DNA of 64,000 nucleotides from Leeuwenhoekiella aequorea (GTDB lineage Bacteria > Bacteroidota > Bacteroidia > Flavobacteriales > Flavobacteriaceae). The stretch covers positions 186,001 through 250,000 of the forward strand of contig NZ_QOVM01000006.1 in assembly GCF_004104375.1 (NCBI RefSeq), written 5' to 3'. Position 1 is the first letter of the stretch; each line of letters begins with the position of its first letter. A program made the position numbers and the translations under genes. This document shows positions 1 to 64,000 of the stretch, piece by piece. Under the pieces are notes generated by a model. The model saw only the letters and a program-made list of their open reading frames with translations. It was not told the origin of the DNA and ran no database searches.

Positions 1-63
1 ACCTGTATGTCCTAAAAGACAAACAGGAAGCGCATAAATTAATTTTAATACGAAGTTTTTCAT
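1..63 (-). CDS. 5' end of a secreted protein, cut by the left edge
   Basis: An ATG at 63 on the minus strand opens a frame of 21 codons to the window edge. It reads MKNFVLKLIYALPVCLLG and then leaves the window: a short basic start and a hydrophobic stretch, as in a signal peptide. It begins 38 bp after the stop of the secreted protein at 102-890 on the same strand, so it is probably the next gene of that operon. The function cannot be read from what is left. Confidence 0.5.
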   Translation of the reverse strand, partial: MKNFVLKLIYALPVCLLGHTG

Positions 64-101
64 AAGATATAAATCAGGATTTGAGGAAGTAGCTTACGCT
101 C

Positions 102-890
102 TTATTTTATACTCAGACTTATGTTTGTGCCCACGTATTCTTTGCGTGCATCTGCCGTAAGTAGGCATTGGTAAGAACCAGTTTTGAGATGAGAAATATC
201 CAAATTGTAATCAATACACATATTCGGAAAAACCATTAGCCTCTTGGTTTTAGTTTTTAAAATCTGATCGCCGTTTTCGTTATACACTTCCAGATTGAGT
301 CGCACACCTTCTACGTAGTCAGAGCTGTTAAATAGATTTACTTGCAAAGAATTTTTATGGTCTTCATCTTCCTGTAGTAGTACATTTTTAAAATCAAGGT
401 TTACTTCAGATTTTTGATTTACATGGGTAATTAGCCCTATTGCGTATCTCACTTTAGTATCTAAATCTATTTGTTGCGTCAATCGCTCTTTTTTTATAGG
501 CTTTTGAACTTCTATCATAAGTACAGACCAGAAAGTTCCTGATACTGTATAATCCTTTGGAATTTTAAGTGCGTATTTGTACACATACTTTTCTTTAGGA
601 ATTAAAACCTTGTCCATTAAGCTTCCTAAAAACCAGGATTTTGAAGATTGCGTATGGGTAAGCGAGTCGCTAAAAATACGTGTAGATCCGCAGGAGTATA
701 ATGCATCACTTAATTTGAAGATTAAGCGCTGTTCTTGATCGGTTGTGTTTAATAATACAATCTCTCCTTCAATGATATCTCCAGAATTTCCAGAGGATGT
801 ATGAGTAAGACCATTAAGAACAACAACACCCGCTTGTGTGGTGAAGCTGAGTAAGAAAACGAGTACAGTTTTTAAGGCTAAATTTCTCAT
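102..890 (-). CDS. Secreted beta-rich protein, DUF916/chaperone-like
   Basis: 262 aa with a signal peptide (residues 1 to about 20, ending TTQAG). The mature part looks all-beta. Residues 30-65 read like the opening strand region of an immunoglobulin-like fold (GEIVLLNTTDQEQRLIFKL), and around 97-125 there is a pattern of the type 'IPKEKYVYKYALKIPKDY...GTFWSVLMIEV'. This resembles the layout of DUF916-like proteins, which partner WxL-type surface proteins, or of periplasmic pilus chaperones. That is a resemblance, not a firm family match. It lies downstream of the secreted protein at 1081-1728 and upstream of a further signal-peptide gene, suggesting a small surface-structure operon. A terminator-like hairpin at 1032-1060 lies before it, so it may have its own promoter. 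Confidence 0.6.
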   Translation of the reverse strand: MRNLALKTVLVFLLSFTTQAGVVVLNGLTHTSSGNSGDIIEGEIVLLNTTDQEQRLIFKLSDALYSCGSTRIFSDSLTHTQSSKSWFLGSLMDKVLIPKEKYVYKYALKIPKDYTVSGTFWSVLMIEVQKPIKKERLTQQIDLDTKVRYAIGLITHVNQKSEVNLDFKNVLLQEDEDHKNSLQVNLFNSSDYVEGVRLNLEVYNENGDQILKTKTKRLMVFPNMCIDYNLDISHLKTGSYQCLLTADARKEYVGTNISLSIK

Positions 891-1031
891 AATATCTCTT
901 TGATTTAGATTAAAGTTAGCCTGAAATAGAGGCGATTAAGATTATTTTCGGTGGTTGCCGTTTTCATTTAGACGAGTGGTAAGATTTACTCTTTAACCAG
1001 ACTTTTACACGTTAAAAGGATTAAGCATAAA

Positions 1032-1060
1032 AAAAGCTCCATACTGTGTAAGGAGCTTTT
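1032..1060 (-). terminator. Rho-independent terminator after the 1081-1728 gene
   Basis: The arms AAAAGCTCC (1032-1040) and GGAGCTTTT (1052-1060) pair over 9 bp around an 11-nt loop. Read on the minus strand the stem is followed by a run of seven T. It lies 20 bp past the stop codon of the minus-strand gene at 1081-1728. Confidence 0.75.
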
Positions 1061-1080
1061 AATGAAAGGGTTGAAAAGCA

Positions 1081-1728
1081 TTATAGGTCTGTTAATGTAT
1101 AAATAAGTGTTGATTGATAGCTACCTGCGTTATATGCTGCGAAGTTTCCATTTTGCTCTAGGGTATAGGTAAGTTTTACCCCTTGATTTTCATCTCCGGT
1201 GTACACACTTTCAATACTATCTACAAGTAATGCATCGGTTCCTACAGGGACTGTTTTTCCTAGAGCTACTCCGCCAGATACTACTGTTCCTCCAGAATCG
1301 ACTGTACCACCGTCTGTAATTAATAATGGTGCTTCCGGAGTAATTCTCAAGTCTAAATTACCTGGAAATGTACTGCCGGTTTCAAATTGCACATTGATTT
1401 TTCTGGATAGGTCATATCCATCAGTATTTGCAGCACTTGCAACCACGCTGGTGTAGTTTAGGTAAAGGTCTGTGTAGCTCAAAGCTTGAAAAGCATAAAG
1501 TCCTGCTTCAGAATTTATACCGGTCACTGTAGCTTCAGACATATCAAATAAGATTGCTGCGGCTTCTGTATTTGTATTTGCGTCAAAGATGTCTAGAAGA
1601 GCAACTTCAGGAACATCTACATTAAGAATATGTGATGCAATATTGGTATCACTATTGTCTTGGGCATTGGCTAATTGAAAGCCGCTGATTGCTACTGCTA
1701 CTACTAAATAATTTTTTAAATTTTTCAT
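1081..1728 (-). CDS. Secreted beta-sheet surface protein, family not identified
   Basis: 215 aa with a clear signal peptide (residues 1 to about 22, ending QLANAQ). The mature part is acidic, nearly free of Cys, and rich in Thr, Ser, Ala and Gly. A Gly/Val-rich stretch near residues 139-157 holds a short doubling (GGTVDSGGTVVSGG). The C-terminus (AGSYQSTLIYTLTDL) resembles the last strand of pilin-like or WxL-like beta-sandwich domains. With the DUF916-like protein downstream, a structural surface role is plausible, but no family is recognised with confidence. Confidence 0.6.
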   Translation of the reverse strand: MKNLKNYLVVAVAISGFQLANAQDNSDTNIASHILNVDVPEVALLDIFDANTNTEAAAILFDMSEATVTGINSEAGLYAFQALSYTDLYLNYTSVVASAANTDGYDLSRKINVQFETGSTFPGNLDLRITPEAPLLITDGGTVDSGGTVVSGGVALGKTVPVGTDALLVDSIESVYTGDENQGVKLTYTLEQNGNFAAYNAGSYQSTLIYTLTDL

Positions 1729-1812
1729 GTGTACGAGATTTAAGATTAAATTTTAAATTGAAATTTGTTATGATTCTTATATGTAATTAGTTATTAGTAA
1801 CCCTTTATCTTA

Positions 1813-2136
1813 TTACTTTTCTATCGAAGTATATTTTGTACAGAATCTTGTAATAAATAAATTGCTTACTCCAGTAGTCTTTAAAGCATTCTTAAAAGCT
1901 TTATTATTTAAGCCGGTAAGGCTTACTCTTTTTTGCTTCTCGACCGCAGTTTTCTTAATGAGATAGAGCATAAAAACACCAGATATATCCATTTTTTCAA
2001 TTCCTGAAATATTTATGGATATATTGTTATAGCGTGTAAGTGCGTACTCAATTTTCTTTTGGGTTTCTGAGACGTTTTTACTGGTTAACTTCCCATTTAT
2101 CTTCAAGACATATTTTCTTTTAGTTAAGGTTACCAT
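1813..2136 (-). CDS. Single-domain STAS protein keeping the serine site
   Basis: 107 aa, cytoplasmic, no signal peptide. The whole length fits one STAS domain of the anti-anti-sigma type: an N-terminal strand pair (KYVLKINGKL), a helix near 22-35, a core strand ISINISGIEKMDISG at 39-53, then helix and strand. The DxSG motif (Asp50, Ser52) matches the position of the phosphorylated serine of SpoIIAA-like antagonists. Proteins of this class take part in partner-switching with anti-sigma kinases; none is encoded here. It stands back to back with a second STAS protein at 2502-2798 that has lost this serine. Confidence 0.7.
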   Translation of the reverse strand: MVTLTKRKYVLKINGKLTSKNVSETQKKIEYALTRYNNISINISGIEKMDISGVFMLYLIKKTAVEKQKRVSLTGLNNKAFKNALKTTGVSNLFITRFCTKYTSIEK

Positions 2137-2501
2137 AGTTTCTAGTTGATTTGGTTTGTCAAATATTTGTATTTATTCAGCTGTGAGTGGGAATATTCGA
2201 TCACTAACCTTTTACTGTAGATAAATGGAAGTTGACTGTATTTGAGTCGATTAACAGTTGTTTTATAGCCGATTATGAAGATTTCCTGAAGGCAATTACA
2301 GTTATTTACAAGTGGAGGAGTTAAAATAATGTAATTCAAATTTCGGCTCATCTATACTTAATAGCTTTTCAAAGCGCAGAAGAGGCACTTCTAACTAAAA
2401 AATCCAGTTTCACTTAGTACAATAGTTAATTTTAGGATAGGTACTTAAAAATACCCTGAGCAGAACCTTAAGTAGTATACTCCAAATCAAAACATATACC
2501 T

Positions 2502-2798
2502 ATGACACTGAAATTTGAATTAGACTCAGATGTTTTAAAACTAAACGGAAGATTTACCGAAGAATCAATTAAATTAGTCGAAGATCTTATTACCGCTTTT
2601 TTAAAGAGTAACTCCAGAATAATTGTGGACCTATCCTTTTTAAATAGGATAGATGTGGAGTGTATTTATTTTCTTGAAGATTTACAAACTATTCAGAGAG
2701 AACAAGAGAAGATAATACTTTTGAGACGTGTAAATAATAATAGAATATTCAAGGCTTTTAAAGTGCTCGATCTTCATACCATTTTTGAAAATTCTTAA
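2502..2798 (+). CDS. Single-domain STAS protein with Glu at the serine site
   Basis: 98 aa, cytoplasmic. The order of elements matches the neighbour at 1813-2136: strand pair (VLKLNGRF), helix 20-35, core strand RIIVDLSFLNRIDVEC at 39-54, then helix and strand. Where SpoIIAA-like proteins have DSSG this one has Asp51-Val-Glu53-Cys, so the phosphorylatable serine is a glutamate. It may be a permanently 'phosphorylated-like' antagonist or a purely structural partner. It is transcribed away from its homologue from a 150-bp intergenic region. Partner and output are unknown. Confidence 0.7.
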   Translation: MTLKFELDSDVLKLNGRFTEESIKLVEDLITAFLKSNSRIIVDLSFLNRIDVECIYFLEDLQTIQREQEKIILLRRVNNNRIFKAFKVLDLHTIFENS

Positions 2799-2920
2799 TC
2801 ACTAGTTTTTTATATGTATTATCAGTTTCTGATTTTGCTACATATTTCCTCAAGTTATAAATTATCTAAAGTTTTATTAAACAATATTGCACTTAAGAAA
2901 GTCCGGTTAAATTTGTAAGT

Positions 2921-3646
2921 ATGATAGTTGCTTACGATATAAATGAAACTCGCATAATCACGCAAACACACCATGCACATATTGCTGGTTTTATTTGTAA
3001 TCATTTAAAAAGTGAGTATAGATCTCTATTTTTTTCTGAAGTTATTGCAGCTATATTCTATCACGAAACTCAGGAAACCGACTTTAATTACACCCGCCAA
3101 CTTAACGATTTGGGACAACCGATTTCTTTTGATAAACCCGATATTACACTCGAAGAACTGGCTGAGAAAACAAATAAAATCTTAGATAAGTTAAAAACGC
3201 GTTCCTTATTAGTTGCAGCTTTAGTTTCATCTCATTTACAGTTCTTAAGTCCGCAAGTATTTACCTCCGGTTTAGTATATAAATCAAATTCTAATCTTGA
3301 TCGCAAAGCAATGCGTTTGTATAAAATCAAGAAAGCTGATTACGACTACTTATATGGGATTGTTCGATTTTGTGATAGGTTGTCATTAATGATTTGTCAA
3401 AATGAGTTTCCAGATGCGCAAAGGTCTTTCGACATTAATAATGCACTTGATAATAAAATACACCAGCTCAAAGACAAAAACGGAAGACTTATTATTGATC
3501 CCTGGCCATTTGTGGGTACAGAACTTACTATACATTATGAATATCATAAACTAAAACAACGCAGCTTTAAAAACAGTGAGACTTTTTATAAAGCGGTTGA
3601 CGAAAGTAGAATAGGACTCGAGAAAATTATATTTTCTAAAACATAG
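2921..3646 (+). CDS. DUF3891 family protein
   Basis: 241 aa, no signal peptide. The N-terminal THHAHIAGFIC (16-26), the segment AAIFYHETQETDF near 43-55 and the following QLNDLGQPISF match the conserved blocks of DUF3891 (typically a THxxHA start, a His-acid pair and a 'P.D..G.P.SF' block). The function of the family is not established; the clustered His and acidic residues suggest metal binding. The gene is monocistronic: 122 bp follow the STAS gene and a hairpin terminator follows its stop. Confidence 0.7.
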   Translation: MIVAYDINETRIITQTHHAHIAGFICNHLKSEYRSLFFSEVIAAIFYHETQETDFNYTRQLNDLGQPISFDKPDITLEELAEKTNKILDKLKTRSLLVAALVSSHLQFLSPQVFTSGLVYKSNSNLDRKAMRLYKIKKADYDYLYGIVRFCDRLSLMICQNEFPDAQRSFDINNALDNKIHQLKDKNGRLIIDPWPFVGTELTIHYEYHKLKQRSFKNSETFYKAVDESRIGLEKIIFSKT

Positions 3647-3674
3647 GTTACAGCTACAAATCTTTTTAGTTCTT

Positions 3675-3706
3675 AATTTTTTAGGTATTTTCTAAAAAAT
3701 TTTTTT
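3675..3706 (+). terminator. Terminator after the DUF3891 gene
   Basis: The arms AATTTTTTAG (3675-3684) and CTAAAAAATT (3692-3701) form a 10-bp stem with a 7-nt loop, followed by a T run to 3706. The stem is AT-rich, so stability is modest, but it is well placed 29 bp after the stop codon. Confidence 0.55.
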
Positions 3707-3849
3707 CTACATTTGAAATTCAATAGTTCATAAATCGAATTATTACTCTCACACACTTTTCATCTTTATCTAAAAATAAATCTTTCAGTAGGAGGTTTTA
3801 AGGCACTTAGAATGTTCCTGTTCCTACATTAACTTTTTTAATTTTTTAG

Positions 3850-5082
3850 ATGAGAAATATATTTGTGCTTTGGCTATGCTTGTTAGGCATCCTTTTAAAT
3901 TCGTGCAAACAATCAACTACTGAAAAGCCGGAAGAACCTATAGATAACTTGGCGTTTATTGAGGAAGAACTTCAGTTTGCTGATAAGCAATTAAGCGGAC
4001 TCCTGACAAAGGCAAAGGCTGCAAATAAAAATCCCCGTACGGTAGAAAAAGATTCTTCCATCTATTTTATTGATAGCACTTCATTTGATTGGACCGAAGG
4101 TTTTTTCCCAGGGACCTGCTGGTATTTATATGAAGCGACTCAGGATACAAAATGGAAAGAAGCAGCAATTCATTTTCAGAGCTTATATAAAGATCACAAA
4201 GATTTACCTGCTTTTCATGATCTAGGATTTGTCTTTAATTGCTCGTATGGAAATGGAAACCGTATTGCGCCTAATGATGATTATAAAACAATTTTGATCG
4301 ATGCAGCAAATACGCTTGCAAATAGATATGATGCTCGGGTGGGAAGTATAAAGAGCTGGGATGCAGACAAGGGATGGCAGGCAGATAGAAACTGGGAATA
4401 TCCTGTGATTATAGATAATATGATGAATTTGGAGTTGCTTTATGAAGCGTCAATCTTGACTTCAGATTCAACTTTTGCGCAGATTGCAAATGCCCATGCA
4501 GATAAAACAATGGCAAATCATTACCGGTCAGATTACAGTTCGTATCACGTTGTAGATTATGATTCTATTTCTGGTGAAGTACGCAAAAAAGAAACCGCCC
4601 AGGGATTTGCAGATTCTAGTTCATGGGCACGTGGTCAAGCTTGGGGCTTATACGGTTTTACGCTTTGTTATAAATATACAAATGACAAGAAGTATCTTGA
4701 TATGGCAGAGAATATTGCAGCTTATATTTTAAATTCAAAAGAATTGCCAGATGATAAAATACCGTATTGGGATTATCATACACCAGATAAAACAATAACG
4801 CCAAGAGATGTATCTGCGGCGGCTGTAACCGCTTCAGCACTAATAAAACTAAATGAGTTTACCTCCGGAAAATATGAGGAGGAAGCATTAGAAATTGTAA
4901 AAACACTAGCAACACCAGCATATAAAGCAGAGCTGGGAGCTAACAAGAATTTTTTATTAAAACACAGCGTTGGTAGTATCCCTCACGATAATGAAATTGA
5001 TGTTCCGCTTAACTACGCCGATTATTATTATATAGAAGCGCTTTTGGGTCTGAAAAACTGTTATTCAAAAAAAAAGCAATAA
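3850..5082 (+). CDS. GH88 unsaturated glucuronyl hydrolase, lipoprotein
   Basis: 410 aa. GH88 enzymes remove the 4,5-unsaturated uronic acid that lyases leave at the non-reducing end of glycosaminoglycan oligosaccharides. The signal peptide ends in a lipobox (LLNSC, Cys19), so the enzyme is membrane-anchored outside the cytoplasm. Family blocks are visible: FDWTEGFFPGTCWYLYEAT (about 78-96), HDLGF with Asp124, IIDNMMNLELL with Asp189, and SSWARGQAWGLYGF (about 257-270). Asp124 and Asp189 fit the two catalytic acids of characterised unsaturated glucuronyl hydrolases. The gene opens PUL 1 and is followed after 8 bp by the CBM9-like gene. It pairs functionally with the PL8 lyase at 19226-22291. 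No operator copy was found upstream. Confidence 0.9.
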   Translation: MRNIFVLWLCLLGILLNSCKQSTTEKPEEPIDNLAFIEEELQFADKQLSGLLTKAKAANKNPRTVEKDSSIYFIDSTSFDWTEGFFPGTCWYLYEATQDTKWKEAAIHFQSLYKDHKDLPAFHDLGFVFNCSYGNGNRIAPNDDYKTILIDAANTLANRYDARVGSIKSWDADKGWQADRNWEYPVIIDNMMNLELLYEASILTSDSTFAQIANAHADKTMANHYRSDYSSYHVVDYDSISGEVRKKETAQGFADSSSWARGQAWGLYGFTLCYKYTNDKKYLDMAENIAAYILNSKELPDDKIPYWDYHTPDKTITPRDVSAAAVTASALIKLNEFTSGKYEEEALEIVKTLATPAYKAELGANKNFLLKHSVGSIPHDNEIDVPLNYADYYYIEALLGLKNCYSKKKQ

Positions 5083-5090
5083 TTACAAAG

Positions 5091-5741
5091 ATGAATACGC
5101 CACTATATAATGTAAAAAAAGCAACAGAAGTAACACTCAGCGGTAACGTAGATGATCCACAATGGAATGTAGCTAATAATCTTACAGACTTTAAATCTCC
5201 TTGGGATAATAAACCGGTAGATCCTATCTCATTTAGAGCGTTATATGATGAAGAATATCTTTATTTCAGCTTTATAGTAGCCGATAATGAGGTTTATACA
5301 GATTTAAAAGATGATAGTAAAGAAAGTATTGCACAGTCAGATCGGGTGGAGTTATTCTTAAGATCAGATTATTTATTAGATCCGTATTACTGTTTAGAAA
5401 TAGATACGCAACCCCGAGTAATGGATTTTTTAGCTCGACCTAATCGGGATTTTGATCTCGGCTGGAGTTGGCCTGCAGCTGGCATAGAAGTAAAATCTGC
5501 TATAGATGAACAAAAATTTTCAGTAGAAGGCAAACTGAGTTTAGCTTCTTTAAAAACACTCAATTTGCTTAAGCAAGACAAATTGGGGTATTACCTCGAA
5601 GTAGGGGTTTATCGGGCAAAATATACCAGAGAAACTACCGGACAAAACAAGGCAACTTGGATTACTTGGGTAGATCCACAAACCGAACATCCGGAGTTTC
5701 ATATCAAAGATTCGTTCGGAGTATTCCGTTTAGAACCTTAG
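5091..5741 (+). CDS. CBM9-like sugar-binding domain protein
   Basis: 216 aa, made almost entirely of a CBM9-like domain (carbohydrate-binding family 9-like, as at the ends of many PUL proteins). Visible blocks are a start of the type 'DDPQW..ANNLTDFKSPWDNKP', the strand ALYDEEYLYFSFIVAD and the SDRVELFL segment near 83-90. There is no signal peptide, which is odd for a glycan-binding module. It follows GH88 by 8 bp and is probably translated from the same mRNA. Its stop overlaps the 3' end of the convergent LacI gene by 4 bp. The ligand is unknown; a periplasmic role would need a non-classical route, or the true product may act inside the cell. Confidence 0.7.
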   Translation: MNTPLYNVKKATEVTLSGNVDDPQWNVANNLTDFKSPWDNKPVDPISFRALYDEEYLYFSFIVADNEVYTDLKDDSKESIAQSDRVELFLRSDYLLDPYYCLEIDTQPRVMDFLARPNRDFDLGWSWPAAGIEVKSAIDEQKFSVEGKLSLASLKTLNLLKQDKLGYYLEVGVYRAKYTRETTGQNKATWITWVDPQTEHPEFHIKDSFGVFRLEP

Positions 5742-6787
5742 TTTAAATATTGCGGAAAGTTTTCGGTATTTATAATATCAATAGGAAGTAAAACTGATTC
5801 CTGCAATGGCTTATCAAAAAGAAAAAATTCAATAAGATTTGTTAAACTCAGATATACCTGTTTCTTAGGATCTTGATGAATTAAAAATGCAATTTTGTTT
5901 TCTTCGAGATACTTTATATTTTCAGAAACAAGATCATACCCTATGATAACACTGTCTGGTGTATAAGTTGCGATATGATTTGCGATTAAATATGCTTTTG
6001 ATGTGGTTACAAAAATACCGTCAATAGGATCAATAGATTTTAAAAAGTTTTCTATGGTTTGATCAAAGGTGATTTTTGATTCTTTCTTTAAATTATGAAC
6101 ATCTATTTTAAAATCAAGCTTTTTATTCAGATTAAAAAAATCTTTAAAACCACGTTCTTTTTCCTGCATATGTGATGCATTTTGGAAGGCTTCATCAATG
6201 TGTAAAATAGCTATAGAACCAGATTTACCAAGCAGCATATTGAATAACTTTGCTGCAACACGACCACTCTGAAACAAATCCTGACCTATTTCAAAATTAA
6301 TCTTGTGATCTTTAATATAATTGTTGAACGTGGCAATTTTAATATCTGCTTCTACACAGCGTTTAGCAACATTCTCTGCTTCTATGTAAAACAAAGGAAC
6401 CATTAAAATAGCATCTGGTTTAGAATCAATTAAGGCATCTGCAGCTTTTTTAAATGATTTAGTGGAGCTGGGTTTAAATAAGCTCTTATGTATTTTAATC
6501 CCAAAATGGCTAAACTCATTCTCTACTTGACTTATAGCTTCATAGCACGGTTCCCAATACGGATCTGCCTCAGCATCGGGGAGTAGAATAGAGATATTGT
6601 AGTTTTTATTATTCTTAAGACTTTTAGCAATAGGATTAGGCTTATACTCAATTTTGTCAAGTACCTTATTAACCTGTTCTAATGCTGCAGGAGAAACCTT
6701 TCCTCGCTTATGAATTACACGGTCTACAGTGCCTTTAGATACTCCTGCCATTTCAGCAATATCTTTAATGGTGTAATTTTCTTTCAT
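5738..6787 (-). CDS. LacI-family transcription regulator of PUL 1
   Basis: 349 aa. The N-terminal helix-turn-helix (TIKDIAEMAGVSKGTVDRVI, residues 5-24) and hinge helix region (YKPNPIAKSLKNN, about 48-60) are typical of LacI/GalR proteins. The rest is a periplasmic-binding-protein-like effector domain. The TVDRVIH variant of the recognition helix is seen in Bacteroidetes PUL regulators. Upstream of its ATG lie two copies of a palindrome centred on TCGA (6828-6843 and 6852-6865), and a third lies before susC at 22388. This suggests that the protein binds there, controls itself, the divergent catabolic operon and susCD. The effector is probably an amino sugar or disaccharide from the polymer. 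Confidence 0.9.
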   Translation of the reverse strand: MKENYTIKDIAEMAGVSKGTVDRVIHKRGKVSPAALEQVNKVLDKIEYKPNPIAKSLKNNKNYNISILLPDAEADPYWEPCYEAISQVENEFSHFGIKIHKSLFKPSSTKSFKKAADALIDSKPDAILMVPLFYIEAENVAKRCVEADIKIATFNNYIKDHKINFEIGQDLFQSGRVAAKLFNMLLGKSGSIAILHIDEAFQNASHMQEKERGFKDFFNLNKKLDFKIDVHNLKKESKITFDQTIENFLKSIDPIDGIFVTTSKAYLIANHIATYTPDSVIIGYDLVSENIKYLEENKIAFLIHQDPKKQVYLSLTNLIEFFLFDKPLQESVLLPIDIINTENFPQYLN

Positions 6788-6827
6788 TAGTACAAATATA
6801 AGAATCTGATAGAATTAAATATTCATT

Positions 6828-6843
6828 ATGTGCTCGATAACAT
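6828..6843. promoter_or_regulatory. PUL 1 operator, copy 1 (imperfect)
   Basis: ATGTGCTCGATAACAT. It shares its left half and TCGA centre with the copies at 6852-6865 and 22389-22402, with a changed right half. Its centre is 23 bp (about two helical turns) from the next copy, so two dimers could bind the same face. It is 41 bp upstream of the LacI start codon. Confidence 0.7.
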
Positions 6844-6851
6844 AATTTATG

Positions 6852-6865
6852 TGTGTTCGAGCACA
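6852..6865. promoter_or_regulatory. PUL 1 operator, copy 2
   Basis: TGTGTTCGAGCACA, a near-perfect palindrome centred on TCGA, the reverse complement of the susC copy. It lies between the LacI gene and the divergent catabolic operon starting at 7086, so it could control both. Confidence 0.8.
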
Positions 6866-7085
6866 TTTTTATTGAAAATGCTTTTTTATAACATTATTTT
6901 TAGATAAATTGTACCAGATTTAAAGATTAAAATTGTGTGAGAGCAATATTATAATTTTATAAAATACTGAAAATTAGGTATTTAAATTATTAAATCTATT
7001 TGAAATTTTATTCGGTTAATAAAGTGCTCTTTTTAGAGATTTGACAATTTATTAACTAACCATCTAATTATTGAAAATAACCTTT

Positions 7086-8012
7086 ATGTCATTAGAAAAT
7101 CAAAATACCAAAGGGCCAACACTCGTAATTCTTGCAGCTGGAATAGGTAGTCGATACGGCGGCTTAAAGCAGCTGGACACTTTTTCACCTCAAGGAGATA
7201 CTATTATAGATTTTTCAATTTATGATGCGCTTCAGGCAGGTTTTAAAAAGATTGTATTTATCATAAGAGAGAATTTGTTAGAAGAGTTTAAAGAAGTATT
7301 TGAACCTAAACTTAAAGGTAAAGCATCTGTAGATTATGTTTTTCAAGAGTTAGATCGCGTTCCTGAAGCGTATATAGATGACAAACGCACAAAACCCTGG
7401 GGAACGGGTCACGCCTTATTACTTACTAAAGACGTGGTAAAAGAAAACTTTGCAATTATTAATGCAGATGATTTTTATGGGAGACAATCATTTATCACAA
7501 TGGCAAATGCGCTTATTGCTACAGATTGTGATTCTTACCATTTTAATATGGTGGCTTTTAAACTGAAAAATACCGTGTCAGATCACGGTTATGTGTCTAG
7601 AGGGGTGTGTACGGTTTCAAAAGAGGGAAACTTAGAAGATGTTACCGAACGGACACATATAGAAAAGCAAGGAGATAAAATCCTGGTAGAAGCCGAAGAT
7701 GGAGTGCTAGAACCAATGGATCCCGATACCTTTGTGTCAATGAATTTTTGGGGATTTACACCTAAATGTTTTGAATTTGGCTGGGAGTTATTTAACGAGT
7801 TTTTAGAAAAGAGTAAGGGAAATAGTAAAGCCGAATTTTTTATTCCATCAGTAGTAAATGAAATGCTTCGTGCAGATCAAGTACAGGTCGAAGTCTTAAG
7901 TACTCCAGAAAAGTGGTTTGGTGTTACCTACAAAGAGGATAAGGCAATCGCACAGGCAGAAATTAAAAAATTAAAGGATAATAATATATATCCTGTGAAC
8001 TTATGGGAGTAG
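7086..8012 (+). CDS. Sugar-1-phosphate nucleotidyltransferase
   Basis: 308 aa, cytoplasmic. The N-terminus LVILAAGIGSRYGGLKQL is the nucleotide-binding signature of NTP-transferases (GxGxR, then Lys). Asn-Ala-Asp-Asp (INADDFYG) is the metal-binding block. Such enzymes make UDP- or other NDP-sugars from sugar-1-phosphates and can run backwards. The ATG at 7086 is preferred to an in-frame TTG at 7071. The last 10 bp overlap the kinase gene. With the kinase and epimerase it would interconvert GalNAc-1-P or GlcNAc-1-P and the UDP-sugars. Exact sugar and nucleotide are inferred from context only. Confidence 0.8.
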   Translation: MSLENQNTKGPTLVILAAGIGSRYGGLKQLDTFSPQGDTIIDFSIYDALQAGFKKIVFIIRENLLEEFKEVFEPKLKGKASVDYVFQELDRVPEAYIDDKRTKPWGTGHALLLTKDVVKENFAIINADDFYGRQSFITMANALIATDCDSYHFNMVAFKLKNTVSDHGYVSRGVCTVSKEGNLEDVTERTHIEKQGDKILVEAEDGVLEPMDPDTFVSMNFWGFTPKCFEFGWELFNEFLEKSKGNSKAEFFIPSVVNEMLRADQVQVEVLSTPEKWFGVTYKEDKAIAQAEIKKLKDNNIYPVNLWE

Positions 8013-9118
8013 ATAACAACCAAATTATAACTGAGGTTTTCAACGCTTTCTTGCACAATAGTTCACTAGTTGGTATTTCCGAATTTTCAAGCGGACATAT
8101 TAACGATACCTATTTTATACAAACTGAAGAGCAAACAGATTTTGTTTTGCAACGTATAAATAGTGATGTATTTAAAAATGTACCTGAGTTAGTTTCTAAT
8201 AAAGTGAAAATCAGCAAGCACTTAGCGTCAAAAGTTCCGCATTTAACAGAACAAGAGTTGCGCAGAGCAGTACTTACTTTTGTGCCTACTTTAGCGGGTA
8301 ACTATTATCACTTGGATGCGCAGGGGAATTTCTGGAACCTTACCTATTACATAGCAGATAGTCAAAGTTATGATACGGTTACGCATAAAGAAATTGCGTA
8401 TGAGGGAGGAAAACTCTTTGGGAAATTCATTAATGACACCAGTGATTTTGACGCACAACAGTTGGTTGAAATCATCCCGGGATTTCACGATGTTCCGAAG
8501 CGACTGCAACAATTTAGAGATGCTAAAGAAAAAGCATCAGATGCGCGTTTAGCTGAAGCAAAATCGCTAATTGAACGAGTACAAGAGCTTCAGAACGAAA
8601 TGGTGCTCTTGCAGCAATTGAAAGACAATGGGGATATACCCACACGTGTCACCCACAACGACACAAAAATTTCAAACGCTTTATTTAATACAGATAATTC
8701 CGGACTCTGCGTAATAGATACAGATACGGTGATGCCGGGCATTGTGCATAATGACTTTGGTGATGCCATACGTACGATCTGTAATACAGCCGAAGAAGAT
8801 CAAAAAGATTTGAATCTGGTAAACTTTAATGTGGCTTACTATGAAGCCTATCTAAAAGGATTTTTAGAAGAGCTTCATGATTCGCTTTCAGATATAGAAA
8901 TCGCGTATTTGCCATTAGGAGCAAAAACAATAATCTTCATAATGGGACTACGTTTCTTAACAGATTATCTGGCTGGTGATGTGTATTATAAAACAGCTTA
9001 TGATATGCACAATCTAGATAGAGCAAAAAATCAATTCAAATTGATATCAAGTTTTGAGGCACAATATGAAGAAATTATAAAACTGAGTAAATCTATCCAT
9101 AAGGAAAAACAGATATGA
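8003..9118 (+). CDS. N-acetylhexosamine 1-kinase-like phosphotransferase
   Basis: 371 aa, cytoplasmic. It belongs to the aminoglycoside/choline phosphotransferase fold, and the motifs are those of NahK: FSSGHINDTYFI near 28-39, the catalytic loop THNDTKISNALF with Asp220, and VIDTDTVMPG followed by NDFGDAIR. NahK phosphorylates GlcNAc or GalNAc at the anomeric carbon using ATP. The start codon lies inside the 3' end of the nucleotidyltransferase gene and the stop overlaps the epimerase ATG (ATGA at 9115), so the three are probably translationally coupled. This strongly suggests that they act in one route. Confidence 0.8.
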   Translation: MGVDNNQIITEVFNAFLHNSSLVGISEFSSGHINDTYFIQTEEQTDFVLQRINSDVFKNVPELVSNKVKISKHLASKVPHLTEQELRRAVLTFVPTLAGNYYHLDAQGNFWNLTYYIADSQSYDTVTHKEIAYEGGKLFGKFINDTSDFDAQQLVEIIPGFHDVPKRLQQFRDAKEKASDARLAEAKSLIERVQELQNEMVLLQQLKDNGDIPTRVTHNDTKISNALFNTDNSGLCVIDTDTVMPGIVHNDFGDAIRTICNTAEEDQKDLNLVNFNVAYYEAYLKGFLEELHDSLSDIEIAYLPLGAKTIIFIMGLRFLTDYLAGDVYYKTAYDMHNLDRAKNQFKLISSFEAQYEEIIKLSKSIHKEKQI

Positions 9119-10056
9119 AAAAATATGTAATCACTGGAGGAGCCGGTTTTATAGGCAGTCATATTGCTGAAAAATTGGTCAATGACGGAAACGAAGTTGT
9201 CGTATTAGATAATTTGCGTACCGGTTTTAAAAAGAATGTAGCTCCCTTTAACCTTCAATTTGAGCAAGTAGATATTCGGGATGAGCAAGCTGTGAACAAC
9301 TATGTAAAAGGTGCTTCAGCAATATTTCACCTTGCAGCTTTAGTAAGTGTACCAGAATCTATCGAGAAAATAGGAGAATGCAATTCAATTAATGCGCAAG
9401 GAACTATTAATGTTCTGGAAGCAGCAAAGAATACAGGAGATTGTAAAGTTGTTTTATCATCTTCTGCAGCAAATTATGGGGATAATCCGGTTTCACCCAA
9501 AGTGGAGACGATGACTCCTGAACCTATGACGCCCTATTCCATAACAAAACTGGATGGCGAGTATTATCTTGATATGTACCGCAATCAATTTAACGTGCCT
9601 ACAACCTCATTGCGATATTTTAATGTATTTGGTCCACGACAAAATCCAAAGTCTGCTTATGCAGCTGTTGTGCCCATTTTTATATTAAATGCTTTACAGA
9701 ATAAACCTTTAGTAATCTACGGTGACGGAGAGCAAACCAGAGATTTTATTTATGTTAAAGATGTTGTAGCAGCAAACCTTCTGGCATCACAAACTGGGAA
9801 AGGAGTGTACAACGTAGCTTTAGGAAATAGTACATCTGTTCTTGAGTTAGCAGAATTTATCATAAAACTTACTAATTCAAAATCTGAAATCAAGTTTTTA
9901 GATACTAGAGCAGGAGATATAAAACATTCTCAGGCAAATCCTAAAAAGTTTCAGAATGAAGGGTTTACACCAAAATATACTATTGAAGAAGGCTTAATCG
10001 AAACGATCGCTTTTTATGAAAGCGAATTAGTTGCACAAGTAAACAGCAATCTATAA
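9115..10056 (+). CDS. UDP-N-acetylhexosamine 4-epimerase (GalE/WbpP-like)
   Basis: 313 aa, cytoplasmic. An extended short-chain dehydrogenase fold: NAD-binding GGAGFIGSH at 8-16, SSSAANYGD near 120-128, and the catalytic YxxxK pair Tyr141/Lys145. The block LRYFNVFGPRQNP is typical of the WbpP group, which epimerises UDP-GlcNAc and UDP-GalNAc at C4. Placed directly after the kinase and nucleotidyltransferase, it would join the GalNAc and GlcNAc branches. It abuts the transporter gene with no spacer. UDP-glucose epimerase activity cannot be excluded from sequence alone. Confidence 0.85.
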   Translation: MKKYVITGGAGFIGSHIAEKLVNDGNEVVVLDNLRTGFKKNVAPFNLQFEQVDIRDEQAVNNYVKGASAIFHLAALVSVPESIEKIGECNSINAQGTINVLEAAKNTGDCKVVLSSSAANYGDNPVSPKVETMTPEPMTPYSITKLDGEYYLDMYRNQFNVPTTSLRYFNVFGPRQNPKSAYAAVVPIFILNALQNKPLVIYGDGEQTRDFIYVKDVVAANLLASQTGKGVYNVALGNSTSVLELAEFIIKLTNSKSEIKFLDTRAGDIKHSQANPKKFQNEGFTPKYTIEEGLIETIAFYESELVAQVNSNL

Positions 10057-11388
10057 ATGGCAAATACAGCTAAACATACAGCAGCACCTCAGGAATCAAA
10101 AAAAGTTTCGATTGCTATCATTGCAGGGATGTTCTTTATCCTAGGATTTGTAACTTGGATTAACGGAGCCCTAATCCCCTTTATGAAAGCTATAAATGAA
10201 CTTACAGATCAGCAATCTTACCTGGTAGCTTCTGCATCTTATATCTCGTTTGTAGTTATGGCTTTGCCAGCTTCTGCAATTTTAAAGAAGATAGGCTATT
10301 GTAAAGGAATGTCTTTGGGCTTATTTATAATGGGGTTAGGAGCACTTGTTTTTATTCCTGCTGCCGAGGCAAGAACCTATTCTTATTTTCTTATAGGAAT
10401 TTTTATTCAGGGTGCCGGTATGACTTTGCTTCAGACCGCCGTAAACCCATACATTACCATTCTAGGTCCCATAAAAAGTGCGGCTAAGCGTATCGCAATT
10501 ATGGGAATTTCTAATAAAGTCGCTGGAGCATTAGGTTCTTTAATTTTTGGAGCTTTATTGCTTTCGGGTATTGAGGCTACTCAGGAGAAGATAAAATCTG
10601 TAGAAGCCACTGAAAAATCGCTTTTATTAGATCAAATGGCAGACAGTGTAGTCTGGCCATATCTGGTAATGGCATTATGTCTATTTATTTTTGCATTTCT
10701 TATACGTAAAGCTCCGTTACCAGACTTAGAAGCAAATGAATCTGATACACCGGGTGCAGCAACTTCTAAGAAATCAGTTCTGCAGTATCCACATCTGTTA
10801 TTTGGAGTATTAGCCTTGTTTGTATATGTAGGTGTTGAGGTAATTGCAGGAGATAGTATTATTTCTTATGGTTTAGCACTCGGTTTTCCTGCAGAGCAAT
10901 CTAAATTTTTTACCAGTTATACCTTATTAGCAATGGTTTGCTCTTATGGACTGGGGATATTTTTAATACCAAAATATATAGAACAACGCAACGCCTTAAT
11001 AGCAAGTGCAGTTCTGGGTATAATTCTTAGTTTTTTAATAATCAATACTACAGGACTTACTTCCGTTTTATTTGTAGCTGCGTTGGGTATTGCAAATGCA
11101 ATGGTATGGCCTGCAATATGGCCGCTGGCATTAGATAATCTGGGCAAGCATACAAAAACAGGTTCTGCTTTATTAGTGATGGGTATTTCGGGTGGTGCAT
11201 TAATTCCGCCACTCTACGGAAGATTAGTAGATACCAATAAAGAAGACTTAATTCAGGAAGGTGTGACCACTGCTGAAGTTGCAGGTGAAGCCGCAAATTC
11301 TGGATATATTATTTTAATTCCCTGTTATCTCATTATTCTATTTTTTGCAATCTGGGGTTGCAGAATCAAAAGTTGGTCAAAAACATAA
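10057..11388 (+). CDS. MFS sugar transporter, FucP/NagP type
   Basis: 443 aa, inner membrane, about 12 transmembrane segments. The first segment (IIAGMFFILGFVTWINGALIP followed by FMKA) and the stretch AGMTLLQTAVNPYITILGP are hallmarks of the FucP/GluP/NagP group of proton-sugar symporters. Context points to GlcNAc and/or GalNAc as the cargo: the gene sits between the epimerase (0 bp gap) and the NagB fusion (18 bp gap). The C-terminal half keeps the matching WPAIWPLALDNLG block. Confidence 0.85.
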   Translation: MANTAKHTAAPQESKKVSIAIIAGMFFILGFVTWINGALIPFMKAINELTDQQSYLVASASYISFVVMALPASAILKKIGYCKGMSLGLFIMGLGALVFIPAAEARTYSYFLIGIFIQGAGMTLLQTAVNPYITILGPIKSAAKRIAIMGISNKVAGALGSLIFGALLLSGIEATQEKIKSVEATEKSLLLDQMADSVVWPYLVMALCLFIFAFLIRKAPLPDLEANESDTPGAATSKKSVLQYPHLLFGVLALFVYVGVEVIAGDSIISYGLALGFPAEQSKFFTSYTLLAMVCSYGLGIFLIPKYIEQRNALIASAVLGIILSFLIINTTGLTSVLFVAALGIANAMVWPAIWPLALDNLGKHTKTGSALLVMGISGGALIPPLYGRLVDTNKEDLIQEGVTTAEVAGEAANSGYIILIPCYLIILFFAIWGCRIKSWSKT

Positions 11389-11406
11389 ACAATAAAATTA
11401 ACGAGC

Positions 11407-13335
11407 ATGTTCACTAGTACAATAGATACCGCAACTGAGTTTGAAAAGCGATTTGAAAAGATAAATACACACGTGTTTGATAATTCCGCGAATGCGTCAA
11501 AAGCTGTAGCTCACGAAATTAAAAAGTTAATCGAAGACAAACAAAAAGAAAACAAGTCTTGTGTTTTAGGATTAGCAACAGGCTCTTCTCCCAAGGGTTT
11601 GTACGCAGAATTAGTGCGACTACATAAAGAAGAAGGCTTGAGCTTTAAGAATGTTATCTCTTTTAATCTGGATGAATATTATCCTATGAAAGCCGCATCT
11701 ATTCATAGCTATGTGCGGTTTATGAATGAGCAACTTTTTGATCACGTAGATATTTTAAAAGAAAACATTTACATCCCAGACGGCACACTTGAAAAAAATG
11801 AGATTGCTGCCTTTTGTAAAGAATATGAAGCAGCGATAGAACGTGTAGGAGGTATAGATTTACAAGTTTTAGGAATAGGAGGAAACGGGCACATCGGATT
11901 TAATGAGTCGGGATCACTTCAAAATTCCCGAACTCGCTTAGTGGCACTCGATCACAGTACCCGTATTGCGGCTAGCAAAGAATTTGAAGGGTTGAAAAAT
12001 ACTCCGCGTACGGCGATCACGCTTGGAGTAAGCAAAATTATGGATGCTAAGCGTGTTATTCTTTTAGCTTGGGGTGAAAGTAAATCTGCAATTGTAGCAA
12101 AGGCGGTAGAAGAAGGAATGACAAACCTAGTACCTGCCTCATTTTTACAGGAGCATCAGCAGGTAGATTTTATTTTAGATAAAGAAGCATCTTCAAATCT
12201 TACGCGTATAAATAAACCTTGGCTCGTTGAAGAAGTAGAATGGACTGATAAATTGATAAGCAAGGCAGTATTGGGTCTGGCACTTACGTTAGAAAAGCCA
12301 GTTCTTATGCTTACAGATGCAGATTACATTGAGAACGGGATGAGTGATTTGTTAGCTCAGATGGGTCCGGCATATGACATCAATATTAAAATATTTAATA
12401 AGCTACAAAATACCATCACTGGCTGGCCAGGAGGAAAACCAGGTGCAGATGACAGCAAAAGGCCAGAGCGTGCATTACCTGCAAAAAAGCGTGTACTTAT
12501 TTTTAGTCCGCATCCAGATGATGATATCATAAGTATGGGAGGGACGTTTAAGCGTTTACAAGAGCAAGGACACGAAGTTCATGTGGCTTATCAGACTTCA
12601 GGAAATATTGCCGTTGCCGATGATGAAGCCATACGTTTTGCAAAATTTATCACAGATTATAACGAGGCATTTAATATTTCGTGTGATGAAGCTAAAGCGA
12701 TTTATACAAAGAGTTTCGACTTCTTAAAAAACAAGGAAATTGGAGGTGTTGATATTCCTGAGCTTCGTAAAATCAAAGGAATTATACGTCGTGGAGAAGC
12801 ACGAGCAACAAGCCATTTTGTAGGATTACCAGATAGTCAAATTCATTTTATGGATTTGCCATTTTATGAAACTGGTGCGGTAGAGAAAAATCCTTTAGGT
12901 GAAGAAGATATTAATCTTACCATAGCGCTTATCGAAGAAATAAAACCACATCAGATTTATGCAGCAGGTGATCTAGCAGATCCACATGGTACACATAAGG
13001 TATGTTTAGACGCCATTTTTGAAGCTTTAAAACAAATCAAGCACAAAGACTTTATGAAAGACTGCTGGTTATGGTTGTATCGAGGAGCGTGGCAAGAATG
13101 GGGTATCGATGAGATCGATATGGCTGTACCTATGGGACCAGATCAAGTTATAGAAAAACGCTTTGGAATATTTAAACACCAGTCGCAAAAAGATGGTGTT
13201 GTATTTCAGGGAGCAGATAGTCGCGAGTTCTGGCAGCGTGCAGAAGACCGTAACAGAGAAACAGCAGAATTATATGATAAGCTGGGATTAGCGCATTATG
13301 CGGCTATGGAAGCTTTTGTAAAATGGGAATATTAA
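11407..13335 (+). CDS. nagB: NagB deaminase fused to PIG-L/LmbE-type deacetylase
   Basis: 642 aa, cytoplasmic. Residues 1 to about 280 are glucosamine-6-phosphate deaminase: phosphate loop LATGSSPKG, NLDEYY with Asp89, and GNGHIGFNE with His162 and Glu167. Residues about 365-642 form a PIG-L/LmbE zinc deacetylase domain with HPDDD at 369-373 and a HxxH pair at His527/His530, so its metal site looks complete. A middle linker of about 80 residues joins them. Two-domain proteins of this kind are known in Bacteroidetes. No NagA amidohydrolase is present in the window, so one chain could both deacetylate GlcNAc-6-P and deaminate GlcN-6-P to fructose-6-P; that is inference. The gene lies 9 bp before the mutase. 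Confidence 0.88.
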   Translation: MFTSTIDTATEFEKRFEKINTHVFDNSANASKAVAHEIKKLIEDKQKENKSCVLGLATGSSPKGLYAELVRLHKEEGLSFKNVISFNLDEYYPMKAASIHSYVRFMNEQLFDHVDILKENIYIPDGTLEKNEIAAFCKEYEAAIERVGGIDLQVLGIGGNGHIGFNESGSLQNSRTRLVALDHSTRIAASKEFEGLKNTPRTAITLGVSKIMDAKRVILLAWGESKSAIVAKAVEEGMTNLVPASFLQEHQQVDFILDKEASSNLTRINKPWLVEEVEWTDKLISKAVLGLALTLEKPVLMLTDADYIENGMSDLLAQMGPAYDINIKIFNKLQNTITGWPGGKPGADDSKRPERALPAKKRVLIFSPHPDDDIISMGGTFKRLQEQGHEVHVAYQTSGNIAVADDEAIRFAKFITDYNEAFNISCDEAKAIYTKSFDFLKNKEIGGVDIPELRKIKGIIRRGEARATSHFVGLPDSQIHFMDLPFYETGAVEKNPLGEEDINLTIALIEEIKPHQIYAAGDLADPHGTHKVCLDAIFEALKQIKHKDFMKDCWLWLYRGAWQEWGIDEIDMAVPMGPDQVIEKRFGIFKHQSQKDGVVFQGADSREFWQRAEDRNRETAELYDKLGLAHYAAMEAFVKWEY

Positions 13336-13344
13336 ACAGCTGAT

Positions 13345-14730
13345 ATGACATTAATTAAATCAATTTCAGGGATCAGAGGAACCATTGGTGGTAAAACAGG
13401 TGATAATTTAACTCCCTTAGATACTGTAAAATTTGCAGCAGCTTACGGCACGTGGTTAAAGCAGGAAAATGGGCAGGAGCAGATTACAATTGTAATAGGT
13501 CGTGACGCCCGTTTATCTGGATCTATGGTTAGTGGTTTGATATGCAATACACTTACTGGTCTGGGAATAGATGTAATAGATTTAGGCTTATCTACAACTC
13601 CTACGGTAGAGCTTGCTGTAGTGCGCGAGAACGTTCAAGGTGGAATAATTGTAACTGCTAGTCATAATCCTAAACAATGGAATGCATTAAAGCTTCTTAA
13701 TCATAAAGGTGAATTTTTAAATGCTGAAGAAGGAAGCAAAATTATTGAATTTGCCGAAAAAGACATTTTTGAATTTGCTTCTGTAGATGAATTAGGGAGT
13801 TATACGGTTAACTCAAATGCAATAAATGCGCATATTGATGAGGTACTTGCCTTAGAGCATGTTGCAGTAGATGCAATTAAAGCTAAAGGTTTTAAAGTAG
13901 TTGTAGATGCTGTAAATTCTACTGGTGGAATTGCTATTCCTGCTTTACTTGATAAATTGGGCGTTACTTGTATTCCATTATATTGCGAACCTACCGGGCA
14001 TTTTCCGCATAATCCAGAGCCCTTAGCCGAACATCTTAAAGCCATCTCTGAGCGTGTAATTAAAGAAAAAGCAGATTTAGGATTTGTAGTTGATCCAGAT
14101 GTAGATCGTCTTGCAATTGTAAATGAAGATGGAAGCATGTTTGGAGAAGAATATACACTTGTTGCCTGTGCAGACTATATTCTGGGTAAAAATCCGGGAA
14201 CTACGGTTTCTAATTTATCCTCTACGCGTGTACTTAATGATGTCACTGTTGAACACGGTCAGCATTATTATGCAAGTGCAGTAGGAGAGGTGAATGTGGT
14301 TACAAAGATGAAAGAAGTGAATGCAGTAATAGGTGGAGAAGGTAACGGAGGTATCATTTACCCAGACTCTCACTTCGGGCGCGATGCTTTGGTAGGTATA
14401 GCTTTATTCTTATCTCATCTGGCAGAAACCGGTAAAAGCTGTAAAGAATTACGAGAATCATATCCGGCTTATTATATAGCTAAAGAAAAAATCGAATTAC
14501 CGCCAGCTACCGATATTGATTCGTTATTAAGTCAGATTCAAAAAGTCTATGCAAATGAGGAAATAAATACCATAGACGGTACAAAAATTATTTTTCAGAA
14601 TAAAGAATGGGTTCATATGCGTAAATCTAATACAGAACCTATTGTACGCATTTATGCTGAAAGTGCATCGCCAGAGAAAGCAGATGAACTAGCTCAATTA
14701 ATGATTAAAACTATTTCAGATTTAGTATAG
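13345..14730 (+). CDS. Phosphoglucosamine/phosphohexose mutase
   Basis: 461 aa, cytoplasmic. All four active-site blocks of the alpha-D-phosphohexomutase family are visible: phosphoserine loop TASHNP with Ser106, metal loop DPDVDRLAI (about residues 250-258), sugar loop GEGNGG near 331-336 and phosphate loop RKSNTEPIVRIY near the C-terminus. The opening IKSISGIRGTIGG resembles GlmM-type enzymes. In this operon it most likely turns GlcNAc-1-P into GlcNAc-6-P, feeding the NagB fusion encoded just upstream. Its stop overlaps the GTG of the next gene by one base. Confidence 0.85.
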   Translation: MTLIKSISGIRGTIGGKTGDNLTPLDTVKFAAAYGTWLKQENGQEQITIVIGRDARLSGSMVSGLICNTLTGLGIDVIDLGLSTTPTVELAVVRENVQGGIIVTASHNPKQWNALKLLNHKGEFLNAEEGSKIIEFAEKDIFEFASVDELGSYTVNSNAINAHIDEVLALEHVAVDAIKAKGFKVVVDAVNSTGGIAIPALLDKLGVTCIPLYCEPTGHFPHNPEPLAEHLKAISERVIKEKADLGFVVDPDVDRLAIVNEDGSMFGEEYTLVACADYILGKNPGTTVSNLSSTRVLNDVTVEHGQHYYASAVGEVNVVTKMKEVNAVIGGEGNGGIIYPDSHFGRDALVGIALFLSHLAETGKSCKELRESYPAYYIAKEKIELPPATDIDSLLSQIQKVYANEEINTIDGTKIIFQNKEWVHMRKSNTEPIVRIYAESASPEKADELAQLMIKTISDLV

Positions 14731-15800
14731 TGTCATTTAAAAATTCTCATATCACCCATTTTATCAGAATATCGGTAACTGTTTGTGTAGCAATATTTTT
14801 ATTAGCTTATGCTATACCGTTAGATTCTGATAAAAAGATAGATAAGGGAGTCATTAAAACTTTTATAAAAGATACTATTCCCGTGGAGATCGACTTGTTA
14901 TATGATACCGATTCTTTACCTGATTTATACTATAGTTACATAGAAACTCCGGTTTGTGAAGAAGGGATTTGTTATGATTTAAAAGTGCACCTGTATTGGG
15001 ACTTGCTAGGTAATTTTTCTGACTATGAGGAGGTGACTTCAGATCCGTTTACTAAGTATGAACACGAGTTATTTACTACTGAAGATCACCACAAGCTTAG
15101 ACAGATTTTAGCCGATAAAACATCTCCCTTAGCAAATTACAAACCAGAAGAATTAGTCGATAAAAGTAAAACGCTTTATTCTCCTTTGATTGATGCTGTG
15201 GTTGGGGCGACGTATCCTGCACTAAAAAATAGTGTTGTTCCCGGGGCGGTTTATAGTACACATACACTTTGGAATATAGTCAATGGATCACTATCTACAG
15301 AAATCAAACAATACACAATTGCTCATCTCGATGATGCTGGGATAACAAAAATGGCTTTTTCAAAAAACCACGATTTACAAATGTATGCACTGCGTAATGC
15401 AGATAAAGAGCTAGAAGGATATCGGGATATTCTACTTCAACTAATTGTGAATGGGGAAAAATATGTTCCGTATTTTGCAATTGCAAAAGTAGATCAAGCA
15501 ATGTGGTCTGACGTCAACTTTCAAAAGAGCTTAATTGAACATATTGAAACCGCAGATTTTGAATTACAAAATGAAATTATAAGCGGATTGGTTTCTGTTT
15601 CTATAGATTCTTCAAGCCTCAGTGCACTTATCAAGCAGCATCCATTTTTGAAAGAAAATCAATATGAGAAGTTCAGTACAGTTCTTAAAAACAATATAAA
15701 TGGTTTAGATAAAAGTGCTCGACAGGCATTACAGAAAATAGCCACAGATACAAATAATACGTTTGCTCCATTTGCCAAACAACTATTAGAATTACGGTAA
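14730..15800 (+). CDS. Membrane-anchored or secreted protein of unknown function
   Basis: 356 aa with GTG start. The GTG is chosen because it directly precedes a hydrophobic N-terminal segment (about 10-27, FIRISVTVCVAIFLLAYAIP) and overlaps the mutase stop, and no better start is near. The rest is extracytoplasmic. A Cys pair lies at CEEGICYDLKVHLYWDLLGN, and DAVVGATYPALKNSVVPGAVY recalls the segment around the flavinylation site of FMN-binding domains ((S/T)GA(T/S)x(S/T)), though the acceptor Ser/Thr is not in the standard place. The C-terminal part looks helical, perhaps HEAT-like. No family is assigned. Tight coupling to the amino-sugar operon suggests a role in that pathway. Confidence 0.6.
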   Translation: MSFKNSHITHFIRISVTVCVAIFLLAYAIPLDSDKKIDKGVIKTFIKDTIPVEIDLLYDTDSLPDLYYSYIETPVCEEGICYDLKVHLYWDLLGNFSDYEEVTSDPFTKYEHELFTTEDHHKLRQILADKTSPLANYKPEELVDKSKTLYSPLIDAVVGATYPALKNSVVPGAVYSTHTLWNIVNGSLSTEIKQYTIAHLDDAGITKMAFSKNHDLQMYALRNADKELEGYRDILLQLIVNGEKYVPYFAIAKVDQAMWSDVNFQKSLIEHIETADFELQNEIISGLVSVSIDSSSLSALIKQHPFLKENQYEKFSTVLKNNINGLDKSARQALQKIATDTNNTFAPFAKQLLELR

Positions 15801-15825
15801 AAGAGAAAGCATTAAAATATAGAAT

Positions 15826-17763
15826 ATGAATAAAAGAAGAGGGTTTTTAAAAACATTAGGAATAGGATCTGGAGCAGTAGCTTTAGGCGGACCTATAAGT
15901 ACTTTATTTGCTGCCAGTCATAGCGATTTTTCGTTTGAAGGCGATAAAAAAATCAACCCCGGAGCATTTTTAGCAAAAACGGAGGCTTATGCTAAGGTTG
16001 CTTATAATGTTGACGTTTGTATTGTAGGTGGTGGTATGTCTGGGATATGTGCAGCAATAGCTGCCGCACGTAATGGGCAAAAAGTTGTTTTAATGCAAGA
16101 CCGTTCACGATTAGGAGGTAATGCAAGTAGTGAAATACGTATGCATATTTCGGGAGCAAGTCAATTAAAGCAAGTATGGAGAGAGACAGGAATTCTTGAA
16201 GAATTAGTACTTACAGAAGCTGTTACAAATCCACAACGTTCTTATGAGATGTGGGATTTTGTTCTCTATGACAAAGTAGTTTCAGAACCTAATATCACCT
16301 TGTTATTGGATACTGCTTTTTATGATGTTGAGGTAAACGATTCTAAGATTCAAAAGGTGTGGGGAATTTGTTCTCCTACAGAAGAAATATCTGAAATAAC
16401 TGCAACCTATTTTACAGATTGTACTGGCGACGGATCACTAGCAGCAAAGGCAGGTGCAAATTGTATGCGTGGACGAGAAGCAAAATCTACATTTAATGAG
16501 TCTTTAGCCGTAGATGTTGCAGATCAAAAAACTATGGGTAACAGTATTCTTTTTATGGCTCAGCCGCACAAGGAAGCTATGCCATATACTCCTCCAGTAT
16601 GGGCACGTAAGTACACAACAAAGGATTTTGTACATCGTAATATTGGTTCGTATGAATATGGCTACTGGTGGTTAGAACTTGGAGGTTCTATCGATATTAT
16701 AGGTGATGGACAGCAGAATCGACACGATTTGCTTGCAACCTTATTCGGAGTTTGGGATTACATTAAAAACTCTGGGAATCATCCAGAATCTGCAAACTGG
16801 GCGTTATCTTGGGTAGGTATGATTCCTGGAAAACGAGAAAGTCGACGTATTGTAGGCCCATATATTATGAAACAACAAGACGTGCAAGCGGCTACTTTAT
16901 TTGAAGATCGCGTAGCATATGGTGGCTGGCCGTTAGATGATCACCCACCGGGAGGAATGGATACAACAGGAGATGTGCCGTATGTTTCTATTCCACTTAA
17001 AGAGCCGTATTCAATTCCGTTTAGATCACTTTTTAGCGATAATATCAAAAACTTACTTTTTGCCGGTAGAAATATTAGTGTTTCTCACGTAGCACTTTCC
17101 TCAACACGGGTGATGGCAACCTGCGCTACGCTGGGTCAAGCGGTAGGGACCGCCGCAGCCTATTGTATGAATAATAATTTGACCCCAGACAGTTTAGCAA
17201 ATACATCAACAGCAATGTCTAAATTTCAGCAATTATTATTGAAACAGGATCAGGCTCTATTGGGAATTAAAAATGAAGATGAAGATGATTTGGCTAAAAG
17301 CGCCCGTGTTAAAAGTTCGTCTGAAACTTCAGATGGTAGTGCAGAGAATATTCTAGATGGTATAAACCGAAATATTGCAGACGGTAAAACGCATCAATGG
17401 CGCGCTTCTCTTGAAAATGGGGAGCAATGGATTGAACTTAAGTGGAAAAAGCCCGTACGTATAAATCAGATACAACTCACATTTGATACCGGATTAGATC
17501 GCTTCTTACGTATGTCTCCTCAAGATTGGGTGTACAACGATCAGGTACGTGGAGCACAGCCTGAAACAATTGCAGCATACACTATCGAAGCAGAAACTAA
17601 TGATGGAGCCAAAAAAATTATTGATATAGATAATAACTATTTACGATTAGCAAGTCACTCTTTTGAAGAAATAAGTGCAAAATCTATCCGTATCAATGTA
17701 ACAAAATCTCACGGGGATAAGCTAGCGAGACTTTTTGAAGTGCGTTGCTATCTTGAGAATTAA
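15826..17763 (+). CDS. Secreted FAD-dependent oxidoreductase with discoidin-like tail
   Basis: 645 aa. The N-terminus carries a twin-arginine-type leader (KRRGFLKTLG at 3-12), so export in folded, cofactor-loaded form is likely. Residues from about 62 hold the dinucleotide-binding motif VDVCIVGGGMSG (Gly68, Gly70, Gly73) followed by RLGGNASSEIRMHISGAS, typical of the FAD_oxidored group common in PULs. GRNISVSHVALSSTRVM near 412-428 closes the FAD site. Residues about 500-645 look like a galactose-binding/F5-8 type C domain. The substrate is unknown; oxidation of a polymer fragment or sugar is an inference from its place before GH109 and PL8. Confidence 0.8.
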   Translation: MNKRRGFLKTLGIGSGAVALGGPISTLFAASHSDFSFEGDKKINPGAFLAKTEAYAKVAYNVDVCIVGGGMSGICAAIAAARNGQKVVLMQDRSRLGGNASSEIRMHISGASQLKQVWRETGILEELVLTEAVTNPQRSYEMWDFVLYDKVVSEPNITLLLDTAFYDVEVNDSKIQKVWGICSPTEEISEITATYFTDCTGDGSLAAKAGANCMRGREAKSTFNESLAVDVADQKTMGNSILFMAQPHKEAMPYTPPVWARKYTTKDFVHRNIGSYEYGYWWLELGGSIDIIGDGQQNRHDLLATLFGVWDYIKNSGNHPESANWALSWVGMIPGKRESRRIVGPYIMKQQDVQAATLFEDRVAYGGWPLDDHPPGGMDTTGDVPYVSIPLKEPYSIPFRSLFSDNIKNLLFAGRNISVSHVALSSTRVMATCATLGQAVGTAAAYCMNNNLTPDSLANTSTAMSKFQQLLLKQDQALLGIKNEDEDDLAKSARVKSSSETSDGSAENILDGINRNIADGKTHQWRASLENGEQWIELKWKKPVRINQIQLTFDTGLDRFLRMSPQDWVYNDQVRGAQPETIAAYTIEAETNDGAKKIIDIDNNYLRLASHSFEEISAKSIRINVTKSHGDKLARLFEVRCYLEN

Positions 17764-17805
17764 AATAAGCGAATTAAAAAGTATTAAAATATAAAGACCT
17801 AATAA

Positions 17806-19221
17806 ATGGAAAATAATCGAAGAAAATTTATGAAGTTAACCTCTATCGGAGCTGTAGGTCTGATGGGAGGTTCTATTTTAGCCCGAGAAGCTAATTTAAC
17901 CTTTCCAGGTTCTAAATCTTCAGTGCCGGGCATTTCTTCATTTAATATGTCTGGCTATTCGGCACCTAAACTAGATGAAGTACGCATAGGTTTTATAGGT
18001 CTGGGAATGCGTGGCCCAGGTGCAGTGAAGCGTATGAGTCTTATTGAAGGAGTTTCAATAAAAGGCTTGTGTGATCTTCGTGAAGAAAGTGTTTTAAAAT
18101 CTAAAGCGTTATTAAAAGATACTAAGCATAATCCCGATTTATATTCGGGTAGTGCCTATGCCTGGAAAGAAATGGTAGATCGGGATGATATCGATTTAAT
18201 TTACATCGCTACTCCCTGGGACTGGCATACGCCAATGGCTGTCTATGCTATGGAAGCAGGAAAACACGTTGCTGTAGAAGTACCTGCCTCAAAAACGATT
18301 GACGAAGCATGGGAACTGGTAGAAACTTCAGAACGTACTAAAAAGCATTGTATGATGCTTGAAAACTGTTGCTATGACTTTTTTGAGCTGCTTACTCTCA
18401 ATATGGCCCGTCAGAATTATTTTGGAGATATTATACACGGCGAAGGAGCTTACATTCATAATTTGCTTGATCTTAATTTTGATAAAGAAGAAGGTTACCA
18501 GGGTATGTGGCGTCTGGAAGAAAATGCTACGCGCAACGGAAACTTATATCCTACTCACGGTTTAGGTCCTATTTGCCAGATTATGAATATTAATCGTGGG
18601 GACCGTATGGATTACTTAAATTCTCTCTCTTCTGCAGATTTTGATATGCAGAAGAGAGCCAAACAGCGAGCAAATACAGATCCATTTTTTTCTGATTATG
18701 CAAATAAAAATTTCAGAGGAAATATGAATACAACGCTCATAAAAACCAAAATGGGCAGAAGTATCATGGTACAACACGATGTGAGTTCGCCAAGACCCTA
18801 TTCACGAATTCATATGGTAAGCGGCACCAAAGCTTTTGCTCAGAAATGGCCTACACCCGGTAAAGTAGCGGTAAACGATATCTGGCTTACCGAGAAAGAA
18901 ATGGCAGGTATTGAAGAAAAATATACTCCCGAACTAGTCAAAAAAGTAGGAAACCTTGCTAAAAAAATAGGAGGCCATGGCGGAATGGATTTTATAATGG
19001 ACTGGAGGCTTATTGATTGTTTACGTAATGGATTACCTCTTGATCAAGATGTGTATGATGCAGCTCTGTGGAGTTCTGTAGGAACTTTAAGTGAACAGTC
19101 TGTAGCAAACAGATCTAACTCTGTCGATGTTCCAGATTTTACAAGAGGTAACTGGAAATCTAATAAACCCGTAGATATAGGTTTACAGGGAGCCGGAAAC
19201 ACATCAGTAAATTTTAAATAG
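17806..19221 (+). CDS. GH109 NAD-dependent glycosidase (alpha-N-acetylgalactosaminidase type)
   Basis: 471 aa with a twin-arginine-type leader (NNRRKFMKLT). GH109 enzymes use a tightly bound NAD and a redox-elimination mechanism to release terminal N-acetylgalactosamine. The sequence follows the family closely: RIGFIGLGMRGPGAVKRM near 61-78, IYIATPWDWHTPMAVYAME, EVPASKTIDEAWELVE, MMLENCCYDFFELLTLNMAR and GNLYPTHGLGPICQ. These blocks separate it from ordinary Gfo/Idh oxidoreductases such as that at 56206-57654. It would supply GalNAc to the kinase-epimerase route encoded upstream. The gap to the PL8 gene is 4 bp. Confidence 0.88.
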   Translation: MENNRRKFMKLTSIGAVGLMGGSILAREANLTFPGSKSSVPGISSFNMSGYSAPKLDEVRIGFIGLGMRGPGAVKRMSLIEGVSIKGLCDLREESVLKSKALLKDTKHNPDLYSGSAYAWKEMVDRDDIDLIYIATPWDWHTPMAVYAMEAGKHVAVEVPASKTIDEAWELVETSERTKKHCMMLENCCYDFFELLTLNMARQNYFGDIIHGEGAYIHNLLDLNFDKEEGYQGMWRLEENATRNGNLYPTHGLGPICQIMNINRGDRMDYLNSLSSADFDMQKRAKQRANTDPFFSDYANKNFRGNMNTTLIKTKMGRSIMVQHDVSSPRPYSRIHMVSGTKAFAQKWPTPGKVAVNDIWLTEKEMAGIEEKYTPELVKKVGNLAKKIGGHGGMDFIMDWRLIDCLRNGLPLDQDVYDAALWSSVGTLSEQSVANRSNSVDVPDFTRGNWKSNKPVDIGLQGAGNTSVNFK

Positions 19222-19225
19222 AACA

Positions 19226-22200
19226 ATGTTTATGTATGCAAACTGCTTAATAGGTTTTTTAATCTCTATTTTGGTGAATATTTGGTTTCCTGGGCTTTAT
19301 GCTCAGGATTTAAAACCTATTAAATTGGTTTTTGAAAATGAGAACGAACTTTCAAAACTAGGCAGTGATGCAAATAGTAGCCTTACTCTAAGTGATAAAC
19401 ATTATCACTTTGGTAAGGCTTCCTTAAAATGGAATTTTAAAAATAACAGTTATATAACATCCGGATTTAGCGTACTCAGTGAAGCTGAAAGTCCACTAGC
19501 ATATGGAGATTATTTTCCGAATAGTCCCACTACAAGTATTTCTATTTATAACGAGCAACCACAAGAGGGGAAACTCCGGTTCTCCTACGGAACTTCAGAA
19601 AATAGAGATCAGGTATGGTTTGATATTAACCTAGAATTTACAGGCTGGAGAACGATTTGGGTTCCTTATTATGAGATGGAAGGAGATACTCCTGAGCGAA
19701 ATACACAGATTAATTTTAATTCTTTTAAAGTTCAAGCAATCGATGTAGTTACGGGAAGTATCTATTTTGATGATATAGTTTTTTCTCAATATCAGGATGA
19801 TCGTTACGCATATCCAGATTTTTTAGTTCCCTTTATTAAAACCGATTTTGCTGCAGAGCAAGATCACTGGATGCCGTCATTAGTCTATTATCAATCGATA
19901 AAAAATCTTGAGGTGACTAAGATATCTTCCGAAGCGCAAGCAGAATTAATAGCGATTGAAAACCGATTACAGAAGCGCTTAAAAATAAAAGATACAATCA
20001 CAGAAAAATTAGGTTCTGCTACTGCTGCCTATGATAAATTAGATCTCGATGTGGGACAGACCGTAAAAGGCAGACCGGTCTCCTTTAGAAATGGTGAGAC
20101 TTATTTTGAGGAGACACCTAAATATGATGAAGATTATATCGAAGTTCATCGTTTGGGGCAAATCATGCTTAAACTCGCAGAAATTCATACAATCGCTGAT
20201 GCTGAAACTAAAGAAAGAGTTTCGGAATATTTTATTAATGCGACACGTTATTTTTTGGATCAGGGATGGCAGGCAGGCTCTTCGGGAGGAACGCGTCATC
20301 ATATAGGCTATAGCTTAGAAGACATTGCTGTTGCCTTTTTTATTATGAGGAAACCACTAGAAAATGCACAGTTATTAAATGAAGTAGGAGATAGCATGCA
20401 ATGGGTTTTTAATCTGGGTAAAATTCTTGCAGATGAAGATGACTTCGTAGCCAATATCGATTATTTTAATACGCAGTCGTTCTATCATTTGATGATTATT
20501 TACATGCGGTCTGATTACAATGAGATCGCAGCTTTATTAGAAAAATACAGCCAGTATATGTCAATTACCTTGGCGCAGGATAATGTACATGGGGTATTTA
20601 AAAAAGACGGTACATCCTGGCATCACGGAGGCCATTACCCTGCCTATGGTATGGGCGCTTTTAAAAATTTACCTAAAGTGTTTAGAACGCTTGCAAGCAC
20701 CCGCTATCAAATAGGAACAGACGGGCATCAAAACTTTAAAAAAGCATTACTTACCACACGATTATATAGCAATACCTATGATTTTGGGTTTGCAAATGCA
20801 GGAAGACATCCACTTGAAGACAATTCTATAGAATTTTTAGAACCTCAGTTTAGAGATATGATTTTTTCTGGTAATCCAGAACATACCTCAACAATAGATA
20901 CTGATTTTGGAAGTGCGTATTTGAGATTGTGGGGTAGTGGTAATCCTAAAATGCAAAACGAACTAAAAAATGATTACAATCTCGAAGCAGAAGAGCTACC
21001 TGGTTATCATACCTTACCGTATGCGGCTACAGCAATTCACAGGAGAAATGACTGGGCGGCTATTTTAAAGGGATATAGTAAATATGTATGGGCATCAGAA
21101 ATCTATATAGCTTCTAATCGCTACGGAAGATACCCAGCAAATGGAACAATACAACTACTTTCTGAAAAAGGTGAAGAAAAAAGCGGCTTTAATCAATTGG
21201 GTTGGGATTGGAATAGATATCCCGGGGCTACTATAATTTACTTGCCATTAGAGGAATTGGAATCAGATTTATCACTTTTGATGTTTAAATCAAATCAAAC
21301 CTTTGCAGGAGCAGTACAACAAAATAATAACGGAGTATTTGCAATGATCCTAGATGAAAGTTCTGGCTCAAATGCAGATGGTCAGCGCGGAACTTATAGT
21401 TTCCCAGGAAAATTAAAAGCTCATAAATCTGTTTTTTCTTTCGGAGATAAATTGATTTGTATAGGAAGTTCTATTAATAGTATAGACGAGAATCACGATG
21501 TTGAGACGGTACTTTTTCAGAATAATTTAAACCACGCTACCAGATCTATATACGCAGATGTTACTGGGACAGTACAGAAATCACCTTTTACCAATTCGTG
21601 GAAAAGTACGGCAAAGGATGGATGGTTAATCGATGCATACAAAAATGCATATCACATTTTATCTGCAAGTACCATACATCTTAAACAAACTAATCAAAAA
21701 TCATATCACAATAAATATTCTATAAATACGGGAAAAATGAATCCCAAAGGAAATGGTGTTCAGGAAACTTCTGGAGATTATGGAGTGGCTTATATAAATC
21801 ACGGCAAAGCACCTAAAGATGAATCATATCAATATGTAATATATCCCTTCAGCGCTGAAAGCCGATTGACACAAATCGAAAATGGGAACTTTAAAGATTC
21901 GAGTTACAAAATATTGAATGCAACCCGGCAAGCACATATTGTTTTTGATAGAGAGAGTACCACAACCGGCTATGTAGTTTTTGATGAAGATTATCAAGTA
22001 AATAATGGAATATTAAAAAGTGTAAGTGATCCCGCAATGCTTATGATCAAAGAGGTTGATGCAAAAAATATTAGTGTAAGTATTGTACAACCAGATTTAA
22101 ATTTTAAAACAATAGAAGGTATAGAAACACCGGGAGAAGGTCACGAGTTAAAGTTTGAAGCTACTATAAGAGGTATATGGCAGCTAGATACAATAAATGA

Positions 22201-22291
22201 GCAAGTGAGTATAGATCATTCAAAATCAAATACCACGATACAAATTACTGTAAAAGATGGAGCCACAAATACACTTCATCTCTCAAAATAA
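19226..22291 (+). CDS. PL8 polysaccharide lyase, chondroitin ABC lyase-like
   Basis: 1021 aa, signal peptide ending LYAQ (about 27). PL8 lyases cleave hyaluronan and chondroitin-type chains by beta-elimination, leaving an unsaturated uronate. The catalytic region DGTSWHHGGHYPAYGMGAFK parallels the DGTAWRHEGNYPGY segment of Proteus chondroitin ABC lyase: His467 and Tyr474 have the same 7-residue spacing, and Arg527 in AGRHP lies 60 residues on (59 in the Proteus enzyme). An N-terminal beta domain (about 30-200) and C-terminal beta-sandwich domains flank the helical toroid. The length is that of ABC-type rather than AC-type lyases. Hyaluronan versus chondroitin cannot be decided here. Confidence 0.88.
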   Translation: MFMYANCLIGFLISILVNIWFPGLYAQDLKPIKLVFENENELSKLGSDANSSLTLSDKHYHFGKASLKWNFKNNSYITSGFSVLSEAESPLAYGDYFPNSPTTSISIYNEQPQEGKLRFSYGTSENRDQVWFDINLEFTGWRTIWVPYYEMEGDTPERNTQINFNSFKVQAIDVVTGSIYFDDIVFSQYQDDRYAYPDFLVPFIKTDFAAEQDHWMPSLVYYQSIKNLEVTKISSEAQAELIAIENRLQKRLKIKDTITEKLGSATAAYDKLDLDVGQTVKGRPVSFRNGETYFEETPKYDEDYIEVHRLGQIMLKLAEIHTIADAETKERVSEYFINATRYFLDQGWQAGSSGGTRHHIGYSLEDIAVAFFIMRKPLENAQLLNEVGDSMQWVFNLGKILADEDDFVANIDYFNTQSFYHLMIIYMRSDYNEIAALLEKYSQYMSITLAQDNVHGVFKKDGTSWHHGGHYPAYGMGAFKNLPKVFRTLASTRYQIGTDGHQNFKKALLTTRLYSNTYDFGFANAGRHPLEDNSIEFLEPQFRDMIFSGNPEHTSTIDTDFGSAYLRLWGSGNPKMQNELKNDYNLEAEELPGYHTLPYAATAIHRRNDWAAILKGYSKYVWASEIYIASNRYGRYPANGTIQLLSEKGEEKSGFNQLGWDWNRYPGATIIYLPLEELESDLSLLMFKSNQTFAGAVQQNNNGVFAMILDESSGSNADGQRGTYSFPGKLKAHKSVFSFGDKLICIGSSINSIDENHDVETVLFQNNLNHATRSIYADVTGTVQKSPFTNSWKSTAKDGWLIDAYKNAYHILSASTIHLKQTNQKSYHNKYSINTGKMNPKGNGVQETSGDYGVAYINHGKAPKDESYQYVIYPFSAESRLTQIENGNFKDSSYKILNATRQAHIVFDRESTTTGYVVFDEDYQVNNGILKSVSDPAMLMIKEVDAKNISVSIVQPDLNFKTIEGIETPGEGHELKFEATIRGIWQLDTINEQVSIDHSKSNTTIQITVKDGATNTLHLSK

Positions 22292-22387
22292 AGACGCTTA
22301 TTAGTATTTAAGTGCGCTAAATACCAGCAAACAATTTTATAACATAACAATAACAAAATAAATCTCGCTAATTATCAAAAAAAAATT

Positions 22388-22403
22388 ATGTGCTCGAACA
22401 CAT
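22388..22403. promoter_or_regulatory. PUL 1 operator, copy 3, before susC
   Basis: ATGTGCTCGAACACAT, palindromic about TCGA, matching the two copies beside the LacI gene (6828-6865). It lies 152 bp before the susC start and 97 bp after the PL8 stop, in a 263-bp gap, so susC-susD-cstA-GH20 is probably a second transcription unit under the same regulator. Confidence 0.8.
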
Positions 22404-22554
22404 TTTTAAAAAATATTTAGTAGATTAGTAAAATATTAACAAAGTAGCTGCTGTCAAGGCTATTAAAAATGGTCTCCTTTTACATTCTGTTAAGAAGAGC
22501 TTTATTAATTATTTGTAGAAAATCAACACCAATATAAATCTAAAAACACAAATT

Positions 22555-25500
22555 ATGAATCAACCTGCAATTCGGAATTGTCTCAAAGTCAATTTTTTCA
22601 AATTCAAAATTCCTGTCCATTTAGTACTGGTGGTAGTAATGGTGATTTTAGCTCAAGAAAAAATATTTGCAGCAGTAAGTGATTTTTCAATTCAAAACGA
22701 TGCCCAATCTTTTTTAATTACAGGTACTGTGCTCGATAACACTGGGGTGCCGCTGCCTGGTGCTACTGTTATGGAGGTAGGAACAAGTACGGGGACACAA
22801 ACCGATTTTGATGGTAAATTCAGTCTTAATGTATCTTCTGAAGATGCTGTGCTTAAAATAACATATGTAGGTTTTCTGTCGCAAGAGATTCCAATTGATG
22901 GTAAGAAGGAGATCCAAGTAAATCTGCAAGAGAATGTATCAAGTCTTGAGGAGATTGTTGTAGTAGGATATGGAACTCAATCTAAAAAAGATATCACTGG
23001 CTCTATAAGTGTGGTAAAGGGTGATGATATCACTTCAAGAAATGTAACTAATGTTTCCAATGCTTTACAAGGAGCTGTTGCCGGTGTTAGTGTTACCCGC
23101 AGTAGCAGTGCGCCAGGAGCAGGAAACACAATCAACATACGTGGTATTACCACTCTGCAGGGTGATAGCTCACCACTAATTCTTGTTGATGATGTGCCAG
23201 TTGACAATATTAACGATGTAAATCCAGATCAAATAGAGAGTATTTCTGTTTTAAAAGATGGTGCTTCTTCTGCAATGTATGGTTCAAGAGCAGCTGCAGG
23301 GGTTATAATTATTACAACAAAGCGTGGTAAAGAGGGGATTTACAAAGTGTCCTACAATGGCGAATTTATTATGAATACGCCTACTGAAAGCCGCAAAAAT
23401 GTAAGTGTTACCCGTTATTTTGAAATGGATAATGAAAAAGCGTGGAATGATAACGGAAATACAGGTGTTGAGGATCCTACTTGGGCTTCAGATTATATTG
23501 CAAACTACGATGCAAATCATCTACTAGATCCAGATCAATTTCCAGATACAGACTGGAAAGATCTTATCCTTAATGATGCATCTTATGGTTACCGCCATAA
23601 CATTGCCGTAAGTGGTGGTTCTGAAAAAATTAAATCCAGTTTTACGATGGGTTATGAATACCAGGATGCACTTTATGACAATAGCAATTGGAGAAGATAT
23701 ACTGGTCGATTAAATAACGACGTTAAAATTTCGGATAAGATAGGGGCAAATATCGATTTTGCAGTAAAACTTACAACAAACAATAATCCCGTAATTGATC
23801 CTACAGAATTAGCTCTAAATTCTGGTCCTAACTATGCTGCTGTATGGCAGGATGGACGTATAGCAGGTGGTAAATCTGGAGAGAATGCTTATGCAATTGT
23901 ACAAAGCGGAGGTTTTCAGAAAAGTGAATCTTATTTATTTTACGGTAAGATAGGTGCCTATTACAAACCTACAGATTACCTTAAGTTATCGGTAAATCTA
24001 GCGCCTAACTTCAACTTCAATAAATACAAGTTCTTTAATGAAGCCATACCTTATTATGATTTTGATGATCCTAATCAAACCGGTGTTCCAGCTTATATTT
24101 CAGGACATAATGCAAGCCAGAATTATCTGTTAGAGAACCGTACAAATGACAATACCTTAACGACTCAGGCACTTATTAATTACGATAAAGATTTTGGTAA
24201 GCATGCATTAAGTGGAGTTCTGGGATATGAAGAATTTAATGCAGATTATGAGACGTTAAGTGTACGTGGTAATGAATTTGTAAGTTCAGATTATCCCTAT
24301 CTTAATCAGGCGCCTTTAGATGGTGTATTTGATAATGGGACTACAATTTCTGAAAATGCTTATGTCTCTTACTTCGGAAGAATGGCATACAATTATAACG
24401 ACACTTACTATTTGCAGGCTAATGTAAGACGTGATGGCTCGTCCCGTTTTGGTAAAGATTACAGATGGGGATCATTCCCTTCTATTTCTGCCGGTTGGGT
24501 ATTGTCTAATGAAGAATTTATGAGTCCGTTGAGTGAGACCATTTCATTTTTAAAGTTTAGAGGATCTTATGGTTCATTAGGAAATGATAGATTAGGTAAC
24601 TATCTATATTTATCTGTTTTACAATTTAGCAATGCTTTAATCGCAAACGGAAGCAATGTAGAAGCAGTGCGCTCTGCAGCACAGCGATTTCTTGCGGTAG
24701 AAGATGTTACTTGGGAAACCACCATTTCAAAAAACGTAGGTCTAGACTTATCGATGTTTAATAATTCGCTTTCTATTACTGCAGATTACTTTGTGAAGGA
24801 TACCGAAGATATGTTACTTAATTTAAGTATTCCGTCATTAATAGGGTACGAAGATCCTACAGTAAATGTGGGAAGTATGAATACAAAAGGTTGGGAACTT
24901 GCACTATCTTACAACAATAGCATAGGAGATTTACGATACTCAATTTCTGCAAATGTTTTTGACTCAAAATCTGTTGTAGGTGATATAAACGGAAAACGCT
25001 TAATCTCTGGAAATGTAATTTCTGAGCAGGATAAGGAATTCAGAACGTGGTATGGTTATGTGTCCGATGGCATTTATCAAACTCAAGCTGAAGTGGATAA
25101 TTCTCCAGTTACTAGTGCAGCGGTACGTCCCGGTGATATTCGATATAAAGATATAAGTGGTCCAGATGGTGTGCCAGATGGTGTGATCAACGAATTAGAT
25201 AAACAACATCTAGGTGGTTCTTTACCGCGATACCAATATGGTGGTACACTTAATCTTAACTACAAAAATTTTGATTTTGGACTTACAGTTCAAGGAGTAG
25301 GGAAACAAAGTTTCTATTTGGCGCAAAATTACATCCGTCCGTTCTTGTATAACTGGCAAGCAGTAAACAGTATTTATGATGGTAATTATTACAGCAACTA
25401 CAATACGCCAGAACAAAATGCACAAGCAGAATATCCACGTCTATCAGAAAGCTCTTCAAGTAACAACTATAGATTTTCGGACTTTTGGTTAAAAAATGGA

Positions 25501-25707
25501 GCATACACACGTATTAAGAATATAACCTTAGGATATACGCTTCCAGCAAGTGCAATACCTAACGCTCCTTTTACAAGCCTTCGAGTATTTGCATCGGGTA
25601 ATGACTTTTTCACTTTTGATAGTTTACCAGACGGTATAGATCCCGAACAGCAAAGTGGATATTTAATTACAAAATCATTCATTTTGGGCTTAAAAGCTAA
25701 CTTCTAA
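22555..25707 (+). CDS. susC: SusC-like TonB-dependent outer-membrane transporter (PUL 1)
   Basis: 1050 aa. Imports oligosaccharides across the outer membrane with its SusD lid and TonB energy. Signal peptide to about residue 40. Then a carboxypeptidase-regulatory-like domain (ITGTVLDNTGVPLPGATV, about 55-130), the linker EEIVVVGYGTQSKKDITGSI, a plug domain ending GSRAAAGVIIITTKRGK (about 242-258), and a C-terminal beta-barrel closing with a terminal Phe (LGLKANF). The length is normal for the family. It is followed after 10 bp by its SusD. The upstream operator links its expression to the LacI regulator. Confidence 0.95.
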   Translation: MNQPAIRNCLKVNFFKFKIPVHLVLVVVMVILAQEKIFAAVSDFSIQNDAQSFLITGTVLDNTGVPLPGATVMEVGTSTGTQTDFDGKFSLNVSSEDAVLKITYVGFLSQEIPIDGKKEIQVNLQENVSSLEEIVVVGYGTQSKKDITGSISVVKGDDITSRNVTNVSNALQGAVAGVSVTRSSSAPGAGNTINIRGITTLQGDSSPLILVDDVPVDNINDVNPDQIESISVLKDGASSAMYGSRAAAGVIIITTKRGKEGIYKVSYNGEFIMNTPTESRKNVSVTRYFEMDNEKAWNDNGNTGVEDPTWASDYIANYDANHLLDPDQFPDTDWKDLILNDASYGYRHNIAVSGGSEKIKSSFTMGYEYQDALYDNSNWRRYTGRLNNDVKISDKIGANIDFAVKLTTNNNPVIDPTELALNSGPNYAAVWQDGRIAGGKSGENAYAIVQSGGFQKSESYLFYGKIGAYYKPTDYLKLSVNLAPNFNFNKYKFFNEAIPYYDFDDPNQTGVPAYISGHNASQNYLLENRTNDNTLTTQALINYDKDFGKHALSGVLGYEEFNADYETLSVRGNEFVSSDYPYLNQAPLDGVFDNGTTISENAYVSYFGRMAYNYNDTYYLQANVRRDGSSRFGKDYRWGSFPSISAGWVLSNEEFMSPLSETISFLKFRGSYGSLGNDRLGNYLYLSVLQFSNALIANGSNVEAVRSAAQRFLAVEDVTWETTISKNVGLDLSMFNNSLSITADYFVKDTEDMLLNLSIPSLIGYEDPTVNVGSMNTKGWELALSYNNSIGDLRYSISANVFDSKSVVGDINGKRLISGNVISEQDKEFRTWYGYVSDGIYQTQAEVDNSPVTSAAVRPGDIRYKDISGPDGVPDGVINELDKQHLGGSLPRYQYGGTLNLNYKNFDFGLTVQGVGKQSFYLAQNYIRPFLYNWQAVNSIYDGNYYSNYNTPEQNAQAEYPRLSESSSSNNYRFSDFWLKNGAYTRIKNITLGYTLPASAIPNAPFTSLRVFASGNDFFTFDSLPDGIDPEQQSGYLITKSFILGLKANF

Positions 25708-25717
25708 AAATATAGAG

Positions 25718-27478
25718 ATGAAAAAATATATATTCAATACATTTTATACGCTTCTAATTCTAAGTGGTTTGTGTTTACAATCCTGTACCGAATTAGATCT
25801 TACACAAAAAGATGCTGCTAATTCGGGTACTTGGTACCAGACTAAAGATCAGTTTAGACAATCTCTAAATGAAAGCTATCGAGAAGTTTTTTGGCCTCTT
25901 GATGAGGTTTACGAGGGTATGGATGATGACTGGCAACGTCGAGATGTGCTTAATGCAATCAAGGCAGGAAATGTGAGCTCTGAATATGCAAAATCAAATA
26001 CAGACTGGTCTAATTTATACAAAGGAATTGCACGTGTACTTGTTGTTGTTAATGAACTTGAGAATCAAACCGTACTTACCGAAGCCGAGTCTAGCCAGTT
26101 GCTTGGAGAAGCAAATTTTTTACGAGCGTCGTTTTATAGCTATTTAATCACACATTTTGGTGATGTACCCTTCTATGAGCAAGAGCTAACTGTAGATGAA
26201 TCGTTTGAAGTAGCACGTACTCCTAAAGAGGAAATAAAGCTTAAACTTTATGAATATTATGATAACGCAGCTGCTACACTTCCAGTATCCTATAATGGTT
26301 TACAATATGCTACTAAAGGAGCCGCATATGCAATGAAAGCACGATTAGCCTTATATATGGGGGATTTTCAAATAGCTGCTACCGCTGCTGAAAATTGTAT
26401 AAACCTTGGAGAGTACGAATTGTATGAAGATTATGCAGAACTTTTTGAGCCTACTACAAAAAACTCAAAGGAAACGATTTTTCATATTCCGCGTAATACA
26501 GATTTAAATATCATACGTAATGATAATGTGCGCGATTTTTTACCAAGGAATCACGGGGGTTATGCCGGGCGTAATCCTACCTGGGAATTATTGGCATCTT
26601 ATGAGTGCGTCGATGGTTTGCCTATAGATGAATCACCTTTATTTGATCCTCAAAATCCGTTTAAAAATAGAGATCCACGTTTGCTGGCTACTATAGCTCC
26701 ATTTGGTTCTTTAGAAGATGGCGATGGTCTGGAACCAGATTCTGGATCTAATTTTATGGATATTGAATATAATCCACATCCTAATGCTAAACTAGTTCGC
26801 GATTATGAAAATAATATAGACATTAGAAACCAAGACACACGTTCAATAGGAGCTTTTGCGGCATTTAACGGACTCCTGTTTAAAAAAGGAGTTACTAAAG
26901 ATTGGAAAGATTACAGAACAGATCCCGATTTAATTATAATGAGATATGCAGATGTTCTTTTAATGTACGCTGAAGCCAAAATCGAACTGAACGAGATCGA
27001 TCAGAGTGTTCTAAATGCGCTAAATACCGTTCGCGACAGAGCCTATGCAAATTCACCATTTACTAATCCGGAAATAACGACTACAAATCAGGCAGAATTA
27101 CGTTATAAAGTGCGTAATGAGCGTAGAGCAGAATTGGCTTTTGAAGGACGTAGATACATGGATCTTATACGCTGGAGACTTGCAGAAAAGGCGTTAACCG
27201 GCTATACATATGGTTTGTTAAATGTTACAGCAGATGCTAATACAGATACGCCTCCTACAGGTCCATTGATGGATAATCTTGTAGATAAAGATCTTTGGTT
27301 TTGGGGTCAAACACCACAAATCGATGAAGACGGATTGCCAGACTTTACAGACTTACTAAATGCAGGATATTGCCGTACGCTTAATGTAACTACATTTCCA
27401 GAACGTCAATATTTATTTCCAATACCTGAAGAAGATCGCTTATTGAATCCAAATCTTACTCAGAATACAGGATACTAA
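25718..27478 (+). CDS. susD: SusD-like glycan-binding lipoprotein (PUL 1)
   Basis: 586 aa. Outer-membrane surface lipoprotein that captures glycan for the SusC pore. The signal peptide ends with LQSC (Cys23). Typical SusD blocks are visible: NLYKGIARVLVVVNELE (about 105-121), EANFLRASFYSYLITHFGDVP (about 129-149), ADVLLMYAEAKIELNE and the C-terminal ELAFEGRRYMDLIRW. It overlaps in function with no other SusD in PUL 1. Confidence 0.95.
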   Translation: MKKYIFNTFYTLLILSGLCLQSCTELDLTQKDAANSGTWYQTKDQFRQSLNESYREVFWPLDEVYEGMDDDWQRRDVLNAIKAGNVSSEYAKSNTDWSNLYKGIARVLVVVNELENQTVLTEAESSQLLGEANFLRASFYSYLITHFGDVPFYEQELTVDESFEVARTPKEEIKLKLYEYYDNAAATLPVSYNGLQYATKGAAYAMKARLALYMGDFQIAATAAENCINLGEYELYEDYAELFEPTTKNSKETIFHIPRNTDLNIIRNDNVRDFLPRNHGGYAGRNPTWELLASYECVDGLPIDESPLFDPQNPFKNRDPRLLATIAPFGSLEDGDGLEPDSGSNFMDIEYNPHPNAKLVRDYENNIDIRNQDTRSIGAFAAFNGLLFKKGVTKDWKDYRTDPDLIIMRYADVLLMYAEAKIELNEIDQSVLNALNTVRDRAYANSPFTNPEITTTNQAELRYKVRNERRAELAFEGRRYMDLIRWRLAEKALTGYTYGLLNVTADANTDTPPTGPLMDNLVDKDLWFWGQTPQIDEDGLPDFTDLLNAGYCRTLNVTTFPERQYLFPIPEEDRLLNPNLTQNTGY

Positions 27479-27517
27479 ATTTTAATAATTGTTTTTAGAA
27501 ATACTAACTAATTAGTT

Positions 27518-28936
27518 ATGATAAGCTTTTGTATTTCAATAGTTGTACTGGTAATTAGTTATTATACCTACGGAAAATTTGTAGAGCGTACGTTTAAAGT
27601 AGACACAACTCGCACTACACCTGCAATTAGATTACAGGATAATGTAGATTATATGCCGTTACCCAGGTGGCGCATATTTATAATTCAATTTTTGAATATT
27701 GCTGGATTGGGCCCCATATTTGGGGCCATTTCAGGAGCTATGTATGGTCCGTCTGCATTTATCTGGATTGTAATAGGAAGTATTTTTGCTGGTGGAGTTC
27801 ACGACTATTTTTCAGGAATGTTATCCCTGCGTAATGATGGGTTGAGTATAAGTGAAGTAGTGGGTGTTTATCTGGGGAATAAAAGCAAATACCTTGTTAG
27901 AATATTCTCATTTGTACTTCTAATTTTTGTGGGTACCGTATTTATTGTAGGACCGGCAAAAATTATTGATGGGATGACCCAGAATATATTTGGAATTCAA
28001 CTTTGGATAGGTATCATTCTAGGGTATTACATTATTTCGACGCTATTGCCTATAGACAAAATTATAAGTAAAATATACCCACTGTTTGGTATAGCTATGG
28101 TACTTATGGCATTGGGATTATTTGTTGCACTTCTTATTAATGATTATCAAATCCCAGAAATTTCTTGGACCAGTATTCAAAATGGAACTTTACAGCCCCA
28201 GGACACTCCTATTTTTCCTATGTTATTTATTACAATTAGTTGTGGCGCGATCTCCGGTTTTCACGCGACACAATCCCCTTTAATGGCTCGTTGTATGACC
28301 AGCGAAAAGCAAGGGCGCAGCATTTTTTATGGTACGATGATTACCGAAGGTATTGTGGCATTAATATGGGCTGCAGCAGCAATGGTAGTATTTAGAGGAG
28401 TTTCTGGCTTAAACGAGGCGATGTTTGCAAATGACTATAATGCTGCCTGGGCAGCAAATGAAATCACTTATAGTTTACTCGGAAAATATGGCGGCTTGCT
28501 CGCACTTATAGGTATTGTTATAGCTCCCATTACATCTGGAGATACCGCATTTAGATCTGCACGATTAATCCTTGCAGATTCATTTAAGTATGATCAGAAG
28601 AAAGTTAAAAACAGGTTGTTTTTAAGCATAGGAATATTTGTAATTGCCATAGCTCTAACCCAAGTAAACTTTGATATTATCTGGCGTTATTTTGCATGGA
28701 GTAATCAAACACTAGCCACGATGGTTCTTTGGACGATAACGATATATCTGGCACAGCGCAAAAGGAATTACTGGATTGTTTTAATTCCTTCTGTTTTTAT
28801 GACAATGGTATGTACAACCTATATTTTACTAGCTCCGGAAGGTTTGCAACTAGATAATACAATTGCATATGCATTAGGAGCTATTTCAACACTTATAATT
28901 AGTGGTCTTATAGTAAGAAAAATAAAAAAAAAATAG
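27518..28936 (+). CDS. CstA-family carbon-starvation transporter, short form
   Basis: 472 aa, inner membrane, about 12-13 hydrophobic segments. The family block LNIAGLGPIFGAISGAMYGP (about 60-79), followed by VGSIFAGGVHDYFSGMLSLRNDG and ISCGAISGFHATQSPLMARC, identifies CstA/BtsT-type carriers, which take up pyruvate or peptides in enterobacteria. The length is well below the roughly 700 aa of E. coli CstA, so it is a short variant. Its place between susD and GH20 in an amino-sugar PUL is unusual. Possible cargo is a product of uronate or amino-sugar breakdown, or a glycopeptide fragment; the sequence does not tell. Confidence 0.8.
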   Translation: MISFCISIVVLVISYYTYGKFVERTFKVDTTRTTPAIRLQDNVDYMPLPRWRIFIIQFLNIAGLGPIFGAISGAMYGPSAFIWIVIGSIFAGGVHDYFSGMLSLRNDGLSISEVVGVYLGNKSKYLVRIFSFVLLIFVGTVFIVGPAKIIDGMTQNIFGIQLWIGIILGYYIISTLLPIDKIISKIYPLFGIAMVLMALGLFVALLINDYQIPEISWTSIQNGTLQPQDTPIFPMLFITISCGAISGFHATQSPLMARCMTSEKQGRSIFYGTMITEGIVALIWAAAAMVVFRGVSGLNEAMFANDYNAAWAANEITYSLLGKYGGLLALIGIVIAPITSGDTAFRSARLILADSFKYDQKKVKNRLFLSIGIFVIAIALTQVNFDIIWRYFAWSNQTLATMVLWTITIYLAQRKRNYWIVLIPSVFMTMVCTTYILLAPEGLQLDNTIAYALGAISTLIISGLIVRKIKKK

Positions 28937-28951
28937 AAAAAAAATAATGGT

Positions 28952-30676
28952 ATGATAGCATTTAAAAATAATTACAACAGTGTACTGTACAGTTGTTGTT
29001 TACTCCTAAGTCTTCTAATTTCTAGTTGCACTTCAAAAGATTATGAGGATTTTAAATCTGTTCAGGTAGATGCAGATTTATATACGATAATTCCGGCGCC
29101 TCAAAACATAGAGACCAAAAGTGGCGTTTTTGTACTAGACAATACAACATCTATACAAGCAGAGAGTAGTGCCTCAAATGAAGTTGATTATTTAAAACAT
29201 ATGCTGAAAGAAATCGCAGATGTAGAAATAGAAACCACCTCGGAAAGTACACATGCAATACAACTTGAACTTTCTGATGAGGTAAAGGCTGAAGAAGGTT
29301 ATAGTTTAGATATTCAATATGATGCGATCAAAATAAAAGCAAAAACTACAAAAGGGCTTTTTTATGCTGTGGAAACATTGAGACAGCTGGTTCAGAAAGT
29401 TGTAATAGATAGTAAATCATATACTGTAATTCCTGCATTATCTATTGAAGATGAGCCGCGCTTTGCTTATCGTGGAATGATGTTAGACACCGGACGCTAT
29501 TTTTATGATGTCGAATTTGTAAAACAGTTTATAGATTTAATTGCTCTACATAAAATGAATACGTTTCATTGGCATCTTACCGAAGATCAGGGGTGGCGGA
29601 TAGAAATTAAAAAATATCCTAAACTTACTGAAATAGGAGCGTGGCGTAATGGTACAGAGATAGGTCATACTCCGGGTGACGAAAGTGATAATAAAAAACA
29701 CGGAGGCTTTTACAGTCAAGAGGAGATTAAAGAAGTTGTCGCTTACGCAGCAAAACGACACGTTAGAATTATTCCGGAAATTGATATGCCAGGCCATAAT
29801 GGTGCAGCTATTGCATCTTATCCCTTTTTAAGTTGTTTCCCAGAAGAACCAACAAAAATGAATGATAATATAATTTCTGAATTAACAAAAGAGAAAATGA
29901 ATTCAGGAACCCAGAAGGTTGTACAAGAATCCTGGGGTATAAAGTCTGATGTTTTATGTGCCGGAAAAGAAAGCACCTATTTATTTTATGAGAATGTATT
30001 AAGCGAAGTAATGCAATTATTTCCGTCGTCATATATCCACATTGGAGGTGATGAATGTCTTAAAGATAATTGGGAACAATGTCCGCATTGCCAACAAAAA
30101 ATAAAAAATGAAGGTTTAGAGGGTGAAGAAGAGTTACAAAGTTATTTCATTCAGCATATGGAACGCTTTGTAAACAAGAACGGAAAACAAATTATAGGAT
30201 GGGATGAGATTCTTGAAGGTGGTTTAGCACCCAACGCCACGGTAATGTCTTGGCGTGGTGTTGCTGGTGGAATTGAAGCCGCTCAATTAGGTCAGAACGT
30301 GATTATGACACCCAGAGAACCTTATTATTTTGATTATTATCAAGTTAATGACACTATAAACGAACCGCTTACAATAGGAGGAAGAGGACCAAATACGGTT
30401 GAAGATGTGTACACTTTTGAACCTATTCCATCTGAACTAACCAAGGAAGAAGAAAAAAATATTCTAGGTATTCAGGCAAACCTGTGGACAGAATATATAA
30501 GTACACCCGAATACGCAGAATATATGATTTTGCCTAGAATGACTGCACTTTCTGAAGTAGCCTGGTCACCCAAAGAGCAGACTAAAGATTATAAATCATT
30601 CCTAAAACGACTGGCTATTTTTAAAAAGAATTACGAAGACCGTAATTTAAATTACGCGAAACACGTATTTGATTAG
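28952..30676 (+). CDS. GH20 beta-N-acetylhexosaminidase, lipoprotein
   Basis: 574 aa. Removes terminal beta-GlcNAc or beta-GalNAc. Lipobox LISSC with Cys26. A GH20b-like N-terminal domain (about 45-160) precedes the catalytic barrel, which shows FAYRGMMLDTGRYFYDVEF, FHWHLTEDQGWRIEIKKYP, IIPEIDMPGH and the catalytic pair HIGGDEC with Asp367/Glu368 of the substrate-assisted mechanism. It closes with LGIQANLWTEY and MTALSEVAWSP. It is the last gene of the susC operon; a strong palindromic terminator follows at 30697-30730. Confidence 0.93.
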   Translation: MIAFKNNYNSVLYSCCLLLSLLISSCTSKDYEDFKSVQVDADLYTIIPAPQNIETKSGVFVLDNTTSIQAESSASNEVDYLKHMLKEIADVEIETTSESTHAIQLELSDEVKAEEGYSLDIQYDAIKIKAKTTKGLFYAVETLRQLVQKVVIDSKSYTVIPALSIEDEPRFAYRGMMLDTGRYFYDVEFVKQFIDLIALHKMNTFHWHLTEDQGWRIEIKKYPKLTEIGAWRNGTEIGHTPGDESDNKKHGGFYSQEEIKEVVAYAAKRHVRIIPEIDMPGHNGAAIASYPFLSCFPEEPTKMNDNIISELTKEKMNSGTQKVVQESWGIKSDVLCAGKESTYLFYENVLSEVMQLFPSSYIHIGGDECLKDNWEQCPHCQQKIKNEGLEGEEELQSYFIQHMERFVNKNGKQIIGWDEILEGGLAPNATVMSWRGVAGGIEAAQLGQNVIMTPREPYYFDYYQVNDTINEPLTIGGRGPNTVEDVYTFEPIPSELTKEEEKNILGIQANLWTEYISTPEYAEYMILPRMTALSEVAWSPKEQTKDYKSFLKRLAIFKKNYEDRNLNYAKHVFD

Positions 30677-30696
30677 TAAATAGCATTTATGTCAAA

Positions 30697-30730
30697 TTAA
30701 GCCGGTAGTTTTTAAAAACTACCGGCTTAA
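30697..30730. terminator. Bidirectional terminator, 34-bp perfect palindrome
   Basis: Arms 30697-30713 and 30714-30730 are exact reverse complements (core TTAAGCCGGTAGTTTTT). Past it the plus strand continues with a T-rich stretch. It lies between the convergent GH20 and UvrA-like genes; the UvrA-like stop codon (TAG at 30719-30721) lies inside the palindrome. Confidence 0.8.
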
Positions 30731-33244
30731 ATTTTTCTTTAAAAATGACGCTGTCTTGCTTATTTGATTTTCTGAAACTTCTTCAGGAGTTCCTGCTATA
30801 ACAACATTTCCACCCTCATTTCCTGCTCCGGGTCCCATATCAATTACCCAATCACTGGATGCAATTATTTGCATATCGTGCTCAACTACTATAACGGTAT
30901 TACCAGCTTCAACTAGTTTTTCTAGTTGTAGTTGTAATTTTTCTACATCTGTAGGATGCAATCCTGTTGTAGGTTCGTCAAGAATATACAGCGTATTTCC
31001 GCGATTTAGGCGTTGAAGTTCTTTAGCTAATTTAATACGTTGTGCCTCGCCTCCCGAGAGTTCGGTTGCGGGTTGTCCTAATCGCAGATAACCAAGACCT
31101 ACTTCCTGTAGCACCTTTAATGTACGGTTTACCCGATCGTCCTCTTCAAAAAACAGAAGAGCCTCGTCAACAGTCATTTCTAAAACCTGAGCAATATTTT
31201 TATTCTTATAAGTAACTGCTAAAGTTTCCGGGTTGTAACGAGAACCTTCACACACCGGACAAGGTGCATAAACACTTGGAAGAAACAAAAGTTCGACCAT
31301 TACAAAACCTTCTCCATCACAATTACCGCAGCGGCCTTTACCTACATTAAAGGAAAATCTTCCAGCTTTATATTTTTTTGATTTTGCGAGTGGAGTAGAA
31401 GCAAATATTTTTCGTACCACATCAAAAAAACCAGTATATGTAGCCAGATTAGATCTAGGAGTTCTACCTATAGGTTTTTGATTAACTACAACCATTCTTT
31501 TCAGACTAGTTGCACCATTTGCAATTGTACCTGATGTAGACGCTGTACTATTTAGAACTTCATCAGATTCTTCGTCTTCTATTTGATCGTTAGAATCTTG
31601 ACCTAAATGGACTTTCATTAAATCAACTAGCACCTGACTCACTAAGCTACTCTTTCCAGATCCAGAAATACCGGTAACGCTAGTTAATGCCCCCAACGGA
31701 AATGAAACGTCAATATTTTTTAGATTGTTTATTGAAATGTTATTCAATTCTAGCCATCCTGCTGGCGAGAATACCTTTTTTGTAACTAACGGGTGCTCAT
31801 TAAAAAGGTGTTTCCGAGTTTTAGATTCTGTGCACTGGCGTAACCCTTCTGGGGGACCACTATAAATAATATTTCCGCCGGCAGAACCAGCTTCTGGACC
31901 AACATCTACAATCCAGTCTGCGTGTTTTATGATATCCAGATCGTGTTCAACAATAAAAAGCGAATTACCACCACTTTTTAATTTATCTAATGTGCTCAAT
32001 AATGCCTCTGTATCTGCCGGATGCAGTCCTGCCGAGGGTTCATCGAGAACGTAGACCACTCCAAATAGATTGCTGCGTACTTGAGTAGCCAATCTCAAAC
32101 GCTGATGCTCACCGGGAGAAAGAGTAGGAGTATTTCTGTCTAATGACAAATAACCCAGGCCTAATTCTAATAGTACTGCAACGCGATTTACAAGATCTTC
32201 TGCAATACGTTGTGCAACAATAGCTTTCTCTTTATGGCTTGTAGCAATTTTTTTTAGGGCAGGAGCACTACCCTTACTATAAGGTTCAAAAATTACATTT
32301 AATTTTTTAAGAGGTAATTGAGAAATGTCCGCAATGTCATACCCTGCAAATGTGACAGAAAGTGACTCTTTCCGTAATTTTTTACCATTGCATACCGGGC
32401 ATTCACTTTTAACCATATAATTAGACACCCTTTTTTTCATTAAGGCGCTTTGTGAATTTGCAAATGTGTGTAAGATATATTTTTTAGCGCCAATGAAGGT
32501 ACCTTTATAGCTCGGTTGTAAGCCATCTTTTATAGCCTGCTGAACTTGCTCCCGATTGTAGTTTCTATAAACCGGAACTTGTGGCTGCTCATCTGTAAAA
32601 AGAATCCAGTCACGCTGTTTCTGCGGAAGATCTTTCCAAGGGATATCAACATCATAACCTAATGTTACCAAAATATCTCTTAGGTTTTTTCCTTGCCAGG
32701 CTTTTGGCCAGGCATCGATAGCGCGCTCTCTAATGCTTAATGTATCGTCTGGAACCAGACTCTTTTCTGTAACTTCATAAACACTCCCTAAACCGTGACA
32801 CTCAGGACAAGCACCCTCAGGCGTATTTGTTGAAAAAGAATCTGCATACAAAATAGATTGTCCTTTGGGATAATCTCCCGCTCGCGAGTACAGCATACGC
32901 AGCAGATTTGATAGCGTTGTAACAGATCCTACAGAAGAGCGATTGCTCCCCGAGCTTCGGTGCTGTTGTAGGGCTACAGCAGGAGGTAAGCCTTCTATAG
33001 AATCTACTTCGGGAATGGGCATCTGATTAAAAAGTCTGCGGGCATAAGGAGAAACAGACTCAAGATAACGGCGTTGTGCTTCAGCATATAAAGTACCAAA
33101 AGCCAATGATGATTTTCCGGATCCAGATATTCCTGTGAATACTACGAGCGCATTCCGTGGTATTTTAAGAGAAACATCTTTAAGGTTATTTTGTCGTGCT
33201 CCGCTAACTGTTACAAAGCCATTATCATTATTTATCTTGCCCAT
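30719..33244 (-). CDS. UvrA2-like ABC ATPase (no UvrB-binding domain)
   Basis: 841 aa, cytoplasmic, two ABC ATPase halves. Walker A motifs lie at about 38-46 (GISGSGKSS) and again in the second half ([11 protein letters not shown]); signature blocks are [13 protein letters not shown] and [16 protein letters not shown]. Zinc-finger remnants are CPECHG (146-150), CPVCNG and RCGNCDGEG with CPVCEG. The first CxxC pair that precedes CPECHG in canonical UvrA is missing, and the chain is about 100 residues shorter than UvrA. Both fit the UvrA2 group, which lacks the UvrB-binding domain and is linked to tolerance of DNA-damaging drugs. It is not obviously related to the PULs and may be a resident gene between them. 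Confidence 0.85.
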
Positions 33245-33281
33245 AAACGGCGAAGGTGCAATAAATATACCAATGCGTGTT

Positions 33282-34718
33282 TTAATTGGATAACTGTGTG
33301 CTACCTTTTGACAAGGTGATAATTTCTTTTGCTAAAATTAAAGTAGGATCAATAAGTTTCGCAGTTTTTGCATGATGACCAAGTTCCTTTTCTAAAGGAA
33401 AGAGTAGTGGTAATTCTGTACATCCCAAAATGAGTATATCTGCACCCTGCGTAATTAGATAATTTGCTGCCTCCAAAATGTTATTCTTTGCATTGCCGGT
33501 TACAAAACCCGCTTTTACACCCTCTTTTCCGTAAATACTTTCCATAACGAGATCTTGATGCGTTTCATCAGGAATTAAAACATCAAAACCAAATTCGTTT
33601 AAAACATGATGATAAACTCGGCTCGCAACAGTTCCTGAGGTAGCTAGTAAACCTACAACAACGTTGTTTCCGAAGTTTTCTAATATATGCGATGCTGTTA
33701 CCGAAAGCATATTAATGATAGGAGTTTTGAGATGGCTCTGTATAGCTTTTACATACGCGTGTGCAGTATTACACGGAATGGCAATCGCATTAACGCCGGC
33801 TGCTTCGAGCCGTTTACAAGTTGAAAATAGAGCGATTGTAGGATCTGTTTCATTATGAATTAAGTTTGCAGTTCTATCTGGAATTTGGGGATTTTGATCT
33901 ACAATCATTTTTATATGATCCTGATCTTTATGGGCAGGTGTATTTAGAATCACTTTGTTCATAAAATCTACCGTAGCAGTAGGTCCGACTCCACCCACAA
34001 TACCAAGTTTAAATGGCGGTGTTGAAATTGAAGCTGATGTGCTTAAGGCGTAATCTGCATAAACCTGGTTCACATCTATGATTGAAATTCCCCTTTTCCA
34101 AAGTTGGTTTGTAATTAATGATAACTCTGTTATACATGGCAAAATCACATCGCAATCAGCTTGAAGTAATTGGTTGCATTCCTCATAGATATATTCTAAA
34201 GGTAGGCCATCGAGATAGCCATTTTTAATACCGTAAGTACCATAAATAGCATCCATCAATGCAGTTTGATTTTGAGGAAAGACAAGCTCATAATCCTCAA
34301 AATAAGTAGTTATGAGTGGTAAGTTTTTGACAAAATCTGATGTTAGTATGCCTATTTTTGAACCCTTCTTATAATTTAGTTTTAAATAGTAAGAAAGCGC
34401 TTCAAACATATTGACAATAGGAAGTGAAACCTCTTCCTGTAACTCGTTTAGAAAAGAATGACTTGCAAAACAAGGTAACAAGATTTTAGAAAATTCTTTT
34501 TGTTCAAAACTTTTACAAATAGAAAAAGCATAGAATTTTCTCGATTTTATATCATTTTCATGATACAAAGGAACATCCATTTTTTTATAAGGTTGTTGTT
34601 CAAATGAAAAGTAATACTTAGACTGGTTTTTGAGTACTTCTTTATTTTTAAGTAATTTTAGTAGTAAATCACCACCTGACAAGGTTCCTAAACCCCCAAT
34701 AACTGCAATCTTTTCCAT
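33282..34718 (-). CDS. Tandem Asp/Glu racemase-family protein
   Basis: 478 aa, cytoplasmic, two racemase-like domains in one chain. The C-terminal domain (about 238-478, starting [20 protein letters not shown]) keeps both catalytic cysteines: IPCNTAHAY and [10 protein letters not shown]. The N-terminal domain (about 1-225, starting [20 protein letters not shown]) has [10 protein letters not shown] and [10 protein letters not shown], so the cysteines remain but the NT of the first motif is lost. A single family domain is about 230-240 aa, so this is a duplication-fusion. The N-terminal half may have changed substrate or lost activity. The gene is 37 bp upstream of the UvrA-like gene on the same strand. 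Confidence 0.8.
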
Positions 34719-34811
34719 TAAATAAAATTAAGTCAAAGATATTGATCAGTTATATTACTTAGCTGATTTTTATAATTAATTGGAGGTGTTTAAGTTGAAC
34801 CAATCCCAGTG

Positions 34812-34856
34812 GCATCTCATATTTAATATTCTTCGTAAATTTTAAATATGAAGTGC
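34812..34856. terminator. Imperfect hairpin after the GMC/subunit-3 operon
   Basis: CATATTTAA (34818-34826) pairs with TTAAATATG (34842-34850), extended outward to GCA/TGC with two mismatches. It lies about 70 bp past the stop of the minus-strand gene at 34925-35638. No T run follows on the minus strand, so its role as terminator is uncertain. Confidence 0.35.
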
Positions 34857-34924
34857 TTATTATCCTAAATGCGAGCGAATAATCACTTAGCGACTACATT
34901 TTACTTTTTTTATTAGAACTTAAT

Positions 34925-35638
34925 TTAAGTTAATAAATTACCATCTTCATCCCATTCTGCGATAACGCCACGTTCATCTTGATTAATACATTTTTTAATC
35001 CACTCAGGATCATAACTAACCCCATGTTTTTGAAGCACCTCTTCAGGAACACCATCCCAAATATTGGGTTGATTTCCTTTATACCCTAAATCTTCTAGAC
35101 CCATTTTTGAAGTGTAATAACCGGTCATTGTGAGGTTACGCATCGTTGTAAAAAACTGAATCTCCAAAGGCTGTTCCCAGCCCGGTTTATCCCGATTGGG
35201 GTATGCAATGCTATCTAAAATAATCTTTTGATTTCCTTCGGGAGTTTCTTTAAATTCTGCATTAAATTTTGTGTTAGCAGTATGATCAAGCCACATTAAT
35301 CCACCTCGAATTGGGGTTTGATAATAGGGCATATCTTTTACTATAAACTCAATAAATGCAGGGACACCTGCATCTGTGGCACTTCCATAATTTTCATTTG
35401 CCGGTAAAATTAGCGCACAAAGTGTTTCTAAAGTTTCCATTTCATGCGTGTTAAAAAATTGATCCTCATTGAGTTCTTCAATAAGCTTTAATTCTTCAGG
35501 AGTTCTCCCAAAATAGTTATCAGCAGCTTTTGCAATTTGAGGATCTGGTGGTGCTATATCAGTAGTACATCCAGATAACATAAGTCCGGTTCCAAGAGAA
35601 CCTAAAAACATAGATTTTAAACTATCTCTTCTATCCAT
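34925..35638 (-). CDS. Gluconate 2-dehydrogenase subunit 3-family small subunit
   Basis: 237 aa. The leader carries twin arginines (MDRRDSLKS) and a possible lipobox (LMLSGC, Cys24). The mature part matches the gluconate 2-dehydrogenase subunit 3 family: ETLCALILPANENYGSATDAGVPAFIEFIVKDMPYYQTPIRGGL, then a C-terminal W-rich part ending near EWIKKCIN. Such small subunits help export and assemble a GMC flavoprotein. Its gene starts 3 bp after the GMC gene on the same strand, which fits a two-subunit periplasmic sugar dehydrogenase. Confidence 0.85.
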   Translation of the reverse strand: MDRRDSLKSMFLGSLGTGLMLSGCTTDIAPPDPQIAKAADNYFGRTPEELKLIEELNEDQFFNTHEMETLETLCALILPANENYGSATDAGVPAFIEFIVKDMPYYQTPIRGGLMWLDHTANTKFNAEFKETPEGNQKIILDSIAYPNRDKPGWEQPLEIQFFTTMRNLTMTGYYTSKMGLEDLGYKGNQPNIWDGVPEEVLQKHGVSYDPEWIKKCINQDERGVIAEWDEDGNLLT

Positions 35639-35641
35639 GAT

Positions 35642-37360
35642 TTAAATATTTTGTTGTTTTAATTGTTCGATAATGTAATCTGAAGCTCTCCACGAAAGTG
35701 CTAAAATTGTCCAGGTAGGATTTTTATCTGCTTGTGATACAAACGGTCCTGCATCAACAATAAAAACATTATCTACATCGTGCAACTGTTGAAATTTATT
35801 TACTACAGAAGTTGCCGGGTCATTACCCATTCGTGTGGTTCCAACTTCGTGAATTATGCGTCCTGGATTTTCTAAACCATAGTTAGATTCTTTTGAGGGT
35901 GCATTTTGCAGGAGAGTACCTCCCATATTGTGTACAATTTCTTCAAAAGTATCATTCATATGTTTGGCTTGATTTACCTCATATTCAGACCATTTATAAT
36001 TGAAACGTAGTACCGGAATACCAAATGCATCAACGGTAGTAGGATCTATTTCGCAATAATTATCTTTCATAGCAATAGATTCTCCGCGACCTGCCATACC
36101 TATGGTAGAACCATAATATTTTTTGATATCAGATCTCAAACTATTACCGTATCCACCCACTTTCTGGTTAAAGAACCTGTTAAGATCATTAGGATTAAAG
36201 CCAAATCCATAACTCGGCATTCCCAGGCCGCCCCAGACTTCGATGTGGTAACCTCTAGGGAAATTTAGTTTTTTATTATCACCCCACCATGGTGTATACA
36301 CGTGCATACCACCTACGCCATCTTCGTTGTAAGTATCTCTATTCATCAATTCTGGAATAAAAGCAGAACGACTTGCTCCGGTAGAATCGTGCAAATATTT
36401 TCCTACATGATCACTACTATTTCCTAAGCCATTAGGATGCTGTTCACTCTTAGAATTAAGAAGAATACGAGCTGAACTACAAGCCGAAGCTGCAAGAACC
36501 ACAACTCGTCCTTTTAACTTGTATTCTTTTCTGTCTTCTTTATTGATGTAAGAAACTCCAGTAGCTTTACCTTCAGTATTGGTAGTCACCTCACGAACCA
36601 TCGCATTAGTAAACAGATCAATCTGACCTCCATTTTTTTGTGCAGGAAAAATTAGACAAGTCCCCGAAGAAAAATCAGCATAGACAGAACATGCACGAGA
36701 ACATTGACCGCAATAAAAGCATATACCCCGGTCATCGTTAATTTTTTTAGTGAGCATAGACATACGGGAAGGTATTACCGGAATATTTGACTTGCGAGCT
36801 CCTTTTATATAGAAAAGTTCGTGTAATCTAGGTTTTGGAGGAGGAAGAAAAAAACCATTAGGTTCGTTTTCAAAATTCTCTTTAGATCCAAATACACCAA
36901 TTAATTTATCTACTTTATCATAATAAGGCTTCACATCTTCATACCCTATTGGCCAGTCATCCCCGTGACCGTCATAGCTTTTATGTTTAAAATCACGCTC
37001 ACCAAAACGCAAAGAAATGCGCCCCCAGTGATTTGTACGACCACCTAACATTCTAGATCTAAACCAGTCAAATCGTGTATCATCTTTTTGTGTGTAGGGT
37101 TCACCTTCAATGTCCCATCCCCCGTAAGCACTGTCAAAATCACCAAAGGGTCTTCTGTTAGAAGCTCCACGTCGTGGTGATTCATAAGGCCATTTAAGCT
37201 GTGTGCGTTGTTCCGGAGCAGCAGGATCAAAATAGGGTCCTGCCTCAACTACCGCTATTTTGAGACCGGCATCTGCGAGTACTTTAGTAGCCATTCCGCC
37301 GCCTGCACCAGACCCAACGATTATGACATCATACATTTTAGATGATTCTTTTATTTGCAT
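35642..37360 (-). CDS. GMC-family sugar dehydrogenase large subunit with Cys cluster
   Basis: 572 aa. FAD-binding motif YDVIIVGSGAGGGMATKVL (about 10-28), then RSRMLGGRTNHWGR (about 90-103) and a C-terminal HEVGTTRMGNDPATSVV plus VDAGPFVSQADKNPTWTILAL, all typical of bacterial GMC dehydrogenases of the glucoside 3-dehydrogenase/FAD-glucose dehydrogenase group. There is no leader, as expected if it is exported with the Tat small subunit encoded next. A Cys cluster, Cys214-x2-Cys217-x2-Cys220-x3-Cys224, sits where FAD-glucose dehydrogenases bind an iron-sulfur cluster, pointing to electron transfer to a membrane acceptor rather than oxygen. It is divergent from susC at 37587 and shares its operator region. 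Confidence 0.87.
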   Translation of the reverse strand: MQIKESSKMYDVIIVGSGAGGGMATKVLADAGLKIAVVEAGPYFDPAAPEQRTQLKWPYESPRRGASNRRPFGDFDSAYGGWDIEGEPYTQKDDTRFDWFRSRMLGGRTNHWGRISLRFGERDFKHKSYDGHGDDWPIGYEDVKPYYDKVDKLIGVFGSKENFENEPNGFFLPPPKPRLHELFYIKGARKSNIPVIPSRMSMLTKKINDDRGICFYCGQCSRACSVYADFSSGTCLIFPAQKNGGQIDLFTNAMVREVTTNTEGKATGVSYINKEDRKEYKLKGRVVVLAASACSSARILLNSKSEQHPNGLGNSSDHVGKYLHDSTGASRSAFIPELMNRDTYNEDGVGGMHVYTPWWGDNKKLNFPRGYHIEVWGGLGMPSYGFGFNPNDLNRFFNQKVGGYGNSLRSDIKKYYGSTIGMAGRGESIAMKDNYCEIDPTTVDAFGIPVLRFNYKWSEYEVNQAKHMNDTFEEIVHNMGGTLLQNAPSKESNYGLENPGRIIHEVGTTRMGNDPATSVVNKFQQLHDVDNVFIVDAGPFVSQADKNPTWTILALSWRASDYIIEQLKQQNI

Positions 37361-37478
37361 ATTAATAAGATTATAATATTAACTGTGATTAATGAGTTTT
37401 TTGTGACCGTATAAAAAAGGTAAAAAGGTACTATTTATGTTAATTTATCAAAATTTCAATATTTTGTGACAATTATAC

Positions 37479-37490
37479 TAAAAGGTTTTA
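37479..37490. promoter_or_regulatory. PUL 2 operator variant upstream of susC
   Basis: TAAAAGGTTTTA, one base from the perfect palindrome TAAAACGTTTTA that follows 22 bp later. Its reverse complement is identical to the variant before the ROK gene (47871-47882). Both this and the next site lie in the 226-bp gap between the GMC operon and susC. Confidence 0.55.
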
Positions 37491-37500
37491 TTAAAATTGC

Positions 37501-37512
37501 TAAAACGTTTTA
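37501..37512. promoter_or_regulatory. PUL 2 operator, perfect palindrome upstream of susC
   Basis: TAAAACGTTTTA, with a central CG as in LacI-family operators. The centre is 22 bp from the variant site at 37479-37490. Four bases downstream, AACGTTTG (37517-37524) is one mismatch from the Bacteroidetes -7 box TAnnTTTG, so binding here would compete with RNA polymerase. Confidence 0.75.
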
Positions 37513-37586
37513 CTTTAACGTTTGCGTATTTTTTGATAAAACTAATGTTACAAATTGGAATTAAATATTCCGGAAACTAAACAATT

Positions 37587-40500
37587 ATGGACAAGAACTT
37601 TAGAAAACTTATTCTGGTTTTTTTCTTTGCGTTAGGTATGACTTCTATACATACCGTGAATGCGCAAAGTGGAAAAACTGTTACGGGAACAGTAAATGAT
37701 CCCAGCGGAATGCCTTTGCCGGGGGTTACGGTTCAGGAAAAAGGCACTTCAAACGGAGTAGCAACAGACTTTGATGGTAATTTTAGCATTGATGTAAGTG
37801 GAAACAATGCAGTATTGGTTTTCTCTTATGTAGGAATGGATAACTTAGAAAAAGTTATAGGCTCGCAAGATTCATTTACAGTAACCATGGAGTCTAGTGA
37901 AGAGTCACTTGAGGAAGTGGTTTTAATTGGTTATGGTTCACAAGAACGTAGAGCGGTATCTACGGCTGTGACTAAAGTAGAAACCGATGATTTTAATCAA
38001 GGGGTAGTTTCCTCTCCAGTTGAGTTAATTCAAGGTAAGGTTGCCGGTCTTCAAATTACAAGAGCTGGTGGTAATAATCCTAATGGAGGAACTTCTATAC
38101 AACTTAGGGGTGTCACATCGATAACCGGATCTACATCACCACTAATAGTAATAGATGGAATTCCTGGTGGTAATCTTGACTTACTTCAGCAAAATGATAT
38201 TGAGTCATTTGATGTTTTAAAAGATGGAGCTGCTGCGGCAATTTATGGAACACGAGGTACTAATGGTGTGATATTAATTACAACTAAAAAAGGAAAGAAG
38301 GGTACAAGCACATTCAACTACTCTACGTTTGTATCTCGAGATTATGTAAATAGTAAGCCAGATTTTCTATCGGCTGATCAGTTTAGAGCAGCAATTGCCG
38401 ATGGTATAATAAGTGAAAATAATGATCTAGGAGCTTCTACAGATATTTTTGATGAATTGATAAATAACTCAAATTTAACTCAATATCATAACTTTATTGC
38501 ATCTGGAGGTAGTGAAAACAGTAACTACAGAGCTTCATTGTATTATAAAGACTCACAAGGAATCGCTCTTGAAAATGGCCGAGAAGAATTTGGTGTGCGC
38601 GCAAGCTTTAACCAAAAAGGACTTGATGATAAGTTGACTTTTGCTTCAAGTGTTGTAGTTAACGTAAATGACGCAAATCTTTTAGGAGGTGGACAATTTG
38701 GGATTGTAACAGACTGGAACCCTACCGCACCCATATACGCACCGTTTAATACTTCAGAAGAAGGAGAGTTATTTAACCAAGGACGCTACGGATTCTATCA
38801 ACCTGAAAATGGTTACAATCCATTTTCTGAGTATGCAAATCGTTTCAACCAAAGAAAACAACTTACTTTTTCTGGAGATGTTAAATTAGCATACGAAGTT
38901 ACACCGGGTTTAGTAGCTTCTGTCTTTGGGTCGTATCAGAGAAACTCTTATAATGATCGTTTCTACCGCTCTACACAAGATTATCAGCAATATAATACAG
39001 GTAGTCCATATTTTGGAACCGGTTACGCTTACAAGGGTAATCATCTTGACTTTACACAAACAATAGAGCCCACAATAACTTTTTCAAAGGATCTAGGAGA
39101 TAATAGTTTTGAACTTTTAGGAGGTTATAGTTATCAGTATTCTACCACAGAGAACTCATCAATGGATAACAGTGGTTTTACAACAGATGGTTTTGAAGAC
39201 TGGAATTTTGGTGCAGGTAACGCCATCACAGATACAGATTTACCGCGACCTAATCTTTCTAGTTTTAAAGAAGATAATACACTTATAGCTTATTTTACCC
39301 GACTTAGTTATAACTACTTAGATCGTTACTTTTTACAAGCCTCTGTACGACACGAGGGTTCTTCTCGTTTTGGGTCTAACAATAAATGGGCTAGTTTCCC
39401 GGCAATATCTGGGGCTTGGTTAATATCTGACGAACCTTTTATTGAAGATGTTGACTGGTTAAATAATTTAAAACTGAGAGCCGGTTACGGTATTACGGGT
39501 AATCAGGGAATTCCTAATTATCAATCAATAGTTACGTTAGGAACCGGAGGTAAATACCCAGTATTTCTTGATGGAGCGGATGGAGCGACTTATTATCAAA
39601 CCTATGGGCCGGTTAAAAACCCAAATCCGGATTTAAAATGGGAGACTAAAAAAGAATTTAACATAGGTCTAGATTTTGGATTTTGGTATAACAAACTTAG
39701 CGGTTCTATCGATTACTATACCCGTCGCACCGAAGACTTATTATTAAGCTATGATGTTCCTCAGCCCCCATTTGTGCAAGGAAGTATTTATACAAACGTG
39801 GGTAACATTACTAATAATGGTCTTGAACTGGCTCTTAGTTACAGAGCACTTGATAAAGGAGAATTTAAATGGAATATTGATTTTGTAGGAAGTTATCAAA
39901 ACAATGAACTTACCACCCTATCTAATCAAATATTTTCAGTAAGTGAACTGTATGGCGGTAACATTGGAAACCCAGGTAATTTAGGAGATGCTATAAGAAA
40001 TACTGAAGGTGGACCCATCGGTAATTTTTATGGAAAACGATTTGCTGGTTTTACAGTAGATGGCAAATGGTTATTTCATAAAGCAGATGGAACCATTGGG
40101 AGAGCTAGTGATATGGCTGAAGAAGATAAATCAATAATTGGGAATGGTCTGCCAAAGTATTATGCTTCGCTAACAAACACTTTTAGATATAAGAATTTTG
40201 ACCTTACCGTTTTACTACGTGGGAAGTTTAAATATGACATCTTAAATACAGTTGATTTATTCTACGGTAACCCAAGCTTATTGCCAGGTAATGTACTTAC
40301 CTCTGCCTTAGGGAAGTATAGCAATATCACAGAAGCACCTCAATATTCTGATTATTATCTCGAGAAAGGTGATTTTGTAAAGCTTGATAACTTGACTTTA
40401 GGATATAATTTTAATCTTAAAGATACCAGTTTATTTAGTGCCCTGCGCATTTTTGGTAGTGCTAGAAACCTTGCAACTTTTACAGGATACACAGGCCGTG

Positions 40501-40601
40501 ATCCTGAAGTACAGGATACAGGATTGTATCCCGGAATAGATGATAGGAATTTCTACCCACGCACAATTACTGTAACTGCAGGTGTAAATGTTAACTTTTA
40601 A
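37587..40601 (+). CDS. susC: SusC-like TonB-dependent outer-membrane transporter (PUL 2)
   Basis: 1004 aa. Signal peptide ends HTVNAQ (about 27). A carboxypeptidase-regulatory-like domain follows (TVTGTVNDPSGMPLPGVTVQ, about 32-105), then EEVVLIGYGSQERRAVSTAV, the plug domain ending GTRGTNGVILITTKKGK (about 216-232) and a barrel with a terminal Phe (TVTAGVNVNF). It imports mannan-derived oligosaccharides by inference from GH92 and GH125 nearby. It is only distantly similar to the PUL 1 SusC in the barrel, so the two loci handle different cargo. Confidence 0.95.
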   Translation: MDKNFRKLILVFFFALGMTSIHTVNAQSGKTVTGTVNDPSGMPLPGVTVQEKGTSNGVATDFDGNFSIDVSGNNAVLVFSYVGMDNLEKVIGSQDSFTVTMESSEESLEEVVLIGYGSQERRAVSTAVTKVETDDFNQGVVSSPVELIQGKVAGLQITRAGGNNPNGGTSIQLRGVTSITGSTSPLIVIDGIPGGNLDLLQQNDIESFDVLKDGAAAAIYGTRGTNGVILITTKKGKKGTSTFNYSTFVSRDYVNSKPDFLSADQFRAAIADGIISENNDLGASTDIFDELINNSNLTQYHNFIASGGSENSNYRASLYYKDSQGIALENGREEFGVRASFNQKGLDDKLTFASSVVVNVNDANLLGGGQFGIVTDWNPTAPIYAPFNTSEEGELFNQGRYGFYQPENGYNPFSEYANRFNQRKQLTFSGDVKLAYEVTPGLVASVFGSYQRNSYNDRFYRSTQDYQQYNTGSPYFGTGYAYKGNHLDFTQTIEPTITFSKDLGDNSFELLGGYSYQYSTTENSSMDNSGFTTDGFEDWNFGAGNAITDTDLPRPNLSSFKEDNTLIAYFTRLSYNYLDRYFLQASVRHEGSSRFGSNNKWASFPAISGAWLISDEPFIEDVDWLNNLKLRAGYGITGNQGIPNYQSIVTLGTGGKYPVFLDGADGATYYQTYGPVKNPNPDLKWETKKEFNIGLDFGFWYNKLSGSIDYYTRRTEDLLLSYDVPQPPFVQGSIYTNVGNITNNGLELALSYRALDKGEFKWNIDFVGSYQNNELTTLSNQIFSVSELYGGNIGNPGNLGDAIRNTEGGPIGNFYGKRFAGFTVDGKWLFHKADGTIGRASDMAEEDKSIIGNGLPKYYASLTNTFRYKNFDLTVLLRGKFKYDILNTVDLFYGNPSLLPGNVLTSALGKYSNITEAPQYSDYYLEKGDFVKLDNLTLGYNFNLKDTSLFSALRIFGSARNLATFTGYTGRDPEVQDTGLYPGIDDRNFYPRTITVTAGVNVNF

Positions 40602-40611
40602 TATTAGAGAA

Positions 40612-42231
40612 ATGAAAAAGATAAACTTATTCCAGAAAGTTATCTGTGCAATGGGGTTTTTAATGACCATTGGATGTACAGATCTAGAAGAAACAACCTA
40701 TTCTGAACTATCAGAATCCAATTTTTATAAAACCGAATTAGAGTTAGTTCAGGCAAATTTAAGGCCATTCACACATATGCAAGCTTGGCTTGCCTGGTCT
40801 GGTCAAAATGGATATTATTATCACAATGAACTTTCTGCAGATCAAACCGCCTGGCCTCAAAAAGGTAGACACGGCTATGATAATGCAGATCATATAAGAC
40901 AACACTACCATACTTGGACAGAACAAGAAGGGCGCTTAAATAGTGCATGGAGATTAATGTGGACCGGTCTTGGATTTGTAAATACTGCAATTGAAAGTAT
41001 TGAAGCTGTTGATGCGGCTGCTATTGGCGTAACACCAGAGCGATTAGCATCTATTGTTGCTGAGGCAAAAGTTTTGAGAGCTTACCATTATATGAAAATA
41101 ATGGATATGTGGGGAAATGTTCCTATTGTAACTACAGTAGGTGAACCTAACAACCCTGCAACGTCATCAAGAGAAGAAGTTTTTGCCTTTATAGAACAAG
41201 AATTACTTGAGAATGTCGAAAAATTACAACCTCTATCACCTAAATTAATAGGTCGTATGAGTAGAGCTGTAGGATATTCAATACTATCTGAGCTTTACCT
41301 CAATGCAGAAGTATGGTCTGGTACACCACGTTGGGAGGAGTGTATAGTTTATTCTGATAAAGTTATAAGTGGTGACGGTGGATCACTTACAGGAAATATA
41401 TCATTAGATCAGGATCCTGTTGGACCTTTTAATAATACTAATGAAGACTCTCCAGAAAACATATTTCAATTCCCATTTAGCCGTAAAAATGATTTTGGAT
41501 ACGACTGGAGATCATTCTACATGGGCTTTTCTAATATGACTGCAGCTCTTGATGTAAATTATAGCGGTAATAATGCTTTTGTGGTTGTTCCTACTGCTTA
41601 TAATGCCTTTAAAGAAAACGACATTCGTAAGCAAGAGTGGTTCTTATTTGGGCCTCAATATAAGTATGGCACAGATGAACCTATTTTAGGATCTGAAGAG
41701 TACAATGGAGAACCTTTTATATATGTAAATAATATTAGAAGAAATACAGAAGGTCAAACGGGTGAAGGCTCTATGACAGATGGAGAGGAAAATAGCGGAG
41801 CACGTTTTAATAAGTATAGATCAGGAACTCAGGACGATCCTAATTATCTAGAAGGAGATTATGTGGTCTACAGACTTACTGAAATTTACTTCAATAAAGC
41901 TGAAGCATTAATGCGTTTAAATAATGGGAATGCTACCCAAGCATCTGTAGATCTAATTAATGCGAGTAAAAAACGTTATTTTACTGAAGATGATTGGGCT
42001 ACAGAGGCATACACAACTACATCACTTACTATGAGTGAGCTACTTGCAGAGCGAGGTAGAGAGTTTATTTTTGAAGGAATGCGTCGTACAGATCTTATAC
42101 GATTTGGTGCATTCACTACAAATTCTTGGTGGGATCATGAACCATCTGGTGATGCGAATCTAACACTTTATCCTATTCCTTATAGACAATTACAGGCTAA
42201 TCCAAATCTTGTTCAAAATCCAGGATATTAA
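40612..42231 (+). CDS. susD: SusD-like glycan-binding lipoprotein (PUL 2)
   Basis: 539 aa from the ATG at 40612, chosen over an in-frame ATG at 40588 that overlaps the susC 3' end, because it opens directly into a lipoprotein leader (MTIGC, Cys22). SusD blocks are seen: SAWRLMWTGLGFVNTAIESIE, AKVLRAYHYMKIMDMWGNVPIV, FNKAEALMRLNNGN and GREFIFEGMRRTDLIRFGAF. It forms the surface lid for the SusC encoded 10 bp upstream. Confidence 0.93.
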   Translation: MKKINLFQKVICAMGFLMTIGCTDLEETTYSELSESNFYKTELELVQANLRPFTHMQAWLAWSGQNGYYYHNELSADQTAWPQKGRHGYDNADHIRQHYHTWTEQEGRLNSAWRLMWTGLGFVNTAIESIEAVDAAAIGVTPERLASIVAEAKVLRAYHYMKIMDMWGNVPIVTTVGEPNNPATSSREEVFAFIEQELLENVEKLQPLSPKLIGRMSRAVGYSILSELYLNAEVWSGTPRWEECIVYSDKVISGDGGSLTGNISLDQDPVGPFNNTNEDSPENIFQFPFSRKNDFGYDWRSFYMGFSNMTAALDVNYSGNNAFVVVPTAYNAFKENDIRKQEWFLFGPQYKYGTDEPILGSEEYNGEPFIYVNNIRRNTEGQTGEGSMTDGEENSGARFNKYRSGTQDDPNYLEGDYVVYRLTEIYFNKAEALMRLNNGNATQASVDLINASKKRYFTEDDWATEAYTTTSLTMSELLAERGREFIFEGMRRTDLIRFGAFTTNSWWDHEPSGDANLTLYPIPYRQLQANPNLVQNPGY

Positions 42232-42241
42232 ACAGTATATT

Positions 42242-43042
42242 ATGAAAACAATTTTAAACTCATTAAAACTCTCAATACTTGTTATACTCTTTACGTTTTC
42301 AGCTTGTGAAGGAAGACGGGTATTTGAGGACATTGTAGAAACCGGTGTAAATCTTGATAATTACGATATTATCTTATTAGAATCAGGTAATTCACTTGAT
42401 ATTGTGGCAACTTTTGAACCTAATGTAGTTCCTCAGCGTGACTATATTTGGGAAGTTGACGATCCTAGTGTTGCAGATTTAGTACAAAACGATGATAAAT
42501 CAGTAACATTAACTGCTACCGGTTCTGGAGAGACTACTTTGCATATAACAGCAGCCGATGATAACACACTTACGGCTTCTACTATTATAAAAGTGATAGC
42601 TGGTCCACCCGTTGATATTACAGATCAAAGTTCAATTTCTGTTAATAGAGAGTATAGCGGCGGACCTGATGGAGCTGAGGGTTCTACAAAGCTTATAGAT
42701 GGAGACTCTAGTACTAAATTTTTGTCAGGGTTTGTAACACCTTTTTGGGTTAATCTAGAATTTCCAAGTCCAGTCATTGCAGGATATTATTCATTTACCT
42801 CTGGGAACGATGCTCCTGATAGAGATCCTAAAGCTTGGGAAATACAAGGTTCTCAAGATGGTACAAACTGGACCACATTAGATAGCAGAACAGATTTCAA
42901 ATTCGCTGATCGTACAGAAACTCGTGAATTTTATTTTGATAATAATACCGCTTATAAATATTACAGATTAAATGTTTTAAGCAACGGGGGAAGTAGCCTG
43001 TTTCAAATGACAGAATGGAGACTGTTTCTTCTACCATTTTAA
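42242..43042 (+). CDS. Surface lipoprotein with Ig-like and discoidin-like domains
   Basis: 266 aa from the ATG at 42242, 10 bp after susD. Lipobox FTFSAC (Cys22). Residues about 30-120 look like a bacterial Ig-like domain (DPSVADLVQNDDKSVTLTAT, GSGETTLHITAAD). Residues about 125-266 form an F5/8 type C-like carbohydrate-binding domain with GSTKLIDGDSSTKF, SGNDAPDRDPKAWEIQGSQD and SLFQMTEWRLF. Third in the susC-susD order, it is most likely the surface glycan-binding protein of PUL 2. The same discoidin module occurs twice in the protein at the right edge (62782-64000). Confidence 0.8.
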   Translation: MKTILNSLKLSILVILFTFSACEGRRVFEDIVETGVNLDNYDIILLESGNSLDIVATFEPNVVPQRDYIWEVDDPSVADLVQNDDKSVTLTATGSGETTLHITAADDNTLTASTIIKVIAGPPVDITDQSSISVNREYSGGPDGAEGSTKLIDGDSSTKFLSGFVTPFWVNLEFPSPVIAGYYSFTSGNDAPDRDPKAWEIQGSQDGTNWTTLDSRTDFKFADRTETREFYFDNNTAYKYYRLNVLSNGGSSLFQMTEWRLFLLPF

Positions 43043-43098
43043 TTAAAGTAAGCGTTTATTTTTAAATAACTAAACTTCGATACTACAAATGACAGATA

Positions 43099-43129
43099 AA
43101 GCCACCTATTTTAAATTACTAGGTGGCTT
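43099..43129 (+). terminator. Terminator after the susC-susD-lipoprotein operon
   Basis: AAGCCACCTA (43099-43108) pairs with TAGGTGGCTT (43120-43129), a 10-bp stem with an 11-nt loop, followed by ATTCTTAATA. It lies 56 bp past the stop codon. Confidence 0.65.
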
Positions 43130-43176
43130 ATTCTTAATAATACAAACGGTTTTTTATTGAATGTTAATAGAATAAC

Positions 43177-43188
43177 TAAAACGTTTTA
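43177..43188. promoter_or_regulatory. PUL 2 operator, perfect palindrome before GH125
   Basis: TAAAACGTTTTA, identical to the copies at 37501, 54886 and 60019. TATTTTTA at 43191-43198, one base from the -7 consensus TAnnTTTG, follows after 2 bp. It is 91 bp upstream of the GH125 start. Confidence 0.75.
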
Positions 43189-43279
43189 CTTATTTTTACT
43201 TAAATAAGATCAATTCACTATATGCTATTCTGTATAAGACACATAGGAAAGCAATCTTTGATAAATATGCTTTAATAAT

Positions 43280-44704
43280 ATGCAAAGAAGAAAATTTTTA
43301 CAAAATACAGCCCTTGCTGGAGGGTTGACACTTATAGATCCAACACAAGTTTTTGCGGGGACAATACTTAAAAAATTCCCAACAGTACGTGTGCCTCAAG
43401 GGCAACGCAATTTTGAAAGTAAGGCTATAGAAAATGCGATCAAGCAATTTTCTAAACACGTCGATGATGAAGAGCTGGCATGGTTATTTAATAATTGCTT
43501 CCCAAATACACTAGATACCACTGTAACTTACAGTACTTATAAAGGTCAGCCAGATACGTATGTAATTACCGGAGATATTGATGCCATGTGGTTGCGAGAT
43601 AGTTCTGCTCAAGTATGGCCATATATGCAGTTTGCTGATCAAGATAAAGATTTAAAAAAGCTCATAGCTGGAGTTGTTAATCGCCAAACACGTCAAATTT
43701 TAAAAGATCCCTATGCAAATGCATTTTATGATGATCCTCAAAAGAAAGGGGAGTGGACTTCAGATAACACAGATATGCTTCCGGGAGTTCATGAACGTAA
43801 ATGGGAAATAGATTCTTTGTGTTACCCCATACGATTAGCTTATAATTATTGGAAAACTACAGGTGATACAGCACCATTTGATAAAAATTGGGTTGAAGCC
43901 ATAAAAACCATTCTTAAAACATTTAAAGATCAACAGGAGAAAAATGGTACTAATCCGTATTCTTTTGGTCGTGTAACTGCAAAAGGCACAGATACTCGTT
44001 TTTTAAATGGAAAGGGTTATCCTGTAAAGCCGGTAGGGTTAATCTGTAGTGCTTTTAGACCTAGTGATGATTCTACGGTTTACTCTTTTTTAATACCATC
44101 TAACTTTTTTGCAGTGGTTAGTTTAAATCAAGCTGCGGAAATGATCGATGAACTTAAAGGTGATAAAGCACTGGCGAGCGAACTTAAGGCTTTAGCTGTT
44201 GAAGTTGAGCAGGCTATCAAAAAATATGGTGTCACCGAGCACGAAAAATATGGGAAAATTTATGCATTTGAAACAGATGGTTTTGGAAATCATTTAATGA
44301 TGGATGATGCTAATGTACCTAGTTTACTTTCACTTCCGTATCTCGATGCGATTAATATAGATGATCCTATTTATCAAAATACAAGAAACTTTATTTGGTC
44401 GCTAGACAATCCGTTTTTCTTTAAAGGAACTGCCGCTGAAGGTATAGGTGGTCCTCACGTTGGGATGGATATGGTTTGGCCAATGTCTATAACCATGCGC
44501 GGACTCACTAGTACCAGAGATTCTGAAATAAAGGATTGTATTGAAATGCTCAAAGCAACACACGGTAATACTGGATTCATGCACGAGTCGTTTAACAAAA
44601 ATAACCCTAAAGATTTTTCTCGCTCGTGGTTTGCCTGGGCAAATACGCTATTTGGTGAATTGCTTTGGAAGACCTATCAAGAGCGCCCAGAGCTTCTAGG
44701 ATAA
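43280..44704 (+). CDS. GH125 exo-alpha-1,6-mannosidase
   Basis: 474 aa. The leader (MQRRKFLQNTALAGG) has twin arginines. GH125 enzymes are inverting exo-mannosidases that remove alpha-1,6-linked mannose. Family blocks are NCFPNTLDTTV (72-82), TGDIDAMWLRDSSAQVWPY (97-115), HERKWEIDSLCYPIRLAY (from 171), HVGMDMVWPMSI and GFMHESFNKN with Glu436, the likely catalytic base. The operator at 43177 starts this transcription unit, and the GH92 at 44724 follows after 19 bp. Together they would strip the alpha-1,6 backbone or core after side chains are trimmed. Confidence 0.92.
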   Translation: MQRRKFLQNTALAGGLTLIDPTQVFAGTILKKFPTVRVPQGQRNFESKAIENAIKQFSKHVDDEELAWLFNNCFPNTLDTTVTYSTYKGQPDTYVITGDIDAMWLRDSSAQVWPYMQFADQDKDLKKLIAGVVNRQTRQILKDPYANAFYDDPQKKGEWTSDNTDMLPGVHERKWEIDSLCYPIRLAYNYWKTTGDTAPFDKNWVEAIKTILKTFKDQQEKNGTNPYSFGRVTAKGTDTRFLNGKGYPVKPVGLICSAFRPSDDSTVYSFLIPSNFFAVVSLNQAAEMIDELKGDKALASELKALAVEVEQAIKKYGVTEHEKYGKIYAFETDGFGNHLMMDDANVPSLLSLPYLDAINIDDPIYQNTRNFIWSLDNPFFFKGTAAEGIGGPHVGMDMVWPMSITMRGLTSTRDSEIKDCIEMLKATHGNTGFMHESFNKNNPKDFSRSWFAWANTLFGELLWKTYQERPELLG

Positions 44705-44723
44705 ATCTATATAATAATGAATT

Positions 44724-46916
44724 ATGAGAACACATTCTGCTTTAGTAACTGTACTTGGTCTTAGTTTAGGATGTTTATTAGGATCGTGTAAGATGAAATC
44801 AATTGAAGATTCTGGTATTTCTACAACAATTGATGACTCAAAGGAGTTAGTTGCCTATGTCAATCCATTTATAGGTACCGCTCCATTAACCGATCCTGCT
44901 TTTATAGGTTATACTCCGCCCAAAGACTGGCGTGTCTGGGCGGGTTTAACTTATCCCGGTTCTACATTACCTAATGCAATGGTTCAATTGAGTCCTATAA
45001 CGCAATATGGCAGTGGTGCGGGATATGAGTATGAGGATTCAGAAATTATAGGATTTACACACACAAACAAAGGTCATTGGAATTTATGTCACATTCCTAT
45101 TCTCCCAGTATCCTCAGATGCTGATTTTCCTTTTAAATCTGGTTTTGATAAAAATACGGAAGCCGCTTCACCGGCATATTATTCGGTATATTTAAAAGAT
45201 TACGAAGTGGGGGTGCGGGTAACATCAAGTTTGCGAGCTGGATTTCATGAATACACATTTAAGCAAAATGCAGTACCTAAAATTCTCTTTGATTTAGGCA
45301 GGGCAAATAACAATGTAGATGAATGGGAAATACTAAAAACAGGTAAAAATACTTTAGAAGGATTTCAGCGTACAGGGGGCGATAAGGTTTATTTTTCAGT
45401 TCAATTGAGCGAACAGATTATTAACTTAGAGACGGTAGATCCTAATGAATCAAAAGGCTATACTTTACTAACTTTAGATGCTAAAAATTCGGTTGTAACC
45501 CTTAAAATAGGTCTGTCCTTTGTAAGTTCAGCGAATGCTAAAAATAATCTGAAGGAAGAGATAGGAAATAAAAATTTTGAAACTATTCAGAAAGAAGGAA
45601 TTTCAGTTTGGGAAAAACTGTTATCTAAAATTGAAGTAACTGGAGGTACAGAACGGGAAAAGGAGCTTTTTTATTCCTCATTGTATCGCAGTATGCAGTG
45701 GCCGGCTTTACGCAGTGATGTTAATGGTGATTTTACAGATGAGCAGGGGCAAATACAAAATAAAGGATTTCGTTTTTATACAAATCCATCATTGTGGGAT
45801 ACTTATCGTAATAAATTAGTTTTATTAAGTTTATTATCACCAGAGACGGTAGGAGATATTATTCAGTCTATGATCGAGCGCGGCTCAAATACTGGTTTTA
45901 TGCCAACTTTTTTTCACGGTGATCACGCCGCCCCATTCATAGCACAGGCGTACGGTAAAGGTATTCAGAATTTTAATGTAAAAAAGGCTTACGAATTGCT
46001 TTTAAATAATGCGTATAAAGAAGGTGGAACGCGCCCTTTTATCTTAGAATATATAGAAAAAGGATTTATTTCAGATCCTGATGTTAAAAATCCAAATACC
46101 GAAACCAAGGCAAAAGCCGGAGTTTCTAAAACTTTAGAATATGCTCTAGATGATCATAGTTTGGCCATTTTAGCAAGGGATTTGCAAGATTTTGAACACG
46201 CGGAAGATCTTGAAAAAAGATCTATGAATTATAAAAATGTTTACGATCCAAAAACGCATTTTATGCGCGGTAAATTAGCAGATGGATCGTTTATTAGTCC
46301 GTTTGATTCAGAATATCCCTATTATGAATATATGTATCGTGAGGCAAATGCGTGGCAATTGTCATTTTATGTACCACACGATATGTCCGGATTAGTAAAT
46401 CTATATGAAAATGATCAAGCATTTGAACAAAAGCTTGATTCGTTATTTACCCTCCCTTGGAATCCCAATCATATCGCTCGCAATGTAAGTGGATTTATGG
46501 GACAGTATTGCCACGGAAATCAACCTGATCATGAGGCTCCCTATGCCTATTATTTTATAAATAAACCCTATAAATCTCAGGAAATTATTGATGAGTTGTT
46601 GCACAATTATTACGGAGTAGGTTCAGAAGGATTGGCTTTAAGCGGAATGGATGATGCAGGAGAAATGAGTGCGTGGTATGTTTTTGCAGCTGCAGGACTA
46701 TATCCGTTATCCCCAGCAGATAACAAATACCTTGTTTCCCTTCCAATTTTTGATAAAGTCAAATGGAATCTTGGAGAAAAATCTTTAGAAATTTCAAAAA
46801 AAGGAACTTCCAGAAAATTGAAAAATATAGAATTAAATAAACTACCGGTAACAACGTATTTTTTAAGTCAGGAGCAACTTATTGCAGGTGGTAAATTGAT
46901 ATTAGATACAAAATAA
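44724..46916 (+). CDS. GH92 exo-alpha-mannosidase, divergent lipoprotein form
   Basis: 730 aa. Lipobox LLGSC (Cys22). GH92 enzymes are calcium-dependent inverting alpha-mannosidases. Seen: YVNPFIGT (about 45-52), GLTYPGSTLPNAMVQLSP, GYEYEDSEIIGFTHTN, the REANAW block with Glu540 (candidate general acid), HGNQPDHEA from 597 and SGMDDAGEMSAWYVF. It differs from the other three GH92 of the window in the motif after HGNQ and in a long FHGDHAAPF segment, so its linkage preference is probably different. It follows GH125 by 19 bp. Confidence 0.9.
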   Translation: MRTHSALVTVLGLSLGCLLGSCKMKSIEDSGISTTIDDSKELVAYVNPFIGTAPLTDPAFIGYTPPKDWRVWAGLTYPGSTLPNAMVQLSPITQYGSGAGYEYEDSEIIGFTHTNKGHWNLCHIPILPVSSDADFPFKSGFDKNTEAASPAYYSVYLKDYEVGVRVTSSLRAGFHEYTFKQNAVPKILFDLGRANNNVDEWEILKTGKNTLEGFQRTGGDKVYFSVQLSEQIINLETVDPNESKGYTLLTLDAKNSVVTLKIGLSFVSSANAKNNLKEEIGNKNFETIQKEGISVWEKLLSKIEVTGGTEREKELFYSSLYRSMQWPALRSDVNGDFTDEQGQIQNKGFRFYTNPSLWDTYRNKLVLLSLLSPETVGDIIQSMIERGSNTGFMPTFFHGDHAAPFIAQAYGKGIQNFNVKKAYELLLNNAYKEGGTRPFILEYIEKGFISDPDVKNPNTETKAKAGVSKTLEYALDDHSLAILARDLQDFEHAEDLEKRSMNYKNVYDPKTHFMRGKLADGSFISPFDSEYPYYEYMYREANAWQLSFYVPHDMSGLVNLYENDQAFEQKLDSLFTLPWNPNHIARNVSGFMGQYCHGNQPDHEAPYAYYFINKPYKSQEIIDELLHNYYGVGSEGLALSGMDDAGEMSAWYVFAAAGLYPLSPADNKYLVSLPIFDKVKWNLGEKSLEISKKGTSRKLKNIELNKLPVTTYFLSQEQLIAGGKLILDTK

Positions 46917-46996
46917 TGCTGTTTATGCTAGTTTTTAACGGGTAACTTTTGTGGGTAATATTCAGCTATTTATAGAATCGAGAAAGCCATCTTAAT

Positions 46997-47809
46997 ATGA
47001 GAGTTTATTTTACATTATTTCTTATTATAATTACTAGTATTAATTTTTTCGCTCAAGAGCTCAATTATAAGATTGAAGAAAATATAAGTTATTATCCCAC
47101 TAATGAATCAGGTTTGACAGCATATCAGAGAGCACAATGTCGTCTTGATATTTACTGGCCTACGCGAAAGAAAGATGTTCCTGTCATCATTTGGTTTCAC
47201 GGAGGTGGCTTAACCGGCGGATCTAAAGAAATTCCGCAAGCTTTAAAAGATAAAGGGTATTGTATTGTAGGGGTTGGTTATCGCTTGTCTCCACAAGTAA
47301 AAGCGGCAACCAGTATTGATGATGCGACTGCTGCAATAGCCTGGGTTTTTGAGAACATCGCACGGTATAATGGCAATTCCAAATCAATTTTTGTTTCTGG
47401 GCATTCTGCTGGTGGTTATTTGGCTTTAATGTCTGTGATGGATAAATCACGTTTAAAATCATACGAAATAGACGCAAATAAGGTGGCTGGTTTAATACCG
47501 TTTAGTGGTCATACAATTACACATTTTACTATACGTGCAGAACGTGGAATTCCTGGAGAACAGCCTATTATAGATGAATTTGCTCCATTATATTATGTAC
47601 GTAAAGATGCACCACCTACCTTATTAATTACAGGAGACCGAGAACTAGAAATGTTAGGGAGATATGAAGAAAATGCTTATTTCTATAGGATGATGAAAGT
47701 TGCCGGTCAGGAAAAAATAAAACACTATGAAATGCAGGGTTATGGACATAATATGACCTCTCCAGCATTTCCTTTATTAATAGATTTTATTGAAAAGTTC
47801 AAAGAATAG
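46997..47809 (+). CDS. Secreted alpha/beta-hydrolase, esterase-like
   Basis: 270 aa, signal peptide ending NFFAQ (about 20). Oxyanion loop FHGGGLTGG (about 72-80), nucleophile elbow GHSAGG with Ser137, an acid near TGDRELEM and the catalytic His in GYGHNM near the C-terminus give a complete triad of the carboxylesterase/BD-FAE-like group. Possible roles are removal of acyl groups from the mannan or from a linked aglycone; no substrate can be named. It is 80 bp downstream of GH92 with no clear terminator between, so it is probably on the same transcript. Confidence 0.8.
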   Translation: MRVYFTLFLIIITSINFFAQELNYKIEENISYYPTNESGLTAYQRAQCRLDIYWPTRKKDVPVIIWFHGGGLTGGSKEIPQALKDKGYCIVGVGYRLSPQVKAATSIDDATAAIAWVFENIARYNGNSKSIFVSGHSAGGYLALMSVMDKSRLKSYEIDANKVAGLIPFSGHTITHFTIRAERGIPGEQPIIDEFAPLYYVRKDAPPTLLITGDRELEMLGRYEENAYFYRMMKVAGQEKIKHYEMQGYGHNMTSPAFPLLIDFIEKFKE

Positions 47810-47870
47810 TATAGATTAATTAGATGTCTTTTAGATGAAATCCAACTAAATATGATTAATTTATTCATAG

Positions 47871-47882
47871 TAAAACCTTTTA
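47871..47882. promoter_or_regulatory. PUL 2 operator variant before the ROK gene
   Basis: TAAAACCTTTTA, one base from the perfect palindrome and the reverse complement of the variant at 37479-37490. It sits 7 bp upstream of the promoter box at 47890-47897. Confidence 0.6.
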
Positions 47883-47889
47883 GTTAGTT

Positions 47890-47897
47890 TATTTTTG
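47890..47897 (+). promoter_or_regulatory. Bacteroidetes -7 promoter box of the ROK gene
   Basis: TATTTTTG is an exact match to TAnnTTTG. It lies 41 bp before the ATG at 47939 and just downstream of the operator variant, so a bound repressor would cover the promoter spacer. No clear -33 element was seen. Confidence 0.5.
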
Positions 47898-47938
47898 CAG
47901 ACAAATTGAAGGTTGTATTAGAAGTGCCAATACGATAT

Positions 47939-49081
47939 ATGAAAAATATTTACGAAGACGATAGGATTGTAATGACTTTAGATGCGGGAGGAACAAATTT
48001 TGTTTTTACAGCATTCCAAGCAGGTAAAGAAATTATCAAACCCATTAATTTACCTTCTTATTCAGATAATTTAGAAGCTTGTCTAAAAATCATAATTAAT
48101 GGTTTTAATCAAGTAAAAAAAAGTCTCAAAGGTCAAAACCCTGAAGCTATTAGTTTTGCTTTTCCTGGTCCTGCAGATTATAAAAATGGCGTTATTGGTA
48201 ATCTTGTCAATCTACCCGCCTTCAATGGAGGAGTTGCTCTGGGCCCAATGCTTGAAGAAATTTTTAAGATTCCTACCCTAATTAATAATGATGGAGATCT
48301 TTTTGCATATGGTGAAGCGGTAGCCGGAATACTTCCCTTTTTGAATAAAAAAATGGCAGATGCAGGTCTTGTACGTACGTATAAAAATCTGATAGGAATT
48401 ACACTAGGTACAGGATTTGGTGGTGGCCTTGTAATAAATAATCAAATTTGTTTAGGAGATAATTCTGCAGCTGGTGAGGTATGGTTAACCCGTAATTATA
48501 TAGAACCTCAAACAGTAGTGGAAGAGAGTGTGAGTATAAGAGCTATTCAGCGAGTTTATGCTAAACATTCTCAATCTAAAGATCTATTAACTCCACTTGA
48601 AATTTATAGTATTGCAACAGGTGAGAAAGAAGGAGATCAACAAGCGGCAATACTTGCTTTTGAGGAAATGGGAGTAGCTATTGGTGAGTCTTTGGCAAAT
48701 ATATTAGCATTATTTGATGGACAGATTGTTATTGGAGGAGGTATTGCAGGAGCCTCTCAATTTATAATACCAAAAATTATAGAACATCTTTCGGGATCTA
48801 TTTACGATCTTGATAATAACGCAATGCCTAGAACTATTGCGACCATTTACAATATAGATACAGATAACGGACTTCAGGATTTTTTAAAGAATTCTGAAAC
48901 CGAAGTAGTAATACCGTTTAGTACTAAAAAGGCATTCTATAGTCAGGAAAAACGCATAGCAATAGCGGTTTCAAAATTAGGTACTAGTACAGCTATATGT
49001 TTGGGAGCTTATGCTTTAGCACTAGATTTTCTCGATAAAACCAATATGTATTCAGAACTTATTCCATCTCAAATAGATTAA
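47939..49081 (+). CDS. ROK-family sugar kinase without the zinc motif
   Basis: 380 aa, cytoplasmic, from the ATG at 47939 (an in-frame TTG at 47906 lies too close to the promoter box). Phosphate loop MTLDAGGTNFVF, INNDGDLFAYGE with the likely catalytic Asp, and GITLGTGFGGGLVIN identify a ROK kinase; there is no helix-turn-helix, so it is not a ROK repressor. The usual CxCGxxGCxE zinc site after the GE motif is replaced by GEVWLTRNYIEPQTVVEE with no Cys. It probably phosphorylates mannose or another hexose released by this PUL. Confidence 0.82.
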   Translation: MKNIYEDDRIVMTLDAGGTNFVFTAFQAGKEIIKPINLPSYSDNLEACLKIIINGFNQVKKSLKGQNPEAISFAFPGPADYKNGVIGNLVNLPAFNGGVALGPMLEEIFKIPTLINNDGDLFAYGEAVAGILPFLNKKMADAGLVRTYKNLIGITLGTGFGGGLVINNQICLGDNSAAGEVWLTRNYIEPQTVVEESVSIRAIQRVYAKHSQSKDLLTPLEIYSIATGEKEGDQQAAILAFEEMGVAIGESLANILALFDGQIVIGGGIAGASQFIIPKIIEHLSGSIYDLDNNAMPRTIATIYNIDTDNGLQDFLKNSETEVVIPFSTKKAFYSQEKRIAIAVSKLGTSTAICLGAYALALDFLDKTNMYSELIPSQID

Positions 49082-49112
49082 AAAAAGCCAGCTCATCGAG
49101 CTGGCTTTTTTT
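49081..49112. terminator. Bidirectional terminator between ROK and GH92
   Basis: Arms 49081-49094 and 49098-49111 pair over 14 bp (core GCCAGCTC/GAGCTGGC) with a 3-nt loop, with A and T runs on both sides. It serves the plus-strand ROK gene and the minus-strand GH92 operon ending at 49165. Confidence 0.9.
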
Positions 49113-49164
49113 GTCTAAATCAAAAGAGTTTAAGTAATTTGGATTTCTTCTGAATACTATTAGA

Positions 49165-51483
49165 TTAATTATAAAGATTTTTATTTGGTTTGCTACTCAT
49201 ATAAAAAGTGAGCTTACCACCATTCATAACCTGATCGTGAGTGATAAACGGCTTTTTAAGAAGTACACCGTTAAGTTCTACTTTGCGCACATACACATTT
49301 TTATCAGATTGGTTTTTAGCTTCGACAGTAAAGGTATTACCATTGTCTAAATGCAAGCTCGCTTCCTCAATCGCCGGACTTCCCAAAGCATAATCTACAG
49401 ATCCAGGGGCAACAGGATAGAATCCTAAACTGCTAAATAAATACCAAGCGCTCATTTGTCCAAAATCATCGTTTCCACTTAACCCATCATTACCTGTCTG
49501 GTATTTATCTTTTAAAATCATTCTAATTTTATCCTGAGCTTTGTAGGCATCATTAGTCCAGTTATACATATAAGCAACGTGATGTGATGGCTCATTTCCA
49601 TGAACATAGTTACCTATGATTCCTTCGCGTGAGATGTCTTCGGTATTTTCAAAATACTTATCTGGCAAATGCATAGTAAATAACGAATCTAGATGTATAC
49701 TGAATTTTTCTTTTCCGCCCATCATATCTATTAACGATGCAGGATCGTGAGGAACATACAAACTGTAATTCCAACTGTTACCTTCAATGAAACCCTGCCC
49801 GTGAGTATTGAGCGCATCAAAATCTTTTTTAAATGTGCCATCGCTAAGTTTAGGACGCATAAAACCGATTTTTGCATCATAAACATTCTTGTAATAAGTA
49901 GAACGCTCTATAAATTCATCGTAAATTTCTTGCCGTCCTAATTTTTGTGCAGCTTGCGCAATCGCCCAGTCATCATAGGCGTATTCCAAAGTTTTGGATA
50001 CTGAAGCGCCACTTTTATCTTCAGGAACATATTGCATATCTATATAGTCACCAATACCATCAAAATAGCGGGTTCTGGCGGTTTGAACGCAAGCATCTAG
50101 AGCTGCATTCTGATCAAAGTCTGCATTGCCTTTTACTATTGCATCAGCAATGACAGAAACACTATGGTAGCCTATCATACACCAGTTTTCATTAGCATAA
50201 TGTGACCAGATAGGAAGCATATGGTGAACACTCTGCTCTTGATGTACCAGCATAGATTGAATCATATCTTGATTTCGTTGAGGCTGTAGTACATTAAATA
50301 AGGGATGTAAAGCTCTATACGTATCCCAAAGCGAAAAACTGGTGTAGTTTGTAAAGCCCTCTGCCTGATGAATATTGCGATCCAGCCCCATATATTTACC
50401 ATCAACATCCATATAAACAGTAGGACCCAAGAATGCATGATACATTGCAGTATATAAATTTACTTTGTCTGATTCCTTTAAGGTTTCAACAGTAATTTTA
50501 TTCAGCTCCTGATTCCAGGCATCACGTGCTTTTTGCTTTACAGATTCAAAATCCCAGCCAGGTATTTCAGTTTTCATATTGTTTAAAGCACCATCTGTAC
50601 TTACTGGAGATAATGCCATCTTAACATTAATGGCTTCCCCTTCTTCAGTATCAAAATCAAAATAGAGACGTAAATCTTTTCCAGCCATTTCTGGGAAATT
50701 ATGATTCTGGTCAAAACGCCCCCAGAAGCCACGATAAACTTGATCTTTTTGTTTTTCTTGGCCATAGCTTTTAAAAGCTTTACTAAAGCTCATTGCAAAA
50801 TATACTTTACGAGTACGAGCCCAGCCACTGGTTTGTCTGTAACCGGTAATTGTAGAATCATTCTCTACACGAACAAACGTCCATACATTTTTACCATCAT
50901 AGTTATAAATCCCGGCTTTCAGGTCCAGAATAATATGTGCCTCTGTACTTTTTGGAAAAGTGTATTTATGCATTCCAACTCGCGTAGAGGCAGTAAGTTC
51001 GGCCTTAATATTATAATCTTTAAGATTCACTGCATAGTAGCCGGCTGTAGCTTTTTCTTCCTCGTGCGAAAAACGAGAGCGATAACCCATGTCTGGATTT
51101 GCGGCAGTTCCGGGATTTAATTGTAATGTTCCAACAGTAGGCATTACTAGAAGATCTCCAAGATCTGAGTGTCCTGTACCACTAAAGTGTGTATGACTAA
51201 ATCCTACAATGGTTTTGTCATCGTATTTATAGCCTGCACAATATTTATATACATCAGGGTTATACCGCCCGTTTACAGCATAGGGTATAGTGTCTGTATC
51301 TGGACTTAATTGTACACTTCCAAAGGGTACAGTTGCACCGGGGTAGGTGTGACCCATTTTCGCAGTACCTATTAAAGGATCTACATAACGTGCCAAATCT
51401 TCCTGAGCGTACGCGACATTAAAAACACCAACCGCAAGTAAGCTTGCGGTGGCGATTATTTTTTTAAATTTTATCTGAGTCAT
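49165..51483 (-). CDS. GH92 alpha-mannosidase, HGNE type
   Basis: 772 aa, signal peptide ending VAYAQ (about 27). YVDPLIGTAKMGHTYPGATVPFGSVQLSPDT, then GFSHTHFSGTGHSDLGD, IEGNSWNYSLYVPHD with Glu567 (candidate general acid), HGNEPSHH (His628, Glu631) and GNDDFGQMSAWYLFS (Asp672, Asp673). This is the most canonical GH92 of the four; the HGNEPSHH form is the one I associate with alpha-1,2/1,3-mannosidases of high-mannose glycans. It is last in the minus-strand operon GH43-GH92-GH92 (gap 20 bp) ahead of the terminator at 49081-49112. Confidence 0.93.
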   Translation of the reverse strand: MTQIKFKKIIATASLLAVGVFNVAYAQEDLARYVDPLIGTAKMGHTYPGATVPFGSVQLSPDTDTIPYAVNGRYNPDVYKYCAGYKYDDKTIVGFSHTHFSGTGHSDLGDLLVMPTVGTLQLNPGTAANPDMGYRSRFSHEEEKATAGYYAVNLKDYNIKAELTASTRVGMHKYTFPKSTEAHIILDLKAGIYNYDGKNVWTFVRVENDSTITGYRQTSGWARTRKVYFAMSFSKAFKSYGQEKQKDQVYRGFWGRFDQNHNFPEMAGKDLRLYFDFDTEEGEAINVKMALSPVSTDGALNNMKTEIPGWDFESVKQKARDAWNQELNKITVETLKESDKVNLYTAMYHAFLGPTVYMDVDGKYMGLDRNIHQAEGFTNYTSFSLWDTYRALHPLFNVLQPQRNQDMIQSMLVHQEQSVHHMLPIWSHYANENWCMIGYHSVSVIADAIVKGNADFDQNAALDACVQTARTRYFDGIGDYIDMQYVPEDKSGASVSKTLEYAYDDWAIAQAAQKLGRQEIYDEFIERSTYYKNVYDAKIGFMRPKLSDGTFKKDFDALNTHGQGFIEGNSWNYSLYVPHDPASLIDMMGGKEKFSIHLDSLFTMHLPDKYFENTEDISREGIIGNYVHGNEPSHHVAYMYNWTNDAYKAQDKIRMILKDKYQTGNDGLSGNDDFGQMSAWYLFSSLGFYPVAPGSVDYALGSPAIEEASLHLDNGNTFTVEAKNQSDKNVYVRKVELNGVLLKKPFITHDQVMNGGKLTFYMSSKPNKNLYN

Positions 51484-51503
51484 TAATTTAGGGTAAGAAA
51501 TTT

Positions 51504-53849
51504 TTAATCTTCATTAGAAAGCGAATATGGAAATGAGGATTTATTAGTTCCGCGGATAGTGTTGGGTTCTTCACTCATTTCATAATCTATAGTCATGCCA
51601 TTTTGAATAGCCTCATGGCTTAACCAATTTTTAGTATAGGTTTTTCCATTTACTTTCATTACTTCAATATAACGGTTTGTATTACTATTTTCTAGAGCGT
51701 TAATTATGAGTTCTTTTCCATTTTCAAGCTTAAGCGTTATTTTTTTGAATAATGGCGCTCCTAAAACATACTCGTCAGTAGCAGGAGCAACCGGATAGAA
51801 TCCCATTGCTGAAAATACATACCAGGCTGAAGTTTGTCCATTGTCCTCATCACCACAATATCCATCTGGAGTAGGCATGTACATTCTATTCATTGTCTCA
51901 CGAGCCCAATATTGAGTTTTCCAAGGTGCTCCTGCATAATTATACAGGTAAATCATATGCTGTATAGGTTGATTACCGTGAGCATATTGACCCATATCTG
52001 CTATTTGCATTTCGCGTATTTCGTGAATAACGCCACCATAAACGCTTTCATCAAAAATAGGAGGCATTGAGAATACAGAATCTAATTTCTTGACAAAATT
52101 TTTCTCTCCGCCCATTAAGTCAACTAGACCTTGTACATCGTGAAATACAGACCAGCTATAGTGCCAGCTGTTTCCTTCTGTAAAAGGATTTCCCCATCTA
52201 AACGGGTTAAAATCTTCTTGCCAGCTTCCATCTTCATTCTTACCACGCATCAAACCATAACTGGGATCAAAGAGATTTTTGTAGTTCATACTACGCTCTT
52301 TGTATTTGTTTATTTCCTTTTTAGATTTACCAATCGCTTTACCAAATTGATAAATGGCAAAGTCATCATAAGCATATTCAAGAGTTCTGGCAGCACTTTC
52401 ATTAATACCTACATCATAGGGTACATATCCTAGTTTGTTATAGTATGGCGCTCCTGCACGTCCTACAGCACTTATGGGACCTTCATTGTTAGCGCCATTG
52501 ATTAATGCTTTCCAAAGTGTTTCGGTATCATAATCTCTCATTCCTTTTATGTAGGCATCTGCAACTACGGATGCAGAATTGTTACCTACCATAATATTTG
52601 CATAACCGGGACTAGACCACTCCGGCAACCAGCCTCCTTCTTTAAAATCATTAGCAAGACCCTCTTGCATTTCTTTATTGATTGAAGGATATGCAAGATT
52701 TAAGAAGGGATAAAGGGCGCGAAAAGTATCCCAAAAACCAGTACCAGCAAACATATAACCCGGAAGTATCTGGCCGTTATAGGGACTCCAATGTACGATC
52801 TCATCTTGTGCATTAATTTCATATAATTTATTCGGAAAGAATAGGGTTCTATAAAGGCAAGAATAAAATGTTCTAATTTGATCTAAGGTTCCGCCACCTA
52901 CTTGTATACGGCCTAGTTTTTCGTTCCAAAGGTCTCGTGCTTTTTGCTTTGTAGATTCAAAATCTGAAGCACCTATTTCTCTACTTAAATTCAATTCAGC
53001 CTGATCAAAACTTATGAAAGAAGAAGCAACTTTAGCATTAACAACAGTACCTTCTTTTGTATCAAAACCTACAATAGCACCCGCATGATTGCCTTGCATT
53101 TCTGCTTTTCCTTTTGCAAGCGTGCTACCTTCCCAGGTATTTACATCACTAAAAGGCTTATCAAACTTAATTACAAAATAGTTCTTGAAATTAGTAAGTT
53201 TTCCACGTGCATACTTAGTAGTATATCCAATAATTTTATTTTCTTCAGGAATTACTTTTACATAAGATCCTTTATCAAATGGGTCTATTACCACATATGA
53301 ACTATCAGATTTCGGAAATGTCATTTTAAATTGGGCAGCACGTTCTGTAGGTGTTAATTCTACCGTGACATCGTGATCAGCTAGATAAACCTTATAGTAA
53401 TAGGGCGTAGAAACTTCGGCTTTATGCGAAAACCAACTTGCACGATCATCCTGAGTGAACTTCATTCCACCAGTTACCGGCATCAATGAAAATTGACCAT
53501 AGTCATTCATCCATGGTGATGGTTGGTGGGTTTGCTTAAAACCACGAATTTTATCTGCATCGTAAGTATAAGCCCATCCATCGCCCATATTTCCCGTTTG
53601 TGGTGTCCATAAGTTCATACCCCAAGGTACGGCAACGGCGGGGTAGGTGTTTCCGTTAGATAACCCCGGACTGGAGTCTGTGCCCATCAGCGGGTTTACG
53701 TAATCGACAGGATTTTTGATAGAATCTAAAATATCATTTTGTGCTTGTAAGCTGCCGATAGCGAGAAAACAAATGAGGAGTGTCGTTTTCAATTTACCCC
53801 AATAGTTAATGGGTAATAGAGCTTTTAATTTAAAGGGATTAACTTTCAT
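51504..53849 (-). CDS. GH92 alpha-mannosidase, HGNQ type
   Basis: 781 aa, signal peptide ending GSLQAQ (about 36). YVNPLMGTDSSPGLSNGNTYPAVAVPWGMNLWTPQTG, GFKQTHQPSPWMNDYGQFSLMPVTG, FTEGNSWHYSWSVFHD with Glu558, HGNQPIQHMIYLYN (His624, Gln627) and GDEDNGQTSAWYVFSAMGFYPV. It is closely related to the protein at 57669-59942, sharing nearly all these blocks, and clearly distinct from the HGNE enzyme downstream. The Q form marks a separate GH92 subgroup, whose linkage I cannot name. It is the second gene of the operon that starts at 54847. Confidence 0.92.
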   Translation of the reverse strand: MKVNPFKLKALLPINYWGKLKTTLLICFLAIGSLQAQNDILDSIKNPVDYVNPLMGTDSSPGLSNGNTYPAVAVPWGMNLWTPQTGNMGDGWAYTYDADKIRGFKQTHQPSPWMNDYGQFSLMPVTGGMKFTQDDRASWFSHKAEVSTPYYYKVYLADHDVTVELTPTERAAQFKMTFPKSDSSYVVIDPFDKGSYVKVIPEENKIIGYTTKYARGKLTNFKNYFVIKFDKPFSDVNTWEGSTLAKGKAEMQGNHAGAIVGFDTKEGTVVNAKVASSFISFDQAELNLSREIGASDFESTKQKARDLWNEKLGRIQVGGGTLDQIRTFYSCLYRTLFFPNKLYEINAQDEIVHWSPYNGQILPGYMFAGTGFWDTFRALYPFLNLAYPSINKEMQEGLANDFKEGGWLPEWSSPGYANIMVGNNSASVVADAYIKGMRDYDTETLWKALINGANNEGPISAVGRAGAPYYNKLGYVPYDVGINESAARTLEYAYDDFAIYQFGKAIGKSKKEINKYKERSMNYKNLFDPSYGLMRGKNEDGSWQEDFNPFRWGNPFTEGNSWHYSWSVFHDVQGLVDLMGGEKNFVKKLDSVFSMPPIFDESVYGGVIHEIREMQIADMGQYAHGNQPIQHMIYLYNYAGAPWKTQYWARETMNRMYMPTPDGYCGDEDNGQTSAWYVFSAMGFYPVAPATDEYVLGAPLFKKITLKLENGKELIINALENSNTNRYIEVMKVNGKTYTKNWLSHEAIQNGMTIDYEMSEEPNTIRGTNKSSFPYSLSNED

Positions 53850-53875
53850 CTAATTCTATAATTAAGTATTTAAAT

Positions 53876-54847
53876 TTATCTGCGATTCTTATTCAAGGGG
53901 TTGGCTCGTACTCCTTCATTACTAATTTTAACAGGCTTTATAAAACCATCTTTATCAAAATACATCTTGTCAATGCAAATTTCTCTTGAGTTTTGATCGG
54001 TCTCATTAAGGGGTCTGCGGTGGTACACCATATAATAATCATCAGATCCTTTTTCATGAATTACACTATGATGACCTGCGCCTGTAGCAATTGCCGCATC
54101 TTGCTGTAATATTTTGGCCTCACGTTTAAACGGCCCAAACGGAGAATCTGCAATCGCATAGGCAACACTGTAATCTGGTCCTGTCCATCCACCTTCAGAC
54201 CACATAAAATAGTATTTATCATCTTTGATAAACATAAATGGCCCTTCTACATAATTTTCAGGAGTAATTTCTTTAAAAATAGTACCATCTTCAAAAGGAA
54301 TAAAACCGGTAAAATCTTTATTTAATTGAGCCACATTGCAATGTCCCCAACCGCCGTAGTACAAATAATAGTTACCGTTTTTATCTTTAAAAACAAATTG
54401 GTCAATTGGCTGCGCTCCATTGTGAAATTTATCGATTAGAGGTTTTCCTAGATAATCTTTAAAAGGCCCTTCTGGTTTATCACTTACAGCTACTCCAATA
54501 CCTCCTAATTCATTATTACTCTGTATATCATTTGCACCGAAAAATAGGAAGTACTTATTCTCTTTTTTTATGATTGAAGGTGCCCACAAGGCCCGTTTAG
54601 CCCACTTAATTGCTGTGGTATCTAGAATACGTTCATGTTTTGTCCACTCGGTTAAATTTGAAGAAGAAAAAGCATCCAGATGAACCTGACTATCATAGGG
54701 AGCCGAAAATGTAGGATAGATCCAATACGTCGTATCAAATATGATTCCTTCAGGATCGGCATACCATCCTTTGAAAATGGGATTATTCTCTTGAGCATAG
54801 CTATTTGTAAGCAGCAAAAAAGCCAGGAATGTTAATGATTTAAGCAT
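53876..54847 (-). CDS. GH43-like five-bladed propeller glycosidase
   Basis: 323 aa, signal peptide ending NSYAQ (about 19). The three acidic residues of GH43 are in place: GWYADPEGIIF with Asp31 (base), QPIDQFVF with Asp149, and NYVEGPFMF with Glu201 (acid). Most GH43 enzymes act on arabinofuranose, xylose or galactofuranose. In a mannan locus it could remove a furanose or other capping side group; the specificity is open. It is the first gene of a minus-strand operon under the operator at 54886 and is followed by two GH92 genes. Confidence 0.85.
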   Translation of the reverse strand: MLKSLTFLAFLLLTNSYAQENNPIFKGWYADPEGIIFDTTYWIYPTFSAPYDSQVHLDAFSSSNLTEWTKHERILDTTAIKWAKRALWAPSIIKKENKYFLFFGANDIQSNNELGGIGVAVSDKPEGPFKDYLGKPLIDKFHNGAQPIDQFVFKDKNGNYYLYYGGWGHCNVAQLNKDFTGFIPFEDGTIFKEITPENYVEGPFMFIKDDKYYFMWSEGGWTGPDYSVAYAIADSPFGPFKREAKILQQDAAIATGAGHHSVIHEKGSDDYYMVYHRRPLNETDQNSREICIDKMYFDKDGFIKPVKISNEGVRANPLNKNRR

Positions 54848-54885
54848 AATTCAATTATAGGTTATAAATATAAGCACAACCAGCG

Positions 54886-54897
54886 TAAAACGTTTTA
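54886..54897. promoter_or_regulatory. PUL 2 operator, perfect palindrome before GH43
   Basis: TAAAACGTTTTA, 39 bp upstream of the GH43-like ATG at 54847 on the minus strand and just past the 3' end of the phosphatase gene. It would control the operon GH43-GH92-GH92. Confidence 0.75.
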
Positions 54898-54907
54898 GTT
54901 GTCTTTT

Positions 54908-56038
54908 TTATTTTTGTTTAATTTTCCAGTTGGTAAGGTTGATAATTTTATGAAATATCTCATTGTTTTGATAGATTCCTTTAAAATTTTCTGATCCGGG
55001 ACCAAATGCGAACACCGGAATTAAGGTAGCAGAATGTCCCCCCGTAGAGAACGTAGGGCCAATTTCTCTATAATCACTATATTCACTACCATCATCCCTT
55101 TTATTCTTCTTTGCAGCTAGTGTAAAGCCTCCCGTTTCATGATCTGAAGTAACAATCACTAAGGTATTACCATCCTTTTCTGCAAAATCTAGTGCTTTTC
55201 CTATCGCTTCATCAAAGTCTATGAGTTCTGCTATAAGATAAGGAGCATCGTTATTGTGACCGCCCCAGTCTATTTGTGAACCTTCTGCCATCATAAAAAA
55301 AGGGGATCTGTTTTTACTTAAAAAATCAGTACCTGCCTCAATAGCTTTAGCTAAAAAATTACCACGACCTTCTTGCATTTTAGGCAAGGCGTTATCTGCC
55401 AATATAAAGCCTAACTTCTCATCACTTTTTATTGAGTTATAATTCCCTAATGAGGTAGTGTCTATGGTAAACTTTTCAGCGCGCAATGCTGCTATTAGAT
55501 CAAGGTTATCATTTCTACCACTGAAAAATCGTAAACCACCACCAGCAAAAAAATCTACACCAGATTTTGGAAGATATGCTGCAATTTCATTTTCCATTCC
55601 TCTATTTTTTACGTGAGCAAAAAAACTAGCAGGTGTTGCGTGTGTTAGTGATGATGTTGTGATTAGACCAGTTTTCACATTATTTTCTGAAGCGATCTCA
55701 ACAATTGTTTTAGCATCTTTATAATCATCTGAAAGTCCAATAGAACCATTATAGGTTTTTATACCACTTGCAAATGCTGTCGCTCCAGCTGCAGAATCTG
55801 TAATATCTTCCTGGGATGACGAGGTGTTTATGAGACCTATATTTTCAAAACGTGTATAATTAGAAGTTTTATCCTGAAAGTAAAAGGCGCTGGATATTTG
55901 AGATAATCCAGTACCATCACTTATTAGAAGAATTACATTTTTTGGTCTCTCTGTGCGTGTTGCAATTCCATCAGCTGTTTTGCAAGAGAATATGGAAAAA
56001 AGTAAACCAAAAAATAAAGTTGTTTTAAGACTATTCAT
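54908..56038 (-). CDS. PhoA-type alkaline phosphatase, lipoprotein
   Basis: 376 aa. Lipobox SIFSC (Cys19). The sequence has all main sites of the alkaline phosphatase superfamily: metal Asp41 in LLISDGTG, nucleophile Ser82 in TDSAAGATAFASG, MMAEGSQIDWGGHNND, TSDHETGGFTL and FSTGGHSA. It is monomer-size and anchored outside the cytoplasm. It lies in a mannan PUL behind GH92 and the Gfo/Idh gene, 167 bp downstream of the latter. This suggests that it removes phosphate from phosphomannan after uncapping, rather than serving general phosphate uptake; no Pho box was looked for beyond the gap. Confidence 0.9.
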   Translation of the reverse strand: MNSLKTTLFFGLLFSIFSCKTADGIATRTERPKNVILLISDGTGLSQISSAFYFQDKTSNYTRFENIGLINTSSSQEDITDSAAGATAFASGIKTYNGSIGLSDDYKDAKTIVEIASENNVKTGLITTSSLTHATPASFFAHVKNRGMENEIAAYLPKSGVDFFAGGGLRFFSGRNDNLDLIAALRAEKFTIDTTSLGNYNSIKSDEKLGFILADNALPKMQEGRGNFLAKAIEAGTDFLSKNRSPFFMMAEGSQIDWGGHNNDAPYLIAELIDFDEAIGKALDFAEKDGNTLVIVTSDHETGGFTLAAKKNKRDDGSEYSDYREIGPTFSTGGHSATLIPVFAFGPGSENFKGIYQNNEIFHKIINLTNWKIKQK

Positions 56039-56205
56039 TTCTTTTAGATTGAGGAGTAGGCGAACTCGTATTAATTAGAGATAGGTTGTTTAAATTTAAA
56101 CACTTTTTATGGCGCGCATTTATCTCTTTAAAATCATTAAAAATCCGAATATTAAATCCCGTTTTAATTGTGAGAGACTTAAAATCCGGATTCATTTTTT
56201 AAATT

Positions 56206-57654
56206 TTAAAGCGTATAACCATCTCGGTAGTTTCGCTTTACAAACTGGTTAGCTTCTTCAAAATTAGTAACGCGCATATTTTTAGAATCCCAAAGCATTT
56301 CGATATAGCGGCCTGGATAATCATAACCACCACCTGAACGTTCTTTTCGTACATCAAAACCACGAATAGCAAGATTGGCGATTAACAAAGTTTCAGTTAA
56401 AGGTCCAGCAACACTAAAAGGCGAACTCACTTCTTTTTTACCAGGTCCTGCCAGAGCAGCTTCTACCCATTGTTTATAATGGCCATTTGCCTGACCTTCT
56501 ACACGGTCGTATTTTTGCGCTACCGTAGTTTTTTCAGTTTTAGATGTAGGTAGCAATTGTGGATTTTCTGAATATGTGCCACACATCATTTTACCTTTAG
56601 TACCTATAAATAATACTCCATTACCACCATCACCAAAAACTTCGTTAGGATCTAACTCTTCAGGACGTGCGGGTTGAATTCCACCATCCATCCAGTGTAA
56701 TTTAATATCCCCCTGAGTTTTGTCGGTTTTTGGGAATGTCATTGTAACGTGACTTGAAGGTGGGCAACCATCAGGGAAATATCCCCTTTTAAACTCATCA
56801 ACATATACACTACCCACACTGCATTGAACATTTTTAGGGTATTTTAAATTTAGCACACGTACGGGAACTTCTACAAGATGACAACCCATATCACCAAGGG
56901 CACCAGTACCGTAATCCCACCATCCACGCCAGTTAAAGGGTACAAGACCACCTACATAATCTTTATAAGGAGCTGTGCCTAACCATAAGTCCCAATCTAA
57001 TTCACCAGGAATTGGAGCAGATGTTTTAGGCCAAGGTATTCCCTGCGGCCAAACCGGGCGATCTGTCCAGCAATACACTTCCTGAATCTCTCCGATTAAG
57101 CCGGCATCATACCATTCGCTCATTAAACGTGTACCATTGTTAGAAGCACCTTGATTTCCCATTTGAGTAACCACATCGTATTTCTCTGCAGCTTCAGTGA
57201 GTTTACGTGCTTCATAAATATCGTGTGTTAAGGGTTTTTGAACGTACACGTGTTTATTCAATTTCATCGCTGCGATTGCAGGTGACGCGTGATTGTGATC
57301 TGGAGTTGAAATAGAAACAGCATCAAAATGTTTATGTTCTTTTTCAAGCATTACACGCCAGTCTTTATAATATTTAGCCTTAGGAAAACGCGCTCTTGAG
57401 GAAGCTGCTCTGCGGTCATCAACATCACATAAAAAAGCGATTTCAGCTTTACCAGAATCTGCAAAACTTTTAATATCACTTTCCCCTTTTCCACCTACAC
57501 CAATACCTGCTACAAATAATTTATCACTGGGAGCTGTAAATCCCACACCACCTAGAACATGGCGAGGAACGATTGTAATTCCTAATGACGCAATTGATGC
57601 ATTTTTTATGAAGTTTCTTCTAGGAGTAGAATTTGATTTTTTGTTTTCATCCAT
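56206..57654 (-). CDS. Secreted Gfo/Idh/MocA-family oxidoreductase
   Basis: 482 aa with a twin-arginine leader (STPRRNFIKNASIASLG). NAD(P)-binding region FVAGIGVGGKGESDIKSF (about 47-64), CDVDDRRA, STPDHNHASPAI, and YVQKPLTHDIYEARKLTEAA in place of the usual EKP block. The C-terminal half carries WDLWLGTAP and GCHLVEVP with a His likely to be catalytic. It lacks the GLGMRG and LENCCYDFFEL blocks of GH109, so it is an oxidoreductase-type member rather than a GH109 glycosidase. Enzymes of this class act on keto-sugars or sugars in the periplasm. It follows the GH92 gene by 14 bp and is under the 60019 operator. Confidence 0.82.
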   Translation of the reverse strand: MDENKKSNSTPRRNFIKNASIASLGITIVPRHVLGGVGFTAPSDKLFVAGIGVGGKGESDIKSFADSGKAEIAFLCDVDDRRAASSRARFPKAKYYKDWRVMLEKEHKHFDAVSISTPDHNHASPAIAAMKLNKHVYVQKPLTHDIYEARKLTEAAEKYDVVTQMGNQGASNNGTRLMSEWYDAGLIGEIQEVYCWTDRPVWPQGIPWPKTSAPIPGELDWDLWLGTAPYKDYVGGLVPFNWRGWWDYGTGALGDMGCHLVEVPVRVLNLKYPKNVQCSVGSVYVDEFKRGYFPDGCPPSSHVTMTFPKTDKTQGDIKLHWMDGGIQPARPEELDPNEVFGDGGNGVLFIGTKGKMMCGTYSENPQLLPTSKTEKTTVAQKYDRVEGQANGHYKQWVEAALAGPGKKEVSSPFSVAGPLTETLLIANLAIRGFDVRKERSGGGYDYPGRYIEMLWDSKNMRVTNFEEANQFVKRNYRDGYTL

Positions 57655-57668
57655 AATCTGTGATTTTT

Positions 57669-59942
57669 TTAATTTTTTGTAAGCGAAAAAGGTTTGTCTA
57701 ATTCGTGAATTCCTCTTGATTTATTAGGCTTTTGAGACATTTCTAATTCAAAATTACCTCCCTGAATTATCTGCCCGTATGTTAGATAATTCTTGGTGAA
57801 TTCTACAGAATTAAGATTAGCCTTGTTGATGTAAATATTCTTCTCTGAATTGTTTTTTGCTGAAATAATAAATTTCTCACCATTTTCTAACGTGATGGTT
57901 GTTTTTTCAAAAACAGGACTTCCTAATACATATTCATCTGTGCCGGGGCATACACTATAAAAACCCATAGCGCTGAGTACATACCAGGATGAAGTTTGTC
58001 CCTGGTCTTCATCACCGGGATAGCCGTTTTCAGTATAAGAGTATAATTTGCTCATTATTTCTCGTGAGCGTTGCTGCGCCTTCCAGGGTTGACCAGAATA
58101 ATTATAGAGATAAATCATATGTTGAATAGGCTGATTACCGTGAGCGTATTGTCCCATATTAGCCATTTCCATTTCGGTCATTTCATGTATTTTACCACCA
58201 TACGTACCTACATGCACTGTATTGGGAACTGTAAATACCGAATCCATTTTTTTATTGAAATTTTTCTCACCACCCATAAGATTTATCAAACCTTTTGGAT
58301 CTTGAAATACAGACCATACATAGTGCCAGGCATTTCCTTCGGTAAAAGGACCGCCCCATTCATAAGCATCAAAATCTGGTAACCAACTTCCGTCTGCTCT
58401 ACGACCGCGCATAAAACCTACTTCGTCATCCCACACATTTTTATAATTATACATCTGTCTGCTAAAGACGTCTACATAAAATTTATTCCCGATCATTTTC
58501 GCCAGGTTGTATCCACAAAAATCATCATAGGCATATTCGAGTGTTTTAGCTGTAGCTTCGCCATATTTAGGGTATGGCACATAGCCCAACGTATAATACT
58601 CTTTAAAGCCGTGACGTCCGTTTGCAGGACCCCAGGGCCCTTTTTCTGTAGCTTCATGGTAATATGCTTTTAATGCCTTCTCAGGATCAAAAGTGCGGAT
58701 ACCTTTTGCCCAGGCATCAGCTAAAAGTGATATAGCGTGATTACCTATCATACTTCCTGCTTCGCTTGGAAACGACCACGATGGCAACCAGCCGCATTGG
58801 TCATAAGCATCGAGTAATGCTGCAACATATCTACCATGCATTTCTGGATAGAGGAGTGCGTTTAATGGAAATTGGGCCCGGAAAGTATCCCAGAACCCGG
58901 TGTCTGTATACATATAACCCTCATGAATTTTGCCATCATATGGACTAAAATAATAGGGCTCGCCGTTCTCATTAAGTTCATAAAACTTTCTTGTGAATAA
59001 ACTTGCCCTAAAGAAGCAAGAGTAGAAGGTTTTTAATTGCTCTTCGCTACCACCTTCAACAAGAATTTTACTAAGGTGTTTATTCCAGATGTTTTTTGCT
59101 GAATTCTTTGTTTCTTCTAGTTTTCGGGCTTTACCAAGTTCGTTTTTTAAGTTTTGTTTTGCCTGCTTTAAGCTTATATAGGAAGAAGCAACTTTGACCT
59201 GTACCGTTTCTCCGGTATTAAATTGCAGATAAGCACCAATGCCTTTACCTTCAGCGTTGGTATTTTCATCTTGTTTGTTTCCAGTAGTATTATCCCAGGT
59301 GCCAAAGGCTTTAAAAGACTTATCAAACTGAATGACAAAATAATTTTTGAAATTCTCAAAGCGATCCATACCACGTCCATTCTGCACATAGCCTGTAATG
59401 GTTTTATTTTTCTGATCAATTTTCACTTCACTGAGTCCGGTATAACCATCGAGTACCAGAAATGCATTTTCTTTTTTTGGAAATGTAAATCGCAGATGAG
59501 CGCCACGCTCAGTGGGTGCAATTTCGGTATTAACTCCGTTATTTAGAGCGACTTGATAGTAATAAGGTTTTGCTGTCTCTTTCTCGTGAGTAAAACCAGA
59601 TTGTCTGTCATTTTCTTTTAGTTTTAATGTTCCCGTTACAGGCATAAGTGAGAAGACGGCATAATCATTACTCCATGAACTGCACTGGTGTGCCTGCTGA
59701 AAACCACGAATGGTTTTTTTAAAATACTGGTATTTCCAACCATCCCCATTAGGTCCCGTTTGTGGAGTCCAAGTATTCATTCCAAAGGGTAGAGCAGTAG
59801 TGGGATATGTGTTACCGCGAGTCAATTCATGTCTAGAATTTGTACCTTGTAAGGTATTTACATAGTCGGCAAGATCAACCTGTGCAGCTAATGAATTAGC
59901 TAAAATGTATAAAAGTAAAAAAGTAAAAATACGCTTAGTCAT
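57669..59942 (-). CDS. GH92 alpha-mannosidase, HGNQ type, second copy
   Basis: 757 aa from the ATG at 59942, chosen because it opens into a signal peptide (MTKRIFTFLLLYILANSLAAQ) while the in-frame ATG at 59975 adds 11 unlikely residues. Blocks: YVNTLQGTNSRHELTRGNTYPTTALPFGMNTWTPQTGP, FTEGNAWHYVWSVFQD with Glu535, HGNQPIQHMIYLYN (His601, Gln604) and GDEDQGQTSSWYVLSAMGFYSV. It is a paralogue of the GH92 at 51504-53849. It leads a minus-strand unit with the Gfo/Idh gene and probably the phosphatase. Confidence 0.92.
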   Translation of the reverse strand: MTKRIFTFLLLYILANSLAAQVDLADYVNTLQGTNSRHELTRGNTYPTTALPFGMNTWTPQTGPNGDGWKYQYFKKTIRGFQQAHQCSSWSNDYAVFSLMPVTGTLKLKENDRQSGFTHEKETAKPYYYQVALNNGVNTEIAPTERGAHLRFTFPKKENAFLVLDGYTGLSEVKIDQKNKTITGYVQNGRGMDRFENFKNYFVIQFDKSFKAFGTWDNTTGNKQDENTNAEGKGIGAYLQFNTGETVQVKVASSYISLKQAKQNLKNELGKARKLEETKNSAKNIWNKHLSKILVEGGSEEQLKTFYSCFFRASLFTRKFYELNENGEPYYFSPYDGKIHEGYMYTDTGFWDTFRAQFPLNALLYPEMHGRYVAALLDAYDQCGWLPSWSFPSEAGSMIGNHAISLLADAWAKGIRTFDPEKALKAYYHEATEKGPWGPANGRHGFKEYYTLGYVPYPKYGEATAKTLEYAYDDFCGYNLAKMIGNKFYVDVFSRQMYNYKNVWDDEVGFMRGRRADGSWLPDFDAYEWGGPFTEGNAWHYVWSVFQDPKGLINLMGGEKNFNKKMDSVFTVPNTVHVGTYGGKIHEMTEMEMANMGQYAHGNQPIQHMIYLYNYSGQPWKAQQRSREIMSKLYSYTENGYPGDEDQGQTSSWYVLSAMGFYSVCPGTDEYVLGSPVFEKTTITLENGEKFIISAKNNSEKNIYINKANLNSVEFTKNYLTYGQIIQGGNFELEMSQKPNKSRGIHELDKPFSLTKN

Positions 59943-60018
59943 GCTATGAGTTTGTGAAAGTTTTAGAATGAGCATTACGTATTAGCTATATCAAAAGGTT
60001 AATTAAGTATAAATATAG

Positions 60019-60030
60019 TAAAACGTTTTA
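60019..60030. promoter_or_regulatory. PUL 2 operator, perfect palindrome before GH92
   Basis: TAAAACGTTTTA, 76 bp upstream of the GH92 ATG at 59942. On the minus strand TATATTTA (60017-60010), one base from TAnnTTTG, follows after one base. Confidence 0.75.
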
Positions 60031-60069
60031 CTAATCGAATTAACTTTTCTTTTAAAAAATGAAAAAATT

Positions 60070-60121
60070 ATAAAAAGAAAAAAAATAGAGGATTCCGACA
60101 AACATATTTGTTAGTCGGAAT
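60070..60121 (-). terminator. Terminator after the DUF4965-type gene
   Basis: ATTCCGAC (60092-60099) pairs with GTCGGAAT (60114-60121), with an inner AACA/TGTT pairing across one A-A mismatch. On the minus strand a long T-rich run follows (A-rich 60072-60085 on the plus strand). It lies 67 bp past the stop of the gene at 60188. Confidence 0.75.
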
Positions 60122-60187
60122 AGCCTTTATTCTTAATGGATACTAAATTTAAAATTTAAGTTGAATTGAGAATATCTTGTTTATGAG

Positions 60188-62689
60188 TTATTGAGTTTGT
60201 TCTTTAAGCATTTTAATAAAATATCCTCCAACAACTGAGCGTGCTTTAAAACCAATCTTTCTAGAGTCTGTAGTTTCATGCCAGTCACTTAGTGGTACGC
60301 GATCTGGAGTTTCATTTACATACGTCCACATAGGATTCATTAAAGCTTTAAAATCTTCTAGGTTATCAGCCAATGTCGCAGTCCATAAAACCCAATCAGA
60401 TTTAGTATATGTTTTTCTACTATCTAAAGGAAGACCGTAATCGTTTTGTTTGGTCAGGTAATACTTTACCTCGGTTTTTTGCACATCGTCAGGAAAAATA
60501 TTTAAGTCTAAAATATCATCCCATACCAGATTATATTTTTGACTCCAGGTACCAGCACTGTCAAATGCGAGCACATAGTGATCGCCATTTGCTGCAATAT
60601 CTTTCCATTTTAATGCCATTTCTTTAGCAGCGGTTGTGTATTTTTCTGCGGTTTCTGTTTCTCCTAACCTACCTGCTAATTTTCCATAAGAGGCAATTGC
60701 CATAATCGCTTTTACCGATAAGTTAGCATTTCGTGCTAAATGTCCGGCAAAGTCATCTGTGGAGAGTTGGTTTGCAGGATCAAATCCACTTTCGATTAAA
60801 AAATCTGCCCAGATTGTTAGGGTATTCCAATGTGCTTTAGCGTAGTCTGCATGCCCTTCCTCTTTTGCAATTGCTGCGGTTAAAATTATCATATTACCCG
60901 CTTCTTCTACCGGCATATCCTCGCCATAAGTTTGACCAGTTGCTATAGGATAGGTACCTAAATCGTGAGCAGGAAAGGGTTTTTTCCATCTGCCGCTTTC
61001 GCTGTATTCAAAAATCCCATTGAGCATTCCCTTTAATAAATCTGGATTATAAACCAGAAATAAGGGAGCTGATGGATAGGTGACATCTACCGTATTGATA
61101 GAGCCATTACTGTTATTTTCTTTTGAAAGAAAAAGTAATTCTCCTTTTGGAGATTCTACGAGAACGTGGGCTGCGATAGCTTGTCTGTAAGATAAAACAC
61201 ATAAGTCTGCATACTTTTCTCCACCAGCCTTAATGGCATCATTATATAAACCTTTGTCAAAAGATTTTACACGATTTATAATATCATCATATTCTGTATA
61301 TGCATTTGCTAGTAGCTCATTAAAAGACTCACTTTCTTTTTTGTACCACGGCTTTAATGAATCCCCGAAGTAATTTACAGATTCCTCCTCATCGTAGCCC
61401 AATAAAAATAAATGATGTGAAGGATCAACTATTTCACCAAGATCAGCCACTGTATTTAAAACAAGACCGGTCTCAGGAAAATTTTGAGAGTTTTCATCTG
61501 AATTAGCAATTAGTGGAGCCAGAGCATTTTTTGAATCACTTAAGTATTGAAAAGTATCTTCTATGGGAGATGCTACATAAAAATAGCCCCAGTCTACCCG
61601 GAGATCATCTCCTTTTTTCTCAAGCACGGGTTGGTCTTTTGTACCAACTTTCAAAATGTTTAAACCGTTTTGTTCATATTTTTCTGCTGCAAGTTTTTGG
61701 GTGGGTGTATTTGCAGCGATATTACCAGATGCGCCAAGATAAATTTTAACTTTATGTTTGTTACTATCATTTGAAGCTACTGCCACATCTAAATAGGTTA
61801 TGGGTCTGGCGTAAATTTTTAAGTCTTCAATTAGAAGGGGAGAAGTGAAGGTTGCAGTTAGAGTTGTTTCGCCGCATTTAAATTTATAGATGGTTTGATT
61901 TGCTGTAAGTTTTACACTGGTTTGTTCTGCCACTTTTACACTTTCCTGACCCATTATGTTAGATTCTGTAACTAAACCAGCATCAAGCCATCTACCACCA
62001 GCTGTATTTTTAATAGCAATGGCCAGTACGTTTCCAGATCTTTTCAGTGATTTTAAGGCTTCATTTGTAAGCGGAATATATTTAAAGCTATGTTGCCAGC
62101 CTTTGTAGTCATAGATTTCAATTCCATTTATATAAACTTTTACATTATCATCGTGGCGTAATTTTACGTATAGCGATTTAAGGTCTATTTGTTTAAGATC
62201 AAAATTTCTACGATAGTATAATTCATCACTTTCCCAAATTGTATTTGCTTGTGATTTGTCATCACTAAAGGGAGCTTCTCCCTTTTTCCAGTTAGCATCA
62301 TTATAATCTGCTTGTATCCAGTTGTCTTCGGGTTTGTTTTCAGTATAGGCTACAGTATAAGACTCATCTTCACTGGTAGGTAACAGAGTCTCGTAAACTT
62401 TTGATTCCTTCCCTAAAAAACGATAATATTCACCATCTACTTCTGCAATTCCTACCAAAGACTGATCTTGCTCTGTCCAATGTTTAGTTGTTGATGTATT
62501 AAGTTTATCACCCATAGACCAAATACTGAAATTGGGATTGTGGGTTACCAGTGGATATGCGGGAGCTCGTAGATTAGCACTAAAGTTTATATCCTCTTGT
62601 ACTTCTGGTACATTTTTCTTTTTTGAATCGCAGGCAGTAACTAAAATACACACGATCAAGAAAGCTTGTAATTTATGGTAATTTATCAT
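60188..62689 (-). CDS. DUF4965/DUF1793-type lipoprotein (glutaminase-like fold)
   Basis: 833 aa. Lipobox LVTAC (Cys20). The layout matches the DUF5127-DUF4965-DUF1793 group often found in PULs: RAPAYPLVTHNPNFSIWSMGDKLN near 41-65, WGYFYVASP mid-chain, then DVTYPSAPLFLVYNPDLLKGMLNGIFEYSESGRWKKPFPAHDLGTYPIA (about 541-590) and a C-terminal helical toroid with MPVEEAGNMIILTAAIA, KYNLVWDDILDLNIFP and VPLSDWHETTDSRKIGFKARSVVGG. Residues about 120-250 add a galactose-binding-like insert (DNVKVYINGIEIYDYKG). Members are annotated as glutaminases, but a glycosidase-like role is suspected from (alpha/alpha)6 similarity. It has its own terminator, and no operator palindrome was seen upstream. Confidence 0.75.
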   Translation of the reverse strand: MINYHKLQAFLIVCILVTACDSKKKNVPEVQEDINFSANLRAPAYPLVTHNPNFSIWSMGDKLNTSTTKHWTEQDQSLVGIAEVDGEYYRFLGKESKVYETLLPTSEDESYTVAYTENKPEDNWIQADYNDANWKKGEAPFSDDKSQANTIWESDELYYRRNFDLKQIDLKSLYVKLRHDDNVKVYINGIEIYDYKGWQHSFKYIPLTNEALKSLKRSGNVLAIAIKNTAGGRWLDAGLVTESNIMGQESVKVAEQTSVKLTANQTIYKFKCGETTLTATFTSPLLIEDLKIYARPITYLDVAVASNDSNKHKVKIYLGASGNIAANTPTQKLAAEKYEQNGLNILKVGTKDQPVLEKKGDDLRVDWGYFYVASPIEDTFQYLSDSKNALAPLIANSDENSQNFPETGLVLNTVADLGEIVDPSHHLFLLGYDEEESVNYFGDSLKPWYKKESESFNELLANAYTEYDDIINRVKSFDKGLYNDAIKAGGEKYADLCVLSYRQAIAAHVLVESPKGELLFLSKENNSNGSINTVDVTYPSAPLFLVYNPDLLKGMLNGIFEYSESGRWKKPFPAHDLGTYPIATGQTYGEDMPVEEAGNMIILTAAIAKEEGHADYAKAHWNTLTIWADFLIESGFDPANQLSTDDFAGHLARNANLSVKAIMAIASYGKLAGRLGETETAEKYTTAAKEMALKWKDIAANGDHYVLAFDSAGTWSQKYNLVWDDILDLNIFPDDVQKTEVKYYLTKQNDYGLPLDSRKTYTKSDWVLWTATLADNLEDFKALMNPMWTYVNETPDRVPLSDWHETTDSRKIGFKARSVVGGYFIKMLKEQTQ

Positions 62690-62729
62690 ATTGATAGTTA
62701 ATTCTATGATTGAAACGCTTAACTTAAGA

Positions 62730-62764
62730 TTACCGCTCCCTATCTAATTTATAGGAAGCGGTAA
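62730..62764 (-). terminator. Strong hairpin after the right-edge gene
   Basis: Arms 62730-62743 and 62751-62764 pair over 14 bp with one G-T wobble and a 7-nt loop. It lies 18 bp past the stop of the minus-strand gene at 62782. The following T run is weak. Confidence 0.6.
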
Positions 62765-62781
62765 GTTAATAAGTAGCTCTC

Positions 62782-64000
62782 TTATTCTTTAAAAAGTCTC
62801 CATTCTGCAGCTTGAAATGCACCGTCCCCAAAGTTTTCGATTATGGTCCACTTATAATATAAATAGGGAGTTGAGTTTGTTAATCTAAATGGATAATCTT
62901 CCCCTCTTGCAGTAAAAGAATCGGTTAAATCTCTGGAATCGATTTCTTCCCAGATTGTGCCGTCGATAGAACCTTCTATGGTCCATTTTTTAGGATCTCT
63001 ACCACTTGCATCATTTGCTGAGGTAATTTCATATAAAGTAACTATTTCAGGTTGCAATAGTTGTTGGGTAATTACTAGGGGTTCTGTAGAAATGCCATTA
63101 GTAAAACCGCCGGTTAAAAACTTTGAACTTTTATCTCCATCTATAAGCTTAAGTGAACCTTCATTTGCTGTTGCACCACCAGAATTATCTCGACTTGCGG
63201 TTAAAATAGCTCCTGCAGAAACATCTATAGGATCAAAATTTAAAAGTTGTAAGTTTTTTAATCTCCATTCTGATAATTGAATTAAACTACTTCCATTATT
63301 TTCTAGTAATACAATACGATAGGATTTATAAGCTTTCGTATTGTCAAAATTGTACTCTTTTTCAAGATTGCGAGAAGCAAAAACTTCATCTGTAATTTTA
63401 TGCAGTAATTCAAAATTTGCACCATCATTAGATCCCTGAAGCTCCCAAGATTTAAAGTCGCGTGTTGGCGCATCGTTACCAGATACCATTGTATATTTAT
63501 TTGCAACCTGAGCTGTAGTAAAATTTTGTTGCATATAAAATTCCTGAGGAAAACCGCCTGTAAGAAATTTAGAATTATTGTCATTATCAATTAATTTTAA
63601 AGATCCTTCACCAGCTGTGGGTCCCCCGTCATTGTCTTTACTTACTACTATGGTTGCATTGCCTTCACTTGTGACATCTATAATTTGCGAAGCGGGCGAA
63701 AAAGTATAGGGCATTTCGGGGAATTGTGCTTGAGCTATTAAAAGCTCCTGAGCCCAGTCTGGATTCCAGCCAAATGCATTTTCAAATAGTGGTTGTAAAT
63801 TAGTTCCGGCTGCACCGCTAAAGAAATGAACAAATTCTCCTACATTCATTTGTCTTATATACTTAATTCCATCGACAGGATATTTGTTTTTTATCAAACT
63901 AAAAAACGCATTATATGTAGAGGCTCCGTTATACGTATCATATATAGGTAAGAACCAATCTCTAAACCAAAAACTATCTGGTGAGGGGAAAGTTTCACTT
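62782..64000 (-). CDS. C-terminal part of a secreted protein with two discoidin-like domains
   Basis: The frame is open to the right edge, so the N-terminus is missing; at least 405 aa are present. No ATG starts the visible part (the first candidate, at 63897, is a TTG inside the frame). The first roughly 95 residues (for example DSFWFRDWFLPIYDTYNG and MNVGEFVHFFSGAAG) look like the end of a globular enzyme or peptidase-like domain that I do not recognise. Two copies of an F5/8 type C-like module follow, each with GSLKLID.D..SKFLTGGF, a DAPTRD/DASGRD turn and a final EWRL. The same module is in the PUL 2 surface lipoprotein (42242-43042), so it probably binds the same glycan. Confidence 0.75.
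   Translation of the reverse strand, partial: SETFPSPDSFWFRDWFLPIYDTYNGASTYNAFFSLIKNKYPVDGIKYIRQMNVGEFVHFFSGAAGTNLQPLFENAFGWNPDWAQELLIAQAQFPEMPYTFSPASQIIDVTSEGNATIVVSKDNDGGPTAGEGSLKLIDNDNNSKFLTGGFPQEFYMQQNFTTAQVANKYTMVSGNDAPTRDFKSWELQGSNDGANFELLHKITDEVFASRNLEKEYNFDNTKAYKSYRIVLLENNGSSLIQLSEWRLKNLQLLNFDPIDVSAGAILTASRDNSGGATANEGSLKLIDGDKSSKFLTGGFTNGISTEPLVITQQLLQPEIVTLYEITSANDASGRDPKKWTIEGSIDGTIWEEIDSRDLTDSFTARGEDYPFRLTNSTPYLYYKWTIIENFGDGAFQAAEWRLFKE

Follow-up and report, generated by a model that had tools for sequence, protein, structure and literature searches.

A LacI-linked six-gene operon beside a chondroitin-type PUL in Leeuwenhoekiella aequorea as a candidate route for GalNAc catabolism through 1-phosphates and UDP-sugars

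Analysis of a 64,000-nucleotide stretch of the Leeuwenhoekiella aequorea genome (the window) showed six genes with intact reading frames, all on the + strand. The first (7086..8012) encodes a sugar-1-phosphate nucleotidyltransferase of the 3pnn family, a proposed UDP-HexNAc pyrophosphorylase; its start was placed at the ATG at 7086, the longer alternative being an in-frame TTG at 7071. It was followed by a NahK-like N-acetylhexosamine 1-kinase (8003..9118), a predicted UDP-HexNAc 4-epimerase of WbpP type (9115..10056), a NagP/GluP-like MFS sugar porter (10057..11388), a NagB/PIG-L fusion proposed to be a deaminase and deacetylase (11407..13335), and a GlmM-type phosphohexosamine mutase (13345..14730), the second copy in the genome. 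The junctions were, in order, a 10-bp overlap, a 4-bp overlap, a 0-bp junction, an 18-bp gap and a 9-bp gap, and these coordinates bear out the claim of an earlier note on this DNA that the six genes are tightly packed with two overlaps. A sequence check found catalytic motifs in the operon proteins. Promoter-like sites (41 vs 52.3 in shuffled sequence) and terminator-like sites (8 vs 8.8) were not above chance.

The operon adjoins a chondroitin-type polysaccharide utilisation locus (PUL), all genes of which named here lie on the + strand. A GH88 unsaturated glucuronyl hydrolase (3850..5082) matched PDB 3wiw with 322 bits and 1vd5 with 169 bits, and its PF07470 score of 23.8 bits was under the cut-off of 26.6. 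Downstream were a member of GH109, an alpha-N-acetylgalactosaminidase family (17806..19221; PF21252 151.5 bits, PDB 6t2b 349 and 2ixa 224 bits), a PL8 chondroitin ABC-type lyase (19226..22291; PDB 7eip and 1hn0 340 bits, with PF09093, PF02278 and PF09092), a SusC-like TonB-dependent receptor (22555..25707; PF07715 and PF13715), a SusD-like lipoprotein (25718..27478; PF07980 161 bits) and a GH20 beta-hexosaminidase (28952..30676; PF00728 409 bits). No phosphorylase family appeared among the Pfam matches of ORFs of at least 150 aa between 3850 and 30676, ORF 14730 having no match.

Divergent from the operon lies a LacI-family regulator (5738..6787, - strand; PF00356 53.7 bits, PF13407 111 bits). 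A divergent LacI neighbour 47-77% identical to it was found at seven other kinase loci (L039, L040, L041, L096, L098, L100 and L104). A palindromic 14-bp putative LacI operator, TGTGTTCGAGCACA, was located upstream of the operon at 6852..6865, where the match is by construction because the pattern was read off that site. The same sequence or a one-base variant was present in 8/8 loci with a divergent upstream LacI gene, the window included. A weaker copy, TGTGCTCGATAACA, at 6829..6842 had 2 mismatches to the pattern and alone was not above chance. Besides the first site, the only match at up to 1 mismatch in the 3.46-Mb genome was a second putative operator, TGTGCTCGAACACA, at 22389..22402, upstream of SusC. 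At 3 mismatches the window held 5 matches against an average of 5.22 in shuffles, so only exact or one-mismatch sites carry weight. The copies at the operon and at the SusC gene of a chondroitinase/GH88/GH109 PUL tie the two together, and the putative operator before this operon and its relatives is new here.

The kinase has an APH fold and three strong PDB matches, all of them N-acetylhexosamine 1-kinases. The match to PDB 4wh1 (E 2.7e-63) spanned residues 4-357 and aligned D220 and R317 with the chain's D208 and R306, which we take to be the catalytic residues of NahK; D220 and R317 were invariant among 24 kinase sequences. This nearly whole-chain homology with conserved Asp and Arg identifies the protein as a NahK homologue. 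The window also encodes a ROK protein, which scored 53.9 bits on a GlcNAc kinase model (cut-off 380). The GalNAc kinase step in Bacteroidota is already known from the NahK-like kinase BT4240 of B. theta, for which the accessible text of PMC11992087 reports phosphorylation at O1, activity demonstrated on GlcNAc and inferred for GalNAc, and a deletion that gave no growth on GalNAc and halved growth on chondroitin sulphate.

The nucleotidyltransferase belongs to the Pfam family NTP_transferase (PF00483) and matched PDB 3pnn with E 1.7e-87 in phmmer. Its AlphaFold model (pLDDT 92.8) aligned to 3pnn with a Z of 39.4 in VIA-align, the next structure reaching 23.9, and the protein is a member of an uncharacterised family with a solved structure. 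A fold search was tried as a way of narrowing the nucleotide and sugar; after 3pnn, RmlA, GalU, GlmU and cytidylyltransferases scored alike (Z 22-24), so that the label GlmU/GalU-type in the earlier note was too specific. Neither the three phmmer matches (E<=0.001) nor the 50 VIA matches listed included a MurU structure. The 3pnn protein itself belongs to P. gingivalis, an organism not known to live on sugars, so that membership of the family extends beyond GalNAc catabolism; this counts against the explanation preferred below.

The epimerase is an extended SDR with PDB 6dnt as its best match (226 bits), followed by WbgU (195) and WbpP (192). Its C5-pocket residue was Ser (in GDIKHSQAN) and its C2-pocket residue Ala (in AYAAVVP), and WbgU has identical letters at both positions. 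In group 3 (WbpP-type) UDP-GlcNAc/GalNAc 4-epimerases, both pocket residues are small (PMC6668579, as far as its text was available); the pocket columns were matched to the residue numbers of that paper by the present analysis. On that matching the operon epimerase has both residues of the UDP-HexNAc-specific group 3.

The GalE candidate of the genome had a small C5 residue (Ala) without the group 3 pocket pair. It could stand in for the operon epimerase, which is counted against the proposed route, and it sits beside a GalT match (G000:C1:579075) away from the operon. This neighbourhood would suit a bifidobacterial arrangement in which chromosomal GalT and GalE handle the kinase product while the operon transferase and epimerase serve another sugar. 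Such a division of labour is highly improbable, since the transferase was present in 45/46 kinase genomes, one genome (G029) had kinase and transferase without a GalT match, and the group 3 residues are in the operon epimerase and not in the GalE candidate.

The MFS porter scored 272 bits on TIGR01272, over the cut-off, and 422 bits on the NagP model NF046060, below the cut-off of 625 for NagP membership. In B. theta, deleting the MFS gene that accompanies BT4240 was without effect on growth (PMC11992087, in the text available), which counts against the proposed route. The fusion protein scored 1053 bits on NF002557/PRK02122 with its motifs present, and its PIG-L part gave only short, weak matches to diacetylchitobiose deacetylase (30.8 bits over 52 residues). 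The earlier note had the route use neither NagA nor AgaS nor tagatose, and a genome-wide search, with AgaS as the one marker of the tagatose route, agreed: the best NagA match was 30.7 bits (cut-off 225.65), and no TIGR02815 match for AgaS was found at E<=0.001. Among 296 Bacteroidota genomes, the fusion was present in 39/46 kinase genomes vs 82/250 others, counted with the whole protein as query at E<=1e-60; of these 121 genomes the weakest (best E 8.0e-83) may hold NagB alone, the other 120 being at or below 2.1e-130. NagA was commoner in kinase genomes (20/46 vs 30/250) and in fusion genomes (29/121 vs 21/175), so the fusion does not simply take the place of NagA. The idea of PIG-L fusions as a general NagA replacement runs counter to these counts and was dropped. 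At the thresholds applied, both fusion and NagA were missing from five kinase genomes, which is also counted against the route.

The operon GlmM is archaeal-type and scored 518 bits on TIGR03990, a phosphoglucosamine mutase model (cut-off 439); the other copy, at G000:C2:417802, is 65% identical to it. Of ten genomes chosen for comparison, the three with a GlmM in the operon carried a close second copy, and six others of the same family had one GlmM each. A separate catabolic GlmM clade found no support, as the operon label needed 3 changes, a number matched by 17/500 shuffles, in a poorly resolved tree where two long branches meet. The operon copies did not group into a single clade distinct from the housekeeping GlmMs, and so give no sign of a shift to N-acetylated substrates. 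This, and GlcN-1-P/GlcN-6-P being the usual substrate pair of a GlmM that passes TIGR03990, would favour the same route in another order, with PIG-L converting GlcNAc-1-P to GlcN-1-P, GlmM forming GlcN-6-P and NagB deaminating it. PIG-L-type enzymes accept 1-substituted GlcNAc, and downstream of the kinase in a Spirochaete locus (L157) a lone PIG-L gene adjoins a SIS gene. Against this order, the fusion is common without the kinase (82/250), where GlcNAc is expected as the 6-phosphate, and we consider deacetylation before the mutase step unlikely.

Kinase loci were fetched in two partly overlapping sets of 40 and 80 (L044 = L116, L046 = L126). The search for the same gene order elsewhere that the earlier note had proposed found the full order in 4/120 other kinase loci, and this recurrence speaks against chance. 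Synteny counts are lower bounds because several loci were cut by contig or stretch ends. The transferase lay within 2.5 kb of the kinase in 21/40 and 26/80 loci, and an epimerase at 45% identity or more within 5 kb in only 2/40 and 7/80, so the gene set is not obligate, a point against the proposed route. One Lentisphaeria contig (L153) held LacI, transferase, kinase, epimerase (51%) and NagB together. In 17/40 and 4/80 loci GH109-like genes lay no more than 6 kb from the kinase, a proximity that is only suggestive because other Gfo/Idh/MocA proteins were possibly counted and there was no control.

At E<=1e-20, the kinase was found in 46/296 and the transferase in 52/296 Bacteroidota genomes, with both in 45; the seven genomes with the transferase and no kinase are counted against a catabolic model. 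Fetched stretches with a kinase-transferase pair but no further operon gene (for example L043, L099, L101 and L107) and the 3pnn member in P. gingivalis would fit salvage instead, with the pair making UDP-GalNAc or UDP-GlcNAc for envelopes, as AmgK/MurU do for MurNAc, and the mutase and NagB/PIG-L forming a separate GlcNAc module; AmgK/MurU has a precedent in Tannerella forsythia (PMC7670621, as available). Salvage is nevertheless quite improbable for this operon, given the operator common to it and the SusC gene, the second GlmM that accompanies it in compared genomes, and the abolished growth of the B. theta kinase mutant on GalNAc (PMC11992087, same text).

The reading we prefer, at a probability of about 60%, is an inducible operon that catabolises, via UDP-sugars, the GalNAc (and GlcNAc) set free by the adjoining PUL, under shared LacI control. 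The porter would import the sugar, the kinase would form HexNAc-1-P, the transferase would make UDP-GalNAc from UTP, and the epimerase would convert it to UDP-GlcNAc. To yield GlcNAc-1-P and UTP, this one transferase, or possibly a housekeeping GlmU, would then run in reverse with fresh PPi, giving UTP/PPi cycling at a net cost of one ATP. The second GlmM would produce GlcNAc-6-P, the PIG-L domain would deacetylate it, and the NagB domain would deaminate GlcN-6-P to fructose-6-P. The LacI-family regulator would act on the operon and the SusC gene via the common operator; we infer the sign of this regulation and its inducer, as we do the substrates, the transferase reversal and the order of mutase and deacetylase. 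Kinase homology, epimerase pockets, kinase-transferase co-occurrence, absent NagA and AgaS, duplicated GlmM and the common operator, all read from sequence and genome comparison, lend partial support to the GalNAc route of the earlier note. The PL8 and GH88 neighbours, the higher share of kinase genomes with the fusion and the gene grouping on contig L153 also count in its favour.

GalNAc makes up about half of chondroitin and anchors mucin O-glycans. A 2017 gut-genome survey using AgaS/AgaA placed the GalNAc pathway only in Actinobacteria, Firmicutes and Proteobacteria (PMC5583593, in the text available). The earlier note knew of no description of this gene set, and no printed one was found by a search with partly narrow terms, with preprints and most subscription papers outside its scope; the kinase step is in print for BT4240 (PMC11992087, as above). 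We give roughly even odds that this is an undescribed GalNAc pathway of Bacteroidota and other phyla, in which one reversible UTP-dependent 3pnn-family pyrophosphorylase would convert the sugar to its UDP form and back (by UTP/PPi cycling, without a UDP-glucose co-substrate), a catabolic GlmM duplicate would run in reverse and a NagB-fused PIG-L would do the work of NagA in genomes like this one, and that it also supplies the steps downstream of BT4240. The operon gives candidate enzymes for each missing step after the Bacteroidota GalNAc kinase and suggests a function for the 3pnn family; with a regulator and defined putative operator, the whole pathway is directly testable.

The B. theta BT4240-50 locus likewise has a NahK-like GalNAc kinase, GH109 and an MFS porter but, as described in the available text of PMC11992087, no transferase, epimerase, mutase or deaminase; metabolism downstream of BT4240 is left undefined there, and the main text of the paper nowhere uses the terms 'epimerase', 'UDP-GalNAc' or 'GlmM'. 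The GNB/LNB pathway of Bifidobacterium longum (GLNBP, NahK, GalT, GalE; PMC6668579, as available) shares the NahK-type 1-kinase followed by uridylyl transfer and UDP-HexNAc 4-epimerisation. The operon differs in having a 3pnn-family NTP-transferase for GalT, a WbpP-type for a GalE-type epimerase, no recognised phosphorylase, added GlmM and NagB/PIG-L, and a SusCD PUL alongside. The Aga/Gam pathway (AgaA, AgaS, tagatose-6-P) also catabolises GalNAc but proceeds through 6-phosphates and tagatose 6-phosphate (PMC5583593, same text), and this genome has no AgaS match. AmgK/MurU anomeric recycling likewise couples a 1-kinase to a nucleotidyltransferase (PMC7670621, same text). The operon differs from it in its PUL context, and the three transferase matches (E<=0.001) include no MurU structure. 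Isselbacher-type UDP-sugar pyrophosphorylase routes combine a kinase, a reversible pyrophosphorylase and an epimerase, and this common logic would here act on N-acetylhexosamines.

The six genes for the transferase, kinase, epimerase, MFS porter, NagB/PIG-L fusion and GlmM mutase (7086-14730, + strand) were all intact, and the ORF coordinates bore out the tight packing with two overlapping junctions described in the earlier note (overlaps of 10 bp and 4 bp; other gaps of 0, 18 and 9 bp). A LacI-family gene (5738-6787) diverged from the operon upstream, and beyond it lay a protein with a CBM9 domain and an unsaturated glucuronyl hydrolase of family GH88 (3850-5082; 322 bits to PDB 3wiw). Downstream were an ORF without family match, an FAD oxidoreductase, a GH109, a PL8 lyase of the chondroitin ABC type (340 bits to both 7eip and 1hn0), SusC, SusD, a CstA-like protein and a GH20. 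The GH88, GH109, PL8, SusC/SusD and GH20 neighbours point to a glycosaminoglycan-type polysaccharide utilisation locus (PUL), which would be expected to supply GalNAc and/or GlcNAc. The ORF at 14730-15800 had a GTG start, overlapped the end of GlmM by 1 base and produced no Pfam or NCBIfam match; since SusC was the next gene found after GlmM in the comparison loci L040 and L096, this ORF is not a constant operon member.

Elsewhere in the window, a second region (37587-59975) contained SusCD, four GH92, GH125 and GH43, along with a ROK protein that reached 53.9 bits against a GlcNAc kinase model (cut-off 380); the region is probably an alpha-mannan or N-glycan locus. At 30719-34718, a UvrA-like ABC protein (841 aa) that contains a UvrA DNA-binding domain adjoined a 478-aa member of the Asp/Glu racemase family; the usual UvrA is longer than 841 aa.

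The kinase had three strong PDB relatives, all N-acetylhexosamine 1-kinases (best E 2.7e-63). Its D220 pairs with D208 of the best PDB chain and its R317 with R306; both residues were invariant across 24 homologues. The closest solved relative of the transferase was P. gingivalis 3pnn (E 1.7e-87), labelled merely 'conserved domain protein' or 'glycosyltransferase'. In fold comparison its AlphaFold model (pLDDT 92.8) was closest to 3pnn (Z 39.4), followed by RmlA, GalU and GlmU at Z 22-24, so the GlmU/GalU type proposed earlier is too specific and the fold cannot tell the nucleotide or sugar of the transferase. The available portions of PMC6668579 give Cys or Ser for the C5 pocket of epimerase groups 2 and 3, and for the C2 pocket Asn in bifidobacterial GalE versus Ala in WbpP. 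By our own matching of alignment columns to that numbering, the operon epimerase carried Ser (C5) and Ala (C2), the group 3 combination; its contig C7 paralogue in the same genome (40% identical) likewise had Ser and Ala, and the GalE candidate, adjoined by GalT on contig C1, had Ala and Asn. Both motif sets were found in the fusion (model NF002557, 1053 bits), with weak, short matches of the PIG-L part to diacetylchitobiose deacetylase (30.8 bits). The mutase scored above the archaeal-type GlmM cut-off, and the porter fell under the NagP cut-off and above that of the broader GluP subfamily.

The L. aequorea genome (G000, completeness 99.77%) contained a single kinase match and a single fusion match. 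Profile searches of this genome produced no AgaS match and a best NagA score of 30.7 bits against a cut-off of 225.65, in line with the earlier claim that the route uses neither. A general role of PIG-L as a NagA substitute was statistically unsupported, as NagA was not depleted in fusion genomes; even so, no NagA is available within G000. Among ten chosen genomes, two close GlmM copies were counted in G000, G174 and G206, each with a GlmM-bearing operon, one in G107, G198, G029, G021, G025 and G057, and one plus a distant match (28% identity) in G178.

At a threshold of E up to 1e-20, 46 of 296 Bacteroidota genomes carried the kinase and 52 the transferase; 45 carried both, 7 the transferase alone and 1 the kinase alone (Fisher p 1.5e-44, uncorrected for relatedness). 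The fusion was present in 39/46 kinase genomes versus 82/250 others. In two sets of kinase loci, the transferase lay within 2.5 kb of the kinase in 21/40 and 26/80; for an epimerase of at least 45% identity, the counts within 5 kb were 2/40 and 7/80. The search for the same gene order proposed in the earlier note was successful: apart from the window itself, 4 of the 120 loci (L039, L040, L096 and L100) had all six genes in this order together with a divergent LacI. L096 is from Leeuwenhoekiella polynyae, with the transferase-to-GlmM genes 74-90% identical to the window, and L100 is from Flavicella sediminum, with a PL8 piece (53% identity) at the locus edge. Polaribacter L098, Gelidibacter L104, L041 and L042 had variants that lacked the epimerase. 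Beyond Bacteroidota, a Lentisphaeria contig (L153) held LacI, transferase, kinase, epimerase and NagB together, and kinase and epimerase were paired in L145, L150 and L157. The kinase cluster of L157, a groundwater Spirochaete, comprised the epimerase, GH20-like, Gfo/Idh/MocA, CBM9, PFK, a lone PIG-L and a SIS gene, apparently a different solution for the later steps. On a Persicobacter psychrovividus plasmid (L177), a DUF4922 (PF16269) gene at 13295-14275 lay two genes downstream of a NahK-like kinase, and the 12 annotated features shown included no nucleotidyltransferase; at a guess, the DUF4922 protein might be an alternative nucleotidyl-transfer enzyme.

Between LacI and the transferase lay a near-palindrome, TGTGTTCGAGCACA (6852-6865), as a putative LacI operator. 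It was present in 8/8 loci with a divergent upstream LacI, the window counted, identically in 7 and with one change in L098; L123, where LacI flanks the kinase on the opposite side, was excluded. Exact TGTGYTCGARCACA matches in the window numbered 2 versus 0 in 100 shuffles, and the pattern with 3 mismatches allowed was not above chance there. With at most one mismatch, the whole G000 genome had two sites only, 6852-6865 before the operon and 22389-22402 before SusC. G174 and G206 each had six, all within 14 kb around the operon; two of the six formed a pair between GlmM and SusC. G107 had one, at the operon. Reversed-pattern controls gave 1 site in G000, 0 in G174, 1 in G206 and 2 in G107, so lone one-mismatch sites can be chance. 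L096 had a second exact site, also between GlmM and SusC. This distribution makes it very probable that a local regulator of the LacI type controls the operon as well as the PUL uptake gene. A 2-mismatch copy at 22728, inside the SusC coding region, may be chance. In G206 (L200, 6095-7456), the SusCD pair that follows the operator is itself followed by a DUF4874/DUF4832 protein and a GH109-like gene, which suggests that this relative uses a different GalNAc-containing substrate.

The operon is real, and there is good support for it both as a regulon and as a proposed pathway. GalNAc would be imported, 1-phosphorylated, uridylylated, 4-epimerised, released by reverse uridylylation, passed through the mutase, deacetylated and deaminated, with UTP and PPi as recycled carriers provided that the pyrophosphorylase step can run in both directions. 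Least secure are the substrates of the transferase, the reversal, and the place of PIG-L before or after the mutase. A literature search (titles, abstract starts and some passages) found no described transferase-epimerase-mutase set for Bacteroidota GalNAc catabolism. PMC11992087 shows B. theta BT4240 to be a 1-kinase that prefers GalNAc; deleting it prevented growth on GalNAc and halved it on chondroitin sulphate, and in the portions available the account ends at 'downstream metabolism' after BT4240. The AgaS-type pathway is given in the accessible part of PMC5583593 as found in Actinobacteria, Firmicutes and Proteobacteria only. The operon would be a novel form of the NahK-type pathway. Bifidobacterial GalT works by UDP-glucose exchange, whereas the proposed operon route would, if reversible at the pyrophosphorylase step, use recycled UTP and PPi instead.
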